A stretch of 64,000 nucleotides of DNA from Marinobacter arenosus (lineage in GTDB: Bacteria > Pseudomonadota > Gammaproteobacteria > Pseudomonadales > Oleiphilaceae): contig NZ_JAHVAO010000001.1 in the NCBI RefSeq assembly GCF_019264345.1, positions 2,790,001 through 2,854,000 on the forward strand, written 5' to 3'. Each line of letters opens with the position of its first letter. The stretch's first letter is position 1. A model generated the notes under the pieces. That model saw only the letters and a program-made list of their open reading frames with translations, searched no databases and was not told the DNA's origin. This document shows, one piece after another, positions 1 through 64,000 of this stretch. A program made the translations under genes and the position numbers.

Positions 1-2
1 GC

Positions 3-1031
3 GAGGCCGAGTACTCGTTTCAGGCGGGATTCCAGAAACTGGTGGCGCGCCTGTCGGCCAGGTTCATCAACGTCGGCTTTGGCACAATCGACGATTGCAT
101 TGCGGAACTGCTCGAAAGCACGGGCCGTTTTTTTGCCACCGACCGGGCCTATCTTTACGCCTTTAACGACGATTACACCGGCGTGACCAAAACCCACCAG
201 TGGTGCCGGCCCGGGGTAACCTCGCTGGTCGATGAGGACCAGTCAGTGCCCTTGGGCGCGACGGATCCCTGGGGTCAGAAACTGCTCGAGATGGTTGATG
301 AGAACGAGGTGGTGTTCATCGAAACCATGGAGGAGGCGGCATCGGTGTTTTGCGTGCCGGTGCGCGTTCAGGGCCAGGTGGTGGGCTTCATGGGGATGGA
401 CTCGCTGACCGCCCGGAAGTGGCGGGATGACCAGGCCGACCTGCTGATCATTATTTCCGGTTTGCTGTCCGGTGCCCTGGAGCGGCATCTGCTCGAGGAA
501 CAGTTGTTGAACCAGTCCATCCGGGATCCCATGACCGGCCTGCATAACCGCCGATACCTGATGCCGCGGCTCCACGAACTGGTGGAGCGGGCGGAACGCT
601 ACGACGAAAACTTTACCGTGGCCATGCTCGACATTGACCATTTCAAGCAGATCAACGACTCCATCGGTCATCTCGGGGGTGACTATACCCTGCGCCGGTT
701 TGCGGACATCCTGGCGGACCTGGTGCGATCGACGGATGTGGTTGCCCGCTTTGGTGGAGAGGAGTTCATGGTGGTGTTTCCCGACACCGAGCAGGTCGAT
801 GTACACCAGACGATGGCGCGCATTCTCGACGCTGTCCGGCAGGGCCATTTCAGGTTCGAGGGCCGGGATATTCCGGTGACGGTCAGCGCCGGGTTGGCCT
901 CAGTCCGGGAGCGGGATGACCGCATGATCTCCGTGGATACCGTTATTGGCCGCGCGGATCATCGTTTGTATCTGGCCAAGCAGGCGGGGCGCGATTGCGC
1001 CGTGGACATATCAGGAGTCCTGCGTATATAA
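3..1031 (+). CDS. GAF-GGDEF diguanylate cyclase (5' end outside window)
   Basis: The reading frame is open from base 3, so the gene starts before the window. An internal GTG at 42 is not a convincing start. The visible part has a GAF-like sensory region (about codons 20-165) followed by a GGDEF domain (about 170-330). The active-site loop reads RFGGEEF. An RSTD sequence five residues before it fits the RxxD inhibitory I-site, so this should be an active, product-inhibited cyclase making cyclic di-GMP from two GTP. A PAS or further sensor domain may lie upstream, unseen. The next gene begins about 80 bases downstream behind its own AT-rich promoter region. Confidence 0.85.
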   Translation, partial: EAEYSFQAGFQKLVARLSARFINVGFGTIDDCIAELLESTGRFFATDRAYLYAFNDDYTGVTKTHQWCRPGVTSLVDEDQSVPLGATDPWGQKLLEMVDENEVVFIETMEEAASVFCVPVRVQGQVVGFMGMDSLTARKWRDDQADLLIIISGLLSGALERHLLEEQLLNQSIRDPMTGLHNRRYLMPRLHELVERAERYDENFTVAMLDIDHFKQINDSIGHLGGDYTLRRFADILADLVRSTDVVARFGGEEFMVVFPDTEQVDVHQTMARILDAVRQGHFRFEGRDIPVTVSAGLASVRERDDRMISVDTVIGRADHRLYLAKQAGRDCAVDISGVLRI

Positions 1032-1054
1032 ACAATCGGCATTTCACCCCATAT

Positions 1055-1066
1055 TACTAAATAGTA
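1055..1066. promoter_or_regulatory. AT-rich inverted repeat, candidate ArsR/BigR-type operator
   Basis: TACTA-AA-TAGTA is a perfect inverted repeat in an unusually AT-rich patch, 44-55 bases before the ATG of the persulfide-dioxygenase-like gene. ArsR-family sulfur regulators such as BigR are known to bind AT-rich palindromes before this gene type. No such regulator gene is visible here, so the assignment is an inference. Confidence 0.3.
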
Positions 1067-1109
1067 TATCCTTAGAATCAAAATGCGATTCGCTCCGGAG
1101 GTGAAACCC

Positions 1110-1976
1110 ATGAGCAACCCCATCGTCCAACCTTTTTTCGACGAACCGACCAACACCTTCAGTTACGTGGTTCGGGACCCGGACAGTCAGTCGTGTGCGA
1201 TCATCGACTCGGTGCTGGATTTCGACTATGCCGCCGGCCGGACCGCGTTCGACTCGGCGGACACCATCATTGCCTTCATTCGCGATCACGACCTGACCGT
1301 GGAATGGATCCTGGAGACCCACGTCCACGCCGACCATCTGTCCGCGGCGCCTTACCTGCATGACACGCTGGGTGGCAGGACCGGTATTGGCGAGCACATT
1401 CGCGATGTCCAGGAGATTTTCGGCAAGGCGTTCAATGCCGGCAGCGAGTTTGCCCGGGATGGCAGTCAGTTCGATCGGCTGTTCCGCGAGGGCGACACCT
1501 TCAGTATTGGCGGGCTCGAAGGCCGGGTGCTTCACACACCGGGGCACACGCCGGCGTGCCTGACCTACGTGATCGGCGATGCCGCCTTCGTCGGCGATAC
1601 CCTGTTCATGCCGGATTACGGCACCGCCCGCTGCGATTTCCCGGGCGGCGATGCCCGGACGCTCTATCGTTCGATCCAGAAAGTGCTGGCTCTGCCGCCA
1701 GAGACCCGGATCTTCCTGTGCCACGACTACAAGGCGCCCGGCCGGGACCGGTTTGAACCGATGACCACCGTCGCCGAGCAACGCAAAGCCAATGTCCACG
1801 TTCACGATGGCGTTTCCGAAGACGAATTCGTGAAGATGCGCACCGAGCGTGATGCGACCCTCGACATGCCACGGCTGATCCTGCCGTCGGTCCAGGTCAA
1901 CATGCGGGCGGGCCATTTGCCGCCGGAAGAGGACAACGGACAGGTGTACCTGAAAGTGCCGATCAACCGGTTCTGA
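1110..1976 (+). CDS. MBL-fold hydrolase, persulfide dioxygenase-like (ETHE1/Blh family)
   Basis: The 288-residue protein has the metal-binding motif HVHADH at residues 71-76, then HTPGHTPAC and a VGDTLF segment, typical of the ETHE1/Blh branch of the metallo-beta-lactamase fold. Members oxidise glutathione persulfide to sulfite and glutathione using one iron. I chose the ATG at 1110 because GGAGGTG sits six bases before it; an in-frame ATG at 1083 lacks such a site and lies before the family N-terminus. A SulP anion permease follows seven bases later, probably in the same transcript, which fits sulfide detoxification with export or exchange of the oxyanion product. Substrate is inferred from family. 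Confidence 0.8.
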   Translation: MSNPIVQPFFDEPTNTFSYVVRDPDSQSCAIIDSVLDFDYAAGRTAFDSADTIIAFIRDHDLTVEWILETHVHADHLSAAPYLHDTLGGRTGIGEHIRDVQEIFGKAFNAGSEFARDGSQFDRLFREGDTFSIGGLEGRVLHTPGHTPACLTYVIGDAAFVGDTLFMPDYGTARCDFPGGDARTLYRSIQKVLALPPETRIFLCHDYKAPGRDRFEPMTTVAEQRKANVHVHDGVSEDEFVKMRTERDATLDMPRLILPSVQVNMRAGHLPPEEDNGQVYLKVPINRF

Positions 1977-1983
1977 GGCGGGC

Positions 1984-3717
1984 ATGGACATCAAACGCTA
2001 CCTGCCGGTGCTGAACTGGTTGCCGTCCTACGGTCGGAGTCAGGCCACCAGTGACCTTGTGGCTGCGGTGATTGTCACCGTGATGCTGATTCCCCAGTCA
2101 CTGGCCTATGCCCTGCTGGCCGGGTTGCCCGCCCAGGTCGGGTTGTACGCCAGTATCCTGCCGCTGATCGTCTACGCGGTGTTCGGGACCAGCCGTACGC
2201 TCTCGGTCGGTCCGGTGGCCGTCGCCTCCCTGATGACGGCGGCGGCGCTGGCGCCCCTGGCCGAAGCCGGTGCCCCGGAGTACATCGCCGGGGCCATCCT
2301 GCTGGCGGTGATGTCGGGGCTGATGCTCATGGCGATGGGCCTGATGCGGCTGGGCTTCCTGGCCAACTTCCTGAGCCACCCGGTGATTTCGGGTTTTATT
2401 ACCGCCTCGGGTCTGGTCATTGCGGCCAGCCAGCTGAAACACCTGTTTGGCATTCCCGCGTCCGGCCACAACCTGGTGGAGATCATCCAGTCGCTGATGC
2501 AGTCCCTTGGCCAGACCAACGGGGCGACCCTTGCCATCGGCGTCGGGGCCCTGGTATTCCTGCTGCTGGCGCGTCGGTATCTAAAGCCCGGGCTGGTTGC
2601 CGCCGGCGTGCCGTTGAGACTGGCCGATACCCTGACCAAGACGGCACCGATCCTGGCGGTTCTGGTGACCACCCTGGTGGCGTGGCAACTGGACCTGGGG
2701 GCCGCCGGTGTCAGGCTCGTGGGCGCCGTGCCGGCCGGGTTGCCCGAGTTAACCCTGCCAAGCCTGGACTGGGCCCTCTGGCAACAGCTGGCGGTCAGTG
2801 CCCTGCTGATCAGCGTGGTCGGATTTGTCGAGTCGGTGTCGGTGGGTCAGACGCTTGCGGCCAAGCGACGCCAGCGTATCGATCCTGACCAGGAGCTGGT
2901 GGGCCTTGGCGCCGCCAACCTCAGCGCCGGCCTGTCCGGTGGCATGCCGGTGACGGGCGGGTTCTCCCGTTCGGTGGTCAACTACGACGCCGGCGCGGAA
3001 ACGCCGGCAGCCGGTGCCTACACCGCGGTGGGCATCGCCCTGGCGACTCTGTTCCTGACTCCGGCGATCGCCTATCTGCCCCAGGCCACGCTTGCGGCAA
3101 CCATCATTGTGGCCGTGTCCACGCTGATCGACCTGCCGGCGCTGGGGCGGACCTGGCGTTATTCCCGACCGGATTTCGGGGCCATGCTGGCGACCATCCT
3201 GTTGACCCTCGTGCACAGTGTGGAGGCGGGCATCATCGCGGGTGTGGCGTTGTCCATCGGACTCTTCCTGTACCGCACCAGCCGGCCCCACAGTGCCGTT
3301 GTCGGTCGTGTTCCGGGTACCGAGCATTTTCGCAATGTGCTTCGCCATGAGGTGGAACTGTGCCCCAAGGTGACGTTCCTGCGGGTGGACGAAAGCCTGT
3401 ACTTTGCCAATGCCCGGTTTCTGGAGGAGCGGGTCATGGACCTGGTGGCCGATGAACCCGAACTCAAACATCTGGTGCTGGTGTGTCCGGCGGTGAACCT
3501 GGTGGATGCCTCGGCGCTGGAAAGCCTGGAGGCCATCAATGAGCGGCTCAGGGATGCCGGCGTGACCCTGCACCTGTCGGAGGTGAAAGGGCCGGTGATG
3601 GACCGGCTCAAGCGAACCGAATTGCTGGCCAAACTCAGTGGCCAGGTGTTTCTGAGTACCTTTGAAGCCTGGCAGCAACTGATCGGTAACAAGGCCGCCG
3701 AGCGTATTCCTGTCTGA
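1984..3717 (+). CDS. SulP-family anion permease with STAS domain
   Basis: The 577-residue protein starts with the SulP N-terminus (about residues 1-45), continues with roughly 12 hydrophobic segments to about 420, and ends in a cytoplasmic STAS domain (about 430-560). The family (SLC26/SulP) carries sulfate, bicarbonate or other anions, often with sodium or protons. It starts seven bases after the persulfide-dioxygenase-like gene, behind a purine-rich GAGGCGGG, so the two are probably co-transcribed. Given that partner, sulfite or sulfate transport is plausible, but the sequence alone does not fix the substrate. Confidence 0.85.
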   Translation: MDIKRYLPVLNWLPSYGRSQATSDLVAAVIVTVMLIPQSLAYALLAGLPAQVGLYASILPLIVYAVFGTSRTLSVGPVAVASLMTAAALAPLAEAGAPEYIAGAILLAVMSGLMLMAMGLMRLGFLANFLSHPVISGFITASGLVIAASQLKHLFGIPASGHNLVEIIQSLMQSLGQTNGATLAIGVGALVFLLLARRYLKPGLVAAGVPLRLADTLTKTAPILAVLVTTLVAWQLDLGAAGVRLVGAVPAGLPELTLPSLDWALWQQLAVSALLISVVGFVESVSVGQTLAAKRRQRIDPDQELVGLGAANLSAGLSGGMPVTGGFSRSVVNYDAGAETPAAGAYTAVGIALATLFLTPAIAYLPQATLAATIIVAVSTLIDLPALGRTWRYSRPDFGAMLATILLTLVHSVEAGIIAGVALSIGLFLYRTSRPHSAVVGRVPGTEHFRNVLRHEVELCPKVTFLRVDESLYFANARFLEERVMDLVADEPELKHLVLVCPAVNLVDASALESLEAINERLRDAGVTLHLSEVKGPVMDRLKRTELLAKLSGQVFLSTFEAWQQLIGNKAAERIPV

Positions 3718-3793
3718 CCGGCGGGCCTTGGCCCTCGCCGGGGTAAGACCGGTATCATGGGGTATTCCACGAGGTTCAGGCGGCACGTTACCT

Positions 3794-4453
3794 ATGGGCA
3801 TGACAGAGAATCTGCTATCGACCGGCCAGTGGGTTGTCACCCTGGTGCTGTTCCTGCTGATTCTGGTGAGAGCGGTTCGCACCATCGACTGGCAGGCCTT
3901 CCGCCGCGACAACGCGCTCCAGCACTCGTTTTTTGGCGCGGCCGTCGTGCTCGGTTTTCTCTGGCAGCTGCGGGCCGGAATCTCGCCCGGCCTGGCCATC
4001 CATGTGTTCGGGATCACCGTGATCACCCTGATGTTGGGCTGGGCCCTGGCGGTCCTGTCCGGGCTGCTGGCGCTCGTGATCACCGTCATTACCGGCCGCG
4101 AGCCGCTGCTGATGTTTGCGGCCAATGGCCTGGTGACGGTGATGGTGCCGGCGCTGGTCAGTTACGGCATCATGCTGTGGGAGCGCCGATGCAACTTCCG
4201 GAATTTCTTCGCCTACATCTTTTTTTGCGGCTTCTTCGGCGCCGGACTGTCGGTGGCGGCCGCCGGCGTGGTGATGTGTCTGATGCTCTGGAGCAGCGGC
4301 GTGTACAGCTTCGGGGAACTGGTCCACGAATACATCCGCTACCTGCCGCTGTTCATGATTCCGGAAGGGTTTGTGAATGGCACCTTCGTGACCGGGCTGA
4401 TGGTGTTCCATCCCGATCGGTTGACCACGCTGGATCAGCGGCGCTATCGCTAG
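3794..4453 (+). CDS. Polytopic membrane protein, CbiM/ECF-permease-like (COG3235 type)
   Basis: This 219-residue protein has about six hydrophobic segments and a conserved-looking C-terminal stretch reading MIPEGFVNGTFVTG. It resembles the small bacterial proteins named energy-coupling factor transporter permease, related to CbiM. No ABC ATPase or T-component partner is adjacent, so a transport role is not proven. The start could be ATG 3794 or ATG 3800; neither has a strong ribosome site. An upstream extension to 3728 is unlikely because it adds non-membrane, repeat-poor residues. The gene ends in a CTAG shared with the stop of the convergent GGDEF-EAL gene. Confidence 0.6.
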   Translation: MGMTENLLSTGQWVVTLVLFLLILVRAVRTIDWQAFRRDNALQHSFFGAAVVLGFLWQLRAGISPGLAIHVFGITVITLMLGWALAVLSGLLALVITVITGREPLLMFAANGLVTVMVPALVSYGIMLWERRCNFRNFFAYIFFCGFFGAGLSVAAAGVVMCLMLWSSGVYSFGELVHEYIRYLPLFMIPEGFVNGTFVTGLMVFHPDRLTTLDQRRYR

Positions 4454-6543
4454 GCCGGGGCCAGCAGGGTTCGTGCCCGGCACCGCGCTTCGCGGGCCCA
4501 GGCCGGCACGGCGCTGGCCGGCATCGGACGTTCGATGCCGTAGCCCTGGATAAAATGGCAGCCCATCTCTCTCAGTGCCCGGGCCTGGGCGGGGCTTTCG
4601 ACGCCTTCCGCGAGGGCTGGCCGGGAAAACCGCTGGGCCAGAAAGATCACACTTTCCACGATGGCGCGGTCGTTGGTATCGGTCAGCATATTGCGGACAA
4701 AACTCTGGTCAATCTTGATGATGTCCACCGGCAGGGTGCGCAGGTAGGTCAGTGACGAGAAACCCGTGCCGAAATCATCCAGGGCGACTTTCAGCCCCAG
4801 GGCCCGGCACCGGCCCAGGACGTTGCTGGCCCGTTTGGTGTCCTCCAATGCGGTGGTTTCCAGGACTTCGAGGGTAAGCTGGCCGGGATCCAGTTCCGGA
4901 TGGCTTTTCAGGAAGCTGGCCAGGTAGTCGGCAAATCCGGGGTCCATGAGGTGCCGGGCGCTGATGTTGATACTGACCGTGAAACACTCGCCGGCGGCCT
5001 GCCAGGCGTTCAGTTGATGAACCGCCTGCTTGACCACCCACTGGCCGAGCGGTATCTCCAGGTGGCTGTTTTCCAGTGCCGGCAAGAATTCCCCGGGTGC
5101 CAGTTGCCCCCGTGTGGGGTGATTCCAGCGAATCAGCGCCTCGAAGCCCTTGAGTGTCGAGTCCGACACCCGGATCTGGGGTTGGTAGTGAAGCTCGAAT
5201 TCCCCGTTCTCAAGCGCCCGGCTGATCTCCGTGAGCTGGTCCCGGCGTCTGCGACGGTAGGCATCCAGCCCCGGATCAAAGACATGGTATTGGTTACGGC
5301 CTTTTTCCTTGGCCGAATACATGGCCTGGTCCGCGTGACGGACCAGGCTTTCGGCATCGGCGTCGTCGTCCGGATAACGGGTGATTCCGATACTGCCGGT
5401 TATCTGGATGGTTTCGCCAGACACGGCCAACGGCGTGCTGACACAATCCAGGATGCGTTGATAAACGCCGTCGTGACGGTCGCTCTGGAGCAGCAGGATG
5501 AACTCGTCGCCCCCGATCCGGGCAATGGTATCGCCGCTGCGGAGTGTGTGACTCAGCCGCTCGGCAATCAGTTTCAGGGCCCGGTCGCCTTCCGTTCGCC
5601 CCAGGCGATGGTTGAGTGCCTTGAAGCCATCGAGATCAAGGCAACAGACCGAGAGGCCGCGCCGGAGCCGGTCCGCGTGCGCGCATGCGGAGCGAAGGCG
5701 TTCGATCAGCAGTTGCCGGTTCGGCAGCCCGGTCAGGTCATCGTAGTTGGCGGCCCGGTCCAGCTCCCGGGCGTGATTTTTCAGGGCGGTGATGTCCGAA
5801 AATGCTGCGACGTGGTAGAACTTGCCCGGCTGGTCCAGATGAACCCGGCTGATGGCGAGCATCTCGATGTAATCCTCGCCGTTCCTGCGACGGTTCCAGA
5901 TCTCACCGCGCCAATGGTCGGTTTTCTCCAGGGATTGCCACATTGACCGGTAATACTCCGGGGAATGCCGTCCGGAACTCAGGATGGCCGGCGTCAGCCC
6001 CAGAACCTCGTGACGGGCGTAACCGGTGATGCGTGAAAACGCCGGGTTAACATCCAGGATCCGGTTGTTGTGATCACTGATCAGGATGGCATCGTGGCTG
6101 CGGTCAAACACGCTGGCGGCAATCCGCAGGTTGCGCTCGCTGGCTTTGCGATCGGAAATGTTGCTCTGGATGACCACGAAACCGTGCCGTCCGCTCCAGT
6201 CACCGTCAACGGGGGCGCAATACACCTGAACCCAGAATGGTTGCCCGGCCCGGCTGTAGTTGAGAATGTCCTCCTGCACCGGCTCCCCCTGAAACAGCTT
6301 GCGCCGGATTCGCCGGATGGTTTCCGGGTCGGTGTCGGGGCCGAACAGCAGTTCCCCGGGGGTGTGCCCGATCGCGTCCGCCAGACGGTAACCCGTGTGT
6401 TCTTCAAAACCGGGATTGACCCACTCGATGACGCCGGCGCTATCCAGCAGCATCACCATGTTCCGGGTGATGGAGGCAACGCTGGCGAGCCTGTGGGTCA
6501 GGGTGTTGGATACGGTTGGATGCGGGGCCCGGTCTGCTGGCAT
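4450..6543 (-). CDS. PAS-PAS-GGDEF-EAL cyclic di-GMP signalling protein
   Basis: The 697-residue protein carries two PAS sensor domains (about 15-130 and 140-255), a GGDEF domain (about 265-425) and an EAL domain (about 435-690). The GGDEF loop is intact (RIGGDEF) with an RSGD I-site five residues before it. The EAL domain keeps its main catalytic motifs: EALIRWNH, NISARH, DDFGTGFSSL, KIDQSFV and AEGVE. Both cyclase and phosphodiesterase activity are therefore possible. It has no predicted membrane segment, so it should act in the cytoplasm. The start ATG has GGAGG rather far upstream (about 16 bases). It is read alone, convergent with the CbiM-like gene. Confidence 0.88.
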   Translation of the reverse strand: MPADRAPHPTVSNTLTHRLASVASITRNMVMLLDSAGVIEWVNPGFEEHTGYRLADAIGHTPGELLFGPDTDPETIRRIRRKLFQGEPVQEDILNYSRAGQPFWVQVYCAPVDGDWSGRHGFVVIQSNISDRKASERNLRIAASVFDRSHDAILISDHNNRILDVNPAFSRITGYARHEVLGLTPAILSSGRHSPEYYRSMWQSLEKTDHWRGEIWNRRRNGEDYIEMLAISRVHLDQPGKFYHVAAFSDITALKNHARELDRAANYDDLTGLPNRQLLIERLRSACAHADRLRRGLSVCCLDLDGFKALNHRLGRTEGDRALKLIAERLSHTLRSGDTIARIGGDEFILLLQSDRHDGVYQRILDCVSTPLAVSGETIQITGSIGITRYPDDDADAESLVRHADQAMYSAKEKGRNQYHVFDPGLDAYRRRRRDQLTEISRALENGEFELHYQPQIRVSDSTLKGFEALIRWNHPTRGQLAPGEFLPALENSHLEIPLGQWVVKQAVHQLNAWQAAGECFTVSINISARHLMDPGFADYLASFLKSHPELDPGQLTLEVLETTALEDTKRASNVLGRCRALGLKVALDDFGTGFSSLTYLRTLPVDIIKIDQSFVRNMLTDTNDRAIVESVIFLAQRFSRPALAEGVESPAQARALREMGCHFIQGYGIERPMPASAVPAWAREARCRARTLLAPA

Positions 6544-6684
6544 GGTGCGGTAACAAGTGCCTCCGAATTGAGGGGTCGGTCAGTGAGCCGTGATGCTACT
6601 GCACAAGCGCCGGAAAAAAATGCCCAATTCGTTCGCCGGGTTTGATCGATGTCATTTTCTTGTGCATCTGTCGCCCGGGTGGCG

Positions 6685-7218
6685 TCAGTTACGCCAGTAC
6701 GAGTGCTTCTGAAGCTTTCGTTGCAGGGTGCGGCGGTGCATGTTCAGGGCCCGGGCGGTGGCGGATACATTGCCATCGTGTTCATTCAGCACGCGCTGGA
6801 TGTGTTCCCATTCCATTTCCTCCACCGAGGGCGGTACCGCACGCAGTTCCGGGGCCGTCGCCAGGGGGTCAAACCCCGAGATCAGCTGTTTCACGGTGAC
6901 CGGTTTGCACAGATAGTTGACCGCGCCACGCCGCATCGCCTCGACGGCCGTGGCGATGCTGCCGTACCCGGTCAGCACCAGGACCTTCAGGTCGGGTTGC
7001 CGGCTCAGCAGGTCCGGCAGCAGTTGCAGGCCACTGTCACCGGCAAGGTTCAGGTCCAGGACGCAATGGTGGAAACGTTGCTGCGCCAGCGCCTGTCGGG
7101 CCTCGTCAGCGGAATGGGCGACCGCCGCCCCAATGCCTTGCCGGTCCAGTGAGCGGTGCAGGACCTGCAGGAACGTCTCGTCGTCATCAATCAGCAGCCA
7201 GGTTGGGGCATCAGTCAT
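6685..7218 (-). CDS. regA/prrA-like: Redox response regulator, RegA/PrrA/ActR/RoxR family
   Basis: The 177-residue protein has a receiver domain (acidic pocket at 11-13, phospho-acceptor Asp55, conserved Lys in YLCKPV) joined by a short proline-rich linker to a Fis-type helix-turn-helix (about 135-175, with GNVSATARALNMHRRTLQRK). This small layout with no sigma54 domain is typical of RegA/PrrA/RoxR. It overlaps the 3' end of the sensor kinase gene by eight bases, so the pair is translated together. In relatives it activates respiration, carbon fixation or terminal oxidase genes at low oxygen. Here the N-ATPase operon starts on the other side of the kinase gene. Confidence 0.88.
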   Translation of the reverse strand: MTDAPTWLLIDDDETFLQVLHRSLDRQGIGAAVAHSADEARQALAQQRFHHCVLDLNLAGDSGLQLLPDLLSRQPDLKVLVLTGYGSIATAVEAMRRGAVNYLCKPVTVKQLISGFDPLATAPELRAVPPSVEEMEWEHIQRVLNEHDGNVSATARALNMHRRTLQRKLQKHSYWRN

Positions 7219-8476
7219 GTTCGCCTTCCTCCGGTACCCGGGGTAGTTCGATGATCATCGTGGTTCCCTGTCTGCTGCTGCGGGCCTTCAGCGTACCGCC
7301 AAAGCGCTGGATGGTAGCGTTGGACAGGAACAGGCCGACGCCCAGACCGTGTTCGGAATCGACAACGTCCTGGCCCGGGGCGTTCCCGTCCTTCGGGATC
7401 AGGCCGTCGCCCTGGTCTTCCACCACGATCTCCACGCCATCGCTTTTAGTGATGCGGGCACTGATGCTCACCCAGGCCGGGCTGGCGCTGAGGGCGTTGG
7501 CCAGCAGGTTGAGCACCGCCTGATCCAGGGTGGTGTCCACGGCAATGGCAGCGTCCGGGAACGGGGTTTGCCAGTTCAGGGCGCCTGCCGGCCAGAGCAG
7601 GGTGGCGGATTCCCGCAGGCGTTCCAGCCAGGCGCGAACACTGACCGTTTCCGGTTGTGCCGTTTTCGCCTGAACGGCGGCGCTGGTCAGTTGCTGAAGG
7701 TGGCTGTTGCAGAGTTGCAATTGCCGGGCCATCAGGTCCAGGTCCTCTCTGGCGGCGGGGCCATGGTCGCCCGAGCGCATCTCTTCAAGCAGCAGGGTCA
7801 TGGTGTTGAGGGGCGTGCCCAGGCGATGGGCAATGCCTGCCGCCGACAGGCCCAGGGCAATGATCTGTTCGTCCCGCAGGCGGGTTTCGCGGATGTGTGC
7901 CAGTTGCGTCTGCTGGCGCTGGACCCGGTGCGCCAGGGTCCCGACCACCAGAAGCAGGATGGCGGCGGTCAGCGCGAAGGTCGCCCACATGCCGAACAGA
8001 TGCAGTTGCGTCAGGTCGGTGCCATGCTCGCCCAGGGTCACGGGCGTGTGCCAGATCACCAGAACGGTGTAGGTCGCAATCCCCAGCCCGGTCAGCGCGA
8101 TGCTCTGGCGCAATGGCACGAGGACAATGGCCACGGCGATGGGAAGCAGGAGCAGGGCGGTGAACGGACTGGTATAGCCCCCGGTCAGCAGCAGCCAGAC
8201 CCCGATCATCACCAGGTCCAGGGCGAGCCCGGCACTCACCGTCAGCGCGGATTTGGGCGGCCGGCGGGTGAACCAGAGCCAGCCGAGGACCGCGAACAGC
8301 GCATAGAACAGGCAGATCAGGAGGGCCTCGGCGCGGAACGTCAGCGCGATCAGGGCCTCGGCGATCGCGAGTGCGACCAGTTGGATGGCTGCGATGGACA
8401 GGCGCATGCCCAGCAGATAGCGGGCCGCCTGTTGAAAACCGGTTTGCGAGAGGGTGAGCCATTCCATGACGCGCAT
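7211..8476 (-). CDS. regB/prrB-like: Redox sensor histidine kinase, RegB/PrrB/RoxS family
   Basis: The 421-residue protein has about six membrane helices (residues 25-185), then dimerisation and ATPase domains. GGYTSPF at 99-105 matches the quinone-sensing heptapeptide GGxxNPF of RegB, with Ser for Asn. The H-box is AHRLGTPLNTM with His217. A cysteine near 257 (LCNSHL) sits where RegB has its redox-active Cys265. The ATP-binding N, G1 and G2 boxes follow (LLANAL, VEDQGDGL, GLGVGLFLS). These features support sensing of quinone or thiol redox state and phosphorylation of the adjacent regulator. Start could be ATG 8476 or ATG 8467; neither has a strong ribosome site. It diverges from the N-ATPase operon. 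Confidence 0.88.
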   Translation of the reverse strand: MRVMEWLTLSQTGFQQAARYLLGMRLSIAAIQLVALAIAEALIALTFRAEALLICLFYALFAVLGWLWFTRRPPKSALTVSAGLALDLVMIGVWLLLTGGYTSPFTALLLLPIAVAIVLVPLRQSIALTGLGIATYTVLVIWHTPVTLGEHGTDLTQLHLFGMWATFALTAAILLLVVGTLAHRVQRQQTQLAHIRETRLRDEQIIALGLSAAGIAHRLGTPLNTMTLLLEEMRSGDHGPAAREDLDLMARQLQLCNSHLQQLTSAAVQAKTAQPETVSVRAWLERLRESATLLWPAGALNWQTPFPDAAIAVDTTLDQAVLNLLANALSASPAWVSISARITKSDGVEIVVEDQGDGLIPKDGNAPGQDVVDSEHGLGVGLFLSNATIQRFGGTLKARSSRQGTTMIIELPRVPEEGEHD

Positions 8477-8524
8477 TTTAACGGGTTTCCCGCCTGACTA
8501 CCTGCATTCCGCCCAACATGGGGT

Positions 8525-8539
8525 GCGGCATTCTGTCCC
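8525..8539. promoter_or_regulatory. Candidate RegA/PrrA-type site
   Basis: GCGGC-ATTCT-GTCCC matches 9 of 10 fixed positions of the GCGGC-N5-GTCGC pattern bound by RegA/PrrA-type regulators. It lies between the divergent kinase gene and the atpD gene, about 77 bases before the proposed atpD transcript start. In GC-rich DNA such a match can occur by chance. Confidence 0.3.
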
Positions 8540-8560
8540 GCCCGGTTTCGCGTACAAAAG

Positions 8561-8574
8561 TTGCCCTTAATCAA
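8561..8574. promoter_or_regulatory. Candidate FNR/ANR box before atpD
   Basis: TTGCC-CTTA-ATCAA matches 8 of 10 fixed bases of the FNR/ANR consensus TTGAT-N4-ATCAA. A possible -10 (TATGCT) at 8597-8602 would place transcript start near 8609, so the box would be centred at -41.5, the normal class II activator position. Confidence 0.35.
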
Positions 8575-8596
8575 CTGCCGGTCCGTCTCCACGATC

Positions 8597-8602
8597 TATG
8601 CT
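8597..8602 (+). promoter_or_regulatory. Possible -10 element of the N-ATPase operon
   Basis: TATGCT keeps four of six consensus bases. No good -35 lies 16-18 bases before it, which would fit an activator-dependent promoter using the FNR-like box instead. Weak evidence on its own. Confidence 0.25.
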
Positions 8603-8651
8603 TGTAGAAACCACAGGGCTAGGGAACACCGCAAACTTACACGCGACTTAA

Positions 8652-10461
<1,810 letters not shown>

Positions 10462-10465
<4 letters not shown>

Positions 10466-10776
10466 ATCGGTCACCGGGCTCCCCGGAGGACGACATCGGG
10501 CGGCATGCCCGTCGGCTGAAGCGGGCCCGGGCGAATCCGGGCATGAGTCCGCTGCGGGGATTGGGCACGTTTGGCATGATTGGCTGGTCCGTCGCGGTGC
10601 CGACGGTTGGTGGCGCCTTCCTCGGGATGTGGCTGGATCGCCGGTTTCCGCAGCCCTTCCCCTGGACCATGGCGCTGATTCTGGGTGGCGTGGTTCTGGG
10701 TGCCCTGATTGCCTGGGCCTGGGTCAGCAGGGAGTCCGGTGTTGATGGCGATGAGGGGCGGGACGATGACGGCTGA
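10462..10776 (+). CDS. atpQ: N-ATPase accessory subunit AtpQ (AtpI-like)
   Basis: The 104-residue protein has a basic N-terminus, two hydrophobic helices (about 38-57 and 66-86) and an acidic tail. It resembles AtpI-like proteins (called F0F1 ATPase subunit 1 in some databases) that help assemble the rotor ring. Position three and four-base overlap with atpC match the atpQ gene of N-ATPase operons. Assignment relies on context and hydropathy more than on motifs. Confidence 0.78.
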
Positions 10777-11059
10777 CTGGGGTGCAACACTGATCGGGTT
10801 CGGCGTCGGGGTCGCGACCAGCGTCCTGTTTTTTGCCGGCCTGATGCTGGGCATACGGATGGCCTTGCAGATCGGCCGTCCGGCCACGGTACTGCTGCCC
10901 AGTGCGGCCCTGAGGATTGCCATTCTGCTCGGCGCCGGCTGGGTGATCACCGGGCAGGGCACCGATGGCTGGGCGCTGGCAGGTTACGTTGCCGGGTTTT
11001 TCCTGGTTCGCTTTGTCGCCATCCGGATGGCCCGGGTGCCAGGAGGCAGGGAGGTCTGA
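10766..11059 (+). CDS. atpR: N-ATPase membrane subunit AtpR
   Basis: The 97-residue protein has three hydrophobic segments and arginines at helix edges, like AtpR of N-ATPase operons, a protein of unclear role found only in these clusters. I chose ATG 10766 because GAGGGGCGGG lies just before it; the longer frame from 10709 would overlap atpQ far more and starts without a ribosome site. It overlaps atpQ by 11 bases and its stop shares a base with the atpB start (TGATG). Confidence 0.78.
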   Translation: MTADWGATLIGFGVGVATSVLFFAGLMLGIRMALQIGRPATVLLPSAALRIAILLGAGWVITGQGTDGWALAGYVAGFFLVRFVAIRMARVPGGREV

Positions 11060-11754
11060 TGCAACTGACACCGGACGACATCATTGTGTTCTCCATTGCC
11101 GGGGTCGGGATCAACCGCACCGTCGTGAACACCTGGATTGTCATGGCGATTCTGGTCGGCGGCTCCCTTGCCATCACCCGAAACCTGAGGCCGGACGTGC
11201 CGCCGAGCCGGTGGCGGACGATCCTGGAGCTGATCGTCACCGTGATCAAAAGCCAGATTGAGGAAATCTCCCGGGAGGCGTCCCGTCATGTCCTGTACTT
11301 TTCGGGCACGTTGTTCCTGTTCATTGCCGTGTCGAATCTGTTGCTGGTGGTGCCCGGGTTCTATCCGCCGACGGCATCGCTCTCGACCACCGCGGCCCTG
11401 GCGCTGTCGGTGCTGATTGCCGTGCCCCTGTTCGGTATCGCCCGCCAGGGCATTGGCGGTTACCTGAAGCATTACGTCCAGCCCTCGGTCGTCATGCTGC
11501 CTTTCAACATCATCAGTGAATTCTCGCGGGGGATCTCGCTGTCCATACGGCTCTACGGGAACGTCATGAGTGGAGCGGTCATCGCGGCCATCCTGCTCGG
11601 GCTGGCGCCGTTCTTCTTTCCGGTGGTTATGGACATGCTGGGACTGCTCACCGGGCTGATCCAGGCCTACATCTTCGCGGTTCTGGCCACGGTGTACATC
11701 TCTTCGGCAACAACCCCATCCGGAACGTCGGTCAACACGGAGAAAAAACCATGA
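11059..11754 (+). CDS. atpB: N-ATPase a subunit
   Basis: The 231-residue membrane protein is the stator channel that passes ions to the c ring. The essential arginine is at residue 164 in LSIRLYGNVMSG. About five hydrophobic segments are visible. It lies fifth in the operon, overlapping atpR by one base and atpE by four. Confidence 0.92.
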   Translation: MQLTPDDIIVFSIAGVGINRTVVNTWIVMAILVGGSLAITRNLRPDVPPSRWRTILELIVTVIKSQIEEISREASRHVLYFSGTLFLFIAVSNLLLVVPGFYPPTASLSTTAALALSVLIAVPLFGIARQGIGGYLKHYVQPSVVMLPFNIISEFSRGISLSIRLYGNVMSGAVIAAILLGLAPFFFPVVMDMLGLLTGLIQAYIFAVLATVYISSATTPSGTSVNTEKKP

Positions 11755-12041
11755 GCGATCTCGCCCTGATTGCCGCTGTATCCATACTGACCGCCGGTCT
11801 GACGATCGCCTTCGGATCGATCGGGCCGGCCCTGGGCGAAGGCCGTGCGGCGGCGGCGGCCCTGAATGCGATTGCCCAGCAGCCGGATTCGGCATCCACG
11901 CTGTCGCGAACCCTGTTCGTCAGTCTGGCGATGATCGAGTCCACCGCCATCTACTGCTTCGTGGTTGCCATGATCGTGCTGTTTGCCAATCCCTTCTGGG
12001 ACCGCTTCATTCAGCAAGCGGCAAGCACGGCTGCAGGTTAG
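11751..12041 (+). CDS. atpE: N-ATPase c subunit (rotor ring)
   Basis: The 96-residue protein folds as a helical hairpin. Helix 1 contains a GxGxG-type stretch with GPALGEG, giving Glu30; helix 2 has the ion carboxylate Glu63 followed by Ser64-Thr65. Sodium-binding c subunits such as that of Ilyobacter tartaricus have Gln32 in helix 1 and Glu65-Ser66-Thr67 in helix 2, so this protein keeps the helix 2 EST motif but has a second carboxylate instead of Gln. One studied N-ATPase ring (Burkholderia pseudomallei) is reported as proton specific, so ion choice is open. Overlaps atpB by ATGA. Confidence 0.92.
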   Translation: MSDLALIAAVSILTAGLTIAFGSIGPALGEGRAAAAALNAIAQQPDSASTLSRTLFVSLAMIESTAIYCFVVAMIVLFANPFWDRFIQQAASTAAG

Positions 12042-12044
12042 ATC

Positions 12045-12815
12045 ATGTCGCTGGACTGGATCACCGTGATCGCCCAGATCCTCAATTTCCTGGTTCTGGT
12101 GTGGTTACTGAAGCGGTTTCTCTACCGGCCCATTCTCGACGGAATTGACGCCCGTGAAGCCGAAATCGCCGCCCGGATGAGCGAGGCTGACCGTGCCAAG
12201 GCCAGGGCGGTGGCCGCCGAGGCGGAATTTGTTGCCCGCAAGGAGAAACTCCTGGAGGAGGACGCTGCCGTGGTCGAGGCGGCCCGAGTGGAGGCGGAAC
12301 GACAACGCGATGCCCTGCTCGCCGCGGGTCGTGAGACGCTGCGGCAGGAAGAACAGGAATGGCGTGCCCATCTGGCCCACGAACAGAATCAATTCGTTAC
12401 CGAGCTGTACCGGGCCAGTGCCGATACCCTGTATGAGCTGGTGGGCAAGGCCTTGCACGATCTTGCCGACGCCGATCTGGAGGAGCGGATGGCCCTGCAC
12501 GTCATCGGCCGGCTGCGAACCCTGGCGGAGGAGCTTGAGACGGCGGCCGGCAACGCGGCAGAGGCCACGGTGACCAGTCATCAGCTCCTGTCAGATACGA
12601 CCCGCGACCTGCTGACCCGGGAGGTGCAGGCGCTGGTTCCGGATGTCCCGCTGCGCTTCGTGGCCGACCCGCTCCAGTCGCCCGGCCTGGTGCTGCGCCT
12701 AGGCAGCGCCCAGTTGGTCTGGACGGTGGACCGTTACACCCAGAATCTTGCCGAGCAGCTGGCGGAACGCATGGCGACCGGGGCGTCCCGACCGGAGGTG
12801 GACCATGGGCCGTGA
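12045..12815 (+). CDS. atpF: N-ATPase b subunit with delta-like C-terminus
   Basis: The 256-residue protein begins with one membrane helix ([19 protein letters not shown], about 13-31), followed by a long charged coiled coil (about 40-165). The last 80 residues include VPLRFVADP and [17 protein letters not shown], which look like the C-terminal domain of the delta subunit of F-ATPases. No separate atpH gene occurs in the operon, so this fused peripheral stalk probably does both jobs. It is almost twice the length of a normal b subunit (about 156 residues). Starts three bases after atpE. Confidence 0.88.
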
Positions 12816-14337
12816 GCCGGTGAAACCGGACCTGCAGGCGTTTACGGCGCAGTTGCGGGCCAACCCGGCTGTCGGCCCGGAGCTGGCCGAAGTGGGCCGG
12901 GTTGCCGAGGTGGCCGACGGCGTTGCCGTGGTGGCCGGCCTCGGTCGCGCGCTGGCCGACGAACTGCTGGTGTTTGCGTCGGGGGTCCGGGGCGTGGTGC
13001 TGGATCTGGAGCCCGGCCGCCTGGGTGTGGTGTTGCTCGGACCATCGGAGCAGATCACCGTGGGCGAGGACGTCTGGCGCACTCACAGGGTCATCAGCGT
13101 GCCTGTGGGGGGTGGTCTGCTGGGCCGGGTCATGGACGCCAGCGGTCAGCCCAGGGATGGCCGGGGTGGGATTGCCGCAGTGGCCGAGCGTCCGCTCGAG
13201 GCACCTGCCCCCGGAATCCTGAGCCGTTCGGCGATCACGAGGCCGCTGGCGACCGGCATCACCATCATTGACGCCGCCGTGCCGGTGGGTCTGGGGCAGC
13301 GGGAGCTGATCATCGGCGACCGGCAGACCGGCAAGACGTCCATTGCCCTCGACACCATGCTGAATCAGGCCCGCTCGGACGTGATCAGTATCTATTGCGC
13401 CATAGGCCAGCGGGGCGATGCGGTGGCGCGGGTCATTGAAACCCTCCGTCGCAGCGGCCAGATGGCCAACGCCATCGTGGTGGTTGCCGGCGACGAGGAT
13501 CCACCCGGCCTGTCCTACATTGCGCCCTACGCGGCCATGACCATGGCGGAGTATTTCTCCGGCCAGGGCCGCGATGTTCTGGTGGTCTTTGACGACCTCA
13601 CCCACCACGCCCAGTCCTACCGGGAACTGTCCCTGTTGCTGCGGCGGCCGCCGGGACGGGAGGCCTTCCCCGGGGACATTTTTTACGTCCATGCCCGGTT
13701 GCTTGAACGCGCCGGTCAGTTTCTGCCCGAAATTGGCGGCGGATCCATCACCGCGCTGCCCGTCGTGGAAACCCAGGCGGAAAACCTGTCGGCGTACATT
13801 CCGACCAACCTGATCTCCATCACGGACGGGCAGATCTACCTGTCACCGCAACTGGTCAGGAAGAACCAGTATCCGGCCGTGGACCTCGGGAAATCCGTGT
13901 CCCGGGTCGGAGGTAAGGCCCAGTACCGGGCGTTTCGTGAGGTTGCCGGGAACCTGCGCGTTACCCTGTCCCAGTTCGAGGAGCTGGAGGACTTTGCCCG
14001 CTTTGGCACCCGGCTGGACGACAGTACCAAGGCCCGCCTCGTTCGCGGCGCGGCCGTTCGGCGCGCGCTGCGACAGCCAGAGCACGGGCCGATGGCGCCC
14101 GCGGCCCAGCTGCTCATTCTGACCGCCGCGATGGCGGGGCTGTTTGACGAATTGACCGAGACGGAGGCCCTAGCGGCAATCGTCCGTATCGCGGGGGAGG
14201 ATGCCGGCGATCTCGACTCCCCGGGGCAGCGCATTGTGCAGAACCAGTCCCTGGGCGAGGACGATCGCGTGACCATGCTGGCACTGGCCAGGCAGGCGCT
14301 GGAACCGGGGGTGGCCGACCATGACGCAGACCTTTGA
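12805..14337 (+). CDS. atpA: N-ATPase alpha subunit
   Basis: The 510-residue non-catalytic nucleotide-binding subunit has Walker A GDRQTGKT at 171-178 and the downstream region [21 protein letters not shown] arginine finger segment. ATG 12805 was chosen over an in-frame start at 12748 because GGAGGTG sits four bases before it. It overlaps atpF by 11 bases and atpG by 17. Its late place, after the b subunit and before gamma, is typical of N-ATPase operons. Confidence 0.92.
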
Positions 14338-15244
14338 AGCCCTGTCCCGTCGCCACGGCACCCTGGCCAGCATCCGGAGTATTGTCCATACCATGAAGAC
14401 CATCTCCGCCATCAATTCGGTGCCGTACGAGCATGCGGCTCGCTCCGTCGCGGCCTACCACGCAACCGTGATCAGCGGCCTCCAGGCGCTGTTGACGGGC
14501 TCCGGGCGCGTGACCTTGCCCGCAAGGCAGCCATCGGAAACGGTTGTGGTGGTGTTCGGCTCCGACCAGGGGCTGTGCGGCAACTACAACGAGCTGTTGG
14601 CGAACCGGGTCGTGGCCTGGTCCGCCGAGGCCTTCGCCAACCCGGGTCGTTCGCGCATCCTGTGCGTCGGGTCGAGGATGGGCGATGCCCTCCGGGACCG
14701 GGGGCTCGCGTCCGACGTCGTGTTGTTGCCGCCGGCCTCGGTGGACGGCATCGGGCGCCTGGCAGGCGACATTGTGACCCGGCTCGATGCATCCGGTCAT
14801 GGCACCAGCCTGGAACCGATTGCGGTCGCCCTGGCGTTCACCCGCCAGGTCCCTGGCGGCCAGCAGGAGCCAGTGGTCAGCCCGCTGCTTCCCCTGTCGG
14901 ACACGTTGCTGGCGGATCTCACCCGGCGCCGGTGGGCGTCCCGGTCGCTTCCGGTTCACACCCTGGCCTCAGACAGGCTGTTTGCCTCGCTGGTGCGCAG
15001 TCACATTTTTGCCAGCGTCTTCCACGCTTCGGCAGAAGCGATTGTGACCGAAAACGCCGCGCGCCTGGCCCGGATGCAACAGGCCGAAAAGTCGGTGGAT
15101 GAACGGCTGGAGGAGGTGGCGGGCCAGCTCCGTTCGGTGCGTCAGGAGGACATCACCACCGAGTTGCTGGACGTCATCATTGGTTTTGAAGCACTTCAGA
15201 AATCGGAACCAGGGGGAGCTGGCACCGGGCGGCCCGGGTGTTGA
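14321..15244 (+). CDS. atpG: N-ATPase gamma subunit
   Basis: The 307-residue central stalk protein has N-terminal and C-terminal long helices that form the rotor shaft, with a Rossmann-like domain between containing [16 protein letters not shown], close to the GSDRGLCGGYN signature of gamma. It is the last gene of the operon. No terminator-like hairpin is seen after it; a separate RND operon begins 78 bases downstream. Confidence 0.9.
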
Positions 15245-15322
15245 AGTTCGAGGGAACGGCGGTTTTAATAGAACCTATGGGAATGTGTTTATATCAAACG
15301 GAAATTAAGGTGGAGGTGAACT

Positions 15323-16375
15323 ATGGCCAGGCATTTCCTTAGCATCGCCATCTGCTGGTTGCTGGTGTCAACGACCCTGGCCCAGGGCCCGGCCGAAGAC
15401 TCTGTGGCGTCGACCCCGGTGCTGCGACAGACGCTGGAGGAGAGAATCCAGCTAGATGGGGTGATCGAAGCGGTGCAGCAAAGCACGGTTTCCGCCCAGA
15501 CCAGTGGCACCGTCGAGGTGCTGCCGTTTGATGTGGACGACTCGGTCGCAGCGGGTGACCTGATCGTCCAGCTGGAGGACAGCGAACAACAGGCGCGGTT
15601 GCGGCAGGCCGAGGCCGCGCAGGATGAAGCCCGGGCCGGGCTGGCGGATGCGCAGCAGACCTTCGACCGGGTGGCCGCCATTCGGGAGCGGGGGTTGGTG
15701 TCGCGACAGGAGTTCGATCAGGCCCGAAACAATCTCAATGCCGCCGAGGCTCGCCTGGCGAGGGCAAACGGGATGGTGGCGGAGGCGCGCCAGCGCCTCG
15801 ACTATACCCGTGTGGTGGCCCCCTACAGCGGCATCCTGACCGAGCGACACGTCGAACTGGGCGAGTCGGTCAGTCCGGGGCAGCCGCTGCTGAGCGGACT
15901 CTCCCTGGAAAATCTCAGGGTGGTCGTCGATTTGCCGCAACAGTACGCCGAGCTCGCCCGCAAGGAGCGAAACGCGCAGGTGACGTTGCCCGATGGACGG
16001 GTGCTGCATACCGGCGAGATCACCTTCTATCCCTACGCCAACCCCACCACTCATACCTTTCGCCTGCGGATGACCCTGGCCGAACCGGATGGCTCGCTGT
16101 TTCCTGGCATGCTGGTGAAAGTGGCCGTGCCGGTGGCCCATCGGACCGCGCTCTGGGTGCCGGCCAGCAGCGTCATCCATCGCAGCGAGCTGCGTGCCGT
16201 CTACGTGGTGGACGACGCCGGCCGCGCCAGGCTACGCCCGATTCGTACCGGAATACGGGACGGGGACCGGGTTGAGGTGCTGGCCGGTCTGGACGCGGGC
16301 GAACGGGTGGTTATCCAGCCGGTCGAGATGGCCGGCAGTGACCGGCGGGTACAGGATCCGGAGGCGCGCCCGTGA
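15323..16375 (+). CDS. RND efflux periplasmic adaptor subunit
   Basis: The 350-residue protein has a signal peptide (about 1-20), two lipoyl-like half motifs (VSAQTSGTVEVLPFDVDDSV and RVVAPYSGILTE), a coiled-coil hairpin (about 85-145) and a beta-barrel region. It is the membrane fusion protein that links an inner membrane RND pump to an outer membrane channel. GGTGGAGGTG ends six bases before the ATG. The partner permease overlaps its stop by four bases. An outer membrane channel gene is missing next to the pair. Confidence 0.9.
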   Translation: MARHFLSIAICWLLVSTTLAQGPAEDSVASTPVLRQTLEERIQLDGVIEAVQQSTVSAQTSGTVEVLPFDVDDSVAAGDLIVQLEDSEQQARLRQAEAAQDEARAGLADAQQTFDRVAAIRERGLVSRQEFDQARNNLNAAEARLARANGMVAEARQRLDYTRVVAPYSGILTERHVELGESVSPGQPLLSGLSLENLRVVVDLPQQYAELARKERNAQVTLPDGRVLHTGEITFYPYANPTTHTFRLRMTLAEPDGSLFPGMLVKVAVPVAHRTALWVPASSVIHRSELRAVYVVDDAGRARLRPIRTGIRDGDRVEVLAGLDAGERVVIQPVEMAGSDRRVQDPEARP

Positions 16376-19300
16376 GCCAGGAGTTGCCGCCGGTCGGACC
16401 CTCTGGCGCCATTGCCCGGGTATTCCAGAATTCGAAACTGACACCCCTGGCTGTCGTACTCGCCATTCTGGTCGGCGTGTTGATCATTGTCATCACGCCC
16501 AAGGAGGAAGAGCCCCAGATCGATGTCACCATGGCGGATATCTTCGTGGCCATGCCCGGGGCCAGCGTGGCCGAGGTGGAGAGCGTCATCGCCGTACCCG
16601 CCGAGCAGGTGATGAGTGCCATCAAGGACGTAAAACACGTGTACTCGGTGTCCCGCCAGGGGCAGGCGGTGATCACGGTGGAATTTGAGGTCGGCGTACC
16701 CCGGCAGGAGGCCCTGGTCCGGCTCTACAACCAGGTTTACTCGCATCAGGACTGGTTGCCGCCGGCGCTCGGGGCCAGCCAGCCGCTGATCAAACCCCGG
16801 GGCGTCGACGACGTGCCCATCATGACCCTGACACTGTTCGACCCGTCCGGCGAGTTGCTGGGCGAAGAGCTGACCCGCCTCGCTCACATGCTGGAGGTGG
16901 CGCTGAAACGGGTGCCGGGAACCCGCGACGTCTACACCGTGGGCGGCATTGCGGACCGGGTGGATGTGCGCTTTGATCCGGCCCTGCTCACCGGCTTCAA
17001 TCTCACCATCGACGACATTGCCCGTGCCCTGGGGGCCGCCAACGCAAGCTCCCAGGAAGCCCGGGTCACCCGGGACGGTGTCTCGATCCCCGTGCAGGCG
17101 GGCACCCTGCTGGAGGATGTCGAGGCGGTTCGGCGGCTGGTGGTGGGCATGCAGGACGGCGCCCCGGTGTTTCTGGAGGATGTGGCGGACGTCCGGCGTG
17201 GCCGGGCCGTCCCGGATCAGAGTGTCATGACCGGCTTTGGTCCGGCCGCCGGCGCGTCGCAGCGTGGCCGGCCGGGGGACGTTCTGCCTGCCGTCACGCT
17301 GGCCATTTCCAAGAAGGCTGGCGAGAACGCGATCGACATCACCACCGCCATCACCGAACGGCTCGCCCAGTTGCGCAATCGGTCCCTGCCAGAGGCGGTC
17401 GAGGTGGTGGTCAGCCGGAACTATGGTCAGACCGCCTCGGACAAGGCCCGCAAGCTGATTACCGACCTGGTGTCCGCGACCATCTGCGTGGTTCTGCTGG
17501 TGCTGGCGGCCATGGGCTGGCGACAGGCCATGATTGTGGGTCTGGCGGTGCTGATTACGCTGCTGCTGACGCTGGTCTTTTCCTGGGCCTGGGGCTTTAC
17601 CCTCAACCGGGTGTCACTGTTTGCCCTGATCTTTTCCATCGGGATCCTGGTCGACGACGGCATCGTGATCACTGAAAACATCAACCGTCGCATCCGGAAT
17701 TCCCGGGCGCCCATCCCGGACCTGATCCCGGTCGCGGTGGATGAGGTTGGCACACCGACCATCATGGCCAGTCTGACGATCATGGCGGCGTTGCTGCCGA
17801 TGGCCTTTGTCAGCGGCCTGATGGGGCCCTACATGAGCCCGATTCCGATCAATGCGTCCGCCGGTATGGTGCTGTCCCAGGTTGTGGCCTTCGTGGTCGC
17901 CCCCTGGCTCGCCATGCGCCTGCTGAGTCACCAGCATGGGGTCGTTGCGGGCAGTGACTCCGACGGCGGGGAGAATTCGGCCCAGGGCGTCAGCCCGGTA
18001 TCACTGAGACTCTTCCGGGTGCTGCTGTCCCCGTTTCTTGGGCAACACCCCTGGCGGCGCCGGCTGCTGGGGCTGGGAGTGGTCGGGCTGACCCTGGCTG
18101 CGGCGTCGTTGCCGGTGTTTCTGGTGGTGATCCTGAAAATGCTGCCGTTTGACAACAAATCCGAGCTCCAGGTCGTACTGGATATGCCGGAAGAGACGCC
18201 GATGGAACAGACCCAGCGGGTCCTGTTGGCCATGGCTGAGCACCTGGAGACCGTCGACGAGGTAACCAACTGGCAAAGCTACGCCGGCACCGCGTCTCCG
18301 ATCAATTTCAACGGCCTGGTCCGGCAGTACTACCTCCGCCGGGCGCCGTATCACGGTGACCTCCAGATCAACCTGGTGGACGACGAGCACCGGCAGCGGC
18401 AGTCCCATGAGATTGCCCAGTCATTGCGCGCGCCTCTGCAGGCCATTGCCGAAAGGTTTGGCGGCGTGGTCAAAATCGTGGAAGTGCCGCCGGGACCGCC
18501 GGTGCTCTCGCCGGTGGTCGCCGAAGTCTATGCCGCCGATGCCGCTCGCCGGGCGGAACTGGCGGCGGCGGTCGCCAGGGGCATGGCGCAGATTGAAGGC
18601 CTTGTGGACATTGATACGTCCGTGGAAGCGCCGACCCGGCAATGGATCGTGGAGGTGGACCGCAGCCGCGCGGCCCGGCTCGGTGTTTCCCAGGCCCAGG
18701 CGGTCACCGCGTTGCGCACGGCCCTGGGGGGCGACAGTGTCAGCTTCCTGCACGACGAGCACGCCAAGTACCCGGTGCCGATCCGGATCGTTCTGGCGGA
18801 GGGCGACAAGGCACAGCCTCCGGCCCTGATGTCGGTGCCGGTACGGAGCCGCAACGGTGAGTTGGTGCCATTGGCCAGCATCGCGACCGTCACCCAGGCA
18901 AACTGGCAGGGCGCTCGCTACCACAAGGACTTACTGCCCGTGACCTACGTGACCGCCGACATGGCCGGCGACGTGGACTCGCCGCTGTACGGCATGTTCC
19001 GCATGGTCGGGCAGCTGGAGCAGCAGCCCGACGCCCCGGAACAGTTTTTCATTCGCCAGCCGGATATTCCCGAATCCGGGGCGCTGAAATGGGACGGGGA
19101 ATGGCAGATTACCTACGATACCTTCCGGGACATGGGGATCGCCTACAGCGTCGGCGTGTTCATGATTTTCGTGCTGCTGGTGGCGCAGTTCCGATCCTAC
19201 GTCCTGCCACTGGTGATCATGGCGCCCATACCCCTGACCCTGATTGGCATCATGCCGGGGCACGGCTTGCTGGATCGGGAGTTCACCGCCACCAGCATGA

Positions 19301-19605
19301 TTGGCATGATCGCCCTCGCCGGCATCATTGTTCGTAACTCCATTCTTCTGGTGGTGTTCATCCGCCAATTGCTGGACGAGGGAGTGCCGTTGGACGAGGC
19401 GGTGGTTCTGGCTGGGGCGGTCCGGATCAAGCCCATCGCGCTGACCGCGGTTTCGGCCATGGTGGGAGCCTACTTCATCCTGCACGACCCGATATTCAAC
19501 GGGCTCGCCATCTCACTGATTTTCGGCCTGGCGATGTCCACGCTGCTGACTATCCTTGTGGTGCCATTGCTTTATTACACGCTCGCCCGGTGCAAGTGGT
19601 TGTGA
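16372..19605 (+). CDS. RND efflux permease
   Basis: The 1077-residue protein has the RND layout: helix 1, a large periplasmic porter loop (about 45-360), helices 2-6, a second large loop (about 600-910) and helices 8-12. The paired acidic residues in helix 4 that carry protons are Asp428 and Asp429 (ILVDDGIVI). It is read with the adaptor gene before it. Its last helices are intact, so it should be a working proton-driven pump. The substrate cannot be told from sequence; the family includes drug, solvent and lipid pumps. It converges with a small potassium-channel-like gene. Confidence 0.9.
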   Translation: MSQELPPVGPSGAIARVFQNSKLTPLAVVLAILVGVLIIVITPKEEEPQIDVTMADIFVAMPGASVAEVESVIAVPAEQVMSAIKDVKHVYSVSRQGQAVITVEFEVGVPRQEALVRLYNQVYSHQDWLPPALGASQPLIKPRGVDDVPIMTLTLFDPSGELLGEELTRLAHMLEVALKRVPGTRDVYTVGGIADRVDVRFDPALLTGFNLTIDDIARALGAANASSQEARVTRDGVSIPVQAGTLLEDVEAVRRLVVGMQDGAPVFLEDVADVRRGRAVPDQSVMTGFGPAAGASQRGRPGDVLPAVTLAISKKAGENAIDITTAITERLAQLRNRSLPEAVEVVVSRNYGQTASDKARKLITDLVSATICVVLLVLAAMGWRQAMIVGLAVLITLLLTLVFSWAWGFTLNRVSLFALIFSIGILVDDGIVITENINRRIRNSRAPIPDLIPVAVDEVGTPTIMASLTIMAALLPMAFVSGLMGPYMSPIPINASAGMVLSQVVAFVVAPWLAMRLLSHQHGVVAGSDSDGGENSAQGVSPVSLRLFRVLLSPFLGQHPWRRRLLGLGVVGLTLAAASLPVFLVVILKMLPFDNKSELQVVLDMPEETPMEQTQRVLLAMAEHLETVDEVTNWQSYAGTASPINFNGLVRQYYLRRAPYHGDLQINLVDDEHRQRQSHEIAQSLRAPLQAIAERFGGVVKIVEVPPGPPVLSPVVAEVYAADAARRAELAAAVARGMAQIEGLVDIDTSVEAPTRQWIVEVDRSRAARLGVSQAQAVTALRTALGGDSVSFLHDEHAKYPVPIRIVLAEGDKAQPPALMSVPVRSRNGELVPLASIATVTQANWQGARYHKDLLPVTYVTADMAGDVDSPLYGMFRMVGQLEQQPDAPEQFFIRQPDIPESGALKWDGEWQITYDTFRDMGIAYSVGVFMIFVLLVAQFRSYVLPLVIMAPIPLTLIGIMPGHGLLDREFTATSMIGMIALAGIIVRNSILLVVFIRQLLDEGVPLDEAVVLAGAVRIKPIALTAVSAMVGAYFILHDPIFNGLAISLIFGLAMSTLLTILVVPLLYYTLARCKWL

Positions 19606-19636
19606 TTCACGTGCGGCACCGGGCCGGCAGGCGAAT

Positions 19637-20080
19637 TCAGCGGGTAGGCCAGTAGCGCTGCATCTCCACGAACAGGAACGAGGCGCTCCAGGTGATCAGT
19701 ACCAGACCGGTCAGCGCTTCAATGCCGGTGAGGTAGCGCAGGTGGCCCAACGCTTGGATATCGCCGTATCCCAGGGTGGTGAAGGTCGTGAACGAGAAGT
19801 AGGCGCAGTCCAGCAGACTGCCGTTGAAGTTGCCGACCAGCTCGCCCCAGCCCTCGACGTGGTGCAGGAAGTAGTAGGCGGCGGCAAAAATCCAGACCTG
19901 GACCGTATGGGCCACGAGGATGCCGAGGACGGCAACGATGATCCGGAAATGATGACTCTGCCGCATTCGTGAGAGCAGCCCGCTCAGGCGGATCAGCGAT
20001 TCGTGGTGGATCAGCACGACCGCAGCCACGATCAGGGCGTTGATGAGGGTGACGTTGATAAGGCCCACATGCTCGTTCAC
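19637..20080 (-). CDS. Two-helix potassium channel-like protein
   Basis: The 147-residue protein has a first hydrophobic helix, a second (HFRIIVAVLGILVAHTVQVW), a pore helix with filter TTLGYGD and a final helix. TxGYGD is the selectivity filter of potassium channels. No regulatory RCK domain is attached. The start is unsure: GTG 20080 lies at the family-like N-terminus, and TTG 20086 has GGAG ten bases upstream. A longer frame to 20299 would run across the neighbouring adaptor gene and is rejected. It sits alone on the minus strand between two RND operons. Confidence 0.8.
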   Translation of the reverse strand: MNEHVGLINVTLINALIVAAVVLIHHESLIRLSGLLSRMRQSHHFRIIVAVLGILVAHTVQVWIFAAAYYFLHHVEGWGELVGNFNGSLLDCAYFSFTTFTTLGYGDIQALGHLRYLTGIEALTGLVLITWSASFLFVEMQRYWPTR

Positions 20081-20165
20081 GGTCAACTGTGGTTTACTCC
20101 GGTTGTGTAGTAGATTTACGCCCCATACAGGACGGGTTCCATTTACCTTAGCTGGCCATGAAGTA

Positions 20166-21407
20166 ATGTCCAAACGACTCTTTCCTCTGATAATTCTCGC
20201 CCTCGGCGTTGTTGGTTTCCTGCTTCTCAAAATGACCCGTCCGGAGCCGCCGGAGGTGAGTGCCACCGAGCGCAGTTGGCGGGTGACGGTCCAGGCCATT
20301 GAGCCTGGTACCCATACCCCGCTGCTGCCACTTTATGGCCAGGTGGTGGCGCCGGAGCAGTTGACGGTCACCGCGACGTTGGCCGGCCGCATCGAGGCGC
20401 GACCGGTGTCCGAGGGCGAGCGGGTCCGGGCGGGGGAGCTGCTGGTGGCCCTGGACGAGGCCGACATCGGGCCAGTGGTGGATCAGGCCGAGGCCCAGGT
20501 GGCGGATCTGCAGGCGCAACTACGGGCCGAGGACGTGCGCTACCGTAACGATCAGGCGGCCATTCGCAGTGAACGGGCTATTCGTGACAACGCCCGCCGC
20601 CAGCTTGAGCGTACCGAATCACTGGTGACCCGCAACCTGGCCTCAAGGGAGGATCTCGAAGCCGCTACCGATGCCCTGGCCCGGGCGGAATTGACGGTCA
20701 GTACGCGCCAGCGCGCTATTGAAGAGCACCCGGCCAGGTTGCAGAGCCTGGAGGCCAAACTGGCCCAGGCCGAGGCCAACCTGGCCTCAATCCGCCGGGA
20801 TGCCAGGCGGGCGCGCCTGGAGGCTCCGTTTGATGGCGTGGTCACCGACGTTCAGGTGGCGCCCGGGGATCAGGTTGCGCGTAACGAACCCCTGTTGTCG
20901 GTGTATCCGGATCGCGGGCTGGAATTGAGGGCCCGGGTGCCGGCCCAGTTCCGGGCGGAACTGCTGGCGGCCCTGGGCCGGGGCGAGACGCTGGTTGCCC
21001 ACAGCGAGTCGGGAAACCAGCGTTTCGAACTGGCGCGTTTTGCCGGTACGGCCGATCCGGCCGGGACCGAAGCCATCCTCACCCTGGCCGGTCCCGCGTC
21101 CGGCCTGCGGCCGGGGGAGCTGATCCCTGTGCTCCTGGAACGGCCGGCCCGCCCGGAGACCGTGGCCATCCCCTTCAGCGCCCTGTACGGTGCCGATGAC
21201 GTCTACCTGATGAACGGCGATGACCGGATGCAACGGGTGTCCGTGCAGCGCATCGGCGAAGCGCGGGCCAGCAACGGCGAGCGCCGGCTGGTGGTTGCCG
21301 GGGACGCCCTGACGCCCGGCGCGCGCCTGATCACCACCCATCTCCCGAATGCGGTCACGGGCCTGAAAGTGGAGCTGGCGGAGCGTCCGGGGGAGCCCTC
21401 GCCATGA
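20166..21407 (+). CDS. RND efflux periplasmic adaptor subunit (second pair)
   Basis: The 413-residue protein starts with one membrane anchor (LFPLIILALGVVGFLLL) rather than a cleaved signal. It has lipoyl-like halves around LAGRIEARPVSEGERVRAG and EAPFDGVVTDVQVAPGDQV, with a long coiled-coil hairpin between (about 105-215). I chose ATG 20166; an earlier in-frame start at 20040 lies antisense to the channel gene and has no ribosome site. It overlaps the following permease by four bases. It differs enough from the first adaptor in this window that the two pairs are not a recent duplication. Confidence 0.88.
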   Translation: MSKRLFPLIILALGVVGFLLLKMTRPEPPEVSATERSWRVTVQAIEPGTHTPLLPLYGQVVAPEQLTVTATLAGRIEARPVSEGERVRAGELLVALDEADIGPVVDQAEAQVADLQAQLRAEDVRYRNDQAAIRSERAIRDNARRQLERTESLVTRNLASREDLEAATDALARAELTVSTRQRAIEEHPARLQSLEAKLAQAEANLASIRRDARRARLEAPFDGVVTDVQVAPGDQVARNEPLLSVYPDRGLELRARVPAQFRAELLAALGRGETLVAHSESGNQRFELARFAGTADPAGTEAILTLAGPASGLRPGELIPVLLERPARPETVAIPFSALYGADDVYLMNGDDRMQRVSVQRIGEARASNGERRLVVAGDALTPGARLITTHLPNAVTGLKVELAERPGEPSP

Positions 21408-24400
21408 GGCGCAGGAAGGGCGTCATCGGTTTTTTTGTTCATCATCGGGTAGCCGCCAACCTGGTGATGCTTGTGATGATTCTCGGTGGCGTCCTGGCGC
21501 TGACCCGGATGAACATCCAGTTCTTTCCCACCTTTGCCCTGGACGTGGTCAGCGTTCAGGTGGTCTGGAGCGGGGCCTCGGCCGAGGATGTGGAACAGGG
21601 CATCACGGACCCGCTGGAGCAACGGCTGCGCAGCATCGACGGCCTGAAGAAGATGACGTCCACCTCGGCCCAGGGGATTTCCTCCATCACCCTGGAGTTC
21701 CACGAAGGCACCAATCCGATCCAGGCCCTGGACGATGTGGGCCAGCAGGTGGACGAATTCACCAACCTGCCGGCCGACGCCGAGGAGCCCCAGGTTACCC
21801 GCATTCAGCGCTACGAACCGGTGGCCCGGTTGCTGGTATACGGGGATGTGGACCGGAGTGAACTGCGGACCTTGAGTTACCGGTACGAGGACGAGCTGCT
21901 CGAGCGCGGGATTGACCGGGTGGCGATCACCGGTCTGCCGGAGCAACAGATCAGTATCGACGTGCCGGTGGAGCGCCTGGAATCCCTGGGCCTGTCCCTG
22001 GAACAGATCGCCGACCGTGTCGCCTCGGTCTCCCGGGATCTGCCGGCGGGCATGATGGCGCAACAGGACGCCACCCGGGAACTGCGAGCGGTGGAGCAGC
22101 GCCGGTCGCCCCAGGCGTTCGAGAGTGTGCCGGTGCTCAGTGGCGACCGGATCCAGTTGCGGCTCGGCGACATTGCCATTATCCGGCAGGAGGCGCGGGA
22201 CAATCAGGTCACCCTGACCCGAAACGGCCATCCGGCGGTGGAACTGCTGTTGCAGCGGGCTGAAAATGGCAACTCCCTGGCCGCGGCCCAGGTGCTTGAG
22301 CAGTGGCTGGAAGAGACCCGGCCCACCCTGCCGCCGTCCCTGAAACTGGAAGTGTACGACCAGACCTGGCAACTGCTGAACGACCGTATTTCGTTGCTGG
22401 TGACCAATGGCCTTGGCGGCCTGGTTCTGGTGGTGTGCCTGCTGTACCTGTTCTTGCCGGGACGGGTGGCCCTGTGGGTGGCGATTGGCATCCCAACCGC
22501 GTTTCTCGCCTCTATGGCGGTGCTCTGGGGCATTGGCGGCTCCATTAACATGATTTCCCTGTTCGCCCTGATCATGGCCCTGGGGGTGATCGTCGACGAT
22601 GCCATTGTGGTGGGCGAGGACGCGGATGCCCATGCGCGGATGGGCGAGGAATCCATCTATGCCTCCGAAGGCGCTGCCAAGCGCATGGTGTGGCCGGTGC
22701 TGGCGTCGTCGCTGACCACAGTGGCGGCGTTCATGCCCCTGCTGGTCGTGGGCGGGGTTATCGGGAATATCCTGGGCGACATCCCCACGGTGATGATCTG
22801 CGTCCTCGTGGCGTCCCTGCTGGAGTGCTTTATCGTTCTGCCTGCGCACCTGCGGCATGCCTTTGTCGTGCGGCCGGCAAAATCCGGGGCGGGCGAGGCA
22901 CGGTCGGCAGGCCCGAACCCGATTGCACGTCTGCGGGTCGGGTTCGAGCGCCGCTTCGATCATTTCCGTCAGGGCACCTTTCGACGGTTTTCGATGGTCA
23001 GCCTGCAACACCGCGGCATGACCCTGGCCGGCGCCCTGGCGCTGTCGCTGCTGACGGTGGGACTCCTGGTTGGCGGTCGCCTCGGCTTCAACTTCTTTCC
23101 GACGCCGGAGCCCTCGATCTTCTACGCCAACGCGAGCTTTGTCGCCGGTACCGACGAGGGGACCGTTGACCGCTTCCTGGCCGACATGCGCCGGACCCTG
23201 AACGACACCGAGAAGGCCCTCGGGGGCGATCTGATCCTGCACGCGGTGACGACCCGGGGTGCCACTCTGGGCGCCGAGGGCCGGTCCCGGAATGGCGATG
23301 AACTGGGGGCGATGATGATCGAGCTGGTCCCGTCGGACCAGCGCTCGGTCCGCAATCCGGAGTTCATCAACGAGTGGCGCAGTCGGCTGCGTCTGCCGGC
23401 CGGTCTGGATAACCTGAGCATCTCGGAGCGTCAGGCCGGCCCTCCGGGCCGGGACGTCAATGTCCGCCTGACCGGTAACGACGCCGAGAGCCTGAAAGCG
23501 GCCGCCGATGAGCTGTCCCAGGCATTGGGAACCCTGCCCGGCGTGCTGGATGTGGAAGATGACATGCCCTGGGGCCGTGAACAGCTGATTTACCAGGTCA
23601 GCCCCTATGGCGAGGCGCTCGGGCTGACCACGGCAGACCTGGGCCGGCAGTTGCGGGCCGCCTTCGACGGCCGCATCGCCCAAATCTATCAGGACGGCCG
23701 GGACGAGGTGGAAGTCCGGGTGCAATTGCCGCGATACCAGCGGCAGCGCCTGTCCACCCTGTCCCAGATGACGGTCCGGGTGTCCGACGGCCGTTTCGTG
23801 CCGTTGTCGCAAGTCATGAACCTGGACCACCGCCAGGGCTTTCAGGCGTTGCGACACGCGGACGGCAAGCTGTCCGTGGAAGTCACCTCCGGGCTCAACA
23901 CCCGGGTCAGCACCACCGACCAGATCCTGGACAGCCTGCAGGCCGCGGCACTGCCCGACATCGCCAGCCGCTTCAATGTCCGCTACAGCTTTGAGGGCCG
24001 GGCCGCCGACCAGCGGGAGACCCTGGCCGACATGCGGACCGGGCTGATGATCGGTCTCGGCTTGATGTACGTGGTACTGGCCTGGGTGTTTGCGTCCTGG
24101 AGCCTGCCGCTGATCGTGATGGCCATCATTCCATTCGCCCTCGTGGGCGCCTTGCTGGGCCACTGGCTGATGGGGCTTCAGCTCACCATCCTTTCGCTGT
24201 TTGGTCTGTTCGGTCTGTCGGGGATTGTGGTCAATAACGCGATCATTCTCGTAGCCTTCTACAACCAGCAGCGGCAAAAGGGCCTGGGCATAACCGAGGC
24301 CCTGAACGAAGCGGCGGTGCAGCGGGTCCGGGCGGTACTGCTGACCTCACTAACCACCATCGGGGGGCTGCTACCCCTGTTGTTCGAAACGTCGTTGCAG

Positions 24401-24568
24401 GCACAGTTCCTGATCCCCATGGCGACCTCAATTGCCTTCGGGCTGGGTCTGTCGACGTTCCTGGTGCTGCTGGTGATACCGGCGCTGTTGTCCTGGATGG
24501 AACAGTTCCGGGAATGGCGGGCGCAGCGTCATGGCGAAACCGTGACGCCGCTTGGGGCGGATGAATAG
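21404..24568 (+). CDS. RND efflux permease (second pair)
   Basis: The 1054-residue pump has 12 predicted helices and two large periplasmic loops. Proton-carrying Asp398-Asp399 occur in helix 4 (VIVDDAIVVGED). The N-terminus (FVHHRVAANLVMLVMILGG) is typical of the branch annotated as multidrug or lipid-type RND. An ABC ATPase gene starts close behind, so the RND pair, ABC genes and AttH-like lipoprotein may be one transcript. No outer membrane factor is present nearby. Substrate unknown. Confidence 0.9.
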   Translation: MRRRKGVIGFFVHHRVAANLVMLVMILGGVLALTRMNIQFFPTFALDVVSVQVVWSGASAEDVEQGITDPLEQRLRSIDGLKKMTSTSAQGISSITLEFHEGTNPIQALDDVGQQVDEFTNLPADAEEPQVTRIQRYEPVARLLVYGDVDRSELRTLSYRYEDELLERGIDRVAITGLPEQQISIDVPVERLESLGLSLEQIADRVASVSRDLPAGMMAQQDATRELRAVEQRRSPQAFESVPVLSGDRIQLRLGDIAIIRQEARDNQVTLTRNGHPAVELLLQRAENGNSLAAAQVLEQWLEETRPTLPPSLKLEVYDQTWQLLNDRISLLVTNGLGGLVLVVCLLYLFLPGRVALWVAIGIPTAFLASMAVLWGIGGSINMISLFALIMALGVIVDDAIVVGEDADAHARMGEESIYASEGAAKRMVWPVLASSLTTVAAFMPLLVVGGVIGNILGDIPTVMICVLVASLLECFIVLPAHLRHAFVVRPAKSGAGEARSAGPNPIARLRVGFERRFDHFRQGTFRRFSMVSLQHRGMTLAGALALSLLTVGLLVGGRLGFNFFPTPEPSIFYANASFVAGTDEGTVDRFLADMRRTLNDTEKALGGDLILHAVTTRGATLGAEGRSRNGDELGAMMIELVPSDQRSVRNPEFINEWRSRLRLPAGLDNLSISERQAGPPGRDVNVRLTGNDAESLKAAADELSQALGTLPGVLDVEDDMPWGREQLIYQVSPYGEALGLTTADLGRQLRAAFDGRIAQIYQDGRDEVEVRVQLPRYQRQRLSTLSQMTVRVSDGRFVPLSQVMNLDHRQGFQALRHADGKLSVEVTSGLNTRVSTTDQILDSLQAAALPDIASRFNVRYSFEGRAADQRETLADMRTGLMIGLGLMYVVLAWVFASWSLPLIVMAIIPFALVGALLGHWLMGLQLTILSLFGLFGLSGIVVNNAIILVAFYNQQRQKGLGITEALNEAAVQRVRAVLLTSLTTIGGLLPLLFETSLQAQFLIPMATSIAFGLGLSTFLVLLVIPALLSWMEQFREWRAQRHGETVTPLGADE

Positions 24569-24581
24569 GAACGGAGCAGGC

Positions 24582-25265
24582 ATGCACGAGGAACTGGTAC
24601 GGGTTCGTGGTCTGGCCAAGCGCTTCGACAGTGGCACCGAACAGGTGCCGGTGTTGTCGGGCATCGATCTGACGCTGGGCGGCGGCGAGTCCCTGGCCGT
24701 CATGGGGCGGTCGGGCTCCGGCAAGAGCACCCTGCTGAACCTGTTGTGTGGACTTGAGTACCCGGACGCCGGCGTGATTTCCATCTGCGGCAACACCTTT
24801 GATCGCCGGCACCCCGACGACCGGCATGGAGGGTCCCAGCGCTGGGCGGCCCTTCGGCGGCAACGAATCGGCGTGGTGTTCCAGGAGGCCAACCTGATGC
24901 CCGCCCTGTCCCTGCTCGACAATGTTCGCTTGCGGGCCAGACTGGCCGGCCGGGATCGGGACGTTTGCCAGGCCTGGCTCGACCGCCTCGGTATCGGCCA
25001 GCTCGCGGAGCGATTCCCGGACCAGGTGTCCGGAGGCCAAAGGCAGCGGGCCGCCCTCGCCATGGTGTTTGCCATGAAGCCGGCCCTGATTCTGGCGGAC
25101 GAACCCACCGGCAGCCTGGATCGGCACACCGCGGATGAGGTGGCCGATGAACTGTTTCGGCTACGCTCTGACAGCGGCTGCGCCCTGATCCTGGCCACCC
25201 ACGATGCCGAACTGGCGGCCCGGTGCGACCAGCGGCTCGACCTGGCACACACGGCTCCGGCATAG
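24582..25265 (+). CDS. ABC transporter ATPase, LolD/MacB type
   Basis: The 227-residue protein has Walker A GRSGSGKST, the signature VSGGQRQRAA, Walker B LILADEPTGS and a switch histidine (LATHDAELA). It is of the LolD/MacB group that powers FtsX-type permeases. I chose ATG 24582 with GGAG five bases before it; an alternative ATG 24561 would overlap the stop of the RND permease gene by eight bases. The permease gene follows four bases after its stop. Confidence 0.88.
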   Translation: MHEELVRVRGLAKRFDSGTEQVPVLSGIDLTLGGGESLAVMGRSGSGKSTLLNLLCGLEYPDAGVISICGNTFDRRHPDDRHGGSQRWAALRRQRIGVVFQEANLMPALSLLDNVRLRARLAGRDRDVCQAWLDRLGIGQLAERFPDQVSGGQRQRAALAMVFAMKPALILADEPTGSLDRHTADEVADELFRLRSDSGCALILATHDAELAARCDQRLDLAHTAPA

Positions 25266-25269
25266 GGCC

Positions 25270-27549
25270 ATGACACTGCTTCCGGCCCTGTTCAGTCACT
25301 ATCGGCGCCATCCCCTTCAGCTGCTGGCCCTGGCGCTGATGATTGTCGTGGCCACCGCCCTGTGGACCGGCGTCAGCCACCTGACCAGTCAGGCCCGGAC
25401 CAGTCTCGGTCAGAGCGAACGGGCCGTGGTTGAACGGGACCAAGTGGAGCGCACGGATGGCCAGCCGATAACCGTGTCGGATTTCGTGTTACTGCGCCGG
25501 TCTGGCCACTGTGTCATGCCCTGGCTGGAAGTGGAGCGCCCCGGAGTGGCTGGCCGGGTGGTGGGGATCGATCCGCTGGCGGCCAGTTGCTTTGCCGGAC
25601 CGGAGGCGCAGGACGGTGCCTGGGACCAACCCCTGGATGGCCGTCCCTTTCTCGACATCGAAGAGGCCGTTGCCCTCGCGGACGAATCCGGGAGCAGTCG
25701 GTCAACCCTCTCTCTGCTGGTGGCAGACGCCAGCGCCGACTTGCCGGCGGCCTACCGGGTGACCCCCTTCTCCCTCGGACCCGAGACCGGGGAGCTGGGC
25801 GCCAGTTTCCTGCTGAACCTCGATGCCCTTGCCGTCCTGGTGCTCCTGATTACCGCCCTGCTGTTGCGCAGCGTGTATCAGCTCGGCCTGGCCCAGCGCC
25901 GGGAAAGTTTTGCCCTGTTGCGCCGGTTCGGGGTGCCCCCGGCGGCCGTCCAGCGGGCGCTGATGCTGGAAATTGTATTGCTGGCGGCGTTGTGTGTGGT
26001 TCCGGGTGTGGCGCTGGGCAGGCTGTTGGCGGGCGCCCTGGGCGGTGGCTTTGGCCAGGCCCTGGACAACCTGTTCGATGTGCCGCTCTATGCCGGTCAG
26101 GGGGCGGGCTGGTTCAAGCCCGCACTGACCATGGTGGCGGTGGTGGCCGGCGTTTGCCTTGTGGACCAGCTCCGGCCGGCCTGGCGATCGGTGTTCACCG
26201 CCGCTGCCGGCCAACGCCCCAAGCTGGCGCTGGTGACCCTGCTGGCCGGACTGGCACTGGCTTTCGTTTCCCCCTGGCTGGGGTTGACCTTCGTCGCCAT
26301 CGCCCTGGTGTTTGCCGGGACCGGCCTTCTCGCGCCTGGATTGATTGGCGGGCTGGCCCGTCACTGGGCCCGGGGGGCGGAAGACCCGCTCAGCCGCTGG
26401 CAGTGGTCAGAGCTCGGGGTGTTGGCCCGGCGGCTGGCCTTGCCACTGGTGGCGTTGCAGTTTGCCCTGGCCATGGTGCTGGCGGTTCAGGCATTGGTGA
26501 CCGTGTTTGAGGCCACCTTCGACGACTGGCTCTCCCAGCGGCTGGCAGCGGCGTATTTCATCGAGGTGCCGGCCGGGGCGGACACCAAGGCCGCCGCGGA
26601 CTGGTTGGCGTCGGAATCGCCAATCGCCGGCAGCGGTCAGTGGCACCGGGTGGTTCGCGGTGCTGCCACGCTACCAGCCGCGGCGTCAGCCCCGGAGCAG
26701 GCTGTGGATCTGTTCGCCCTGGCCCCGGTCAGCACCATGCTGACGGCCTGGCGCTTTCAGGCGGCAACGGACGAACCCTGGCTGCAGTTCGCCGAGGGCC
26801 GGGGGGTGATGGTCAATGAACAGCTGGCCCGGCGCCGACACCTGTCGGTCGGGGACACGCTGACAGTCATCCTGTCTGGCCAGTCGCAGACCTTACCGGT
26901 GCTGGCCATTTACCCGGATTACGGGCGTCCCGCCGGGGAGGTTCTGGTGAATGCCGAACATCTGCCGACCTCGTTTACGCCCGAATTCGAAAGCGTTTCC
27001 GTGAGTCCGGGGGCGGTCGACCTGGACCGCGTGACCTCCGGGCTGAAACGCCTCTGGCAGGTGGAGGCGCTGACGGTCCGGGATAACGCCCGGGTACGGG
27101 CCCTGGCGGATGCCGTGTTCGATCAGACGTTCCTGCTGACCCGGGCCATGACGGTCGTGACCCTGGTCCTGGCCGCCACGTCGCTGCTGATCATGGGGTG
27201 GGTGTTTTTTACCACCCGGGTCTGGTACTACCGGTTGCTGGCGGTGTGGGGGATGGGCCAGCGTGAGGTGGCCGGGCAACTGGTTCGGCTTTCCGTCACC
27301 CTGACCATGAGCATTGCCGCACTGGCCCTGCCCCTCGGTGTCTGGCTGACCTGGGCCCTGGTGCATCGCATCAATCCGCTGGCGTTTGGCTGGTCCCTGC
27401 CCATGGCCGTGTACCCGGAATTCTGGCTTGAGCTGGCCGGGCTCAGCCTGGTGATCGGGCTCAGTATCGCCGTCCTCATGCGTCGTCAGCTTATTCAGCC
27501 GGCAGCAGTGCCGGTGTCTGCCAATGCCAGGTCCGGAGGCGAGCGATGA
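25270..27549 (+). CDS. FtsX-type ABC permease (two FtsX repeats)
   Basis: The 759-residue membrane protein has an N-terminal helix (about 17-37), a periplasmic domain, about seven more helices in the middle (about 190-430), a second periplasmic domain and three C-terminal helices. This is the double FtsX (DUF214) layout of LolC/E-like or MacB-like permeases that extract or move lipids, lipoproteins or peptides rather than import solutes. It pairs with the ABC ATPase before it and overlaps the AttH-like lipoprotein gene by four bases. ATG 25270 is used; an earlier start would run into the ATPase gene. Confidence 0.85.
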   Translation: MTLLPALFSHYRRHPLQLLALALMIVVATALWTGVSHLTSQARTSLGQSERAVVERDQVERTDGQPITVSDFVLLRRSGHCVMPWLEVERPGVAGRVVGIDPLAASCFAGPEAQDGAWDQPLDGRPFLDIEEAVALADESGSSRSTLSLLVADASADLPAAYRVTPFSLGPETGELGASFLLNLDALAVLVLLITALLLRSVYQLGLAQRRESFALLRRFGVPPAAVQRALMLEIVLLAALCVVPGVALGRLLAGALGGGFGQALDNLFDVPLYAGQGAGWFKPALTMVAVVAGVCLVDQLRPAWRSVFTAAAGQRPKLALVTLLAGLALAFVSPWLGLTFVAIALVFAGTGLLAPGLIGGLARHWARGAEDPLSRWQWSELGVLARRLALPLVALQFALAMVLAVQALVTVFEATFDDWLSQRLAAAYFIEVPAGADTKAAADWLASESPIAGSGQWHRVVRGAATLPAAASAPEQAVDLFALAPVSTMLTAWRFQAATDEPWLQFAEGRGVMVNEQLARRRHLSVGDTLTVILSGQSQTLPVLAIYPDYGRPAGEVLVNAEHLPTSFTPEFESVSVSPGAVDLDRVTSGLKRLWQVEALTVRDNARVRALADAVFDQTFLLTRAMTVVTLVLAATSLLIMGWVFFTTRVWYYRLLAVWGMGQREVAGQLVRLSVTLTMSIAALALPLGVWLTWALVHRINPLAFGWSLPMAVYPEFWLELAGLSLVIGLSIAVLMRRQLIQPAAVPVSANARSGGER

Positions 27550-28628
27550 AACCTTTACTTGCCTTTGCGATGTTGCTGCTATCCATGGCGGGCTGTTCCC
27601 GCGAGCCGGACGACGCGGGCTTCGCCGGGCTGGCGGAAACCGGCCAGGGCGAGGCGACGGTACCCTTTCTCCAACCCGGTCCGGGAGACCGCCTGTCCTT
27701 CCCGGAGGACCTCGGGCCCCACCCACAGCACCGGATCGAATGGTGGTACCTGACGGCCAACGTGGAAACCGACGGGGGTGAGCCCCTGGGCCTCCAGTGG
27801 ACCCAGTTCCGCCAGGCGCTGATGCCACGGCCATCGACCCAGGACCCGCCGCCCCCGTCCCGCTGGCCGCTGCAGTCGGCCTGGATGGCCCATGGTGCCG
27901 TCAGTTGGGCTGGGCAGCACTGGTTTGCCGAGAAGCTGGCCCGGGGCGATATCGGCCATGCCGGGGCCACAGCAAGCCCGTTCGAGGTCTGGCTGGATGA
28001 CTGGCAATTGACCCGTGAGGACGATCAGGTGTGGCGCCTGCAGGTACCGGCCGCGCAGTGGTCCTACGATCTGACCTTACGGCTGGATGGCGAGCCCGTG
28101 GCCCACGGCGAGCAGGGTTTCAGTGCCAAGTCGGCCAGTGGCGAGGGATCGATGTACTTCAGCCTCGTGGATATTGCGATCGAAGGCACGGTGACCATCG
28201 ATGGCCGGGTTCTGTCGGTCCGTGGCCGGGGCTGGTTCGACCGGGAATGGAGCAGCCAGTTGCTGAAAACCGGGCAGCAGGGTTGGGACTGGTTTGCCCT
28301 GCATCTGGATTCCGGCGACAAGCTGATGGCCTTCCGGCTGCGGGAGGAGGATGGCGAGTTTGTCTCCGGCACCTGGATCCCGGCCGACGGGAAACCCGTG
28401 GCGCTGGCGGCCGACGATCTGGTCCTGACACCCGACAACCTGAGGGGAGATACGCCCACCCGGTGGCGGCTGCAGGTGCCCGACTACCGGGTGGATCTGG
28501 ACGTGGCGGCCCCGCCCGGCGATTACCGGAACCGAGGGCAGTATCCCTACTGGGAGAGCCCGGTGAGTGTCACGGGCAGCCACTCCGGCGACGGTTACAT
28601 GGAACTGACGGGGTACGGTGGGGAGTAA
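27546..28628 (+). CDS. AttH/CrtC-like lipoprotein (lipocalin-like)
   Basis: The 360-residue protein has a short lipoprotein signal ending in SMAGC with lipidation at Cys17. The mature part looks like the AttH/CrtC double lipocalin-like fold: HRIEWWYLTANVE near 60-72 and GRGWFDREWSSQLL near 225-240 are characteristic. Although relatives are named carotenoid hydratase, no carotenoid genes are here. In many proteobacteria this gene follows an ABC ATPase and FtsX permease, as it does here with a four-base overlap, so it probably binds or processes a hydrophobic ligand moved by that transporter. Its 3' end overlaps the convergent Anbu gene by 34 bases. Confidence 0.82.
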   Translation: MKPLLAFAMLLLSMAGCSREPDDAGFAGLAETGQGEATVPFLQPGPGDRLSFPEDLGPHPQHRIEWWYLTANVETDGGEPLGLQWTQFRQALMPRPSTQDPPPPSRWPLQSAWMAHGAVSWAGQHWFAEKLARGDIGHAGATASPFEVWLDDWQLTREDDQVWRLQVPAAQWSYDLTLRLDGEPVAHGEQGFSAKSASGEGSMYFSLVDIAIEGTVTIDGRVLSVRGRGWFDREWSSQLLKTGQQGWDWFALHLDSGDKLMAFRLREEDGEFVSGTWIPADGKPVALAADDLVLTPDNLRGDTPTRWRLQVPDYRVDLDVAAPPGDYRNRGQYPYWESPVSVTGSHSGDGYMELTGYGGE

Positions 28629-29359
28629 TCCGTCTGGCTCAGTGCCGGCGGCTCCAGACTGACGAACAGGTCCTGAATGCCCTGGTGCCATTGCTGCCTG
28701 AGGGTGTCGAAGTACTCGCAGTGTTCTTCGACCTGTTCGATCAGGCAGGGCTTGAGAGCGTCCTTTTTATAAATGGCGATATCCAGCGGCATCCCCACCG
28801 ACAGGTTGCTCTTCATGGTGGAATCAAAGGAGATCAACGCGCACTGGTAGGCCCGGTCCAGGGGGGTGCGGAAATTGATGACCCGATCCAGGATGGGCTT
28901 GCCATACTTGGACTCGCCAATCTGGAAGTAGGGCGTCTCTTCGGTCGCCTCGATGAAATTACCTTCCGGGTAGATGTTGAACAGGCGGGGCTCCTCGCCT
29001 CGAATCTGGCCGCCCAGGATCAGCGAGCAACTGAAATCCACGTGGCTTTGCTTGCCGTCCGGGTTGTCCCGTCGAATCACTTCGCGCATGGTCTGGCCGA
29101 CGAGTTCGGCGGACTCGAACATGGAGGCCGTGTTCAGCACGTTCGCCGCATCGGTGCCGGCGCGGCGTTCCAGAAGGCTGATCACGCTCTGGCTGGTGGC
29201 GAGGTTGCCGGCGGACAACAGGACCAGTTGGCGTTCACCCGGCTGCTCGAACACGTGCATCTTGCGGAAGGTGGAAATCTGGTCAAAGCCGGCGTTGGTC
29301 CGGGAGTCCGATGCGAACACCAGCCCGTCGGCCAGGCGCATCGCTACGCAATAGGTCAT
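28595..29359 (-). CDS. anbu: Anbu-type proteasome-like peptidase
   Basis: The 254-residue protein starts MTYCVAMRLADGLVFASDSR. After removal of Met, Thr2 would be the N-terminal nucleophile of an Ntn hydrolase, as in proteasome beta subunits and HslV. Length and sequence style fit Anbu (COG3484), the ancestral beta-like peptidase. The start at 29359 is fixed by AGGAGG six bases before it and by the need for Thr2; a longer frame to 29410 would bury that residue. Upstream on the same strand lie transglutaminase, alpha-E and ATP-grasp genes, the known Anbu neighbourhood. The physiological substrate is unknown. Confidence 0.88.
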   Translation of the reverse strand: MTYCVAMRLADGLVFASDSRTNAGFDQISTFRKMHVFEQPGERQLVLLSAGNLATSQSVISLLERRAGTDAANVLNTASMFESAELVGQTMREVIRRDNPDGKQSHVDFSCSLILGGQIRGEEPRLFNIYPEGNFIEATEETPYFQIGESKYGKPILDRVINFRTPLDRAYQCALISFDSTMKSNLSVGMPLDIAIYKKDALKPCLIEQVEEHCEYFDTLRQQWHQGIQDLFVSLEPPALSQTDYSPPYPVSSM

Positions 29360-29455
29360 GAAGCCCTCCTGATAAGGCCCTTCTTCAGCAGCGTAGTCTA
29401 ATCTCAACATTCGGCCATGTGTGAGTGCTTTCTTGTCGCATTGTTGAGTTTTTTG

Positions 29456-30241
29456 TTACTGGCTTCCGGTGGCCTTGGTGACCCAGGCCGTGGTCTGCAT
29501 GTGCTCGGTTCCGCCGCCGCTGCGAACGCCCCGGACCGGTGCCGCATCGAGGTAGTCCAGCCCCACGGCCAGCTTGATGTGGCTTTCGGCCACGTTCAGG
29601 GTGTTGACCACGTCGAAGGTGTGCCAGTTGCTGCCGATCCAGGCTTCGGCCCAGGCATGGGTGGCCACATGATCGTCGTTCGCGGAATGGATGTAACCGC
29701 TGACGTACCGGGCCGGGACGCCGATGTGGCGGCAGCACGCCAGGAAAATGTGGGTATGGTCCTGACAGACACCGGCCCCCAGGTTGAAGGCTTCGCTGGC
29801 CGAGTGGGTGACCGTGGTGGCACCCGGCATGAAGGTGATGTGTTCACGGAGATGTTTCATGAGCCGCACCAGGCTCCGCTTGTTGGCGGAGTACTGGCTG
29901 GCGAAATCCTTCAGGGCTTCGTCGGTCTCGGTCAGCGTGGTATGCCGCAGGAAGACCTGGGGCGGGAAGGGCGAGTCGTCCCGGGTCAGTGGCTTGCCGG
30001 TCAGATCGACCACGCCTTCCGCCCTCAGGACAATTTCCGGGACCGCGTCATGGAGCGTCATGATGGTCACCGGATTGCCAAACCCGTCCATCATCTGGCT
30101 GGTTTCACCCGGTGTGTGCAGGTGCCAGTCGTGGACCCGTTGCTGGGGCGTATTCCTGGGAATCAGCCGGATGTACTGGATGCTGTTCTGGACCGGGGTT
30201 TCGTAGGTGTATCGGGTTTCATGCTGAATCGTGAGTCTCAT
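29456..30241 (-). CDS. Transglutaminase-like cysteine protease-fold protein (Anbu cluster)
   Basis: The 261-residue protein has an N-terminal beta-sandwich (MRLTIQHETRYTYETPV) and a transglutaminase core: GAGVCQDHTHIFLACCRHIG holds the catalytic Cys, ATHAWAEAWIG the His, and HTFDVVN the Asp. Such proteins may hydrolyse or form amide bonds. ATG 30241 overlaps the alpha-E stop (ATGA), showing coupling. It precedes the Anbu gene by 96 bases on the same strand. In comparative studies this set was predicted to make and process a peptide-like product; no product is proven. Confidence 0.87.
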   Translation of the reverse strand: MRLTIQHETRYTYETPVQNSIQYIRLIPRNTPQQRVHDWHLHTPGETSQMMDGFGNPVTIMTLHDAVPEIVLRAEGVVDLTGKPLTRDDSPFPPQVFLRHTTLTETDEALKDFASQYSANKRSLVRLMKHLREHITFMPGATTVTHSASEAFNLGAGVCQDHTHIFLACCRHIGVPARYVSGYIHSANDDHVATHAWAEAWIGSNWHTFDVVNTLNVAESHIKLAVGLDYLDAAPVRGVRSGGGTEHMQTTAWVTKATGSQ

Positions 30242-31176
30242 TGTTTCCACCCCATGAAGTCGTTCCGGATCTGCCCGGCAATGCCCTGGATACGCTCCAG
30301 GAAATCCACGAGATACTCATGCAGGCCCCGTTCGGCGATGTACTCCCGGTCGCCGTAGCGAATGTTGGCGTACAGGCTGGAGGCCAGTCGGCGGGAGCGC
30401 CGGGCGGTGTCACTCTCGATCTCTTCCAGCAGGCTGGCGATTTCCTGCAGGCAGCCGCGCAGCGAACGGGGAACATCGGGCTCGAGGATCAACAACTCGG
30501 CGACGTTCATTGGGTCCAGGTTGTGCCCATAGGTGTTCTGGTAGGCTTCGAACGCGGCCAGTGAGTGCAGCACCGCGGTCCATTCGAAGAACGACTGGGT
30601 AGGGTGCTCCTCCATCGCCTTCATGGCCATCACGTAACGGATGTCCAGGACCCGGGCGGTGGTGTCCGCGCGTTCGAGGAACGTGCCCAGGCGCAGGAAG
30701 TGGAAGGCATCGTTGCGCAGCAGCGTGCCGTAGGCCGCACCCCGGAACATGTGGGAACGTTCCCGGACCCAGTCGAATACCGTGCTGGCATTGGATTCGC
30801 TGACGCCACGCTGGCGCAGCTCCTTCATTTCGAACCAGGCCTGGTTGATGCTTTCCCAGACGTCTGCGGACAGGTTGCCGCGGACGTGCAGTGCGTTGTC
30901 ACGGGCACTGCGAATCATGGTGTACACGCTGGCGGGGTGGCGATCATCCAGCACCAGGAAATCGATCAGGTTCTGGGGTGTGATTTCGTTGTAGTACTCA
31001 AAGAACATCTCCCGGGTGCCCGATACCAGCAGGGGGACCGAGAGCTGTTCGACCCGGTCTTCCGGTACGTCGATCAGGGCCATGGTCAGGCTGACGTCGA
31101 GCAGACGGGCCTGGCTTTCGGCCCGTTCCAGGTAACGGGCCATCCAGAACAGGCTGGAGGCGGCGCGGCTCAGCAT
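30238..31176 (-). CDS. Alpha-E domain protein (DUF403)
   Basis: The 312-residue, mostly helical protein begins MLSRAASSLFWMARYLERAE, the standard start of the alpha-E (DUF403) family. Its activity is unknown; it nearly always sits with a circularly permuted ATP-grasp gene and a transglutaminase gene, as here. It overlaps the ATP-grasp gene by seven bases and the transglutaminase gene by four, so the three are made together. Confidence 0.88.
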   Translation of the reverse strand: MLSRAASSLFWMARYLERAESQARLLDVSLTMALIDVPEDRVEQLSVPLLVSGTREMFFEYYNEITPQNLIDFLVLDDRHPASVYTMIRSARDNALHVRGNLSADVWESINQAWFEMKELRQRGVSESNASTVFDWVRERSHMFRGAAYGTLLRNDAFHFLRLGTFLERADTTARVLDIRYVMAMKAMEEHPTQSFFEWTAVLHSLAAFEAYQNTYGHNLDPMNVAELLILEPDVPRSLRGCLQEIASLLEEIESDTARRSRRLASSLYANIRYGDREYIAERGLHEYLVDFLERIQGIAGQIRNDFMGWKQ

Positions 31177-32603
31177 AGGTCATCCTCCAGTACCCAGGTG
31201 TCTTTGGTGCCGCCGCCCTGGGACGAGTTCACCACCAGTGAGCCCTTCTTGAGGGCGACGCGGGTCAGTCCGCCGGGCACCATCTGGATTTTCTTGCCCG
31301 ACAGTACGAACGGGCGAAGGTCCAGGTGTCGGGGCGCGATGCCCTCGTCGACAAAGGTCGGGCAGGTGGACAGGCTCAGGGTGGGCTGGGCGATGTAATC
31401 CTGGGGCCGGGCCTTGAGCAGGTCGCGGAACGTGGCAAGTTCCTTTTTGCTGGCCTTTGGACCGATCAGCATGCCGTAACCACCGGCCCCCTGGGCTTCC
31501 TTGACCACCAGCTCCGGCAGGTGGTCGAGTACGTACTGGAGATCCTTCTTCTTGCGGCACTGCCAGGTGGGCACGTTCTTCAGGATCGGTTCCTCGTCCA
31601 GGTAGAAGCGAATCATGTCGGGCACGTAGGGGTAGATGGATTTGTCGTCCCCGACGCCGGTGCCCATGGCATTGGTCAGCACCACGTTGCCGGTGCGGTA
31701 GGCGGAGTAAAGTCCGGGCACGCCCAGCATGGAGTCGGGATTGCCCGCGAGTGGGTCGAGGAAGTCGTCGTCGATGCGGCGGTAAATGACATCGACCTGC
31801 TGGGGCCCGACCGTGGTCTTCATGTACACCTTGTTCTGGTGCACGAACAGGTCGGCGCCTTCCACCAGTTCCACCCCCATTTGCCGGGCGAGGAAGGCGT
31901 GTTCGAAATAGGCGCTGTTGAATCGGCCGGGCGTCAGGACCACCACGGTCGGGTTGGGGTTCAGAGAGGCTGCCCGCAGCGTCTCACCCAGCAGATTGGG
32001 GTAGTGCTCAACGGGCGCCACCGGTGAGTGGGCGAAAAGCTCCGGGAACAGACGCATCATCATGCGGCGATTTTCGAGCATGTAGGACACGCCGCTGGGG
32101 CAGCGCAGGTTGTCCTCGAGGACGTAGAAGTCGCCGTCGTTATTACGAATCAGGTCAATCCCGGCGATGTGGCAATACAGGTTGCGCGGCAGCTTCAGCG
32201 CCTGCATGCCGGGCTGGTATTGCGGGTTGGCAAAAACCTGTTCGGCGCTGATCACGCCGGCTTTCACAATGTCGTAGTCGTGGTAGATATCGAACAGGAA
32301 GCGGTTCAGGGCCTGCACCCGCTGGCGCAGACCGCTCTGCAATTTGTGCCAGTCGCTGGCAGAGATCACCCGGGGAATGAGATCGAAAGGTATCAGCCGG
32401 TCGGCGCCCTGGTCCTCACCGTAAACGTTGAAGGTGATGCCCAGGCGCTGGAACAGCACATCCGCTTCCCGACGTTTTTCAGCAATCAGGGTTTCATCCG
32501 AGTTGATCAACCACTGCTCCAGCATTCGGCAGTGTGGTCTTACTTTGTTGTCCTGGTCGAACAGTTCGTCAAACAATCCTTGGTCCGGTGTCTGAATCAG
32601 CAT
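31170..32603 (-). CDS. Circularly permuted ATP-grasp protein (DUF404/DUF407)
   Basis: The 477-residue protein carries the family markers FYVLEDNLRCPSG, VVLTPGRFNSAYFEH and VVKEAQGAGGYGM, which belong to circularly permuted ATP-grasp enzymes thought to form amide or peptide bonds using ATP. I chose ATG 32603 because AGGAG lies 12 bases before it; an ATG at 32615 directly abuts that site, and the longer frame to 32741 has no ribosome site. It is the first gene of the alpha-E, transglutaminase and Anbu set. A perfect TTGACA at 32736-32741 (minus strand) could be a -35, though a -10 at good spacing is missing. Confidence 0.87.
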   Translation of the reverse strand: MLIQTPDQGLFDELFDQDNKVRPHCRMLEQWLINSDETLIAEKRREADVLFQRLGITFNVYGEDQGADRLIPFDLIPRVISASDWHKLQSGLRQRVQALNRFLFDIYHDYDIVKAGVISAEQVFANPQYQPGMQALKLPRNLYCHIAGIDLIRNNDGDFYVLEDNLRCPSGVSYMLENRRMMMRLFPELFAHSPVAPVEHYPNLLGETLRAASLNPNPTVVVLTPGRFNSAYFEHAFLARQMGVELVEGADLFVHQNKVYMKTTVGPQQVDVIYRRIDDDFLDPLAGNPDSMLGVPGLYSAYRTGNVVLTNAMGTGVGDDKSIYPYVPDMIRFYLDEEPILKNVPTWQCRKKKDLQYVLDHLPELVVKEAQGAGGYGMLIGPKASKKELATFRDLLKARPQDYIAQPTLSLSTCPTFVDEGIAPRHLDLRPFVLSGKKIQMVPGGLTRVALKKGSLVVNSSQGGGTKDTWVLEDDLC

Positions 32604-32760
32604 GATTCCGTACATCTCCTGGGGCGGTGCCGGCGCGTATGGCACACGGTAAGGTAATCGGCAGCAAAAGGTGGGCCAGTCGTTGTCGTTTTTGGAAAAC
32701 TGCCTTGAATTAAAGAAAGGAGAAGACCGGGCGTCTGTCAATTCGGGGGGGATAGAAGGA

Positions 32761-32788
32761 CAACAGGCGGCCAGATGGCCGCCTGTTG
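32761..32788 (-). terminator. Hairpin after amtB
   Basis: A perfect 12-base stem (CAACAGGCGGCC) with loop AGAT lies 16 bases after the amtB stop on the minus strand. The following minus-strand bases are pyrimidine rich (TCCTTCTATCC) but not a clean T run, so termination may be partial. It also separates amtB from the ATP-grasp operon downstream. Confidence 0.65.
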
Positions 32789-32803
32789 TTGGAGAGGGGG
32801 AGC

Positions 32804-34012
32804 TTACTCGACGGCCGTCGCGCCAATGCGGTGAATGCTGACGTCCGCGCCGTTGAACTCCTCTTCCTCGGTCAGGCGCAGCCCCGAGATGGCGCCGATC
32901 ACGCCGTATACGATGAGGCCGCCGACAAAGGCGATGGCCACGCCGGCAACGGAGCCGATGATCTGGGACATCAGGCTGACGCCGCCCAGGCCGCCGAGAC
33001 TTTCCTGGCCGAAGATGCCGCAGGCAATGGCGCCCCAGACACCACAGACACCGTGCAGGGGCCAGACACCCAGTACGTCGTCCAGACGCTCAATTTTGTC
33101 CTGGGCCCATTCGAACAGGTAGACGAAGATGGCGCCGGCAATACCACCGGTTATTAACGCACCAACCGGGTGCATCAGGTCGGAACCTGCACACACAGCA
33201 ACCAGGCCGGCCAGCGGTCCGTTGTGGATGAAGCCCGGGTCCTTCCGACCCAGCAGCATGGAGACCAGGATACCGCCGACCATGGCCATCAGGCTGTTCA
33301 CGGCCACCAGGCCGCTGATGCCGTCCAGGGTCTGGGCGGACATGACGTTAAAACCGAACCAGCCCACGGTCAGGATCCAGGCACCCAGCGCCAGGAATGG
33401 GATGTTGGAAGGAGCAAACGCCACTACCCGACCGTTGCGGTAGCGACCGTTACGGGCACCGAGCAGGAGAACCGCGGCCAGGGCAATCCAGCCACCGACG
33501 GCGTGCACTACAACCGAGCCGGCAAAGTCGTGGAAGGATGCACCAAACTGGCTCTCAAGCCAGCCCTGGAAACCGTAATTACCGTTCCAGATCAGGCCCT
33601 CAAAGAAGGGGTAGATGAACGCGACGATCAGGCCGGATGCAATCAGCATCGGATAGAACCTGGCGCGCTCGGCGATGCCGCCGGAGACAATGGCCGGTAT
33701 GGCCGCGGCGAAGGTCATCAGGAAGAAGAATTTGACCAGTTCATAGCCGTTACCGGCGGTCAGTTCGGCGGCACCGGACATGAAGTGGCTGCCGTAGGCA
33801 ACGTAGTAGCCGATGAAGAAATACATGACGGCGGAGACGCCGAAGTCGGTCATGATCTTGACCAGGGCATTGACCTGGTTCTTGTGCCGCACGGTGCCCA
33901 CTTCGAGGAAGGCAAAGCCGGCGTGCATGGCCAGTACCATGATGGCACCGATGAGAATGAACAGCGTGTTGGCGCTCTCGGTCAGGGTATGTACTGCACT
34001 CGTGATGTCCAC
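32804..34012 (-). CDS. amtB: Ammonium transporter AmtB
   Basis: The 402-residue protein has 11 or so hydrophobic helices and the Amt signature DFAGSVVVHAVGGWIALAAV, whose His belongs to the pore twin-His pair; the second lies near DLMHPVGALITGG. It passes ammonium across the inner membrane. There is no cleaved signal. GTG 34012 is chosen because AGGAG sits ten bases before it; the longer frame to 34108 would include the sigma54 leader. No glnK gene is next to it, unlike many amtB loci. Promoter evidence shows nitrogen control. Confidence 0.93.
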   Translation of the reverse strand: MDITSAVHTLTESANTLFILIGAIMVLAMHAGFAFLEVGTVRHKNQVNALVKIMTDFGVSAVMYFFIGYYVAYGSHFMSGAAELTAGNGYELVKFFFLMTFAAAIPAIVSGGIAERARFYPMLIASGLIVAFIYPFFEGLIWNGNYGFQGWLESQFGASFHDFAGSVVVHAVGGWIALAAVLLLGARNGRYRNGRVVAFAPSNIPFLALGAWILTVGWFGFNVMSAQTLDGISGLVAVNSLMAMVGGILVSMLLGRKDPGFIHNGPLAGLVAVCAGSDLMHPVGALITGGIAGAIFVYLFEWAQDKIERLDDVLGVWPLHGVCGVWGAIACGIFGQESLGGLGGVSLMSQIIGSVAGVAIAFVGGLIVYGVIGAISGLRLTEEEEFNGADVSIHRIGATAVE

Positions 34013-34081
34013 GGGTTTTTCGCTCCTGATGGTGTGTTTCAGCCTCTGTCGGGCTTTGTGTGCATTGTGGGTGTGCACATA

Positions 34082-34097
34082 AGCAAGAGATGTTCCA
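34082..34097 (-). promoter_or_regulatory. Sigma54 promoter of amtB
   Basis: On the minus strand TGGAAC-ATCTC-TTGCT matches the sigma54 consensus TGGCAC-N5-TTGCW at all but one fixed base, with GG and GC ten bases apart. Transcript start is expected near 34071, about 59 bases before the GTG start of amtB. Confidence 0.8.
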
Positions 34098-34173
34098 AAA
34101 CAATGCAAAATTAGAAGTGGTAGTCAGTTGTGAGTGCTTGGCTGGCGTTCTGGTGCGGGAAATGAATCGAAAT

Positions 34174-34190
34174 AGCACCATTACAGTGCA
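34174..34190. promoter_or_regulatory. NtrC enhancer site 1
   Basis: AGCAC-N7-GTGCA matches 9 of 10 fixed bases of the NtrC palindrome TGCAC-N7-GTGCA. It is about 110 bases before the predicted amtB transcript start, the usual place for an enhancer. Confidence 0.7.
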
Positions 34191-34203
34191 TAAATGGAAA
34201 GTA

Positions 34204-34220
34204 TGCACCGTATTGGTCGG
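34204..34220. promoter_or_regulatory. NtrC enhancer site 2
   Basis: TGCACCGTATTGGTCGG matches 12 of 17 bases of the well-known site TGCACTATATTGGTGCA. Its centre is 30 bases (about three helical turns) from site 1, so two NtrC dimers would lie on one DNA face. It is weaker than site 1. Confidence 0.55.
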
Positions 34221-34231
34221 TGTTGGTGGGG

Positions 34232-35179
34232 TTACCAGGTGATGCTGTCGCCGGTGACCGGGCCAGACTGATCGTTATTGGTCTCTTTGGTCGCGGATTC
34301 GAAATCAATCACCGACTCTGAGGTAAGGGCCTCCGATTCGATCAGCTGTCTCAGCTCGATTTCCTGTTCCTGCAAGGGCCCGGACAGATCGATGATGATC
34401 TCGACGCGGCGATTCCTGGCCCGGTTTTCCACGGAGGAGTTTGGTACCCGGGGTTCTGTGTCGGCGAGTCCCTTGACGGCCAGTCGCGTCGGGTCGACGT
34501 CCTCGGTGGCCAGTAAGGCATTGGCAACGGCGGCGGCCCTGGCGGCTGACAGATCCCAGTTACTGTAAAAACGCGAGGTGCGGATGGGCACGTCGTCGGT
34601 GTGCCCTTCTACCGTCAGTTCCCCGGGGATGCCGGCAAGTACGTCCGCCATCTCCAGAAGGAGCCCCTCGAAATCATACGTGAGGTCCGCGGAACCGGAG
34701 GGGAATGACCCTTTTTCCTCGACCCGGATGACGATCCGGCGCTGGTCCTGGTCAACGTTGATGCGACCATCTCGGATGGCGTTCTCCAGTACCGACTTGA
34801 TGCGGTCGGTGTTTTCATCCATCTCTTCCTGCATGGCGGCCTCAACGGCCTGCTCGATGGGGCTTTTGAGGGTCTGTAACTCTGGCCGTTCTTCGGTGGT
34901 GGTCTGTCGGACCTCATTGACCACCGTGGGTTCCGGCGGCGCCGGTGAAAACCTGTCGAAGATGGGGCTGGTCCCCTGGGGAATCTCCAGGGTCGGGACG
35001 TCCCGTTGCACGCCAAAGGCTTTGGACAGCTCTCCCGCGATCTGCTTGAACTTCTGGGCGTCGATTTCCGAGAACGACAGTAGAAGCACGAAGAAACACA
35101 TAAGCAGGGACATCAGGTCGGCAAATGTCACCACCCAGGCGGGAATTCCCGGCTTTTCCTCTTCCGGTAACTCGTCCAT
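34232..35179 (-). CDS. pomB: Flagellar stator protein PomB (MotB family)
   Basis: The 315-residue protein has one helix with FADLMSLLMCFFVLLLSFSE, where Asp21 is the ion-binding residue (Asp24 in Vibrio PomB). A linker and an OmpA-like peptidoglycan-binding domain follow (about 155-275, with VEGHTDDVPI and NWDLSAARA). The helix is almost identical to sodium-type PomB. It anchors the stator to the wall so that ion flow turns the flagellar motor. It is read after pomA with three bases between stop and start. Confidence 0.92.
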   Translation of the reverse strand: MDELPEEEKPGIPAWVVTFADLMSLLMCFFVLLLSFSEIDAQKFKQIAGELSKAFGVQRDVPTLEIPQGTSPIFDRFSPAPPEPTVVNEVRQTTTEERPELQTLKSPIEQAVEAAMQEEMDENTDRIKSVLENAIRDGRINVDQDQRRIVIRVEEKGSFPSGSADLTYDFEGLLLEMADVLAGIPGELTVEGHTDDVPIRTSRFYSNWDLSAARAAAVANALLATEDVDPTRLAVKGLADTEPRVPNSSVENRARNRRVEIIIDLSGPLQEQEIELRQLIESEALTSESVIDFESATKETNNDQSGPVTGDSITW

Positions 35180-35182
35180 GGC

Positions 35183-35959
35183 CTACCCGTTCGCGGTTTC
35201 TGGCTCACCGACCTTGCTGCGTTCCTTCGGTGGCAGGTAACTGGACAGCAGTTGCTCGATCACACGCGGGTTGGTCCCCTCCTGAATGGCGACCAGGGCG
35301 TCAATGTACAGGGACTGCATGCGGGCCTCTTCAGTCATCCTCAGGGACAGCTTGTCAGCGATGGGTGAGGCCACCATGGTTGCGAGCATGGCGCCATAGA
35401 GGGTGGTCAGCAGGGCAACGGCCATGGCCGGGCCGATGGATTTCGGGTCTTCCATATTGGACAGCATCTGAACCAGACCGATCAGTGTGCCGATCATGCC
35501 CATGGCCGGGCCGACATCCGCCAGGGCTGTAAACACCTTGGCGCCGGAGCGGTTGTGGTCCAGGGTCATCAGTCGCTCCTTGGTGAGCAACTGCTTGATG
35601 GTGTCACCGTTCTGGCCATCCACCAGCATCTGGACGCCCTGGGCCAGAAACGGCGAGCCGACCTCCCGGTCTTCCAGGCCCAGCACACCTTCCTTCCGGG
35701 CCACCTGTGCCACCTCCACCAGCTCGTCGATGGCAGCGCGGGTTTCCGGCAGTTTGAACTTGAAGGCCCGGGCGGCCGCACTGAACGCCCCCAGGAACTG
35801 GGCAAAGCTGAATTTGGCCAACACCACCAGCAAGCTGCCCCCGAGCACGATGAGCAGTGACGGGCCGTTCACGAACACATCCGGGGATACCCCGAGGATA
35901 ACCGCAGAGGCAATAAGCACGATGGCGCCGACGAGGCCGATGAGGGTGGCGAAATCCAC
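35183..35959 (-). CDS. pomA: Flagellar stator protein PomA (MotA family)
   Basis: The 258-residue protein has four helices: about 1-25, 30-52, then VGPAMGMIGTLIGLVQML and IGPAMAVALLTTLYGAMLATM. These motifs match the PomA branch, which conducts sodium. A cytoplasmic loop of about 90 residues sits between helices 2 and 3 and touches the rotor. It forms a 5:2-type stator with PomB next door. Ion type is inferred from close likeness to Vibrio PomA. Confidence 0.92.
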   Translation of the reverse strand: MDFATLIGLVGAIVLIASAVILGVSPDVFVNGPSLLIVLGGSLLVVLAKFSFAQFLGAFSAAARAFKFKLPETRAAIDELVEVAQVARKEGVLGLEDREVGSPFLAQGVQMLVDGQNGDTIKQLLTKERLMTLDHNRSGAKVFTALADVGPAMGMIGTLIGLVQMLSNMEDPKSIGPAMAVALLTTLYGAMLATMVASPIADKLSLRMTEEARMQSLYIDALVAIQEGTNPRVIEQLLSSYLPPKERSKVGEPETANG

Positions 35960-36026
35960 GTTTACTCCAGGGGCTAATACGCGATGGAAGATCGAAGCGA
36001 GAGGCTACCGTTGGTTTATTGTCCAA

Positions 36027-36461
36027 TCAATTTGATTGTGTAAATCCGGGATCTGGTTCCTGCTGTTGGTTTTCCTGTTGTTCCTTCCACGCCGCGTAGC
36101 GGTGCAGGTCCGATTCGACCAGTTTCAGACACAGGGCGACGACACCGGCGTCGTCAAGGAAACCAAAGCCAAAGATCAGGTCGGGAATGACATCAAGCGG
36201 GTTGAGCACGTACAGCAGGGCGCCGGCGACTGCGGCGATGGTCTTCCAGGGGACACTGCGGTAGTTGCCGTACCAGTAGTCCCGGATCATCGAGAACATC
36301 AGTTTGATGTCGGCACTGAAGCGCTTGAGCCGGCCACTGCCTTTCACCTTTTCCTCGATGGCTCGCTGGCGTTCGAGCACCGTTTCCAGGTCGGCACGAT
36401 GCACCTTGGCGGATTCGGCGTTCAGTTGTTCCTCGGCGTTCTTCTGGCTGAACAGGGCCAT
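36027..36461 (-). CDS. YkvA-like protein (DUF1232)
   Basis: The 144-residue protein has a helical, charged N-terminus (about 1-60) and a DUF1232 core with YVLNPLDVIPDLIFGFGFLDD, the family hallmark, spanning one or two hydrophobic stretches. The tail is Gln/Glu-rich. Function is unknown; it is probably membrane associated. It lies on the same strand as pomAB with 67 bases between, so co-transcription is possible but not shown. Confidence 0.8.
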   Translation of the reverse strand: MALFSQKNAEEQLNAESAKVHRADLETVLERQRAIEEKVKGSGRLKRFSADIKLMFSMIRDYWYGNYRSVPWKTIAAVAGALLYVLNPLDVIPDLIFGFGFLDDAGVVALCLKLVESDLHRYAAWKEQQENQQQEPDPGFTQSN

Positions 36462-36557
36462 AAACGGGTGTCCTATACGCTTGCGGGGTGTCAGGTCTGT
36501 CAGGTCGTATGATCGCTCAAGCCTGCGTGTATTGCCAACCGCTCAGGATTCCCGGTG

Positions 36558-37181
36558 CTACCGGTAGCGTTCCCGAAGTGGTGCCGGGATCTGGGCCAGT
36601 TGTCGGGCCACCAGCGCCGCCATGGCGGCGTGGATGGGTCCGGTGTCGAGGCCGGGTTCCAGGTGCTGGAGGAGGTGGCCGGCGGCCTCGGCGGTTGCCA
36701 GGTGATGGTCCCCCGGAGCCTTGCGGATAACGTAACGGGAGGGCGGCGGTGCGGCAAAGTGATACCTCGGCAGCTCGCCGATCCGCCGGTTCAGGTGCAG
36801 GAGTTTGGCCGCCTTGCGCCAGGTGCCGTCCAGTAAAACCCAGTGATGGATGCCTTGCAGGTCGGCCTCTTCGAGGGCCTGGCTGTCTGCCCCTGGGAAC
36901 AGTACCGCGGTCCCGGCCAGGGGGAAGTTGTCACCCAATCCGGCCTGGCGAAATTCTGCCGGGGTTTCCCCGACAAAGACCTGGAGCCTTGTCAGGCACT
37001 GCTCCAGGATTCTCAGGGTTCCCTTGCTCCGGCCCACTTCCGAGGGGTGCTGCAAGACGGTCAACGGGGTCTGGTTCGGCACGGCGCTGCAGTGGTCACA
37101 GACGCAGATGTTGGGGTGCAGGTGGCAGCGGCGGCATAGGTGTCTGGGCACGCGTTGGCTTACCACCAGGCCTTGCCCCAC
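36558..37181 (-). CDS. tapT-like: DTW-domain tRNA aminocarboxypropyltransferase
   Basis: The 207-residue protein has an N-terminal zinc-type cluster (CRRCHLHPNICVCDHC), then the DTW motif in LLDGTWRKA. Members such as TapT (YfiP) of E. coli add an aminocarboxypropyl group from S-adenosylmethionine to a tRNA uridine. The start is unsure: GTG 37181 overlaps the DUF6231-like gene by 22 bases, and GTG 37166 would overlap by seven with AAGG before it. Either way it is translated together with that gene. Confidence 0.85.
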   Translation of the reverse strand: MGQGLVVSQRVPRHLCRRCHLHPNICVCDHCSAVPNQTPLTVLQHPSEVGRSKGTLRILEQCLTRLQVFVGETPAEFRQAGLGDNFPLAGTAVLFPGADSQALEEADLQGIHHWVLLDGTWRKAAKLLHLNRRIGELPRYHFAAPPPSRYVIRKAPGDHHLATAEAAGHLLQHLEPGLDTGPIHAAMAALVARQLAQIPAPLRERYR

Positions 37182-37648
37182 ATTTCCGGGTTGGCCCAGT
37201 TGTCCGGATTGTTCCAGGCTCGCTTGTGGTTATAGGTGTCCAGATTGTAGGTATACAGGGTGAGCGTGCCGTGGTCGCCCTGCACTTCGGCATGGCGCCG
37301 GAAACCCAGGCCAATGAAATCGGTAAATGCCCAGTCCGGGGTATCGCCCACCAGCACCGCAATCTGGTGAGTGCCATAATTGCGCAGCTGGCCCAGAAGA
37401 AGGGCGCCCTCGTCGTGAGGCAGGTGTTCCAGGGTATCGGAGATCAGGGCCAGGTCCTGCACGGTGTCCAGTGGCAAGGCGGCATTGGGATCGGTGGTGT
37501 CGAGGCTGCGGACCCGGGCATCGCCCTTGTGCTGCTGCCAAATGGCGGCCACTTCGTGGGCAATGCTGCCGCAACACAGAAGTGTGTCCGGCTGGGTCGA
37601 GTCGATGATGCGCGCGAGTATTTCCCGGGGGCTGCCAGTCGTCGTCAT
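37160..37648 (-). CDS. DUF6231-like protein, methyltransferase-like
   Basis: The 162-residue protein has TLLCCGS near the start of a Rossmann-like segment and ALISDTLEHLPHDEGALLL, resembling class I methyltransferases, but it is short and lacks a clear GxGxG loop. I believe it belongs to DUF6231, seen in Pseudomonas and Marinobacter; that is from memory. The Trp-rich C-terminus (NPDNWANPEMWGKAWW) is striking. It overlaps the cryptochrome gene by four bases (ATGA) and the DTW gene by up to 22, so the three form an operon. Confidence 0.7.
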   Translation of the reverse strand: MTTTGSPREILARIIDSTQPDTLLCCGSIAHEVAAIWQQHKGDARVRSLDTTDPNAALPLDTVQDLALISDTLEHLPHDEGALLLGQLRNYGTHQIAVLVGDTPDWAFTDFIGLGFRRHAEVQGDHGTLTLYTYNLDTYNHKRAWNNPDNWANPEMWGKAWW

Positions 37649-38970
37649 AAAATGGGCCAGTCCGCTGCGTCCACTGTGTGTAATCCCACGGGCTGGTCGG
37701 CGTGTCCACCCCAGCGGTCCACAAAGGTGCCGAGGGGGTCGTACTGTTTCGCCTGTTTCTCCAGGTTGAACTGTCTCAGTCCGCGGGGATCAGCCCCTAC
37801 GCCAGCCAGGTACTGCCAGTTGCCGTAGTTGCTGGCTACATCATAGTCGATCAGCTGCTGCTCGAACCATGCCGCGCCATAGCGCCAGTCCAGTTCCAGC
37901 TCGTTGATGAAACAGCTGGCGACCAGTTGCCGGGCCCGGTTGCTCATGTAGCCGGTCTCCCGCAGCTGATTCATCGCGGCGTTCACCAGCGGGTATTCGG
38001 TGTTGCCCTGGCACCAGGCCATGAACCGGTGTCCGTAAAAGGTGGCCGGTCGGCGCTTACGCTGAACGCCGTCGCGGCGAAACAGGTTGGCGCCGTGCTT
38101 CAGGGCGTACCAATAGAAATACTCCCGCCACAGCAGTTCAAACCAGAGCCAGTAGGTCGATTCGTTCTTTATATGACTGCGTTCGTACTCGGCAATGGTC
38201 TCGGCGACCTCCCGGACCGACAGCGTCCCGTTGGCCAGCCAGGGCGAAAACTTGGAGGACGCGTCCCAGGTGTCGAGGGCATTGCGGGTTTCCTTGTAAT
38301 GGTCGATGCCATGCCTGACGAACAGGAACTGCCGAAGTTGCGCCAGTCCGGCCTCCTCGCCGCCAATAAACTGGAGTGGATGCTGGGGCTTGGCAATTGG
38401 CGGGCATTCGCCCCGGTTATCGTCAGCAAACCCCGGCGGGGGTGGCAGTGCGGTCAGGGTCCGAATCCGCAAACGTTCTGTACAGCGCTCCCCGGCTTTT
38501 TCCACCTGCTTGCGGAACTGGGAAAAGGTATCAGGGAGCTCGGGCAACGCCATGGGCAGCGAGCCCTCGGTGAACAGGCTCAGGGTTTCAAACTGCTGGA
38601 AGAGGGTGTCGGGCAGTTGTTCCTTGAGAGACTGCCACTGGCCAGCTTCCTGGGTGCCAGGTTGCCGGGAGCGCACGACCCGGGCAATGCCGTGGGCGCG
38701 CACCAGCTGAGGGATGACCGTCTCCGGTATTCCATAGGCGATGTGCAGGCGTTGGCCGAGCGGGCGCAGGCTGCGCTCCAACGCCATCAGGCTCTGCCAC
38801 AGAAAGCGCCAACGGTGTTCACCCATGGCCCGGCTCTGCAGCCGTCCGGGCGAAAACCAGCGGGGATCCACCACATAGACACACAGCAGCATATCCGATC
38901 GGGAAGCCGCGAGCAGGGTCGCGTTGTCGTGTAACCGGAGATCCCGGGTGAACCAGTAGAGAGTGTGCAA
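37645..38970 (-). CDS. Cryptochrome/photolyase, DASH type
   Basis: The 441-residue protein starts with the photolyase N-terminal fold (HTLYWFTRDLRLHDNATLL) and ends with the FAD domain (ELDWRYGAAWFEQQLIDYD; YGNWQYLAGVGADPRGLRQF). The ending with NLEKQAKQYDP is typical of cry-DASH, which repairs pyrimidine dimers in single-stranded DNA and may act in light sensing. I chose TTG 38970 because AAGGA is ten bases before it and the family N-terminus starts there; a further TTG at 39027 would add 19 atypical residues. It leads an operon with DUF6231-like and DTW genes. Confidence 0.85.
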   Translation of the reverse strand: MHTLYWFTRDLRLHDNATLLAASRSDMLLCVYVVDPRWFSPGRLQSRAMGEHRWRFLWQSLMALERSLRPLGQRLHIAYGIPETVIPQLVRAHGIARVVRSRQPGTQEAGQWQSLKEQLPDTLFQQFETLSLFTEGSLPMALPELPDTFSQFRKQVEKAGERCTERLRIRTLTALPPPPGFADDNRGECPPIAKPQHPLQFIGGEEAGLAQLRQFLFVRHGIDHYKETRNALDTWDASSKFSPWLANGTLSVREVAETIAEYERSHIKNESTYWLWFELLWREYFYWYALKHGANLFRRDGVQRKRRPATFYGHRFMAWCQGNTEYPLVNAAMNQLRETGYMSNRARQLVASCFINELELDWRYGAAWFEQQLIDYDVASNYGNWQYLAGVGADPRGLRQFNLEKQAKQYDPLGTFVDRWGGHADQPVGLHTVDAADWPIL

Positions 38971-39108
38971 GGCGTTGCGTTCCTTTTCAGTCAGCCAATG
39001 CTGAGGTGTACGTGCTTCTTCCCGCAAGAGATTATTGCCAGAGACCTACCAGACAACATACCAAAACCGATCTGGCGAATCCGCCGGGCAGGTGCTTGAC
39101 TAGTGTGA

Positions 39109-40272
<1,164 letters not shown>

Positions 40273-40280
40273 GCCAGGGC

Positions 40281-40312
40281 CGCTGCAGGCGGGGGGCTCC
40301 CCGCCTGCAGCG
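40281..40312. terminator. Bidirectional hairpin terminator
   Basis: CGCTGCAGGCGGGG, loop GGCT, then its perfect complement: a 14-base GC-rich stem. It lies between the convergent ends of the formaldehyde dehydrogenase gene (stop 40272) and the MotB-like gene (stop 40316). No T run flanks it, but it could stop both transcripts. Confidence 0.7.
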
Positions 40313-40315
40313 CGC

Positions 40316-41341
40316 CTAGCGGTCGGTCAGCTTGAGTTCGATGCGCCGGTTTTTCTGGAGGGCCTCCGGCGACGTGCCCGATGCCACCGGGAAAAATTCC
40401 CCGAAACCGGCGGCCACCATGCGATTCTCCGGCACACCCTGATCGGCCAGATAACGGACCACCGCCACGGCCCGGGCGGTCGACAGCTCCCAATTGGACG
40501 GGAACTGGGGCGTGTTGATGGGAATCAGGTCGGTGTGGCCATCAATCCGGAGGATCCAGTCGATGTCTTCCGGAATGGACCCCACCACGTCCAGTAGCAC
40601 CCCGGCGAGTTTGTCGAGCTCGCGTTTGCCATCCTCGCCCAACTGCGCCGAACCCGAGGCAAACAGCAACTCCGAGGGCAACAGGAAACGGTCACCGACC
40701 ACCCGGATGTTTTCGTTGTCCGCCAGGATGTCCCGCAGCCGTGAGAAGAACTCCGACTGGTACTGTTCCAGCTGGTTGACCCGCTCGGCCAGCAAGGTAT
40801 TCAGGCGGCGGCTGACCTCCTCCAGCTCGCCTTCTTTCTCTGCGGTTTCCTGCTCCTGAAGCTTCAGGGCGGCAGTGATCTGTTTCAGTTGCGCCTGCAG
40901 CGACGCGATCTGGTTGGACAGCCGCATAATCATGGCCTGCTGGCTGGCCGACAGTTCATCCTTCTCCGACACCTCGTCATTGAGGTTCGCCAGTCGCTCC
41001 GACTGAGCCTCGGCGGTGGCCGTCTGCTGCATCAGCTGGTTGCGGGTGAGTTCCAGCCGTTGCTGCAGGTCGTCGCTGCGCTCCTGGCTGGCGCTGATCT
41101 GCTTTTCCAGGGCTTCGGACCGGCTTTTTTCCAGGCCCAGCAGCTGGGAAATCTCGTTCAGACGCTGGTTCAGACGGGCCAGTTCGGTGTTGCGGTCCGA
41201 CAGGGTCTGGGACAGGTAGAGCTGGCTGACGACATAGATCAGCAGCATGAAGATGACCAGCATCAGCAGCGCTGACAGGGCATCCACGTAGCCGGGCCAC
41301 ACATTGGTGGTGGTGCGGGCCCTGCGTTTTGATCCGATCAT
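40316..41341 (-). CDS. MotB-like protein with coiled coil and OmpA domain
   Basis: The 341-residue protein has one N-terminal helix containing GYVDALSALLMLVIFML; Asp20 is at the ion-binding place of MotB. A long coiled coil follows (about 45-200, Glu/Gln/Leu rich), then an OmpA-like domain (about 215-335; RIDGHTDLIP, NWELSTARAVAVV). It is not the flagellar stator, which is pomB at 34.2-35.2 kb. It overlaps the MotA/ExbB-like gene by four bases. The pair is probably an ion-driven stator-like unit spanning inner membrane to cell wall. Job unknown. Confidence 0.78.
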   Translation of the reverse strand: MIGSKRRARTTTNVWPGYVDALSALLMLVIFMLLIYVVSQLYLSQTLSDRNTELARLNQRLNEISQLLGLEKSRSEALEKQISASQERSDDLQQRLELTRNQLMQQTATAEAQSERLANLNDEVSEKDELSASQQAMIMRLSNQIASLQAQLKQITAALKLQEQETAEKEGELEEVSRRLNTLLAERVNQLEQYQSEFFSRLRDILADNENIRVVGDRFLLPSELLFASGSAQLGEDGKRELDKLAGVLLDVVGSIPEDIDWILRIDGHTDLIPINTPQFPSNWELSTARAVAVVRYLADQGVPENRMVAAGFGEFFPVASGTSPEALQKNRRIELKLTDR

Positions 41342-42066
41342 GACTGCAGGTCGTCTTCGCCAGCGATGTCCACCAGAGTGGTGACACCGGTGAGCCACTC
41401 CTCGAGTCCGTCATAGAAGCGGTTCTGGGCATGCCCGGCCTGGATGTCCAGGAAGCCGAGAATCAGGGAGCCGCCCAGACCGAGCAGCGACGAGCTGAAG
41501 GCCGTGCCCATGCCCTGAAGGGGCGTCAGCAGGCCGGACTGAAGATCGGCAAACACTGTACCGAAATCGCCCTGGCCCATATCGAGATTGGCAATGACAT
41601 CTCCCACCGCGTTGATGGTGCCGAGCAGCCCCCAGAAGGTGCCCAGCAGCCCGAGGAAAATCAGCAGGCTGATGAAATATCGGGTGATTTCCCGTTGCTC
41701 GTCCATTCGCGAGTGAATGCCGTCGAGCACGGTGCGCAGGGCCAGGGTGGAGAGCTTGAACCGGTCGCGCTTCGACTCCTCGCCGAGCTGGCGTGCCAGG
41801 GGCTTGAGCAGGCGAGGCTCCTGCAGGACGGAGAGCCCGGAATGCCCGGTGCGGAACTGGGAGATCCAGCGCAACTCCGGGAATAGCACGAAAACCTGGC
41901 GGTAGGTCAGGCCGATCCCGACGATCAGCACCCCGACAATCAACAGGTTGAAGACCCAGTTCGCCATGAACGCGGTCGCCAGTGGTTTGTGGATCAGAGC
42001 GCCGACGACCACAACCACGGCCAGAAAAAGCGTCATCCAGAAAAGAGTGTGCTTTGGATTGCTCAT
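41338..42066 (-). CDS. MotA/TolQ/ExbB-like proton channel protein
   Basis: The 242-residue protein has helices near 8-30 and 37-55, then two more (FISLLIFLGLLGTFWGLLGT and GMGTAFSSSLLGLGGSLILG) as in MotA, TolQ and ExbB. It lacks the very long cytoplasmic tail of ZorA. Start ATG 42066 (MSNPKHT) or ATG 42072; no strong ribosome site for either. Its partner is the coiled-coil MotB-like gene, overlapped by four bases. Probably forms the channel part of a five-to-two unit; role unknown. Confidence 0.78.
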   Translation of the reverse strand: MSNPKHTLFWMTLFLAVVVVVGALIHKPLATAFMANWVFNLLIVGVLIVGIGLTYRQVFVLFPELRWISQFRTGHSGLSVLQEPRLLKPLARQLGEESKRDRFKLSTLALRTVLDGIHSRMDEQREITRYFISLLIFLGLLGTFWGLLGTINAVGDVIANLDMGQGDFGTVFADLQSGLLTPLQGMGTAFSSSLLGLGGSLILGFLDIQAGHAQNRFYDGLEEWLTGVTTLVDIAGEDDLQS

Positions 42067-42227
42067 GAGCATCGCCAGTCTTTGATGGAAGTATCAGGAA
42101 AACATAGCACAGCCCGGGCGCAGTGAAATGACGGTGTGGTCAGATCGCGCCCGGCGATTGGTTGTTGATTGATCGATTTAATTTATATAAGGTGAACGCA
42201 TTAACAATAAAGAAAACAGGTCTTGCT

Positions 42228-43184
42228 ATGTTTGGACAAACGCTCGCCGGCAACACTGTATTCAATGGCGCCCATCCGGAAGAGGTGTCCGGCTTTGTGA
42301 ATGACCACATCGGGCATCACCGTCTGGAACTGAAAGGCCAAAGCACGGCGGCGGCCAGCCTCAGTTTCCGTGAATTTGCCGGGTTCGGGCTTTCCCGGAT
42401 CAGTTACGGCAATCCGGTCCGGGTCAAGAGCCCGGAGCTGGATTCGATCTACCATTTTCAGATCGTTACCCGGGGAGAATGCGTGTGGCATCAGTCCGGA
42501 GAGCGGCTTCGGCTGCGCGCTGGCGAGGCGATGATGGTCAACCCCTATGAAAAGATTGACCTGGAGTATTCGGCGGATTGCGAAAAGCTGATCATCAAGG
42601 TGCCGGAGCCGGTTCTGGAATCGGCCCGGTCCGCACGACCGGTCAGGCATGGGGGAGAGAAAGTCCGCTTTGAGCGGACGCCGGTGGATCTGACGTTGTG
42701 TCCCACGTTGGCAAATATCCTGAGTGCGGTCTTCTGTGAGCTGGAGGAGGGTGGGGACGAAGAGGTCGGCCTGGTCTCCCTGCCGTACCGGGAAATCATT
42801 CTGAAGAAGCTGTTGAAGGTGTTTCCGAGCAACTGTGCCAGTGATGACAGCCAGCCGGCTTTTTCGCCCGCGGTGTGCCGGATGGTTCGCTACATCGACC
42901 AGAACCTGAAGCGCAACATCGATGTTGAGGAATTGTCCGCGATTTCCAACATGAGCGTCCGGTCCATCTACAACGCCTTCTCAAAGGGCTTTGCCACCAC
43001 CCCGAAATGCTATGTCAAACAGCGGAAACTGCGGCAGTTAAGAGAGGACCTGCTGGCGGGCCAGTGCCGTAACGTAACGGAGGTTGCCCTGGATTACGGT
43101 TTCAGCCACCTTGGACGGTTCTCGTCCGATTACCGGAAAATGTTCGGGGAGCTGCCTTCGGAGACCCTGCGCATGGCCGGTTAA
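42228..43184 (+). CDS. benR: AraC-family activator, BenR/XylS-like
   Basis: The 318-residue protein is the length of BenR and XylS and shares long stretches of likeness: ISYGNPVRVKSPELDSIYHF, SADCEKLIIKVP and YGFSHLGRFSSDYRKMFGEL resemble XylS segments. The N-terminal half binds an effector (benzoate in BenR), the C-terminal half (about 210-318) has two helix-turn-helices. ATG 42228 fits the family start; the longer frame from 42162 has none. XylS-type operators occur before the porin and ABC-importer genes nearby. The gene converges with the IclR gene, sharing TTAA. Confidence 0.82.
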   Translation: MFGQTLAGNTVFNGAHPEEVSGFVNDHIGHHRLELKGQSTAAASLSFREFAGFGLSRISYGNPVRVKSPELDSIYHFQIVTRGECVWHQSGERLRLRAGEAMMVNPYEKIDLEYSADCEKLIIKVPEPVLESARSARPVRHGGEKVRFERTPVDLTLCPTLANILSAVFCELEEGGDEEVGLVSLPYREIILKKLLKVFPSNCASDDSQPAFSPAVCRMVRYIDQNLKRNIDVEELSAISNMSVRSIYNAFSKGFATTPKCYVKQRKLRQLREDLLAGQCRNVTEVALDYGFSHLGRFSSDYRKMFGELPSETLRMAG

Positions 43185-43990
43185 TTCCCGCCCTGCTCGG
43201 TTTTCTGGTGCCCGCAGATCTGCCGGGTGACCTTGCTGGCGCAGTTTCTGACCTGCTCAAACAGTTCCGAGCCTTCGCTGATGTCGGTGTCCCGCTCGAG
43301 GCCGAGCAGGGTAATGACGGTGACGATGGAACCGTTGAGGTCGTGAACCGGCATGCTCAGTACGTTGATCTCTGGCAGGTAGTCACTGAAAAACGCACAG
43401 TAGCCAGACTTCCTGACGGCTTCGAGGTGGGCCCCCAGCTGTTCCCGCGGGATGTCCTTGCCCTTGTGCTTCGGCAGTGTGGCCGACTGCTTGTAGAACC
43501 GGTCGATGATCTGTCGCCGGCGTTCGTCCGGAAGGCTGGCCAGATAGATCCGGCCGGCGGCGGAATTCAGGGTCGACAGTTCTGCGCCCAGACGCACGTT
43601 GACCGAGATCGGCTGACTCGAGTCCAGCCACTTGATGACCAGCGGGCCGGATCCATTCCAGACCGTGACCGATACGGTCTTGTCGGTGTCCTCGTTGAGC
43701 TGGTCCACGGCCTCGTAGGACAGCTGGATCGGATTGATCCGGCGCAGCGCCGAAATCCCGAGGGTCAGGCTGGAGTTGCCAAGCGTGTACTGGGTCTGGT
43801 TGACCTGATTTATGTAGCCTTCGCGCAACAGACTGACCAGGTATTTGTGGGCCCGGCTGGGTGAGAGATCCAGTGCGCCGGACAATTCCTTCAGCGTCGG
43901 TGGTCGGGACGCGCTGGCAATGTAATTCAGGATGTGCAGACCAATCTCGAGAGATCCTATTCCCTGCCGCTTGGGGCTTTCATCTGTCAT
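43181..43990 (-). CDS. IclR-family transcription regulator
   Basis: The 269-residue protein has an N-terminal winged helix-turn-helix (about 10-75; LKELSGALDLSPSRAHKYL) and a C-terminal effector domain (about 90-265). It differs from PcaR later in the window, so it is a second IclR regulator. It lies after the porin gene on the same strand and may be in its transcript. Effector and targets are unknown; an aromatic or ketoadipate-related compound is likely from context. ATG 43990 chosen because the family core starts soon after. Confidence 0.82.
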   Translation of the reverse strand: MTDESPKRQGIGSLEIGLHILNYIASASRPPTLKELSGALDLSPSRAHKYLVSLLREGYINQVNQTQYTLGNSSLTLGISALRRINPIQLSYEAVDQLNEDTDKTVSVTVWNGSGPLVIKWLDSSQPISVNVRLGAELSTLNSAAGRIYLASLPDERRRQIIDRFYKQSATLPKHKGKDIPREQLGAHLEAVRKSGYCAFFSDYLPEINVLSMPVHDLNGSIVTVITLLGLERDTDISEGSELFEQVRNCASKVTRQICGHQKTEQGGN

Positions 43991-44107
43991 GTAGGCGGTC
44001 GCTATGAAGTGTTTGATCGTTCCGGACGCGGATCGGACACAGGTGCCGGGAAGACGGTCGGCGCCTGTGTCCGCGTGCGGTAAGGGTACCAATTCTGAGT
44101 GCTCAGT

Positions 44108-45106
44108 TCAGAACGAGTATTTCGCCATTACCTCAACCTGCTGACCTTCGGGGATCAGTGGGCCGAAAGCCAGATTGTACTTGCGCCACTCTACCCCAAC
44201 TTCCAGCTCCGGAATAATGTTATGGATCAGGTTGACGCGCGGTGACTCGTAGTCGGTGTCCGCCTGATCATCCACCTCAACCATGGTGTACGCCACATTG
44301 GCGCGCCACTGGTCGTTGAGGACGAACCGGAAGCCGGCGTTGAAGCCGGTCTGGCTGACCGCATCACCATTCTCCACATCGGTGGCCAGGGAACCGCCGA
44401 CACCGACGCCGGTAAAGGCGCCCAGTCCGTCACCATGGTGGGCGTTGAGGGTCAGGCTGTGGCGCCCCAGTTTGATCTCGGAACCGATGGCACCGCCGCC
44501 GACAAAATCGCCGTTGGCCACTTCCCGGCCGCTGGCGGTCAGGATCAGCCGGTGGCCGCCGTCGAAGTTCAGGTTGTAGTTGATGGCCAGGTCCGGCACG
44601 TCCGCGTCGTTGTTGACGGGGTCCTGGGCCGTGATCCGGAAACCGCTGAACTGGTAGCTGGCCAGGGTGGTGCGGAAGTTAAGACCACCCAGCGTACCGC
44701 GAGGCCCGCCCAGGAAATCCAGGTAATCGTTGTAGGCGACGGCCCAGAACTGGCCGGTCCAGGTCTGGCCGACGGTGGCATCGTCCACCTTGATAAAGGC
44801 GTGACGCAGTCTGAGGTCGTTGTTCTCGCCCGGATAGAGCCCACCGTAAAAATCGCCCTCCACAAACCCCACGATGGTGTGGCCCTGTTTCTGGGTGACG
44901 GTCTTGAGGTTGATGCGGCTCTGGTTGGCGCGACCGAAGAAACGGGATTCACCCTGTTCGGGGTCCTCGTAAATGCCTTCCGCTTTCAGGTAGCCACCGA
45001 TGCTGACGCTGGTGTCGTTGTAGGTGCCGAGATCAAAGGCGTAGGTTGGCGTTGCGCTGAGGGTTGAGGCAACCGCCAGCGCCATGAGTGATTTCTGATA
45101 GTTCAT
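44108..45106 (-). CDS. DcaP-type outer membrane porin
   Basis: The 332-residue protein has a signal peptide cleaved near TYA-FDLG (about residue 23), then a beta-barrel with alternating residues and a terminal Phe (VEVMAKYSF), the usual outer membrane insertion signal. Sequence style (SIGGYLKAEGIYED, SRINLKTVT, GFVEGDFYG) fits DcaP-like trimeric porins, which pass dicarboxylates and other organic acids. GGAGAAGG lies before the ATG. It sits between the ABC importer and two regulators and has a BenR/XylS-type promoter, so uptake of benzoate-like acids is the likely job. Confidence 0.85.
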   Translation of the reverse strand: MNYQKSLMALAVASTLSATPTYAFDLGTYNDTSVSIGGYLKAEGIYEDPEQGESRFFGRANQSRINLKTVTQKQGHTIVGFVEGDFYGGLYPGENNDLRLRHAFIKVDDATVGQTWTGQFWAVAYNDYLDFLGGPRGTLGGLNFRTTLASYQFSGFRITAQDPVNNDADVPDLAINYNLNFDGGHRLILTASGREVANGDFVGGGAIGSEIKLGRHSLTLNAHHGDGLGAFTGVGVGGSLATDVENGDAVSQTGFNAGFRFVLNDQWRANVAYTMVEVDDQADTDYESPRVNLIHNIIPELEVGVEWRKYNLAFGPLIPEGQQVEVMAKYSF

Positions 45107-45135
45107 TTGCCTTCTCCTTGTTGTTTGGCAAGTGA

Positions 45136-45164
45136 ACTATCGGCGATTCAGTGAGGCTCAAATA
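45136..45164 (-). promoter_or_regulatory. Promoter of the porin gene
   Basis: Minus strand -35 TATTTG (45159-45164) shares two bases with the proximal operator repeat; a 17-base spacer leads to -10 GATAGT (45136-45141). Start expected near 45129, some 23 bases before the ATG. A poor -35 that overlaps the activator site is the layout of XylS-dependent Pm. Confidence 0.6.
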
Positions 45165-45198
45165 TCCCGAAAATGAACATCGTTATCCGTATTTTGTA
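45163..45198 (-). promoter_or_regulatory. BenR/XylS-type operator before porin gene
   Basis: On the minus strand two 15-base repeats, TACAAAATACGGATA and TTCATTTTCGGGATA, are separated by six bases (ACGATG). The XylS half-site is TGCA-N6-GGNTA; both repeats have a perfect GGATA and one mismatch in TGCA. The 15+6+15 spacing equals that of XylS sites in Pm. Confidence 0.65.
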
Positions 45199-45201
45199 CA
45201 T

Positions 45202-45915
45202 TTAGACGCTGAGCGCGGTTTCGACCGCTTCCAGGTTCCGGTCCAGCTCTTCGGAGCTGCCGTCAAAGTGAACCTTTCCTTTCACAACAACGACATGGCG
45301 GTCGCAGAGCTTTTTCAGGGCCTTGATGTTCTTGTCCACGATCAGGGTCGAAATGCCGGATTCCCGGATGGTGGCGATGACGTTCCAGATGTCCTGGCGG
45401 ATCAGTGGGGCCAGGCCCTCGGTGGCCTCGTCCAGAATCATCAGCCGGGGGTTGGTCACCAGGGCGCGACCGATGGCCAGCATCTGTTGCTCGCCCCCCG
45501 ACAGCTCCGTGCCGAGGTTCGATAACCGTTCCTGGAGGCGGGGAAAGGTCGCCATGACCCGGTCGAAATCCCAGCCGGATTTGCCGTTGCTGTCCGGGCG
45601 GGCGGCCATCTGCAGGTGTTCCTTGACCGTCAGGTTATGAAACATGCCCCGGCCTTCCGGGACATAGGCTATGTCCCGGCGCATCCGTTTCCAGGTGGGC
45701 AGATGGCTGATGTCCTGGCCGTCGAAACAGACCTGGCCGCTGCGCGGCCCGACGATGCCCAGGATCGATTTCAGGGTCGTGGTCTTGCCCATGCCGTTGC
45801 GCCCCATCAGGCTCATGGACTGCCCTTTATCAAGCCGGAACGACAGGTCGTGCAGGATGTGGCTGCGACCGTAGAGCGTGTTGAGGTTCTTCACTTCCAG
45901 AAGGCTGTTGCTCAT
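45202..45915 (-). CDS. livF-like: ABC importer ATPase, LivF type
   Basis: The 237-residue ATPase has Walker A GRNGMGKTT, signature LSGGEQQMLAIGRAL and Walker B MILDEATEGL, all typical of LivF in branched-chain (HAAT) importers. It powers uptake with LivG. Its ATG overlaps the LivG stop by four bases. It is last in the five-gene set binding protein, H, M, G, F. Location inside the benzoate cluster suggests an aromatic or related acid as substrate. Confidence 0.9.
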   Translation of the reverse strand: MSNSLLEVKNLNTLYGRSHILHDLSFRLDKGQSMSLMGRNGMGKTTTLKSILGIVGPRSGQVCFDGQDISHLPTWKRMRRDIAYVPEGRGMFHNLTVKEHLQMAARPDSNGKSGWDFDRVMATFPRLQERLSNLGTELSGGEQQMLAIGRALVTNPRLMILDEATEGLAPLIRQDIWNVIATIRESGISTLIVDKNIKALKKLCDRHVVVVKGKVHFDGSSEELDRNLEAVETALSV

Positions 45916-46679
45916 GCCGCTTCCTCCTCCTCTTCCTTCCCGAGATAGGCCTCTTTGACCTGGGGCTCGTTGCGCACCTGGTCCACGGTGCCGGTGATCA
46001 GATGGGTGCCGTTATCGAGTACGGTCAGCTGGTCGGACAGCTCGAAAATGGCGTCCATATCGTGTTCAACCAGCACAATGCTGTAGGTCTTCTTGAGTTC
46101 GTTCAGCAGCTCGATGATGCGCAGGGATTCCTCGTGGCCCATGCCCGCCATCGGCTCGTCCAGGAGCAGGATGCAGGGATCGGTTGCCAGCACCATCGCG
46201 AGTTCGAGTTGTCGCTGTTCTCCGTAGGAGATTTCAGCGGCAATCGTGTGGATGCGGCGATCAAGGCCCACCTGGCAGAGCGCCTTTTCCGCGGCTTCCC
46301 GGACCAGTTTGTTGGCATGGCGCGAGGCAAACAGGTTGAAACTGCCGGTGAAACGGCGCTGGGCTGCGACCGCACAGTTTTCCAGACAGGTAACCTCGGC
46401 ATAGATATTGGTTTTCTGGAAGCTGCGGCCGATGCCCCGACGCACGAACTTCCAGGGTTTCATGCCGTCGATCCGTTCACCTTTGTGGAAAATGCAGCCA
46501 CTTGTAGGGTTCAGGGTCCCACACAGCATGTTCAGCAAGGTGCTTTTGCCGGCCCCGTTGGGGCCCACCACGCCGTGCAGTTCCCGGTCCCGGAACTGCA
46601 ACGAGATGTTATCGAGTGCCTTGATGCCGCCCCAGTGTTTGCTGAGGGATTCGGTTTCCAGAATGATGTCGTTGGCCAT
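45912..46679 (-). CDS. livG-like: ABC importer ATPase, LivG type
   Basis: The 255-residue ATPase has Walker A GPNGAGKST, a signature loop ISYGEQRQLELAM and Walker B ILLLDEPMAGM. The longer mid-region and the C-terminal extension (Glu-rich tail) fit LivG. It pairs with LivF at the inner membrane. It begins three bases before the LivM stop on the minus strand. Confidence 0.9.
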   Translation of the reverse strand: MANDIILETESLSKHWGGIKALDNISLQFRDRELHGVVGPNGAGKSTLLNMLCGTLNPTSGCIFHKGERIDGMKPWKFVRRGIGRSFQKTNIYAEVTCLENCAVAAQRRFTGSFNLFASRHANKLVREAAEKALCQVGLDRRIHTIAAEISYGEQRQLELAMVLATDPCILLLDEPMAGMGHEESLRIIELLNELKKTYSIVLVEHDMDAIFELSDQLTVLDNGTHLITGTVDQVRNEPQVKEAYLGKEEEEEAA

Positions 46680-46681
46680 GA

Positions 46682-47638
46682 TTATTTCTCCAGCAGTTTT
46701 TCAAGATAACCGGCCAGGCCTTTGCGCAGGAGCAGGACCATGAGGATGATGGCGCCGCCCATAAGCAGCATCCAGTCCTCGCTCATGTGCTCGAAAAGGT
46801 ACTGCAGACCCTCGTAGGTGATGGCGCCCAGAATGGCTCCATAGATAGTGCCGAGGCCGCCGAGGATGGACATCACCAGGGCGGTACCGGACATTTCCCA
46901 GGTCATGAATTGCGGATTCACGTAGCCGTACTGCAGGGCAAACAGCAGACCGGCGTAAGCCGCGAGAGTGCTGCCGATGACGTAGCTGATCAGGCGGAAC
47001 GCAAAGATGTTGTAGCCAAGGGCCTCGGTACGCTCCGGGTTCAGTCGGCTGGCTTCCACGATGCGGCCAAAGCGCGAACGCAGGATGATCTTGATGGCCA
47101 GCAACGTCACCAGGACGGCCAGCAGCGCCAGGTAATAGAAGTGCGAGGGGTTGTCCAGGTTCAGGAAGCTCAGGCCAAAAATGCTGGTCTCCGGCTTCAT
47201 GAAAATGAACAGGCCGTCGTTGCCACCGAACTCCAGGGAATCGAAGAAGAAGTAATAGGCCATCTGGGAGATCGCCAGGGTGATCATGATGAAGTAGATA
47301 CCCGACGTCCGCAGAACCACAACCCCGACGACCAGTGCCGTCAGCGCGCTGACGGCCAGGATGTACAGTGCGTAGATCCAGAAATTTACGGCTTCATACT
47401 CCGGCGTGAGGATCACGAACAGGTAGCCGCCCAGGCCATAGAACAGCGCGTGCCCCAGGGTAACCAGGCCAACCCGCCCCACCAGAAAATCCAGTGACAT
47501 GACGAACACGGCCAGAATCAGAACGGTGGTGGCTTTGCCCACGAAGAAGGAATTGTCCTCCAGGAACAGGGGAAGACACAGGGCGATGACAAAGAAGATC
47601 GCCAGGACGATGCGCTCGGTGCGTTTCTCGAAAATCAT
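46682..47638 (-). CDS. livM-like: ABC importer permease, LivM type
   Basis: The 318-residue permease has about nine helices and the HAAT permease loop SRFGRIVEASRLNPERTEALGYN (shown in part), which contacts the ATPase. It forms the channel with LivH. The gene lies 13 bases after livH. Substrate not readable from the sequence. Confidence 0.9.
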   Translation of the reverse strand: MIFEKRTERIVLAIFFVIALCLPLFLEDNSFFVGKATTVLILAVFVMSLDFLVGRVGLVTLGHALFYGLGGYLFVILTPEYEAVNFWIYALYILAVSALTALVVGVVVLRTSGIYFIMITLAISQMAYYFFFDSLEFGGNDGLFIFMKPETSIFGLSFLNLDNPSHFYYLALLAVLVTLLAIKIILRSRFGRIVEASRLNPERTEALGYNIFAFRLISYVIGSTLAAYAGLLFALQYGYVNPQFMTWEMSGTALVMSILGGLGTIYGAILGAITYEGLQYLFEHMSEDWMLLMGGAIILMVLLLRKGLAGYLEKLLEK

Positions 47639-47651
47639 GTTCGGCTCCCGC

Positions 47652-48515
47652 TTACTTGGCGAACAGGCCCTGGGGCTTCACCAGCAGCACCAGGATCATG
47701 AAGATGTAGATGATCATGTTGGACAGGGTGGGCATCAGTACCGCGGCGAAGGTGCTGATAATGCCGACCATCAGAGCTCCCACGAAGGCGCCCTTGATGG
47801 AGCCCATGCCACCGATCACCACCACCACGAAGCAGGTGATCAGCACGCTCTCGCCCATGCCGGGAACGATGGAACGCATGGGGGCGGCAATGATGCCCGA
47901 CACCGCCGCCAGCATGACGCCGATGGCGAACACGATGGTGTAGAGGCTTTTGATGTTGACGCCCAGGGCCTCGACCATCTCCCGGTTGGACTCACCGGCA
48001 CGGATCAGCATGCCCAGGCGGGTTTTGCTCACGACGAAATAAAGCGCGGCGGCAATGCCAATGCAGACCAGGGCCGCGAAGATGCGGTACACCGGGTAAC
48101 TGGAATTGTCGGTGAAGGGCACCGAGCCGCTCAGGGTCTCGGGCACGGCAACGCCGTACGGATCGTTGCCCCAGAGAATGCTCTGCAGGGAGTTGAAGAC
48201 AAAGATCATGCCGATGGTCAGCAATACCTGGTCCAGGTGATTGCGGTTATAGAGCCGCTGGATCAACACCCTTTCGATCAATATGCCCAGACCGAGCGCG
48301 ATGGCTGCCGAGAGAAGGGCGGATGCGGTGAAGCTGCCGGTCACGGCAACGAAGTACCACACCAGGTAGGCGCCCACCATGTACATGGAACCATGGGCCA
48401 GGTTGAGAATTCCCATCACGCCGAAGACCAGGGTCAGGCCGGAGGCGATCAGAAACAGGAGCAACCCATACTGGATACCATTAATGAGTTGCACGAAGAA
48501 AAGTTCGGTAGACAT
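47652..48515 (-). CDS. livH-like: ABC importer permease, LivH type
   Basis: The 287-residue permease starts MSTELFFVQLINGIQYG, typical of LivH, with about eight helices and the ATPase-contact loop SKTRLGMLIRAGESNREM. ATG 48515 is preferred to a TTG at 48527; neither has a strong ribosome site. An inverted repeat separates it from the binding-protein gene upstream, which probably lets the binding protein be made in excess. Confidence 0.9.
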   Translation of the reverse strand: MSTELFFVQLINGIQYGLLLFLIASGLTLVFGVMGILNLAHGSMYMVGAYLVWYFVAVTGSFTASALLSAAIALGLGILIERVLIQRLYNRNHLDQVLLTIGMIFVFNSLQSILWGNDPYGVAVPETLSGSVPFTDNSSYPVYRIFAALVCIGIAAALYFVVSKTRLGMLIRAGESNREMVEALGVNIKSLYTIVFAIGVMLAAVSGIIAAPMRSIVPGMGESVLITCFVVVVIGGMGSIKGAFVGALMVGIISTFAAVLMPTLSNMIIYIFMILVLLVKPQGLFAK

Positions 48516-48563
48516 AACGATACCCAACGGTTGTACGGATAAGTCAGTTCAGGGGGGAGGGAA

Positions 48564-48585
48564 ACTCCCGGCGGCTGCCGGGAGT
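48564..48585 (-). other. Intercistronic hairpin between binding protein and livH
   Basis: ACTCCCGGC, four-base loop, GCCGGGAGT: a perfect nine-base stem within the 85-base gap. No T run follows on the minus strand (TTTCCCTCCC), so it may be an mRNA-stabilising or partial attenuator hairpin, a common device for raising binding-protein levels above those of permeases. Confidence 0.55.
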
Positions 48586-48600
48586 CATCGGAACCCTTGC

Positions 48601-49776
48601 TCAGATCCTGCAGCCGCGGGCCGGATCTTCCAGCGCCTGGGCGGCAACGGTCTGCACCACGTTCACGCCATCTTTCACTTCCCGGAGGTAGATGTTCTGG
48701 ATCGGGTTGTGAGCCTTGGAGAAGGTGAATGCACCGCGCGGGCTGTTGATGGTCAGTTTCTCCATGGTGCTGATCACCGCCTGCTTGTCGGAGATGTCGC
48801 CGCCCAGCTGGTCGATGGTGTCGGCGATGGCCTGACCGGCGTCGTAGCCCTGCACGGCGTAGATGTCGGGGTAGTGGCCGTATTCGGTGTTGAAGGCTTC
48901 ACGGAATTCGTGGTTCTCGGGAATGTCGAGCTGCTCCGCGTAGTGCAGGCCCGTCATGATGCCCTCGGCGGCAGGGCCCTGGGCCTCCAGAGTGCCTTCG
49001 GTCAGGAAGCCGGAACCCAGCAGCGGGATCTTGCCGCGCAGGCCCATGGCGTCGTAATCCTTGGCGAACTTGATGGCTCCACCGCCGGCGAAGAAGGTGA
49101 ACACGGCGTCGGGTTGCTCGTCGGCGATGTCACTGACGTGGGACTGGAAGTTGGTGGATGGGAAGGGCAGCAGCACCTTCTCGACAATTTCACCACCACC
49201 GGCCTCAAAGGATTCGGCGAAGGCATCCAGGCTCTCGCGGCCCATGCCGTAGTTCCAGCTGATGGCGTAGACCTTTTTATAGCCCTTATCGAGAGCGACC
49301 TTGCCCATGGGGTAGGACGGCTGCCAGGACGAGAAGGAGGTCCGGAACACGTTGGGCGAACACAGGGGGCCGGTTGCGGCGGCCGAACCCGCGTTGGGGA
49401 TGATCATGATGGTGTCCTTGCCGCGCAGCATCTTGATCATGCCCATGGCAACACCGGAGTGAACCGGACCGATCACGAAGTCCGCTTTGTGCTGGTTGAG
49501 CAGCGAGGAGGCCAGTTCCGGGGCCCTTGAGGGCTTGGCCTCAGTATCCAGCTCAACGAACTCGATTTCGGCACCGTGCAACTGGTCGACACGTTGTTTC
49601 AGGGCCAGCCTGAGGCCGTCCCGACCGGCCTCACCCAGCTGGGCGTAGATGCCGCTGAACGGCAGCATGACACCGATTTTCACCGGGTCGCCGGCAGCCG
49701 CCGGGGCAGAGGTAGAAAGCCCGGCGGCCAGGGTGGTTGCCAAGGCAGTGCTGGCAAGGGTTTTAATGGGGTTCAT
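48601..49776 (-). CDS. livK-like: ABC importer substrate-binding protein, LivK/HmgA type
   Basis: The 391-residue periplasmic protein has a signal peptide (about 1-28, ending APAAAGD) and two-lobed binding fold (VKIGVMLPFSGIYAQLGEAG). It would catch a ligand and deliver it to LivHM. Proteins of this HAAT family bind amino acids, but also benzoate derivatives and other aromatics. GAGGTGA five bases before supports the ATG. It leads the ABC operon and has its own BenR/XylS-type promoter, which points to an aromatic acid ligand. Confidence 0.9.
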   Translation of the reverse strand: MNPIKTLASTALATTLAAGLSTSAPAAAGDPVKIGVMLPFSGIYAQLGEAGRDGLRLALKQRVDQLHGAEIEFVELDTEAKPSRAPELASSLLNQHKADFVIGPVHSGVAMGMIKMLRGKDTIMIIPNAGSAAATGPLCSPNVFRTSFSSWQPSYPMGKVALDKGYKKVYAISWNYGMGRESLDAFAESFEAGGGEIVEKVLLPFPSTNFQSHVSDIADEQPDAVFTFFAGGGAIKFAKDYDAMGLRGKIPLLGSGFLTEGTLEAQGPAAEGIMTGLHYAEQLDIPENHEFREAFNTEYGHYPDIYAVQGYDAGQAIADTIDQLGGDISDKQAVISTMEKLTINSPRGAFTFSKAHNPIQNIYLREVKDGVNVVQTVAAQALEDPARGCRI

Positions 49777-49811
49777 GTGCTCACCTCAATTTTGTTGTTG
49801 TGGGTTCTGTC

Positions 49812-49840
49812 ATTAGAGGCGGGAAGGGGCTTAAGAAATA
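49812..49840 (-). promoter_or_regulatory. Promoter of the ABC importer operon
   Basis: Minus strand -35 TATTTC (49835-49840), 17-base spacer, -10 TCTAAT (49812-49817; five of six consensus). The -35 shares two bases with the proximal operator repeat. Transcript start is expected near 49805, about 28 bases before the ATG. Confidence 0.65.
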
Positions 49841-49874
49841 TCCGTTTTCTGCACAGGCGTGTCCGGTGGTTGCA
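49839..49874 (-). promoter_or_regulatory. BenR/XylS-type operator before ABC importer operon
   Basis: Minus strand repeats TGCAACCACCGGACA and TGCAGAAAACGGATA are spaced by six bases (CGCCTG). The proximal copy matches the XylS half-site TGCA-N6-GGNTA perfectly, the distal one with one mismatch. Copy length, gap and overlap with the -35 match the XylS-controlled Pm promoter. Confidence 0.75.
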
Positions 49875-49915
49875 GAGCCGGGATGGAAGCGATGGATTTC
49901 AGTGGATTGGGGCAC

Positions 49916-49944
49916 AAAAAAGCCCAGGGGCTGAGCCGCTGGGC
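49916..49944 (-). terminator. Rho-independent terminator of the pca operon
   Basis: On the minus strand the stem GCCCAG/CTGGGC with inner GGCT/AGCC pairs is followed by six T. It is about 70 bases after the pcaD stop and before the ABC-operon operator, so it isolates the two units. Confidence 0.8.
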
Positions 49945-50014
49945 AAGGGGTCACATGGAGAAGACCCTGGGAAGACAACACACCGCCACCAGGACGGTCT
50001 CGCCTGGCCGATGG

Positions 50015-50803
50015 TCAGACCAGGTTACGAATCAGCATCTGGCTGAATTTTTGCGGGCATTCCACCGAGGGAACATGGCCAATCCCTTCCAGGATGACCG
50101 GTTCCTGCGCGCCGCTGCACTGGGCCAGTGCCTGAAGTGTTTCCGGGGGTGTGGCCACGTCGTCAGTGCCGCCGATCAATGCCAGTGCCACCTGGTGGTG
50201 CCCGAGTTGCTCACGGAAATCGGCCCGGCCCAGCATCTCGCACAGCAGGGCATAGCTGCGGTTATCACCGCGCCCCATGATCACCCGCCAGCCTTCCACC
50301 AGCGCTGGCTGTTGTTCACAGGCGTTGGGTCCGAACCAGCGTGGCACGATGTCCACGGCCATGGTCTGGAGCCCGAGTTCCAGTACGTTGGCCGAACGGG
50401 TGTTCCAGGCGTCGGCGGTGCCAATGACCGCTCCGGTATTGGTGAGCGTGGCGGACAGCAGGCGGTCGGCGTGCTGGCTGACCAGTTGCTGGCCAATAAC
50501 GCCGCCGATTGAGGTGCCGACAAAGTGAAACTGCTCGACCCCTGCGTTGTCTGCCAGCGCCAGGGCTTCCCGGGCCAGGTCGTCCGGGGTGATCCGGCTG
50601 GAACCGGCCGGCCAGGCGGCGCTTGCGCCGTGGCCCGGCAAATCCCAGGTCAGCACCCGGAATTTGCCCAGTAAGGACGGCAGCATGTCGTCCCAGACAC
50701 CCTGGGTCATGCCCAGGGGGTGGGCCATCAGAATCAATGGCTTGGCGCTGTCGCCGAGCAGGCGGTAACAGAGTGTACGGCCGTTGTGTTTGAGAAATGC
50801 CAT
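50015..50803 (-). CDS. pcaD: 3-oxoadipate enol-lactonase
   Basis: The 262-residue alpha/beta hydrolase has the nucleophile Ser98 in GTSIGG, an oxyanion region near AHPLGM and a His in EGIGHVPSVE. It opens 3-oxoadipate enol-lactone to 3-oxoadipate, the step shared by the catechol and protocatechuate branches. It is last in the pcaIJFD operon, 16 bases after pcaF, with GGGGAG before its ATG. It takes the product of CatC. Confidence 0.9.
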   Translation of the reverse strand: MAFLKHNGRTLCYRLLGDSAKPLILMAHPLGMTQGVWDDMLPSLLGKFRVLTWDLPGHGASAAWPAGSSRITPDDLAREALALADNAGVEQFHFVGTSIGGVIGQQLVSQHADRLLSATLTNTGAVIGTADAWNTRSANVLELGLQTMAVDIVPRWFGPNACEQQPALVEGWRVIMGRGDNRSYALLCEMLGRADFREQLGHHQVALALIGGTDDVATPPETLQALAQCSGAQEPVILEGIGHVPSVECPQKFSQMLIRNLV

Positions 50804-50818
50804 GTTTTGCTCCCCGGC

Positions 50819-52021
50819 TCAGACCCGTTCGATGAGTGTAGCAATGCCCTGACCTACCCCGACACACATGGTGCACAGGGCATAGCGGCCGTCGGTGCGC
50901 TGCAACTGATGAGCGGCGGTCATCAGCAGACGGGCGCCGGACATCCCCAGGGGATGGCCAAGGGCAATGGCGCCGCCGTTCGGGTTAACCCGGGGATCGT
51001 CATCGGCAATGCCCAGTTCACGCAGCACGGCCAGGCCCTGGGCGGCAAAGGCTTCGTTCAGCTCGATTACATCAAGCTGGTCGATGCCGATGCCCTGTTT
51101 CTCCAGCAGCTTGCGAACCGCCGGTACCGGGCCGATGCCCATGATGCGCGGCTCCACGCCGGCCGTGGCCATGCCGAGGATCTTTGCCATCGGCTTCAGG
51201 CCCTGTTTGTTCACGGCAGCTTCACTGGCCACCAGCATGGCGGCGGCGCCGTCGTTGACGCCGGAGGCGTTGCCGGCCGTCACGCTGCCATTGTCACGGA
51301 AAGGCGTGGGCAGGGCGGCGAGCTTCTCCGGGGTGCTTTCGCGAGGGTGTTCGTCGGTGTCGAAGACAAGCGGATCCTGTTTCCGGCGCGGAATCGAAAC
51401 CGGCACGATCTCTTCGGCGAACACACCATCCTGCTGCGCCCGGGCCGTTTTCTGCTGGGAGCGAAACGCAAACAGGTCCTGATCTTCCCGGGAGATATTG
51501 AACGTTTCGGCGACGTTCTCCGCAGTTTCTGGCATGGAGTCGATGCCGTACTGCTTTTTCATCAACGGGTTCACGAAGCGCCAGCCGATGGTGGTGTCCT
51601 CGATCTTCTGGCCGCGGGAGAAGGCGGTGTCGGCCTTGCCCATCACGTACGGGGCGCGGGACATGGATTCCACGCCGCCGGCCAGTACCAGCTCCATTTC
51701 ACCCGCGCGGATGGCGCGGAATGCGGTGCCCACGGCGTCCATGCCGGAGCCGCACAGCCGGTTGAGGGTGGTACCGGGTACGGAAGTGGGCAAACCAGCC
51801 AACAGCGCGGACATGCGGGCCACGTTTCGGTTATCTTCACCGGCCTGATTGGCGCTGCCCATCATCACTTCGTCGATGGCGGCCGGATCCAGTTCCGGAG
51901 CCTGCTCCAGCACGGCCTTGAAAATGTGGGCGGCCAGGTCGTCCGGGCGCACGCTGGCAAGGGTGCCGCCGAAGCGACCGATGGCCGAACGGCGGGGGTG
52001 ACAGAGAAATACGTCAGTCAT
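50819..52021 (-). CDS. pcaF: 3-oxoadipyl-CoA thiolase
   Basis: The 400-residue thiolase has Cys90 (LNRLCGSGMDAV), the His motif GGAIALGHPLGMSG and the second Cys in CTMCVGVGQG. It splits 3-oxoadipyl-CoA with CoA to succinyl-CoA and acetyl-CoA, the last step of the ketoadipate pathway. ATG 52021 with GAGG seven bases before is chosen over 52033. Placed between pcaJ and pcaD, the function is clear despite likeness to other thiolases. Confidence 0.9.
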   Translation of the reverse strand: MTDVFLCHPRRSAIGRFGGTLASVRPDDLAAHIFKAVLEQAPELDPAAIDEVMMGSANQAGEDNRNVARMSALLAGLPTSVPGTTLNRLCGSGMDAVGTAFRAIRAGEMELVLAGGVESMSRAPYVMGKADTAFSRGQKIEDTTIGWRFVNPLMKKQYGIDSMPETAENVAETFNISREDQDLFAFRSQQKTARAQQDGVFAEEIVPVSIPRRKQDPLVFDTDEHPRESTPEKLAALPTPFRDNGSVTAGNASGVNDGAAAMLVASEAAVNKQGLKPMAKILGMATAGVEPRIMGIGPVPAVRKLLEKQGIGIDQLDVIELNEAFAAQGLAVLRELGIADDDPRVNPNGGAIALGHPLGMSGARLLMTAAHQLQRTDGRYALCTMCVGVGQGIATLIERV

Positions 52022-52029
52022 AACTTGCC

Positions 52030-52818
52030 TCACTGTTGGCCAGATTGAGTCGAAGAGTGATGGGCGTTTGTGCGCGCTTTCAGATCCCGCAGCACGTCCA
52101 GTTCTCTGGCCGTGGGAGCCGAGGTGGTGTCCAGCTCGTCGGCGAAGCGGATGTTCCAGCCGGTGGCCTCGATCACGTCCTCACGGGTGACGTTCGGGTG
52201 CAGGGAGGTGACCACCAGTTCCTTGGTTTCCGGGTCCGGCTTGAGGATACACAGGTCGGTGATCACCACGGTGGGGCCGCGGCCGATGTGAGGGACGTTA
52301 TCCCGGGCCTTGCCGTCCCGACCGAAGCCGACGGTGGTCACAAAGTCCACGTCCTTAACGAAAGTGCGCTTGGAGTGCTTGACGGTAATGAACACTTCCT
52401 TCGCGTTGGTGGCTATTTCCGGTGCACCGCCACCGCCCGGCAGGCGGACCTTGGGCTCCCGGTAATCGCCGATCAGGGTGGTGTTCAGGTTGGCGAAACG
52501 GTCGATCTGGGCGGTACCCAGAAAGCCGACACTGATGTGACCGCCCTGCAGCCAATAGCGAAACATCTCCGGGACCGACACCGTGGTCAGCGCGGATTCG
52601 CACAGCTCGCCGTCACCGATGGACAGGGGCAGAACGTCCGGCTTGGTCTGCAGAGTGCCGGATTCATAGATCAGGGTGACGTCCGGAGCGTGGGTCAGGC
52701 GCGCCAGGTTGGCGGCCTCGCTGGGCAGACCAATGCCTACGAAGCAGGTCATGTCGTTGGTCAGCGCCCGGGCGGCCGTGACGCTCATCATTTCCGAAGA
52801 GGTAAATTCGAGGCTCAT
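52030..52818 (-). CDS. pcaJ: 3-oxoadipate CoA-transferase subunit B
   Basis: The 262-residue subunit carries the catalytic Glu52 in LIYESGTL. It moves CoA from succinyl-CoA to 3-oxoadipate together with PcaI. GGAG lies before ATG 52818, which shares one base with the pcaI stop; a GTG at 52821 is less likely. The C-terminal tail (Ser/Gln/His rich) is longer than usual by some 20 residues. Confidence 0.9.
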   Translation of the reverse strand: MSLEFTSSEMMSVTAARALTNDMTCFVGIGLPSEAANLARLTHAPDVTLIYESGTLQTKPDVLPLSIGDGELCESALTTVSVPEMFRYWLQGGHISVGFLGTAQIDRFANLNTTLIGDYREPKVRLPGGGGAPEIATNAKEVFITVKHSKRTFVKDVDFVTTVGFGRDGKARDNVPHIGRGPTVVITDLCILKPDPETKELVVTSLHPNVTREDVIEATGWNIRFADELDTTSAPTARELDVLRDLKARTNAHHSSTQSGQQ

Positions 52819-53633
52819 CACGCAGCTCCTTTTTCAAAAACGTTTTCTTTCAGCCAGGCCTGGAAGGTGTCTCTGTCACGGGCAATGCCATCCCAGTCCT
52901 TGTAGAAGGCGTTGTCCCGGTCGTAGTAACCCAGGGCGTAGGAGGGTTTGGCACCTTTCGGGGCTTCGGCAATGGCGGTGATCGCCCAGGACGGCAGCAC
53001 GCAGGCGTTTACGGAGGCACCGAGGTCGTCGACGACTTCTTCCACGGTGACGATGCTGCGTTTGGCGGCCAGGACCACTTCCTTCTGAATACCGACGATG
53101 CCCTCGATCAGCACATTGCCCTTGCGGTCAGCCCGCTGGGCGTGAATCACGGCCACATCCGGGCGAACGGAGGGCACGGCAGCCAGGCGCTCTCCGGTGA
53201 ACGGGCACTCGATGAATTTGATCTGGTCGTTCACCTTCGGCAGGTCGCTACCGACGTAACCACGCAGAACCGCCAGCGGCAGGCCGGCGGCCCCGGCTTC
53301 ATAGGCGTTGGCCATGGCGGCGTGGCTGTGCTCAAGGATCTCGATCTGGTGCGGCCAGCCTTTCTCAACCGCGTCTCGCAGCCGGTGCAGGGAGCCCACG
53401 CCCGGGTTACCGCCCCAGGAGAAGATCAGTTTCTTCGCGCAGCCGGCACCGATCATCTGGTCGTACACCAGGTCCGGTGTCATACGGATCAGGGTCAGGT
53501 CGCGCTTTTCCTGACGGATGATTTCGTGCCCCGCGGCAAACGGAATCAGGTGGGTAAAGCCTTCCATCGCCACGGTGTCACCGTTGTTGATGTGTTTGCT
53601 CACCGCTTCCTGGAGGGAGAGGAATTCAGCCAT
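52818..53633 (-). CDS. pcaI: 3-oxoadipate CoA-transferase subunit A
   Basis: The 271-residue subunit has the CoA-transferase A features DTVAMEGFTHLIPFAAGHE and FSWGGNPGVGS. It is first in the pcaIJFD operon. AAGGAG lies about eight bases before its ATG. Its promoter (TTGACG, 18-base gap, CATTAT) is followed directly by PcaR-type sites, so the operon should be switched by 3-oxoadipate through PcaR. Confidence 0.9.
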   Translation of the reverse strand: MAEFLSLQEAVSKHINNGDTVAMEGFTHLIPFAAGHEIIRQEKRDLTLIRMTPDLVYDQMIGAGCAKKLIFSWGGNPGVGSLHRLRDAVEKGWPHQIEILEHSHAAMANAYEAGAAGLPLAVLRGYVGSDLPKVNDQIKFIECPFTGERLAAVPSVRPDVAVIHAQRADRKGNVLIEGIVGIQKEVVLAAKRSIVTVEEVVDDLGASVNACVLPSWAITAIAEAPKGAKPSYALGYYDRDNAFYKDWDGIARDRDTFQAWLKENVFEKGAA

Positions 53634-53664
53634 CGCAGTGTCTCCTTCGTGTCTCGGTTGATAA

Positions 53665-53679
53665 GTTCGATATGCGAAC
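53665..53679. promoter_or_regulatory. PcaR operator 1
   Basis: GTTCG-ATATG-CGAAC is a perfect 5-5-5 inverted repeat just downstream of the predicted pcaI -10. PcaR/PcaU family sites have this GTTCG...CGAAC form. Confidence 0.7.
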
Positions 53680-53683
53680 AGAA

Positions 53684-53698
53684 GTTTAATATGCGAAC
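53684..53698. promoter_or_regulatory. PcaR operator 2
   Basis: GTTTA-ATATG-CGAAC is an imperfect copy of operator 1, 19 bases away, sharing ATATGCGAACA exactly. It abuts the -10 of pcaI. Confidence 0.55.
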
Positions 53699-53728
53699 AT
53701 AATGGCGCGATTCGATTTGCATCGTCAA
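53699..53728 (-). promoter_or_regulatory. pcaI promoter
   Basis: Minus strand TTGACG (53723-53728), 18-base spacer, CATTAT (53699-53704). The two PcaR sites lie at and after the expected start point, as in the Pseudomonas pcaIJ promoter. Confidence 0.6.
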
Positions 53729-53764
53729 GTACAAATTTTCACCAATTTCGAAAAGTGCACGGAT

Positions 53765-53779
53765 GTTCGGACTGCGAAC
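53765..53779. promoter_or_regulatory. PcaR operator 3, before pcaR
   Basis: GTTCG-GACTG-CGAAC is again a perfect 5-5-5 repeat, 100 bases from operator 1 and 53-67 bases before the pcaR start, fitting self-regulation. Confidence 0.6.
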
Positions 53780-53831
53780 GAGCTGGTACCATGCGCTGAC
53801 ATTGACTGCGCAAGGCATTGAAGGAGCCGGA

Positions 53832-54611
53832 ATGGACGAACAGATTCTCAAGCCCGGGGATCGGGACTATGTGGGGGCGCTGGCCTCGGGGCTGGACGTG
53901 CTCCAGGCCTTCGATGCCGAGCACCCGCGCATGACCCTCAGTGAAGTGGCCGCAAGAACGGACATGGACCGGGCCAAGGCGCGGCGTTTTCTGCTCACCC
54001 TGCACGCGCTCGGGTTCGTCAAGCGCAGCGGTCGCCAGTTCGAGCTGACGCCCCGGGTGTTGCAGCTGGGCTACGCCTACCAGGCTTCGAACCAGTACCG
54101 GGCGGTGATTCAGCAATACCTGGAGGACATTACCGCCGAGCTGGGTGAATCCTCGTCACTGGCGGTGCTGGACGGTGATGAAGTGGTCTATGTCGTGCGT
54201 TCGGCCGCGCGCCAGCGGCTGATGGCGATCACGCTCTCCGTGGGGACCCGATTGCCGGCGGCCTATACTTCCATGGGCAGGGTGTTGCTTGGCCAGTTGC
54301 CGGAGGATGAGCTGGAGCAATTTCTCCGTCGCGTCGACCTGAAGGCGCTCACGCCATCCTCAATCACCAGCAAGGAGACCTTGCGCGCCGAAATCTACAA
54401 GGCCCGGGAGCAGGGGTATTCCATCGTGGACCAGGAGCTGGACCAGGGCTTGCGGTCGGTGGCGGTTCCGGTGTTCGCGGGCAGTGGCGAGCTGCTGGGG
54501 GCGATCAATATCAGCACCAATGCGGCCAGGGTGACCCTGGACACCCTCATGGGTGTCTACCTTCCGCGGCTTCAGGCCATTGCCGAGAAGGTCCGGCAGA
54601 CCACCCGCTGA
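53832..54611 (+). CDS. pcaR: IclR-family regulator PcaR
   Basis: The 259-residue protein has a winged helix-turn-helix (about 15-75; LSEVAARTDMDRAKARRFL) and an effector domain (about 85-255). Divergent from pcaIJFD with shared GTTCG...CGAAC sites, it matches PcaR/PcaU, which respond to 3-oxoadipate or protocatechuate. AAGGAG five to six bases before supports ATG 53832; an earlier in-frame start would cover operator 3. Its stop directly abuts that of catR (TGATCA). Confidence 0.88.
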   Translation: MDEQILKPGDRDYVGALASGLDVLQAFDAEHPRMTLSEVAARTDMDRAKARRFLLTLHALGFVKRSGRQFELTPRVLQLGYAYQASNQYRAVIQQYLEDITAELGESSSLAVLDGDEVVYVVRSAARQRLMAITLSVGTRLPAAYTSMGRVLLGQLPEDELEQFLRRVDLKALTPSSITSKETLRAEIYKAREQGYSIVDQELDQGLRSVAVPVFAGSGELLGAINISTNAARVTLDTLMGVYLPRLQAIAEKVRQTTR

Positions 54612-55514
54612 TCAGGGATAGCGTCCAGTCAGCCGGTTCTCCACCAGCTCGGCGAGGATAGTGTTGGCCAGGCGCATGACAGCATTCGGGTTCTCGCCGC
54701 GCCGGCGCGAGGCGATGACCGGTGTGGTGATGTTGTTGTCCTCCAGAGGCATGAACTCCACACCCTCGCGGTTCAGTTTCCGGACCTGTTCCGGTACCAG
54801 GGTAAAGCCCATGTCGGAGGCGACCAGGGACAGCGCGGTCTGAAGATCATTGACCTGCTGGCTGACGTGGATCTTGAGGCCGCGCCGGTGGAACAGGCCC
54901 TGGGTGATGTCGGCGAAGTTCGGACCCGGGCCCGCAGGAAAGGTCACCATGGGCCAGGCCGACAGTTCTTTCATGGACGGCGGGTGTCGGGTCAGCTGGT
55001 GGCCGGCCGGAATGGCCGCAATGATCGGCTCGTCGAACAGCAGTTCCTGCTCCACGTCGGGATCTTCGATGCTGATGCGGCCAAAGCCGATATCAATCTT
55101 GCCCGTTTTCAGGGCCTCCACCTGCTCCCGGGTTTTCAGCTCGTGCAGCACAATCTCCAGGTTCTTGTTCCGGCGCAGACGCCGGACCATCAGCGGTAGC
55201 TGGCCGTAGAACACCGACGGCACGAAGCCGATGGAGAAAATGGTCTTGCGGTGCTGGGCGATGCGTCGGGTGTCTTCGACCGTTGCGGTGACCTTGTCCA
55301 GAATCTGTCGCGCCTGCTCCAGGAAGTACTCCCCGCCGTTGGTCAGTTCCAGCCCCCTGGGTTTGCGGACAAACAGCTCGACCCCGATTTCCTCCTCAAG
55401 CTGCTTCATGGCCCGGGTCAACGGTGGTTGTGCAATAAACAGCTTTTCGGCGGCCCGGGTCAGGTTGCCTTCCTCTCCCACTGCCACGAAGTACCGCAGG
55501 TGTCTCAGCTCCAT
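54612..55514 (-). CDS. catR: LysR-family regulator CatR/BenM-like
   Basis: The 300-residue protein starts MELRHLRYFVAVGEEGNLT, with the LysR helix-turn-helix (about 1-60) and an effector domain (about 90-295). It is divergent from catB, as CatR, CatM and BenM are; these respond to cis,cis-muconate (BenM also to benzoate). GGAGG lies six bases before the ATG and is inside a LysR-type palindrome. Confidence 0.88.
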   Translation of the reverse strand: MELRHLRYFVAVGEEGNLTRAAEKLFIAQPPLTRAMKQLEEEIGVELFVRKPRGLELTNGGEYFLEQARQILDKVTATVEDTRRIAQHRKTIFSIGFVPSVFYGQLPLMVRRLRRNKNLEIVLHELKTREQVEALKTGKIDIGFGRISIEDPDVEQELLFDEPIIAAIPAGHQLTRHPPSMKELSAWPMVTFPAGPGPNFADITQGLFHRRGLKIHVSQQVNDLQTALSLVASDMGFTLVPEQVRKLNREGVEFMPLEDNNITTPVIASRRRGENPNAVMRLANTILAELVENRLTGRYP

Positions 55515-55516
55515 CC

Positions 55517-55531
55517 ATACCTCCAGGGTAT
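55517..55531. promoter_or_regulatory. CatM/BenM-type LysR box
   Basis: ATAC-N7-GTAT is an exact match to the CatM/BenM consensus. It lies three bases from the catR start codon and covers the catR ribosome site, so binding could also block catR expression. Confidence 0.6.
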
Positions 55532-55554
55532 CGGTTATTACTTAATCAATATTG

Positions 55555-55586
55555 GTTCACATCCGTGAAACTTCGTACTGTTCGAA
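55555..55586. promoter_or_regulatory. Inverted repeats before catB
   Basis: TTCAC-ATCC-GTGAA (55556-55569) and TTCG-N7-CGAA (55572-55586) stand side by side 35-65 bases before the catB ATG. They may be further LysR sites or an overlapping operator; neither exactly matches the ATAC-N7-GTAT form. Confidence 0.3.
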
Positions 55587-55620
55587 TCACAGGATTTCTA
55601 ACTTGCGATTCGGAGAGCCC

Positions 55621-56742
55621 ATGTCCGCCACCATTCAATCCATCGAAGCGATACTGGTCGATATCCCGACCATCCGCCCTCACAAGCTTTCCATGACAAC
55701 CATGGGGGTTCAGAGCATGGTGATCGTGCGGATGAAGGACTCCGATGGCATCGAGGGACTGGGCGAAGCCACGACCATCGGTGGACTGGCCTACGGTCCG
55801 GAAAGCCCCGAAAGCGTGAAACTTACCATTGATACCTATTTCAAATCGCAACTGATTGGCCAGCCCGCCGGCAACATCAATACCCTGAGGGTAATGTTAA
55901 ACCGCTCGACCCGGGGCAACAACCTGGCCAAGTCGGCCATTGAAACCGCGTTGCTGGATCTTCAGGGCAAGCGCCTGAATCGCCCGGTCTCCGATCTGCT
56001 TGGCGGTTCCGTCCACCAGCACCTTCCGGTGCTCTGGACCCTGGCGAGTGGCGATACCGGCAAGGACATCGAGGAAGCCCTCGGCCTGATCGAAACCCGT
56101 CGTCACTGCGATTTCAAACTGAAGATCGGTTCCCGCGCCCTGATGGACGACGTGCGCCACGTGGCGGCAATCAAGGATGCGGTGGGCGAAAGTGCCAGTG
56201 TCCGGGTGGACGTGAATCAGGCTTGGGACGAGGCCACCGCCGCCAGGGGGATGGCGGAACTGCAGGCCGCAGGCATTGATCTGGTGGAGCAGCCGACACC
56301 GATGAAAGACTACGCCGCCCTGGCGCGCCTGTCGGACAAATTCCATATCCCCATTCTCGCGGACGAAGCCGTCGCAGATGCCAAGGATTTGTACAACCTG
56401 GCCGCAGCCGGCTTTTCCGGCGCCGTCGCCATGAAAATTGCCAAGGCCGGTGGTCCGATTCGCGCCCTGGAGCAGGCAGCGGTCGCCCAGGCCGCCGGTA
56501 TCGGTCTGTATGGCGGCACCATGCTGGAGGGCACCATCGGTTCCGCCGCGTCGCTGCACGCCTGGTCCACCCTCGAAAACCTGCACTGGGGTACCGAGAT
56601 GTTTGGTCCTCTGCTGATGAAAGACGACATCGTGGCCACGCCCCTGAATTTCCATGACAACGGGGTCGACCTGCCAAAAGGCCCGGGCCTGGGCATCGCA
56701 CTCGACGAAGACAAACTGGCCCATTACCGCCGGAAAGCCTGA
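55621..56742 (+). CDS. catB: Muconate cycloisomerase
   Basis: The 373-residue enolase-superfamily enzyme turns cis,cis-muconate into muconolactone. It has the catalytic lysines Lys166 and Lys168 (FKLKIG), and metal ligands Asp198 (RVDVNQAWD), Glu223 (LVEQPTP) and Asp248 (LADEAVA), all at the places known for Pseudomonas CatB. GGAG is five bases before ATG 55621. It leads catBCA, divergent from catR. Confidence 0.93.
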   Translation: MSATIQSIEAILVDIPTIRPHKLSMTTMGVQSMVIVRMKDSDGIEGLGEATTIGGLAYGPESPESVKLTIDTYFKSQLIGQPAGNINTLRVMLNRSTRGNNLAKSAIETALLDLQGKRLNRPVSDLLGGSVHQHLPVLWTLASGDTGKDIEEALGLIETRRHCDFKLKIGSRALMDDVRHVAAIKDAVGESASVRVDVNQAWDEATAARGMAELQAAGIDLVEQPTPMKDYAALARLSDKFHIPILADEAVADAKDLYNLAAAGFSGAVAMKIAKAGGPIRALEQAAVAQAAGIGLYGGTMLEGTIGSAASLHAWSTLENLHWGTEMFGPLLMKDDIVATPLNFHDNGVDLPKGPGLGIALDEDKLAHYRRKA

Positions 56743-56776
56743 GGCACCGGAACGCTCTGAAAACGGAGGAAAGTAC

Positions 56777-57067
56777 ATGCTGTTCAAAGTTGAGATGAAG
56801 GTGAACATCCCCCACGACATGCCCGCCGACGTAGCCGCGGACATCAAGGCCCGGGAGAAAGCCTACGCCCAGGGTCTGCAGGACCAGGGCAAGTGGCGTC
56901 ACCTCTGGCGGGTGGCCGGCAGCTACGCCAACGTCAGCATCTTTGATGTGGAGGACAACGCCGAATTGCAGGAGTTGATCAGCAACCTGCCGCTGTTCCC
57001 CTACATGGATATCACTGTCGCGCCCCTGTGCCGACATCCGTCCTCGATCCATGAGGACGACCGTTAA
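56777..57067 (+). CDS. catC: Muconolactone delta-isomerase
   Basis: The 96-residue enzyme (family length about 96) begins MLFKVEMKVNIPHDMP, a CatC hallmark. It shifts the double bond of muconolactone to give 3-oxoadipate enol-lactone, the PcaD substrate. ACGGAGGAAAG gives a strong ribosome site; a longer frame from 56654 would overlap catB and is rejected. Confidence 0.93.
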   Translation: MLFKVEMKVNIPHDMPADVAADIKAREKAYAQGLQDQGKWRHLWRVAGSYANVSIFDVEDNAELQELISNLPLFPYMDITVAPLCRHPSSIHEDDR

Positions 57068-57136
57068 ACCCAACGCACCGTTGCCAACCGAAGAGCTGTT
57101 TTGAGCAACAACAACAAGAGTACGAGGAGACCAACA

Positions 57137-58078
57137 ATGACCGTTAAAACCATGCAAACTGCGGAAGTGAAGGACCTGCTGGAGAAAGTTGCCGGCTTCA
57201 ACACGGACGGTGGGAACGAACGGGTGAAGAAGATTGTTCACCGGGTTATGCACGATGTTTTTCAGATTATCGAAGACTTTGATGTCACTCCGGATGAATT
57301 CTGGCAAGCCGTGTACTACGTAAACGAACTGGGCCAGAACGGTGAGGCCGCCCTGTTGGCACCGGGCCTGGGTATGGACAAGTACCTGGACATCCGGCTT
57401 GACGCGGAAGATGAGCAGGCAGGCCTGGACGGCGGCACGCCGCGCACCATCGAAGGCCCGCTGTACGTGGCCGGTGCGCCCAAAAGCGACGGTTTCGCCC
57501 GCATGGATGATGGCTCCGATGAGAACGCCGAGACCATGATCCTGACCGGTCAGGTGACTGACGAGAACGGTCACCCTGTTACCAACGCCGTGGTTGACGT
57601 GTGGCACGCGGACACCAAGGGTGCCTACTCCTACTTCGATCAGTCACAGAGCGAGTACAACCTGCGTCGCCGGATCGTCACCGATGAGAATGGCCGTTAC
57701 ACCGCCCGCTCCATCATCCCGTCCGGTTACGGCTGCCCGCCCGAGGGTTCCACCCAGGCGCTGCTGAACCTGTTGGGCCGTCATGGCAACCGTCCGGCGC
57801 ACATCCACTTCTTTATCTCCAAGCCGGGCTTCAAACACCTGACCACCCAGATCAACCTGGCTGGTGATGAGTACACCTACGATGACTTTGCCTTCGCGAC
57901 CCGGGACGAGCTGGTGGTTGACGCCAACCGCATTGAGGACCCCGCCAGGGCCGAGGCATTCGGCCTGAACGCGCCGTTCACCGAGGTGGAGTTCAATATC
58001 CAGCTGGTGTCGACCGACAAGCCGGAGCTCCAGACCCGTCACGAGCGCAAGCGCGCACTGGAGGGTGAGGCGGCCTGA
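57137..58078 (+). CDS. catA: Catechol 1,2-dioxygenase
   Basis: The 313-residue intradiol enzyme opens catechol to cis,cis-muconate using ferric iron. Iron ligands are visible as Tyr164 (GAYSYFD), Tyr198 (PSGYGCPP), His222 and His224 (RPAHIHFF). The N-terminal helical domain (about 1-100) mediates dimer formation. GAGGAG lies about nine bases before ATG 57137. It follows catC by 69 bases and precedes benA by 123, with a hairpin between. Confidence 0.94.
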   Translation: MTVKTMQTAEVKDLLEKVAGFNTDGGNERVKKIVHRVMHDVFQIIEDFDVTPDEFWQAVYYVNELGQNGEAALLAPGLGMDKYLDIRLDAEDEQAGLDGGTPRTIEGPLYVAGAPKSDGFARMDDGSDENAETMILTGQVTDENGHPVTNAVVDVWHADTKGAYSYFDQSQSEYNLRRRIVTDENGRYTARSIIPSGYGCPPEGSTQALLNLLGRHGNRPAHIHFFISKPGFKHLTTQINLAGDEYTYDDFAFATRDELVVDANRIEDPARAEAFGLNAPFTEVEFNIQLVSTDKPELQTRHERKRALEGEAA

Positions 58079-58122
58079 ACGGCCTCTTCCACCGACACCC
58101 AAGGTTCATCGTTTTTGTGATC

Positions 58123-58146
58123 GGCCACCCCGAAAACGGGGTGGCC
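58123..58146 (+). other. Hairpin between catA and benA
   Basis: GGCCACCCCG, AAAA loop, CGGGGTGGCC: a perfect ten-base stem with a tetraloop. No T run follows, so it is more likely an attenuator, partial terminator or RNA-processing point than a full terminator. Confidence 0.6.
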
Positions 58147-58201
58147 CGGGGAGACTCACGCCCGAAACCGGGCATCACAAGAACAAGAGGAGTGAGATGA
58201 C

Positions 58202-59578
58202 ATGAGCAACAAACTTGAACAACTCGCAGACAAGGTCCGCAATGCGGTGGTCGCGGACCCGGAAACCGGTCGCTACCAGTGCGATCGCGGTATCTTCACC
58301 GACCGCGAACTGTTTGACCTGGAAATGAAGTACATCTTCGAAGGCAACTGGGTCTACCTGGCCCACGAGAGTCAGATCCCGAACCCGGGCGACTACTTCA
58401 CAGTGACCGTCGGGCGTCAGCCGGTGATCATCACCCGGACCAAGGCGGGCGATCTGAAAGCCATCCTGAACACCTGCTCCCACCGTGGCGCCACCCTTTG
58501 CCGCAAGAAGCGCGGCAACAAGACCTCGTTCACCTGTCCGTTCCACGGCTGGACCTTCAGCAACGATGGTCGACTGCTGAAAGCGAAGGACCAGAAGAAG
58601 GGCGGCTACCCGGAACAGTTCAACACCGACGGTTCCCACGATCTCAAAGAGATGCCCAAGTTCGGCAATTACCGTGGTTTCCTGTTCGGCAGCCTGAATG
58701 CCGATGTACTGCCCCTGGAGGAGCACCTGGGCGAGACCACCAAGATCATCGACAACATCGTCGACCAGTCCGAGGACGGTCTGGAGATTCTGCGCGGCAG
58801 CTCCACCTACACCTATGAGGGTAACTGGAAACTGACCGCCGAGAATGGCGCCGACGGCTATCACGTCAGCACCGTGCACTGGAACTACCTGTCCACCATG
58901 GGCCAGCGCAACTATGAAAAGGGCGGCACCGAGGCCGTGGACGCCAAGAGCTGGTCGGCCGAAGGCGGTTTCTACTCCTTTGAGAACGGCCACATGATGC
59001 TCTGGACGCGCCTGCTCAACCCTGAGGTTCGTCCGATCTTCAGCCAGCTGGAGCGACTGGAAAAAACCTACGGTGAGGCCCGTGCCGATTCCATCGTCCG
59101 TACCACCAAGAATCTGTGCCTGTATCCGAACGTGTACCTGATGGACCAGTTCTCCACACAGATCCGGGTCACCCGCCCGATCGACGTGAACAAGACCGAG
59201 GTCACCATCTACGCGTTCGGTCCGAAGAACGAGCCGGCTGAGCTGCGCACCAAGCGCATTCGACAGTACGAGGACTTCTTCAACGTGTCCGGCATGGGCA
59301 CACCGGACGACCTGGAGGAATTCCGCGCCTGCCAGAGTGGCTACGAAGCCCGCGACGCGCGCTGGAACGACATGAGCCGGGGCGCCGCTCATTGGATCGA
59401 CGGGCCGGACGACCATGCCAACCAGCTGGACATGAAGCCGACCATGAGTGGCTCCAAGCCCGAAGACGAAGGCCTGTACGTGAACCATCACAAGCACTGG
59501 CAGGACGAGATGATCCGTGCCATTGATGCCGAGCGTGCCCGTTTCATCCCCGTGACCGAAGAGGAGGCGTCCGCATGA
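58202..59578 (+). CDS. benA: Benzoate 1,2-dioxygenase large subunit
   Basis: The 458-residue oxygenase subunit binds a Rieske 2Fe-2S cluster through Cys92, His94, Cys112 and His115 ([17 protein letters not shown]). Mononuclear iron sits in the later motif [13 protein letters not shown]. With BenB and BenC it adds two oxygen atoms to benzoate, giving the 1,2-cis-diol. GAGGAG upstream supports the ATG. First of benABCD. Confidence 0.94.
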
Positions 59579-60066
59579 GCCTTAGCTACCACGATATCGA
59601 GCAGTTCATCCTCCGTGAGGCCCGCTACCTGGACGATCGCGACTGGGACCGCTGGCTGGAGTGTTACCACGAGGACGTCACCTACTGGATGCCGGCCTGG
59701 GATGACAATGACGAGCTGACCGAGGATCCGCAAAGCGAGATCTCGCTCATCTATTACCCCAGCAAGGATGGTCTTGAGGATCGGGTCTACCGACTGAAGA
59801 CGGAGCGCTCCGGCGCCAGTTCCCTGCCGGAACCGCGTACCAATCACTTCATCAGCGGCCTGGAAATTCTGTCCCAGGACGACAACGAAGTGCAGCTCCG
59901 GTTCAACTGGCTGACCAAGTCCTACCGGTACCAGAAAACCCAGGAATACTACGGAACGTCTTTCTACACCCTGGATGTGCGTGGCGGCGAGCCACTGATC
60001 CGGTTCAAGAAAATCGTTCTGACCAACGATTGCATCAATCAGGTGGTGGACGTTTACCACCTGTAA
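59575..60066 (+). CDS. benB: Benzoate 1,2-dioxygenase small subunit
   Basis: The 163-residue beta subunit ([30 protein letters not shown]) has the NTF2-like fold of ring-hydroxylating oxygenase small subunits and gives structure to the alpha3beta3 enzyme. It overlaps benA by four bases (ATGA). Length is typical. Confidence 0.93.
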
Positions 60067-60086
60067 TTGATGGGGAGAGCAGCATC

Positions 60087-61115
60087 ATGAGTTACAACAT
60101 CGCACTGAACTTTGAAGACGGCGTTACCCGGTTTGTCTCCTGCAACGAGGGCGAGACGGTTCTGGATGCCGCCTACCGTGCGCAGATCAATCTGCCCATG
60201 GACTGTTCCGATGGCGTCTGCGGCACCTGCAAGGGTGCCTGCCATCAGGGCAACTTCGACCTGGGGGACGAATACATCGACGAGGCGCTGTCCGACGAGG
60301 AACTCGAGCAGGGCATGATCCTGACCTGCCAGATGGTGCCCTCCAGCGATTGCGTGGTCGAAGTCCCGGTGGCGTCCACCCTGTGCAAGACCGGCAATGC
60401 CGAAGTCACCGGCACGGTGGCCGAGGTGAACCTGATTTCGCCCACGTCCATCGAGCTGAAAATTACCTCGGACGACGACATCGCGTTCCTGCCCGGGCAG
60501 TACGTGAATATCCAGGTGCCGGGTACGGATCAGACCCGCGCCTATTCCTTCAGCTCCAAACCCGGCAGCCGGGATCTGAGCTTCCTGATCCGGAACGTGC
60601 CGGGCGGGTTGATGAGCTCCTGGCTGGTGGGCAAGGCCCGCACCGGTGACAAGGTCACCCTGACCGGCCCGATGGGCAGTTTCTACCTGCGCCCCATCGA
60701 GCGACCGGTCCTGATGTTGGCAGGCGGTACCGGCCTGGCGCCGTTCCTGGCCAAGCTGGAACACATGAAGGCCAATGGTTGTGACCTGCCAGCGCACCTG
60801 GTGTATGGCGTGAGCAACGAGGATGACCTGGTGTGCCTGGATATCCTCGACCGCTTTGCCGGGGAGTTGGACAACTTCAGTTATGTCACCTGTGTCTCCA
60901 GCGACGACAGCGATCATCCGCGCAAGGGCTATGTCACCCATCACATGGACCAGGCCCCGCTGAACGACGGCGATGTGGACGTCTATCTGTGCGGGCCGCC
61001 ACCGATGGTGGATTCGGTGCTTGGATTCTTCCGGGAGAAAGGCATCCAGCCGAACTCGTTCCACTACGAGAAGTTCACCCCGAGTGCGCCGGCCGCCGAG
61101 GAGAAGGTCGCATGA
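60087..61115 (+). CDS. benC: Benzoate dioxygenase reductase
   Basis: The 342-residue electron-transfer protein has an N-terminal plant-type 2Fe-2S domain (CSDGVCGTCKGAC, later LTC), an FAD domain (RAYSFSS) and an NADH domain (LAGGTGLAPF; YLCGPPPMV). It passes electrons from NADH to BenAB. ATG 60087 with GGGGAGAGC before is chosen over 60030, which would overlap benB. Confidence 0.93.
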   Translation: MSYNIALNFEDGVTRFVSCNEGETVLDAAYRAQINLPMDCSDGVCGTCKGACHQGNFDLGDEYIDEALSDEELEQGMILTCQMVPSSDCVVEVPVASTLCKTGNAEVTGTVAEVNLISPTSIELKITSDDDIAFLPGQYVNIQVPGTDQTRAYSFSSKPGSRDLSFLIRNVPGGLMSSWLVGKARTGDKVTLTGPMGSFYLRPIERPVLMLAGGTGLAPFLAKLEHMKANGCDLPAHLVYGVSNEDDLVCLDILDRFAGELDNFSYVTCVSSDDSDHPRKGYVTHHMDQAPLNDGDVDVYLCGPPPMVDSVLGFFREKGIQPNSFHYEKFTPSAPAAEEKVA

Positions 61116-61891
61116 AAGCGCGATTCACGGACAAGGTGATGGTGATCACCGGCGCGGCCCAGGGCATTGGCAAGCGCGTTGCCGAGCTGGCCGCCGCCGA
61201 GGGCGCGCGGCTGCTGGTGGTGGACATTGCGGACTACGTCCAGGGTGTGGCGGCGGAGCTTCGTGATCAGGGCGCGGACACCGTGGCGGTCCAGGCCAAC
61301 CTGGAAACCTGGGCCGGCGCCGAAACCGTCATGGCGGAGGCCCACAAGCATTTCGGCCGCATCGACATCCTGATCAATAACGTCGGCGGAACGATCTGGG
61401 CCCAGCCTTTCGAGCATTACACGCCGGAGCAGATCGAAAAGGAAATCCAGCGCTCGCTGTTCACCACCCTGTGGAGCTGTCGCGCCGTGCTGCCCTACAT
61501 GCTGGAGCAGAAAGGCGGGGTAATCGTGAACGTGTCGTCGGTGGCAACCCGGGGGCTGATGCGAGTGCCCTACGGCGCAGCCAAGGGCGGCGTCAATGCC
61601 ATGACCGTGAACATGGCGTATGAGTATGCCGGCCACAACATCCGGGTGAATGCTGCGGCACCGGGCGGTACCGAGGCGCCACCGCGTCTGACACCGCGCA
61701 ATGCCAGCGAGCAGAGCGACCAGGAAAAGGCGTGGTACCAGACGCTGGTCGACCAGACCACGGAAAACAGCTTCATGCACCGTTACGGAACCCTGGACGA
61801 ACAGGCCGAACCGATTCTGTTTCTGGCATCAGACGCCTCGTCCTACATGACCGGGACCGTCCTGCCGGTGGCAGGCGGGGACCTGGGCTAG
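61112..61891 (+). CDS. benD: Benzoate diol dehydrogenase
   Basis: The 259-residue short-chain dehydrogenase has the NAD motif TGAAQGIG at 13-20, NNVGG and the catalytic Ser, Tyr and Lys in NVSSVATRG and PYGAAKGG. It oxidises the cis-diol from BenABC to catechol with loss of carbon dioxide. Overlaps benC by four bases; GAGGAGAAGG lies before it. Confidence 0.92.
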   Translation: MKARFTDKVMVITGAAQGIGKRVAELAAAEGARLLVVDIADYVQGVAAELRDQGADTVAVQANLETWAGAETVMAEAHKHFGRIDILINNVGGTIWAQPFEHYTPEQIEKEIQRSLFTTLWSCRAVLPYMLEQKGGVIVNVSSVATRGLMRVPYGAAKGGVNAMTVNMAYEYAGHNIRVNAAAPGGTEAPPRLTPRNASEQSDQEKAWYQTLVDQTTENSFMHRYGTLDEQAEPILFLASDASSYMTGTVLPVAGGDLG

Positions 61892-61953
61892 AACCGCCCG
61901 GATCAACCCATTCCATTAACTCCGCACAAGAACAACAGCGGGAGTGAGAGATC

Positions 61954-63303
61954 ATGAGAAACATCGACGTAAACGACGTTATCGATAACGCCGCCTTCAA
62001 CCGATTCCACTGGAAGGTGCTCTTCTGGTGCACCCTGATCATCATCTTTGATGGCTACGACCTGGTGATCTACGGTGTGGTGTTGCCGCTGCTGATGGAG
62101 CAGTGGGGCCTGAACCCCTATGTTGCCGGGCTTCTGGGCAGCAGCGCTCTGTTTGGCATGATGTTCGGGGCCATGGGCTTTGGCATGCTGTCGGACCGGC
62201 TGGGCCGAAAGAACGTGATCATTGCCTGTGTGGTGCTGTTCAGCGTTACCACGGTGATCAACGGGTTTGCCACCACGCCCTGGCAGTTCGGTATCCTGCG
62301 CTTCATTGCCGGCCTGGGTATCGGCGGTGTGATGCCCAACGTGGTCTCACTGATGAGTGAATACTCACCGGCGCGCAAGCGCAGCACGCTGGTGGCGCTG
62401 ATGTTCAGTGGCTACGCCGTGGGCGGCATGATGTCGGCCGGCCTGGGTATCTGGATCGTGCCCAACTTCGGGTGGGAGATCATGTTCTACCTGGCCGTCG
62501 TGCCCATGCTGATGCTGCCATTCATGCTGAAATTCCTGCCGGAGTCCGTGGCCTTCCTGATGGCGAAAAAGCGGGACGATGAAGCACGGCGTATTCTCCA
62601 GCAGGTTGCACCCTTCAGGGACATCAACGAGCTGGACCGGCTGACTTTTCCAGCCACCACCGACAGCAAGGCGCCCGTACTGGAGCTGTTCCGGGGTGGC
62701 CGGGCCATGAGCACCCTGATGTTCTGGACCGCGTTCTTCTGCTGCCTGCTGATGGTCTATGCGCTGGGGTCCTGGCTGCCCAAGCTGATGTCCAACGCCG
62801 GCTATGCCCTGAGTTCAAGCCTGATGTTCCTGATGGTCCTGAACGTAGGCGCGATCATCGGTGCCGTGGGTGGGGGCTGGCTGGCCGACCGGTTTTCCCT
62901 GCGCTCGGTGCTGGTGAGTTTCTTTGTACTCGGGTCGGGCTCGCTGGTCCTGCTCGGCTATGAGAGCCCGATGTGGTTCCTGTACACGCTGATGGGCGTG
63001 GCGGGCGCGACCACCATTGGCTCCCAGATCCTGCTGTACGCCTATGTGGCCCAGTATTACCCGACCAGTATCCGTTCCACTGGCCTGGGTTGGGCGTCGG
63101 GTATCGGCCGCAACGGTGCGATTGTCGGGCCCATGCTTGGCGGAACCCTGCTGGCTCTGGCGCTGCCGCACCACATGAACTTCCTGGCGCTGGCCATTCC
63201 GGGCGTCATCGCAACCGTTGCCGTCGCGCTGGTGGGGCGCAAGGCTTCCCGGTTCAGAACCACAGAGCCTGTGCGGCGTTCGGCCGCGGTTGCGAGTAAC
63301 TGA
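61954..63303 (+). CDS. benK: Benzoate MFS symporter (AAHS family)
   Basis: The 449-residue transporter has 12 helices and the AAHS hallmark DGYDLVIYGVVLP in helix 1, plus the MFS loop GMLSDRLGRKN. The AAHS family takes up aromatic acids with protons. It lies 62 bases after benD with a GGGAG site and likely shares its transcript. A terminator follows it. Confidence 0.9.
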   Translation: MRNIDVNDVIDNAAFNRFHWKVLFWCTLIIIFDGYDLVIYGVVLPLLMEQWGLNPYVAGLLGSSALFGMMFGAMGFGMLSDRLGRKNVIIACVVLFSVTTVINGFATTPWQFGILRFIAGLGIGGVMPNVVSLMSEYSPARKRSTLVALMFSGYAVGGMMSAGLGIWIVPNFGWEIMFYLAVVPMLMLPFMLKFLPESVAFLMAKKRDDEARRILQQVAPFRDINELDRLTFPATTDSKAPVLELFRGGRAMSTLMFWTAFFCCLLMVYALGSWLPKLMSNAGYALSSSLMFLMVLNVGAIIGAVGGGWLADRFSLRSVLVSFFVLGSGSLVLLGYESPMWFLYTLMGVAGATTIGSQILLYAYVAQYYPTSIRSTGLGWASGIGRNGAIVGPMLGGTLLALALPHHMNFLALAIPGVIATVAVALVGRKASRFRTTEPVRRSAAVASN

Positions 63304-63352
63304 TTGAGCGTTGTCGTTGTGTCTGGGTAGACAGTCAGTCGTACCCCTCTTT

Positions 63353-63386
63353 GGCCCGAGAGCGTATGCTTGCCGGGCCTTTTTTT
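63353..63386 (+). terminator. Rho-independent terminator after benK
   Basis: GGCCCG and CGGGCC form the base of a hairpin with inner AGC/GCT pairing, followed by seven T. It ends the benK transcript; benE, 33 bases later, must use read-through or a promoter near here. Confidence 0.75.
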
Positions 63387-63418
63387 AATTTTTGATTGGC
63401 CCTCAGTAAGGATTTTTC

Positions 63419-64000
63419 ATGCCTGATGTTATGAAAGACCTGTCGTTATCTGCGGTGGTGGCCGGGTTCCTCGCGGTGCTGGTGTCCTATTCCGGCCCGC
63501 TGGCCATTTTCTTCCAGGCCGGAAGCAGCGCCGGTATCTCGCCGGAAATGATGACGTCCTGGGTCTGGGCGATTTCCATGGGCGCAGCCATCTCCGGCAT
63601 CGTGCTGAGTCTCTGGCTCAAGGCGCCCATCGTGACCGCCTGGTCCGCGCCCGGTACGGCGTTGCTGGTCACCCTGTTTCCCGAACTTTCCCTGAACGAG
63701 GCGGTTGGCGCCTACATCACCGCCGCCGTTATCATTTTCGTCATAGGTGTAACCGGTACCTTCGACGCCTTTGTTCGTGCCATTCCCAAGGGCATCGCCG
63801 CGGGCATGATGGCGGGCATCCTGTTTCAGTTCGGAGTCGGGGCGTTTACCTCCATTGAAACCACCCCGGCCCTGGCTCTGGGGATGCTGGTGGCGTATGT
63901 GGTGTTCCGGCGCCTGCTACCCAAGTACACGCTGGTTTTGCTGCTGATCACCGGCGTGATCCTGGCGGTGGTGCTGGAAGGCGCCTCGCTCTCCGGTGTG
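63419..64000 (+). CDS. benE: Benzoate/proton symporter BenE (3' end outside window)
   Basis: The frame is open through the window end; 194 codons are present. The protein starts MPDVMKDLSLSAVVAGFLAV, has helices and SGPLAIFFQAG and WSAPGTALL segments as in BenE, an inner membrane benzoate carrier. AAGGA seven bases before supports the ATG. BenE and benK together give two single-protein entry routes besides the ABC importer. Confidence 0.88.
   Translation, partial: MPDVMKDLSLSAVVAGFLAVLVSYSGPLAIFFQAGSSAGISPEMMTSWVWAISMGAAISGIVLSLWLKAPIVTAWSAPGTALLVTLFPELSLNEAVGAYITAAVIIFVIGVTGTFDAFVRAIPKGIAAGMMAGILFQFGVGAFTSIETTPALALGMLVAYVVFRRLLPKYTLVLLLITGVILAVVLEGASLSGV

What the first reader, a model, noticed from the sequence alone, without database searches (positions are those of the whole stretch)
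49812..49874. BenR/XylS-type operator and promoter drive an ABC importer inside a benzoate cluster
Two 15-base repeats spaced by exactly six bases lie on the minus strand before the binding-protein gene. The proximal repeat fits TGCA-N6-GGNTA perfectly, overlaps the -35 by two bases, and is followed by a 17-base spacer and TCTAAT. This copies the layout known for XylS at Pm. A BenR/XylS-like gene lies 7 kb away. I know of no described BenR control of a branched-chain-type ABC importer, so aromatic acid uptake by this system under BenR would be new.
Basis: partly seen in the sequence, partly recalled or inferred. Interest (0 to 1): 0.82.

Follow-up and report, generated by a model that had tools for sequence, protein, structure and literature searches.

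The report
XylS-type switch for benzoate uptake genes
In a marine bacterium and many of its relatives, a conserved DNA switch of the kind known from toluate and benzoate degradation sits in front of the genes for an aromatic-acid import pump and for an outer-membrane channel, so uptake is probably turned on by its own benzoate sensor, separately from the breakdown enzymes.

Summary
Two 15-base repeats (49839-49874, minus strand) fit the XylS/BenR consensus with one mismatch, and TCTAAT lies exactly as far behind them as the -10 of the TOL promoter Pm. All 23 close orthologues of the binding-protein gene found in 120 genus genomes carry an operator. Of 80 named loci, 31 have it, 14 of them outside Marinobacter; an AraC relative lies in 25 of those 31 loci and in 0 of the other 49. 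The nearby gene 42228-43184 is the genome's only full-length XylS/BenR relative found. The binding protein resembles benzoate-binding HbaE. The cat-ben operon carries a CatM/BenM-type site and no XylS-type repeats. Best reading: a XylS/BenR-like activator drives benzoate uptake (importer, porin), while a LysR regulator drives catabolism. No experiment has been done.

The parts
49860..49874 (-). distal operator half-site TGCAACCACCGGACA (one mismatch; GGACA deviation conserved across genera)
49839..49853 (-). proximal operator half-site TGCAGAAAACGGATA (perfect; 0.97 mean pairwise identity in 18 Marinobacter loci)
49835..49840 (-). -35 position (TATTTC, a poor match to TTGACA by eye; overlaps the operator by two bases), as expected for an activator-dependent promoter
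   Evidence: read from sequence
49812..49817 (-). -10 element TCTAAT, starting 22 nt after the operator as in Pm; identical in all 20 main-clade Marinobacter sites listed
48601..49776 (-). periplasmic binding protein (Peripla_BP_6), HbaE-like
47652..48527 (-). ABC permease, LivH type
46682..47638 (-). ABC permease, LivM type
45912..46679 (-). ABC ATPase, LivG type
45202..45915 (-). ABC ATPase, LivF type
45136..45141 (-). GATAGT, -10-like, at the same 22-nt offset behind the second operator
44108..45106 (-). outer-membrane porin (some relatives are named porin or carry the DcaP domain; C-terminal Phe)
43181..44092 (-). IclR-family regulator, downstream of the porin gene
42228..43184 (+). XylS/BenR-like AraC-family regulator (318 aa; likely start M23 of the listed ORF 42162-43184, since some relatives have a stop just before it)
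55517..55531 (+). CatM/BenM-type site ATACCTCCAGGGTAT before catB (contrast: catabolic operon is not under the XylS-type operator)
   Evidence: consensus from PMC6449761
54612..55514 (-). LysR regulator, CatM/BenM-like (below the curated cut-offs), divergent from cat-ben
55552..63303 (+). catB-catC-catA-benABCD and aromatic-acid MFS transporter gene (catB, benA and the MFS gene tested with family models; the other names from order and sequence, mine)

Best explanation
The site is a XylS/BenR-type, activator-dependent promoter. The XylS/BenR-like protein encoded at 42228-43184, once bound to benzoate or a close derivative, binds the tandem repeats as two monomers, overlaps the poor -35, and recruits RNA polymerase to TCTAAT, switching on the importer operon (48601-49776 down to 45202). 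A second, weaker-looking operator of the same design drives the porin gene and probably the iclR gene behind it. Together this is an uptake regulon (outer-membrane porin plus periplasmic-binding-protein ABC importer). The catabolic cat-ben operon next door is switched by the divergent CatM/BenM-like LysR protein. Shown here: sequence, position, rarity and conservation of the operators, operator to -10 distance, and co-occurrence of operator and regulator. Inferred: binding, activation, inducer, transported ligand.
For: Own genome: 2 pairs at <=2 mismatches in 4.1 Mb, both in this cluster, control 0. Footprint in 18 Marinobacter loci: mean pairwise identity 0.33 in the 60 bases upstream, 0.84 distal repeat, 0.97 proximal repeat, 0.62 spacer, 1.00 -10 region; in 11 loci of other genera 0.30 and 0.29 upstream, 0.78, 0.75 and 0.87. 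All 23 close orthologue copies, in 22 genomes, carry a pair (19 with 6-base gap and one mismatch, 4 with 5-base gap and none). Operator to -10 distance equals that of Pm on pWW0 at the importer and porin promoters. Regulator found (E <= 1e-30) in 22 of 22 genus genomes with the importer and 2 of 98 without. In 80 named loci: operator in 31, of which 25 hold an AraC relative in the locus; 49 without operator, of which 0 do; 15 of the 31 are the same DNA as genus stretches, so the independent part is 2 Marinobacter and 14 other loci. 8 of 8 tested genomes behind operator-less loci gave no such regulator at E <= 1e-30, 3 of 3 tested operator-bearing ones did. Regulator: one full-length match in the genome, 40% to XylS and BenR, 50% to XylS in the DNA-binding domain. 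Ligand: binding protein matches 4evq at 337.7 bits, against 65-68 bits for chains such as 3n0x, 3td9 and 3hut; HbaE (RPA0668) binds benzoate and 4-hydroxybenzoate (PMC3223731 passages). In Marinobacterium, Marinomonas and Parathalassolituus the same operator type also precedes benA or ridA-benE.
Against: No transcript, binding or growth data. The distal half-site deviates (GGACA) and the porin site has two mismatches. Position 299 (XylS numbering; recalled as a DNA contact) is Ser, not Glu. In the second Marinobacter clade the -10-like hexamer sits at the Pm offset in 3 of 5 sites and one base further in 2. Several relatives lack the porin gene or hold a partial one. In 6 of 31 operator-bearing named loci the regulator is not within the fetched DNA; 4 of these match genus genomes where it was found elsewhere, one (L084) has it elsewhere, L067 was not tested. 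7 of the 22 importer genomes were listed with stop codons inside a regulator match; in 4 checked (G091, G096, G103, G113) there is none after residue 22, G054, G106 and G068 were not checked, and in G068 the gene lies split on two contigs. An iclR gene lies in 16 of the 23 stretches, so a second regulator is possible.
Confidence: 0.87

Rival explanations
1. The operator is genuine and bound by the XylS/BenR-like protein, but the inducer and cargo are another aromatic acid (toluate, salicylate, 4-hydroxybenzoate or an algal/lignin aromatic), not mainly benzoate.
For: Many benzoic acid derivatives induce XylS/Pm (PMC5481539 passages); HbaE binds benzoate, 4-hydroxybenzoate, salicylate and benzaldehyde; one clade-2 copy lies beside a dioxygenase only 57% like BenA (L055); in Marinobacterium an operator precedes an extradiol-dioxygenase-like gene (L075).
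Against: In the window and many relatives the cluster is benABCD-catABC-pca, i.e. benzoate to the beta-ketoadipate route; in Parathalassolituus a benE gene has the operator.
Confidence: 0.25
2. The IclR-family protein encoded at 43181-44092 is the main regulator of the importer; the AraC-type protein is secondary.
For: iclR lies beside the importer in 16 of 23 stretches, and also in Alteromonas L093, which has neither the operator nor, at E <= 1e-30, the AraC-type gene; IclR control of paralogous benzoate importers in Polaromonas is suspected (PMC6449761).
Against: The conserved element is a tandem repeat of the XylS type, tied to the AraC-type gene, at fixed distance from the -10; upstream of it identity falls to 0.33. 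In one genome lacking the porin (L045; L066 is the same DNA) the second operator stands directly before iclR, so iclR looks like a target.
Confidence: 0.08
3. The repeats are a chance match and the conservation reflects an ordinary sigma-70 promoter.
For: One half-site per window is expected by chance; 17 of 43 pairs in the genus scan look like scattered background.
Against: Pair rarity, footprint, presence at several non-homologous promoters of one pathway, and absence in 840 kb around operator-less importers (0 pairs).
Confidence: 0.02

Closest known systems
XylS/Pm of TOL plasmid pWW0 (Pseudomonas putida)
   Same: two 15-base TGCA-N6-GGNTA repeats with 6-base gap, -35 overlap, -10 starting 22 nt after the proximal repeat (which hexamer is the -10 of Pm is recalled)
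   Different: target is an ABC importer, not the meta-cleavage operon; distal half-site is imperfect; regulator only 40% identical
BenR of Pseudomonas (ben gene activation)
   Same: same consensus (PMC6449761 passages), AraC/XylS-type regulator, benzoate setting
   Different: here the ben genes lack the operator; the regulator lies outside the Pseudomonas XylS+BenR group
Predicted BenR control of a benzoate ABC transporter in Dechloromonas aromatica RCB and Thauera sp. MZ1T
   Same: BenR site upstream of an operon that includes a benzoate ABC transporter (PMC6449761)
   Different: there the transporter is part of a catabolic operon, divergent from BenR-controlled benABCD; here it has its own promoter, with a porin promoter as second target and catabolism under a LysR-type site. 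I did not compare the sequences
HbaEFGHI importer of Rhodopseudomonas palustris
   Same: binding protein closest to 4evq among solved structures (that 4evq is HbaE is recalled)
   Different: lies between the bad and hba operons for anaerobic degradation (PMC3223731 passages); its regulation was not looked up
BenM/CatM control of ben/cat genes (Acinetobacter baylyi)
   Same: divergent LysR gene and ATACC-N5-GGTAT site before catB
   Different: as far as I recall no XylS/BenR-type regulator works beside it there

Membership tests
XylS/BenR-type operator-promoter | two direct repeats TGCA-N6-GGNTA spaced by 6 bases | tested here: met
   one mismatch
XylS/BenR-type operator-promoter | proximal repeat overlaps -35, -10 at the distance found in Pm | tested here: met
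XylS/BenR-type operator-promoter | conservation in relatives beyond flanks | tested here: met
XylS/BenR-type operator-promoter | activation by the regulator with benzoate | not testable with these tools
   needs expression and binding assays
AraC/XylS family regulator of the XylS/BenR subgroup | AraC_binding_2 domain plus HTH_18 | tested here: met
   PF14525 and PF12833
AraC/XylS family regulator of the XylS/BenR subgroup | groups with XylS/BenR rather than other AraC proteins | tested here: inconclusive
   far closer to XylS/BenR than to the two outgroups used, but in a separate group, several deep forks weakly supported
AraC/XylS family regulator of the XylS/BenR subgroup | XylS DNA-contact residues R242, N246, R296, E299 (recalled; no paper on them was read) | tested here: inconclusive
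   R242, N246, R296 kept, E299 is Ser; BenR P0224 itself has V at 246
BenR proper | activates the ben operon | tested here: not met
   no 6-base-gap pair within 350 bases before catB (<=4 mismatches) or benA (<=5) in the window, no 5-base-gap pair at <=2; a CatM/BenM-type site instead
HbaE-type aromatic-acid ABC importer | binding protein related to HbaE, LivHMGF-type partners | tested here: met
HbaE-type aromatic-acid ABC importer | binds benzoate | not testable with these tools
   ligand screen needed

The most novel reading that the evidence does not exclude
In marine Gammaproteobacteria a XylS/BenR-like activator heads a dedicated aromatic-acid acquisition regulon (ABC importer, outer-membrane porin and, in many Marinobacter, a short chemotaxis-type signalling protein). 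In Marinobacter it has lost, or never had, the ben genes, which are run by a CatM/BenM-type LysR regulator; in Marinobacterium and Marinomonas the same regulator type still covers benA. This would be a clean case of one stimulus read by two regulators, one for uptake and one for breakdown, with conserved imperfect half-sites setting promoter strength.
Probability: 0.6. Interest if true: 0.6.

Novelty: new variant of a known kind. Interest (0 to 1): 0.5.

Why it matters
It ties a group of importers that sequence models class nearest to branched-chain amino acid or urea systems to aromatic-acid uptake in marine bacteria, gives a testable regulon, and offers new Pm-like promoters with natural variants in spacing (5 or 6 bases) and half-site quality.

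Tried and rejected
Chance match: rejected by genome-wide rarity, reversed-pattern controls and footprinting. The idea that the same regulator also drives cat-ben or pca here: no 6-base-gap pair before catB, pcaI, pcaD or the AraC-type gene at <=4 mismatches or benA at <=5 in the window; in relatives one 4-mismatch candidate each before the AraC gene in L054 and L055 and a 5-mismatch one before benA in L059, and a 5-base-gap 2-mismatch one before benA of L055. 5-base-gap pairs were tested only to 2 mismatches: one in the own genome, far away. Other XylS-like proteins in the own genome: four further hits, all only in the HTH. Porin fold: the AlphaFold model had mean pLDDT 33.9, so it was not used and no fold search was run; the porin name rests on some relatives' names, a sub-threshold DcaP match and DcaP domains in some relatives. 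Rows dropped: L060 (29% identical paralogue, no operator) from footprints; L038 (near-identical to the window); truncated L055 and L085 regulators from the tree (P0094 and P0085 were added). Only 80 of 113 confirmed named loci were returned.

Full report
What is there. On the minus strand before the binding-protein gene 48601-49776 lie TGCAACCACCGGACA, six bases, and TGCAGAAAACGGATA, then TATTTC (sharing two bases), 17 bases, and TCTAAT. The coordinates and arithmetic of the finding are right. The gene order is AraC-type regulator (+), iclR, porin, livF, livG, livM, livH, binding protein (all -), pcaD, pcaF, pcaJ, pcaI (-), pcaR (+), a CatM/BenM-like lysR (-), then catB, catC, catA, benABCD and an MFS aromatic-acid transporter gene (+) (the pcaDFJI, catC, catA and benBCD names are mine, from order and sequence).

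More than chance. A lone half-site is not remarkable (1 in the window, 0.90 expected). The pair is. In the whole genome (4.11 Mb) two pairs exist at up to two mismatches, 4.7 kb apart and both in this cluster; the reversed control gives none. With a 5-base gap there is one two-mismatch pair elsewhere.

Conservation in the genus. Of 120 genus genomes (drawn from a larger group), 22, own included, hold a binding-protein orthologue of at least 73% identity, in 23 copies (in G091 it is read in two pieces). I fetched 23 stretches, 22 with the other orthologue copies and one with a 29% paralogue (L060) that has no operator. Each of the 23 orthologue copies, the window's included, carries an operator: 19 with 6-base gap and one mismatch, 4 of a second clade (L055-L058) with 5-base gap and no mismatch. 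In 18 main-clade loci mean pairwise identity is 0.33 in the 60 bases upstream but 0.84 and 0.97 in the repeats and 1.00 in the -10 region. The porin operator is present at two mismatches in the window and before the porin gene in 13 of the 23 stretches, at three mismatches in L058, and in L045 it stands directly before iclR because the porin gene is missing; L040 (porin fragment) and L057 (full-length porin match) lack it. A genus-wide scan at one mismatch or less gave 43 pairs in 34 of 120 genomes: 19 before the importer, 1 of the same type near a contig end of a 58%-complete genome (G090), 6 before the extra gene described below, 17 that look like background; the control gave 0 (classification mine).

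Beyond the genus. Of 80 named loci with a relative of the binding protein (113 were confirmed, the best 80 returned), 31 have the operator at up to two mismatches within 220 bases before it: 17 Marinobacter, 11 of Marinobacterium, Nitrincola, Marinomonas and Parathalassolituus (L075-L085), and 3 from Alteromonadaceae or an unnamed gammaproteobacterium (L088-L090). These are not all independent of the genus set: 15 of the 17 Marinobacter loci are the same DNA as genus stretches, and L088 and L089 are nearly the same. In 25 of the 31 an AraC relative of at least 38% identity is in the same locus; in none of the 49 others (two of the 49, L112 and L135, have almost no upstream sequence). Eight genomes behind operator-less loci (including Alteromonas L093 and rhizobia with the importer behind benABCD; some are draft or metagenome assemblies) gave no such regulator at E <= 1e-30; three operator-bearing ones did. 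In 840 kb of operator-less loci (L094-L140) no pair was found, in 635 kb of L061-L093 64 pairs (5- or 6-base gap, up to two mismatches; reversed control 1 and 0). So the operator follows the regulator, not the transporter. In the genus the regulator is in 22 of 22 importer genomes and 2 of 98 others (G107 at 49% and G115 at 30% identity). In two importer genomes, G003 and G118, it lies about 13 and 36 kb from the importer rather than beside it.

Promoter geometry. The -10 of Pm (TAGGCT; its identity as the -10 is recalled) begins 22 nt after the proximal repeat on pWW0; TCTAAT before the importer and GATAGT before the porin begin at the same place, as do T[CT]TAAT or TTTAAT in the 11 importer sites of L075-L085. 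In the second Marinobacter clade 3 of 5 sites fit and 2 have the hexamer one base further on. With nine promoter groups weighted equally, T at offset 21 (1.01 bits) and at 27 (0.86 bits) stand out, but so do offsets 1 (1.02) and 42 (0.92); some groups fit poorly, e.g. benA of L143 and the extradiol-dioxygenase group. The literature describes the same half-site structure for Pm and cites the overlap of XylS and polymerase sites (PMC5481539 passages).

The regulator. 42228-43184 (318 aa) has AraC_binding_2 and HTH_18 domains, 40% identity to XylS and to an annotated BenR (P0224), 50% to XylS in the C-terminal domain; residues matching XylS R242, N246, R296 are kept, E299 is Ser (their role is recalled). 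In the tree it sits in a Marinobacter group beside, not inside, the Pseudomonas XylS+BenR group; deep forks are weak. It is the only full-length relative found in the genome; the other four hits cover only the HTH.

The cargo. The binding protein is closest to 4evq/4evr (337.7 bits); next come 4zpj, 4ey3, 4evs and 4f06 at 142-168 bits, and all others listed are at 68 bits or less. The R. palustris protein HbaE (RPA0668) bound benzoate, 4-hydroxybenzoate, salicylate and benzaldehyde in a thermal-shift assay (PMC3223731 passages); that 4evq is RPA0668 is recalled.

The catabolic side. Before catB lies ATACCTCCAGGGTAT, which fits the LysR consensus AkACC-N5-GGTAT (PMC6449761); ATAC-N7-GTAT is met without departure in all 12 loci examined, the window included. 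No XylS-type pair is there. In Marinobacterium and Marinomonas, by contrast, a two-mismatch pair precedes benA in all 7 of the loci L075-L084 in which benA was found, and a 5-base-gap pair points away from the importer in 5 Marinobacterium loci, in L075 towards an extradiol-dioxygenase-like gene (only that one was examined). In Parathalassolituus a perfect pair precedes ridA-benE. So the operator class belongs to benzoate genes generally; in Marinobacter it appears to be kept for uptake.

Literature. PMC6449761 (passages and the second part of section 9 read) predicts BenR control of operons containing a benzoate ABC transporter in D. aromatica RCB and Thauera sp. MZ1T, so the general idea is in print as a prediction. 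I found no paper on this wiring in Marinobacter or relatives among the listings (open-licence library; subscription journals mostly missing). A Marinobacter proteome paper (PMC7822026, passages) reports many branched-chain-type ABC proteins under Corexit and does not mention BenR or AraC.

Verdict. A real, strongly conserved XylS/BenR-type operator-promoter for an aromatic-acid importer, with a second one for the porin. Function is inferred from sequence only.

Noticed in passing
L074:8835-8870 (operator) and 8917-9879 (gene); 12 of the 23 genus stretches, between pcaD and the importer; absent from the window: A further operator (TTCA-N6-GGAYA, 6, TGCA-N6-GGATA) before a 320-aa protein with an MCP signalling domain (domain shown for L074 only; a similar reading frame seen in L062), i.e. 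a possible chemotaxis member of the regulon.
   Followed up: partly
49860-49864 (-) and equivalents: The distal half-site reads GGACA, not GGNTA, in 24 of 25 six-base-gap importer sites of the named loci (counted by eye; L085 is the exception): a conserved imperfection across four genera.
   Followed up: partly
L055-L058, L072, L073, L086, L088-L090, L142, L143: Operators with a 5-base gap and two perfect half-sites (L072, L073, L086 are the same DNA as L056-L058). Marinobacterium loci hold both gap lengths, so one regulator may accept both.
   Followed up: partly
L142 (plasmid of Marinobacter sp. SBY-1): The importer operon with 5-base-gap operator and an AraC-type gene lie together on a plasmid typed as conjugative, among transposase genes.
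   Followed up: no
42182-42197 (+), before the AraC-type gene: A conserved AT-rich stretch TTTATATAARGTGAAC, roughly palindromic, in most of 14 aligned loci; possibly the promoter or the site of the IclR protein.
   Followed up: no
L045:14943-14978 (same DNA as L066:14591-14626): The porin gene is gone, but its operator is kept 51 bases before iclR, without the usual GATAGT.
   Followed up: no
L094-L098, L129: In rhizobia and relatives the same importer type lies behind catBCA-benABCD without operator or, in the three genomes tested (L094, L096, L129), a regulator of this kind.
   Followed up: partly
L059 (G091): The binding-protein gene is read in two overlapping pieces, and livH, pcaI and catB matches are partial, in a draft assembly; perhaps sequencing errors.
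   Followed up: no
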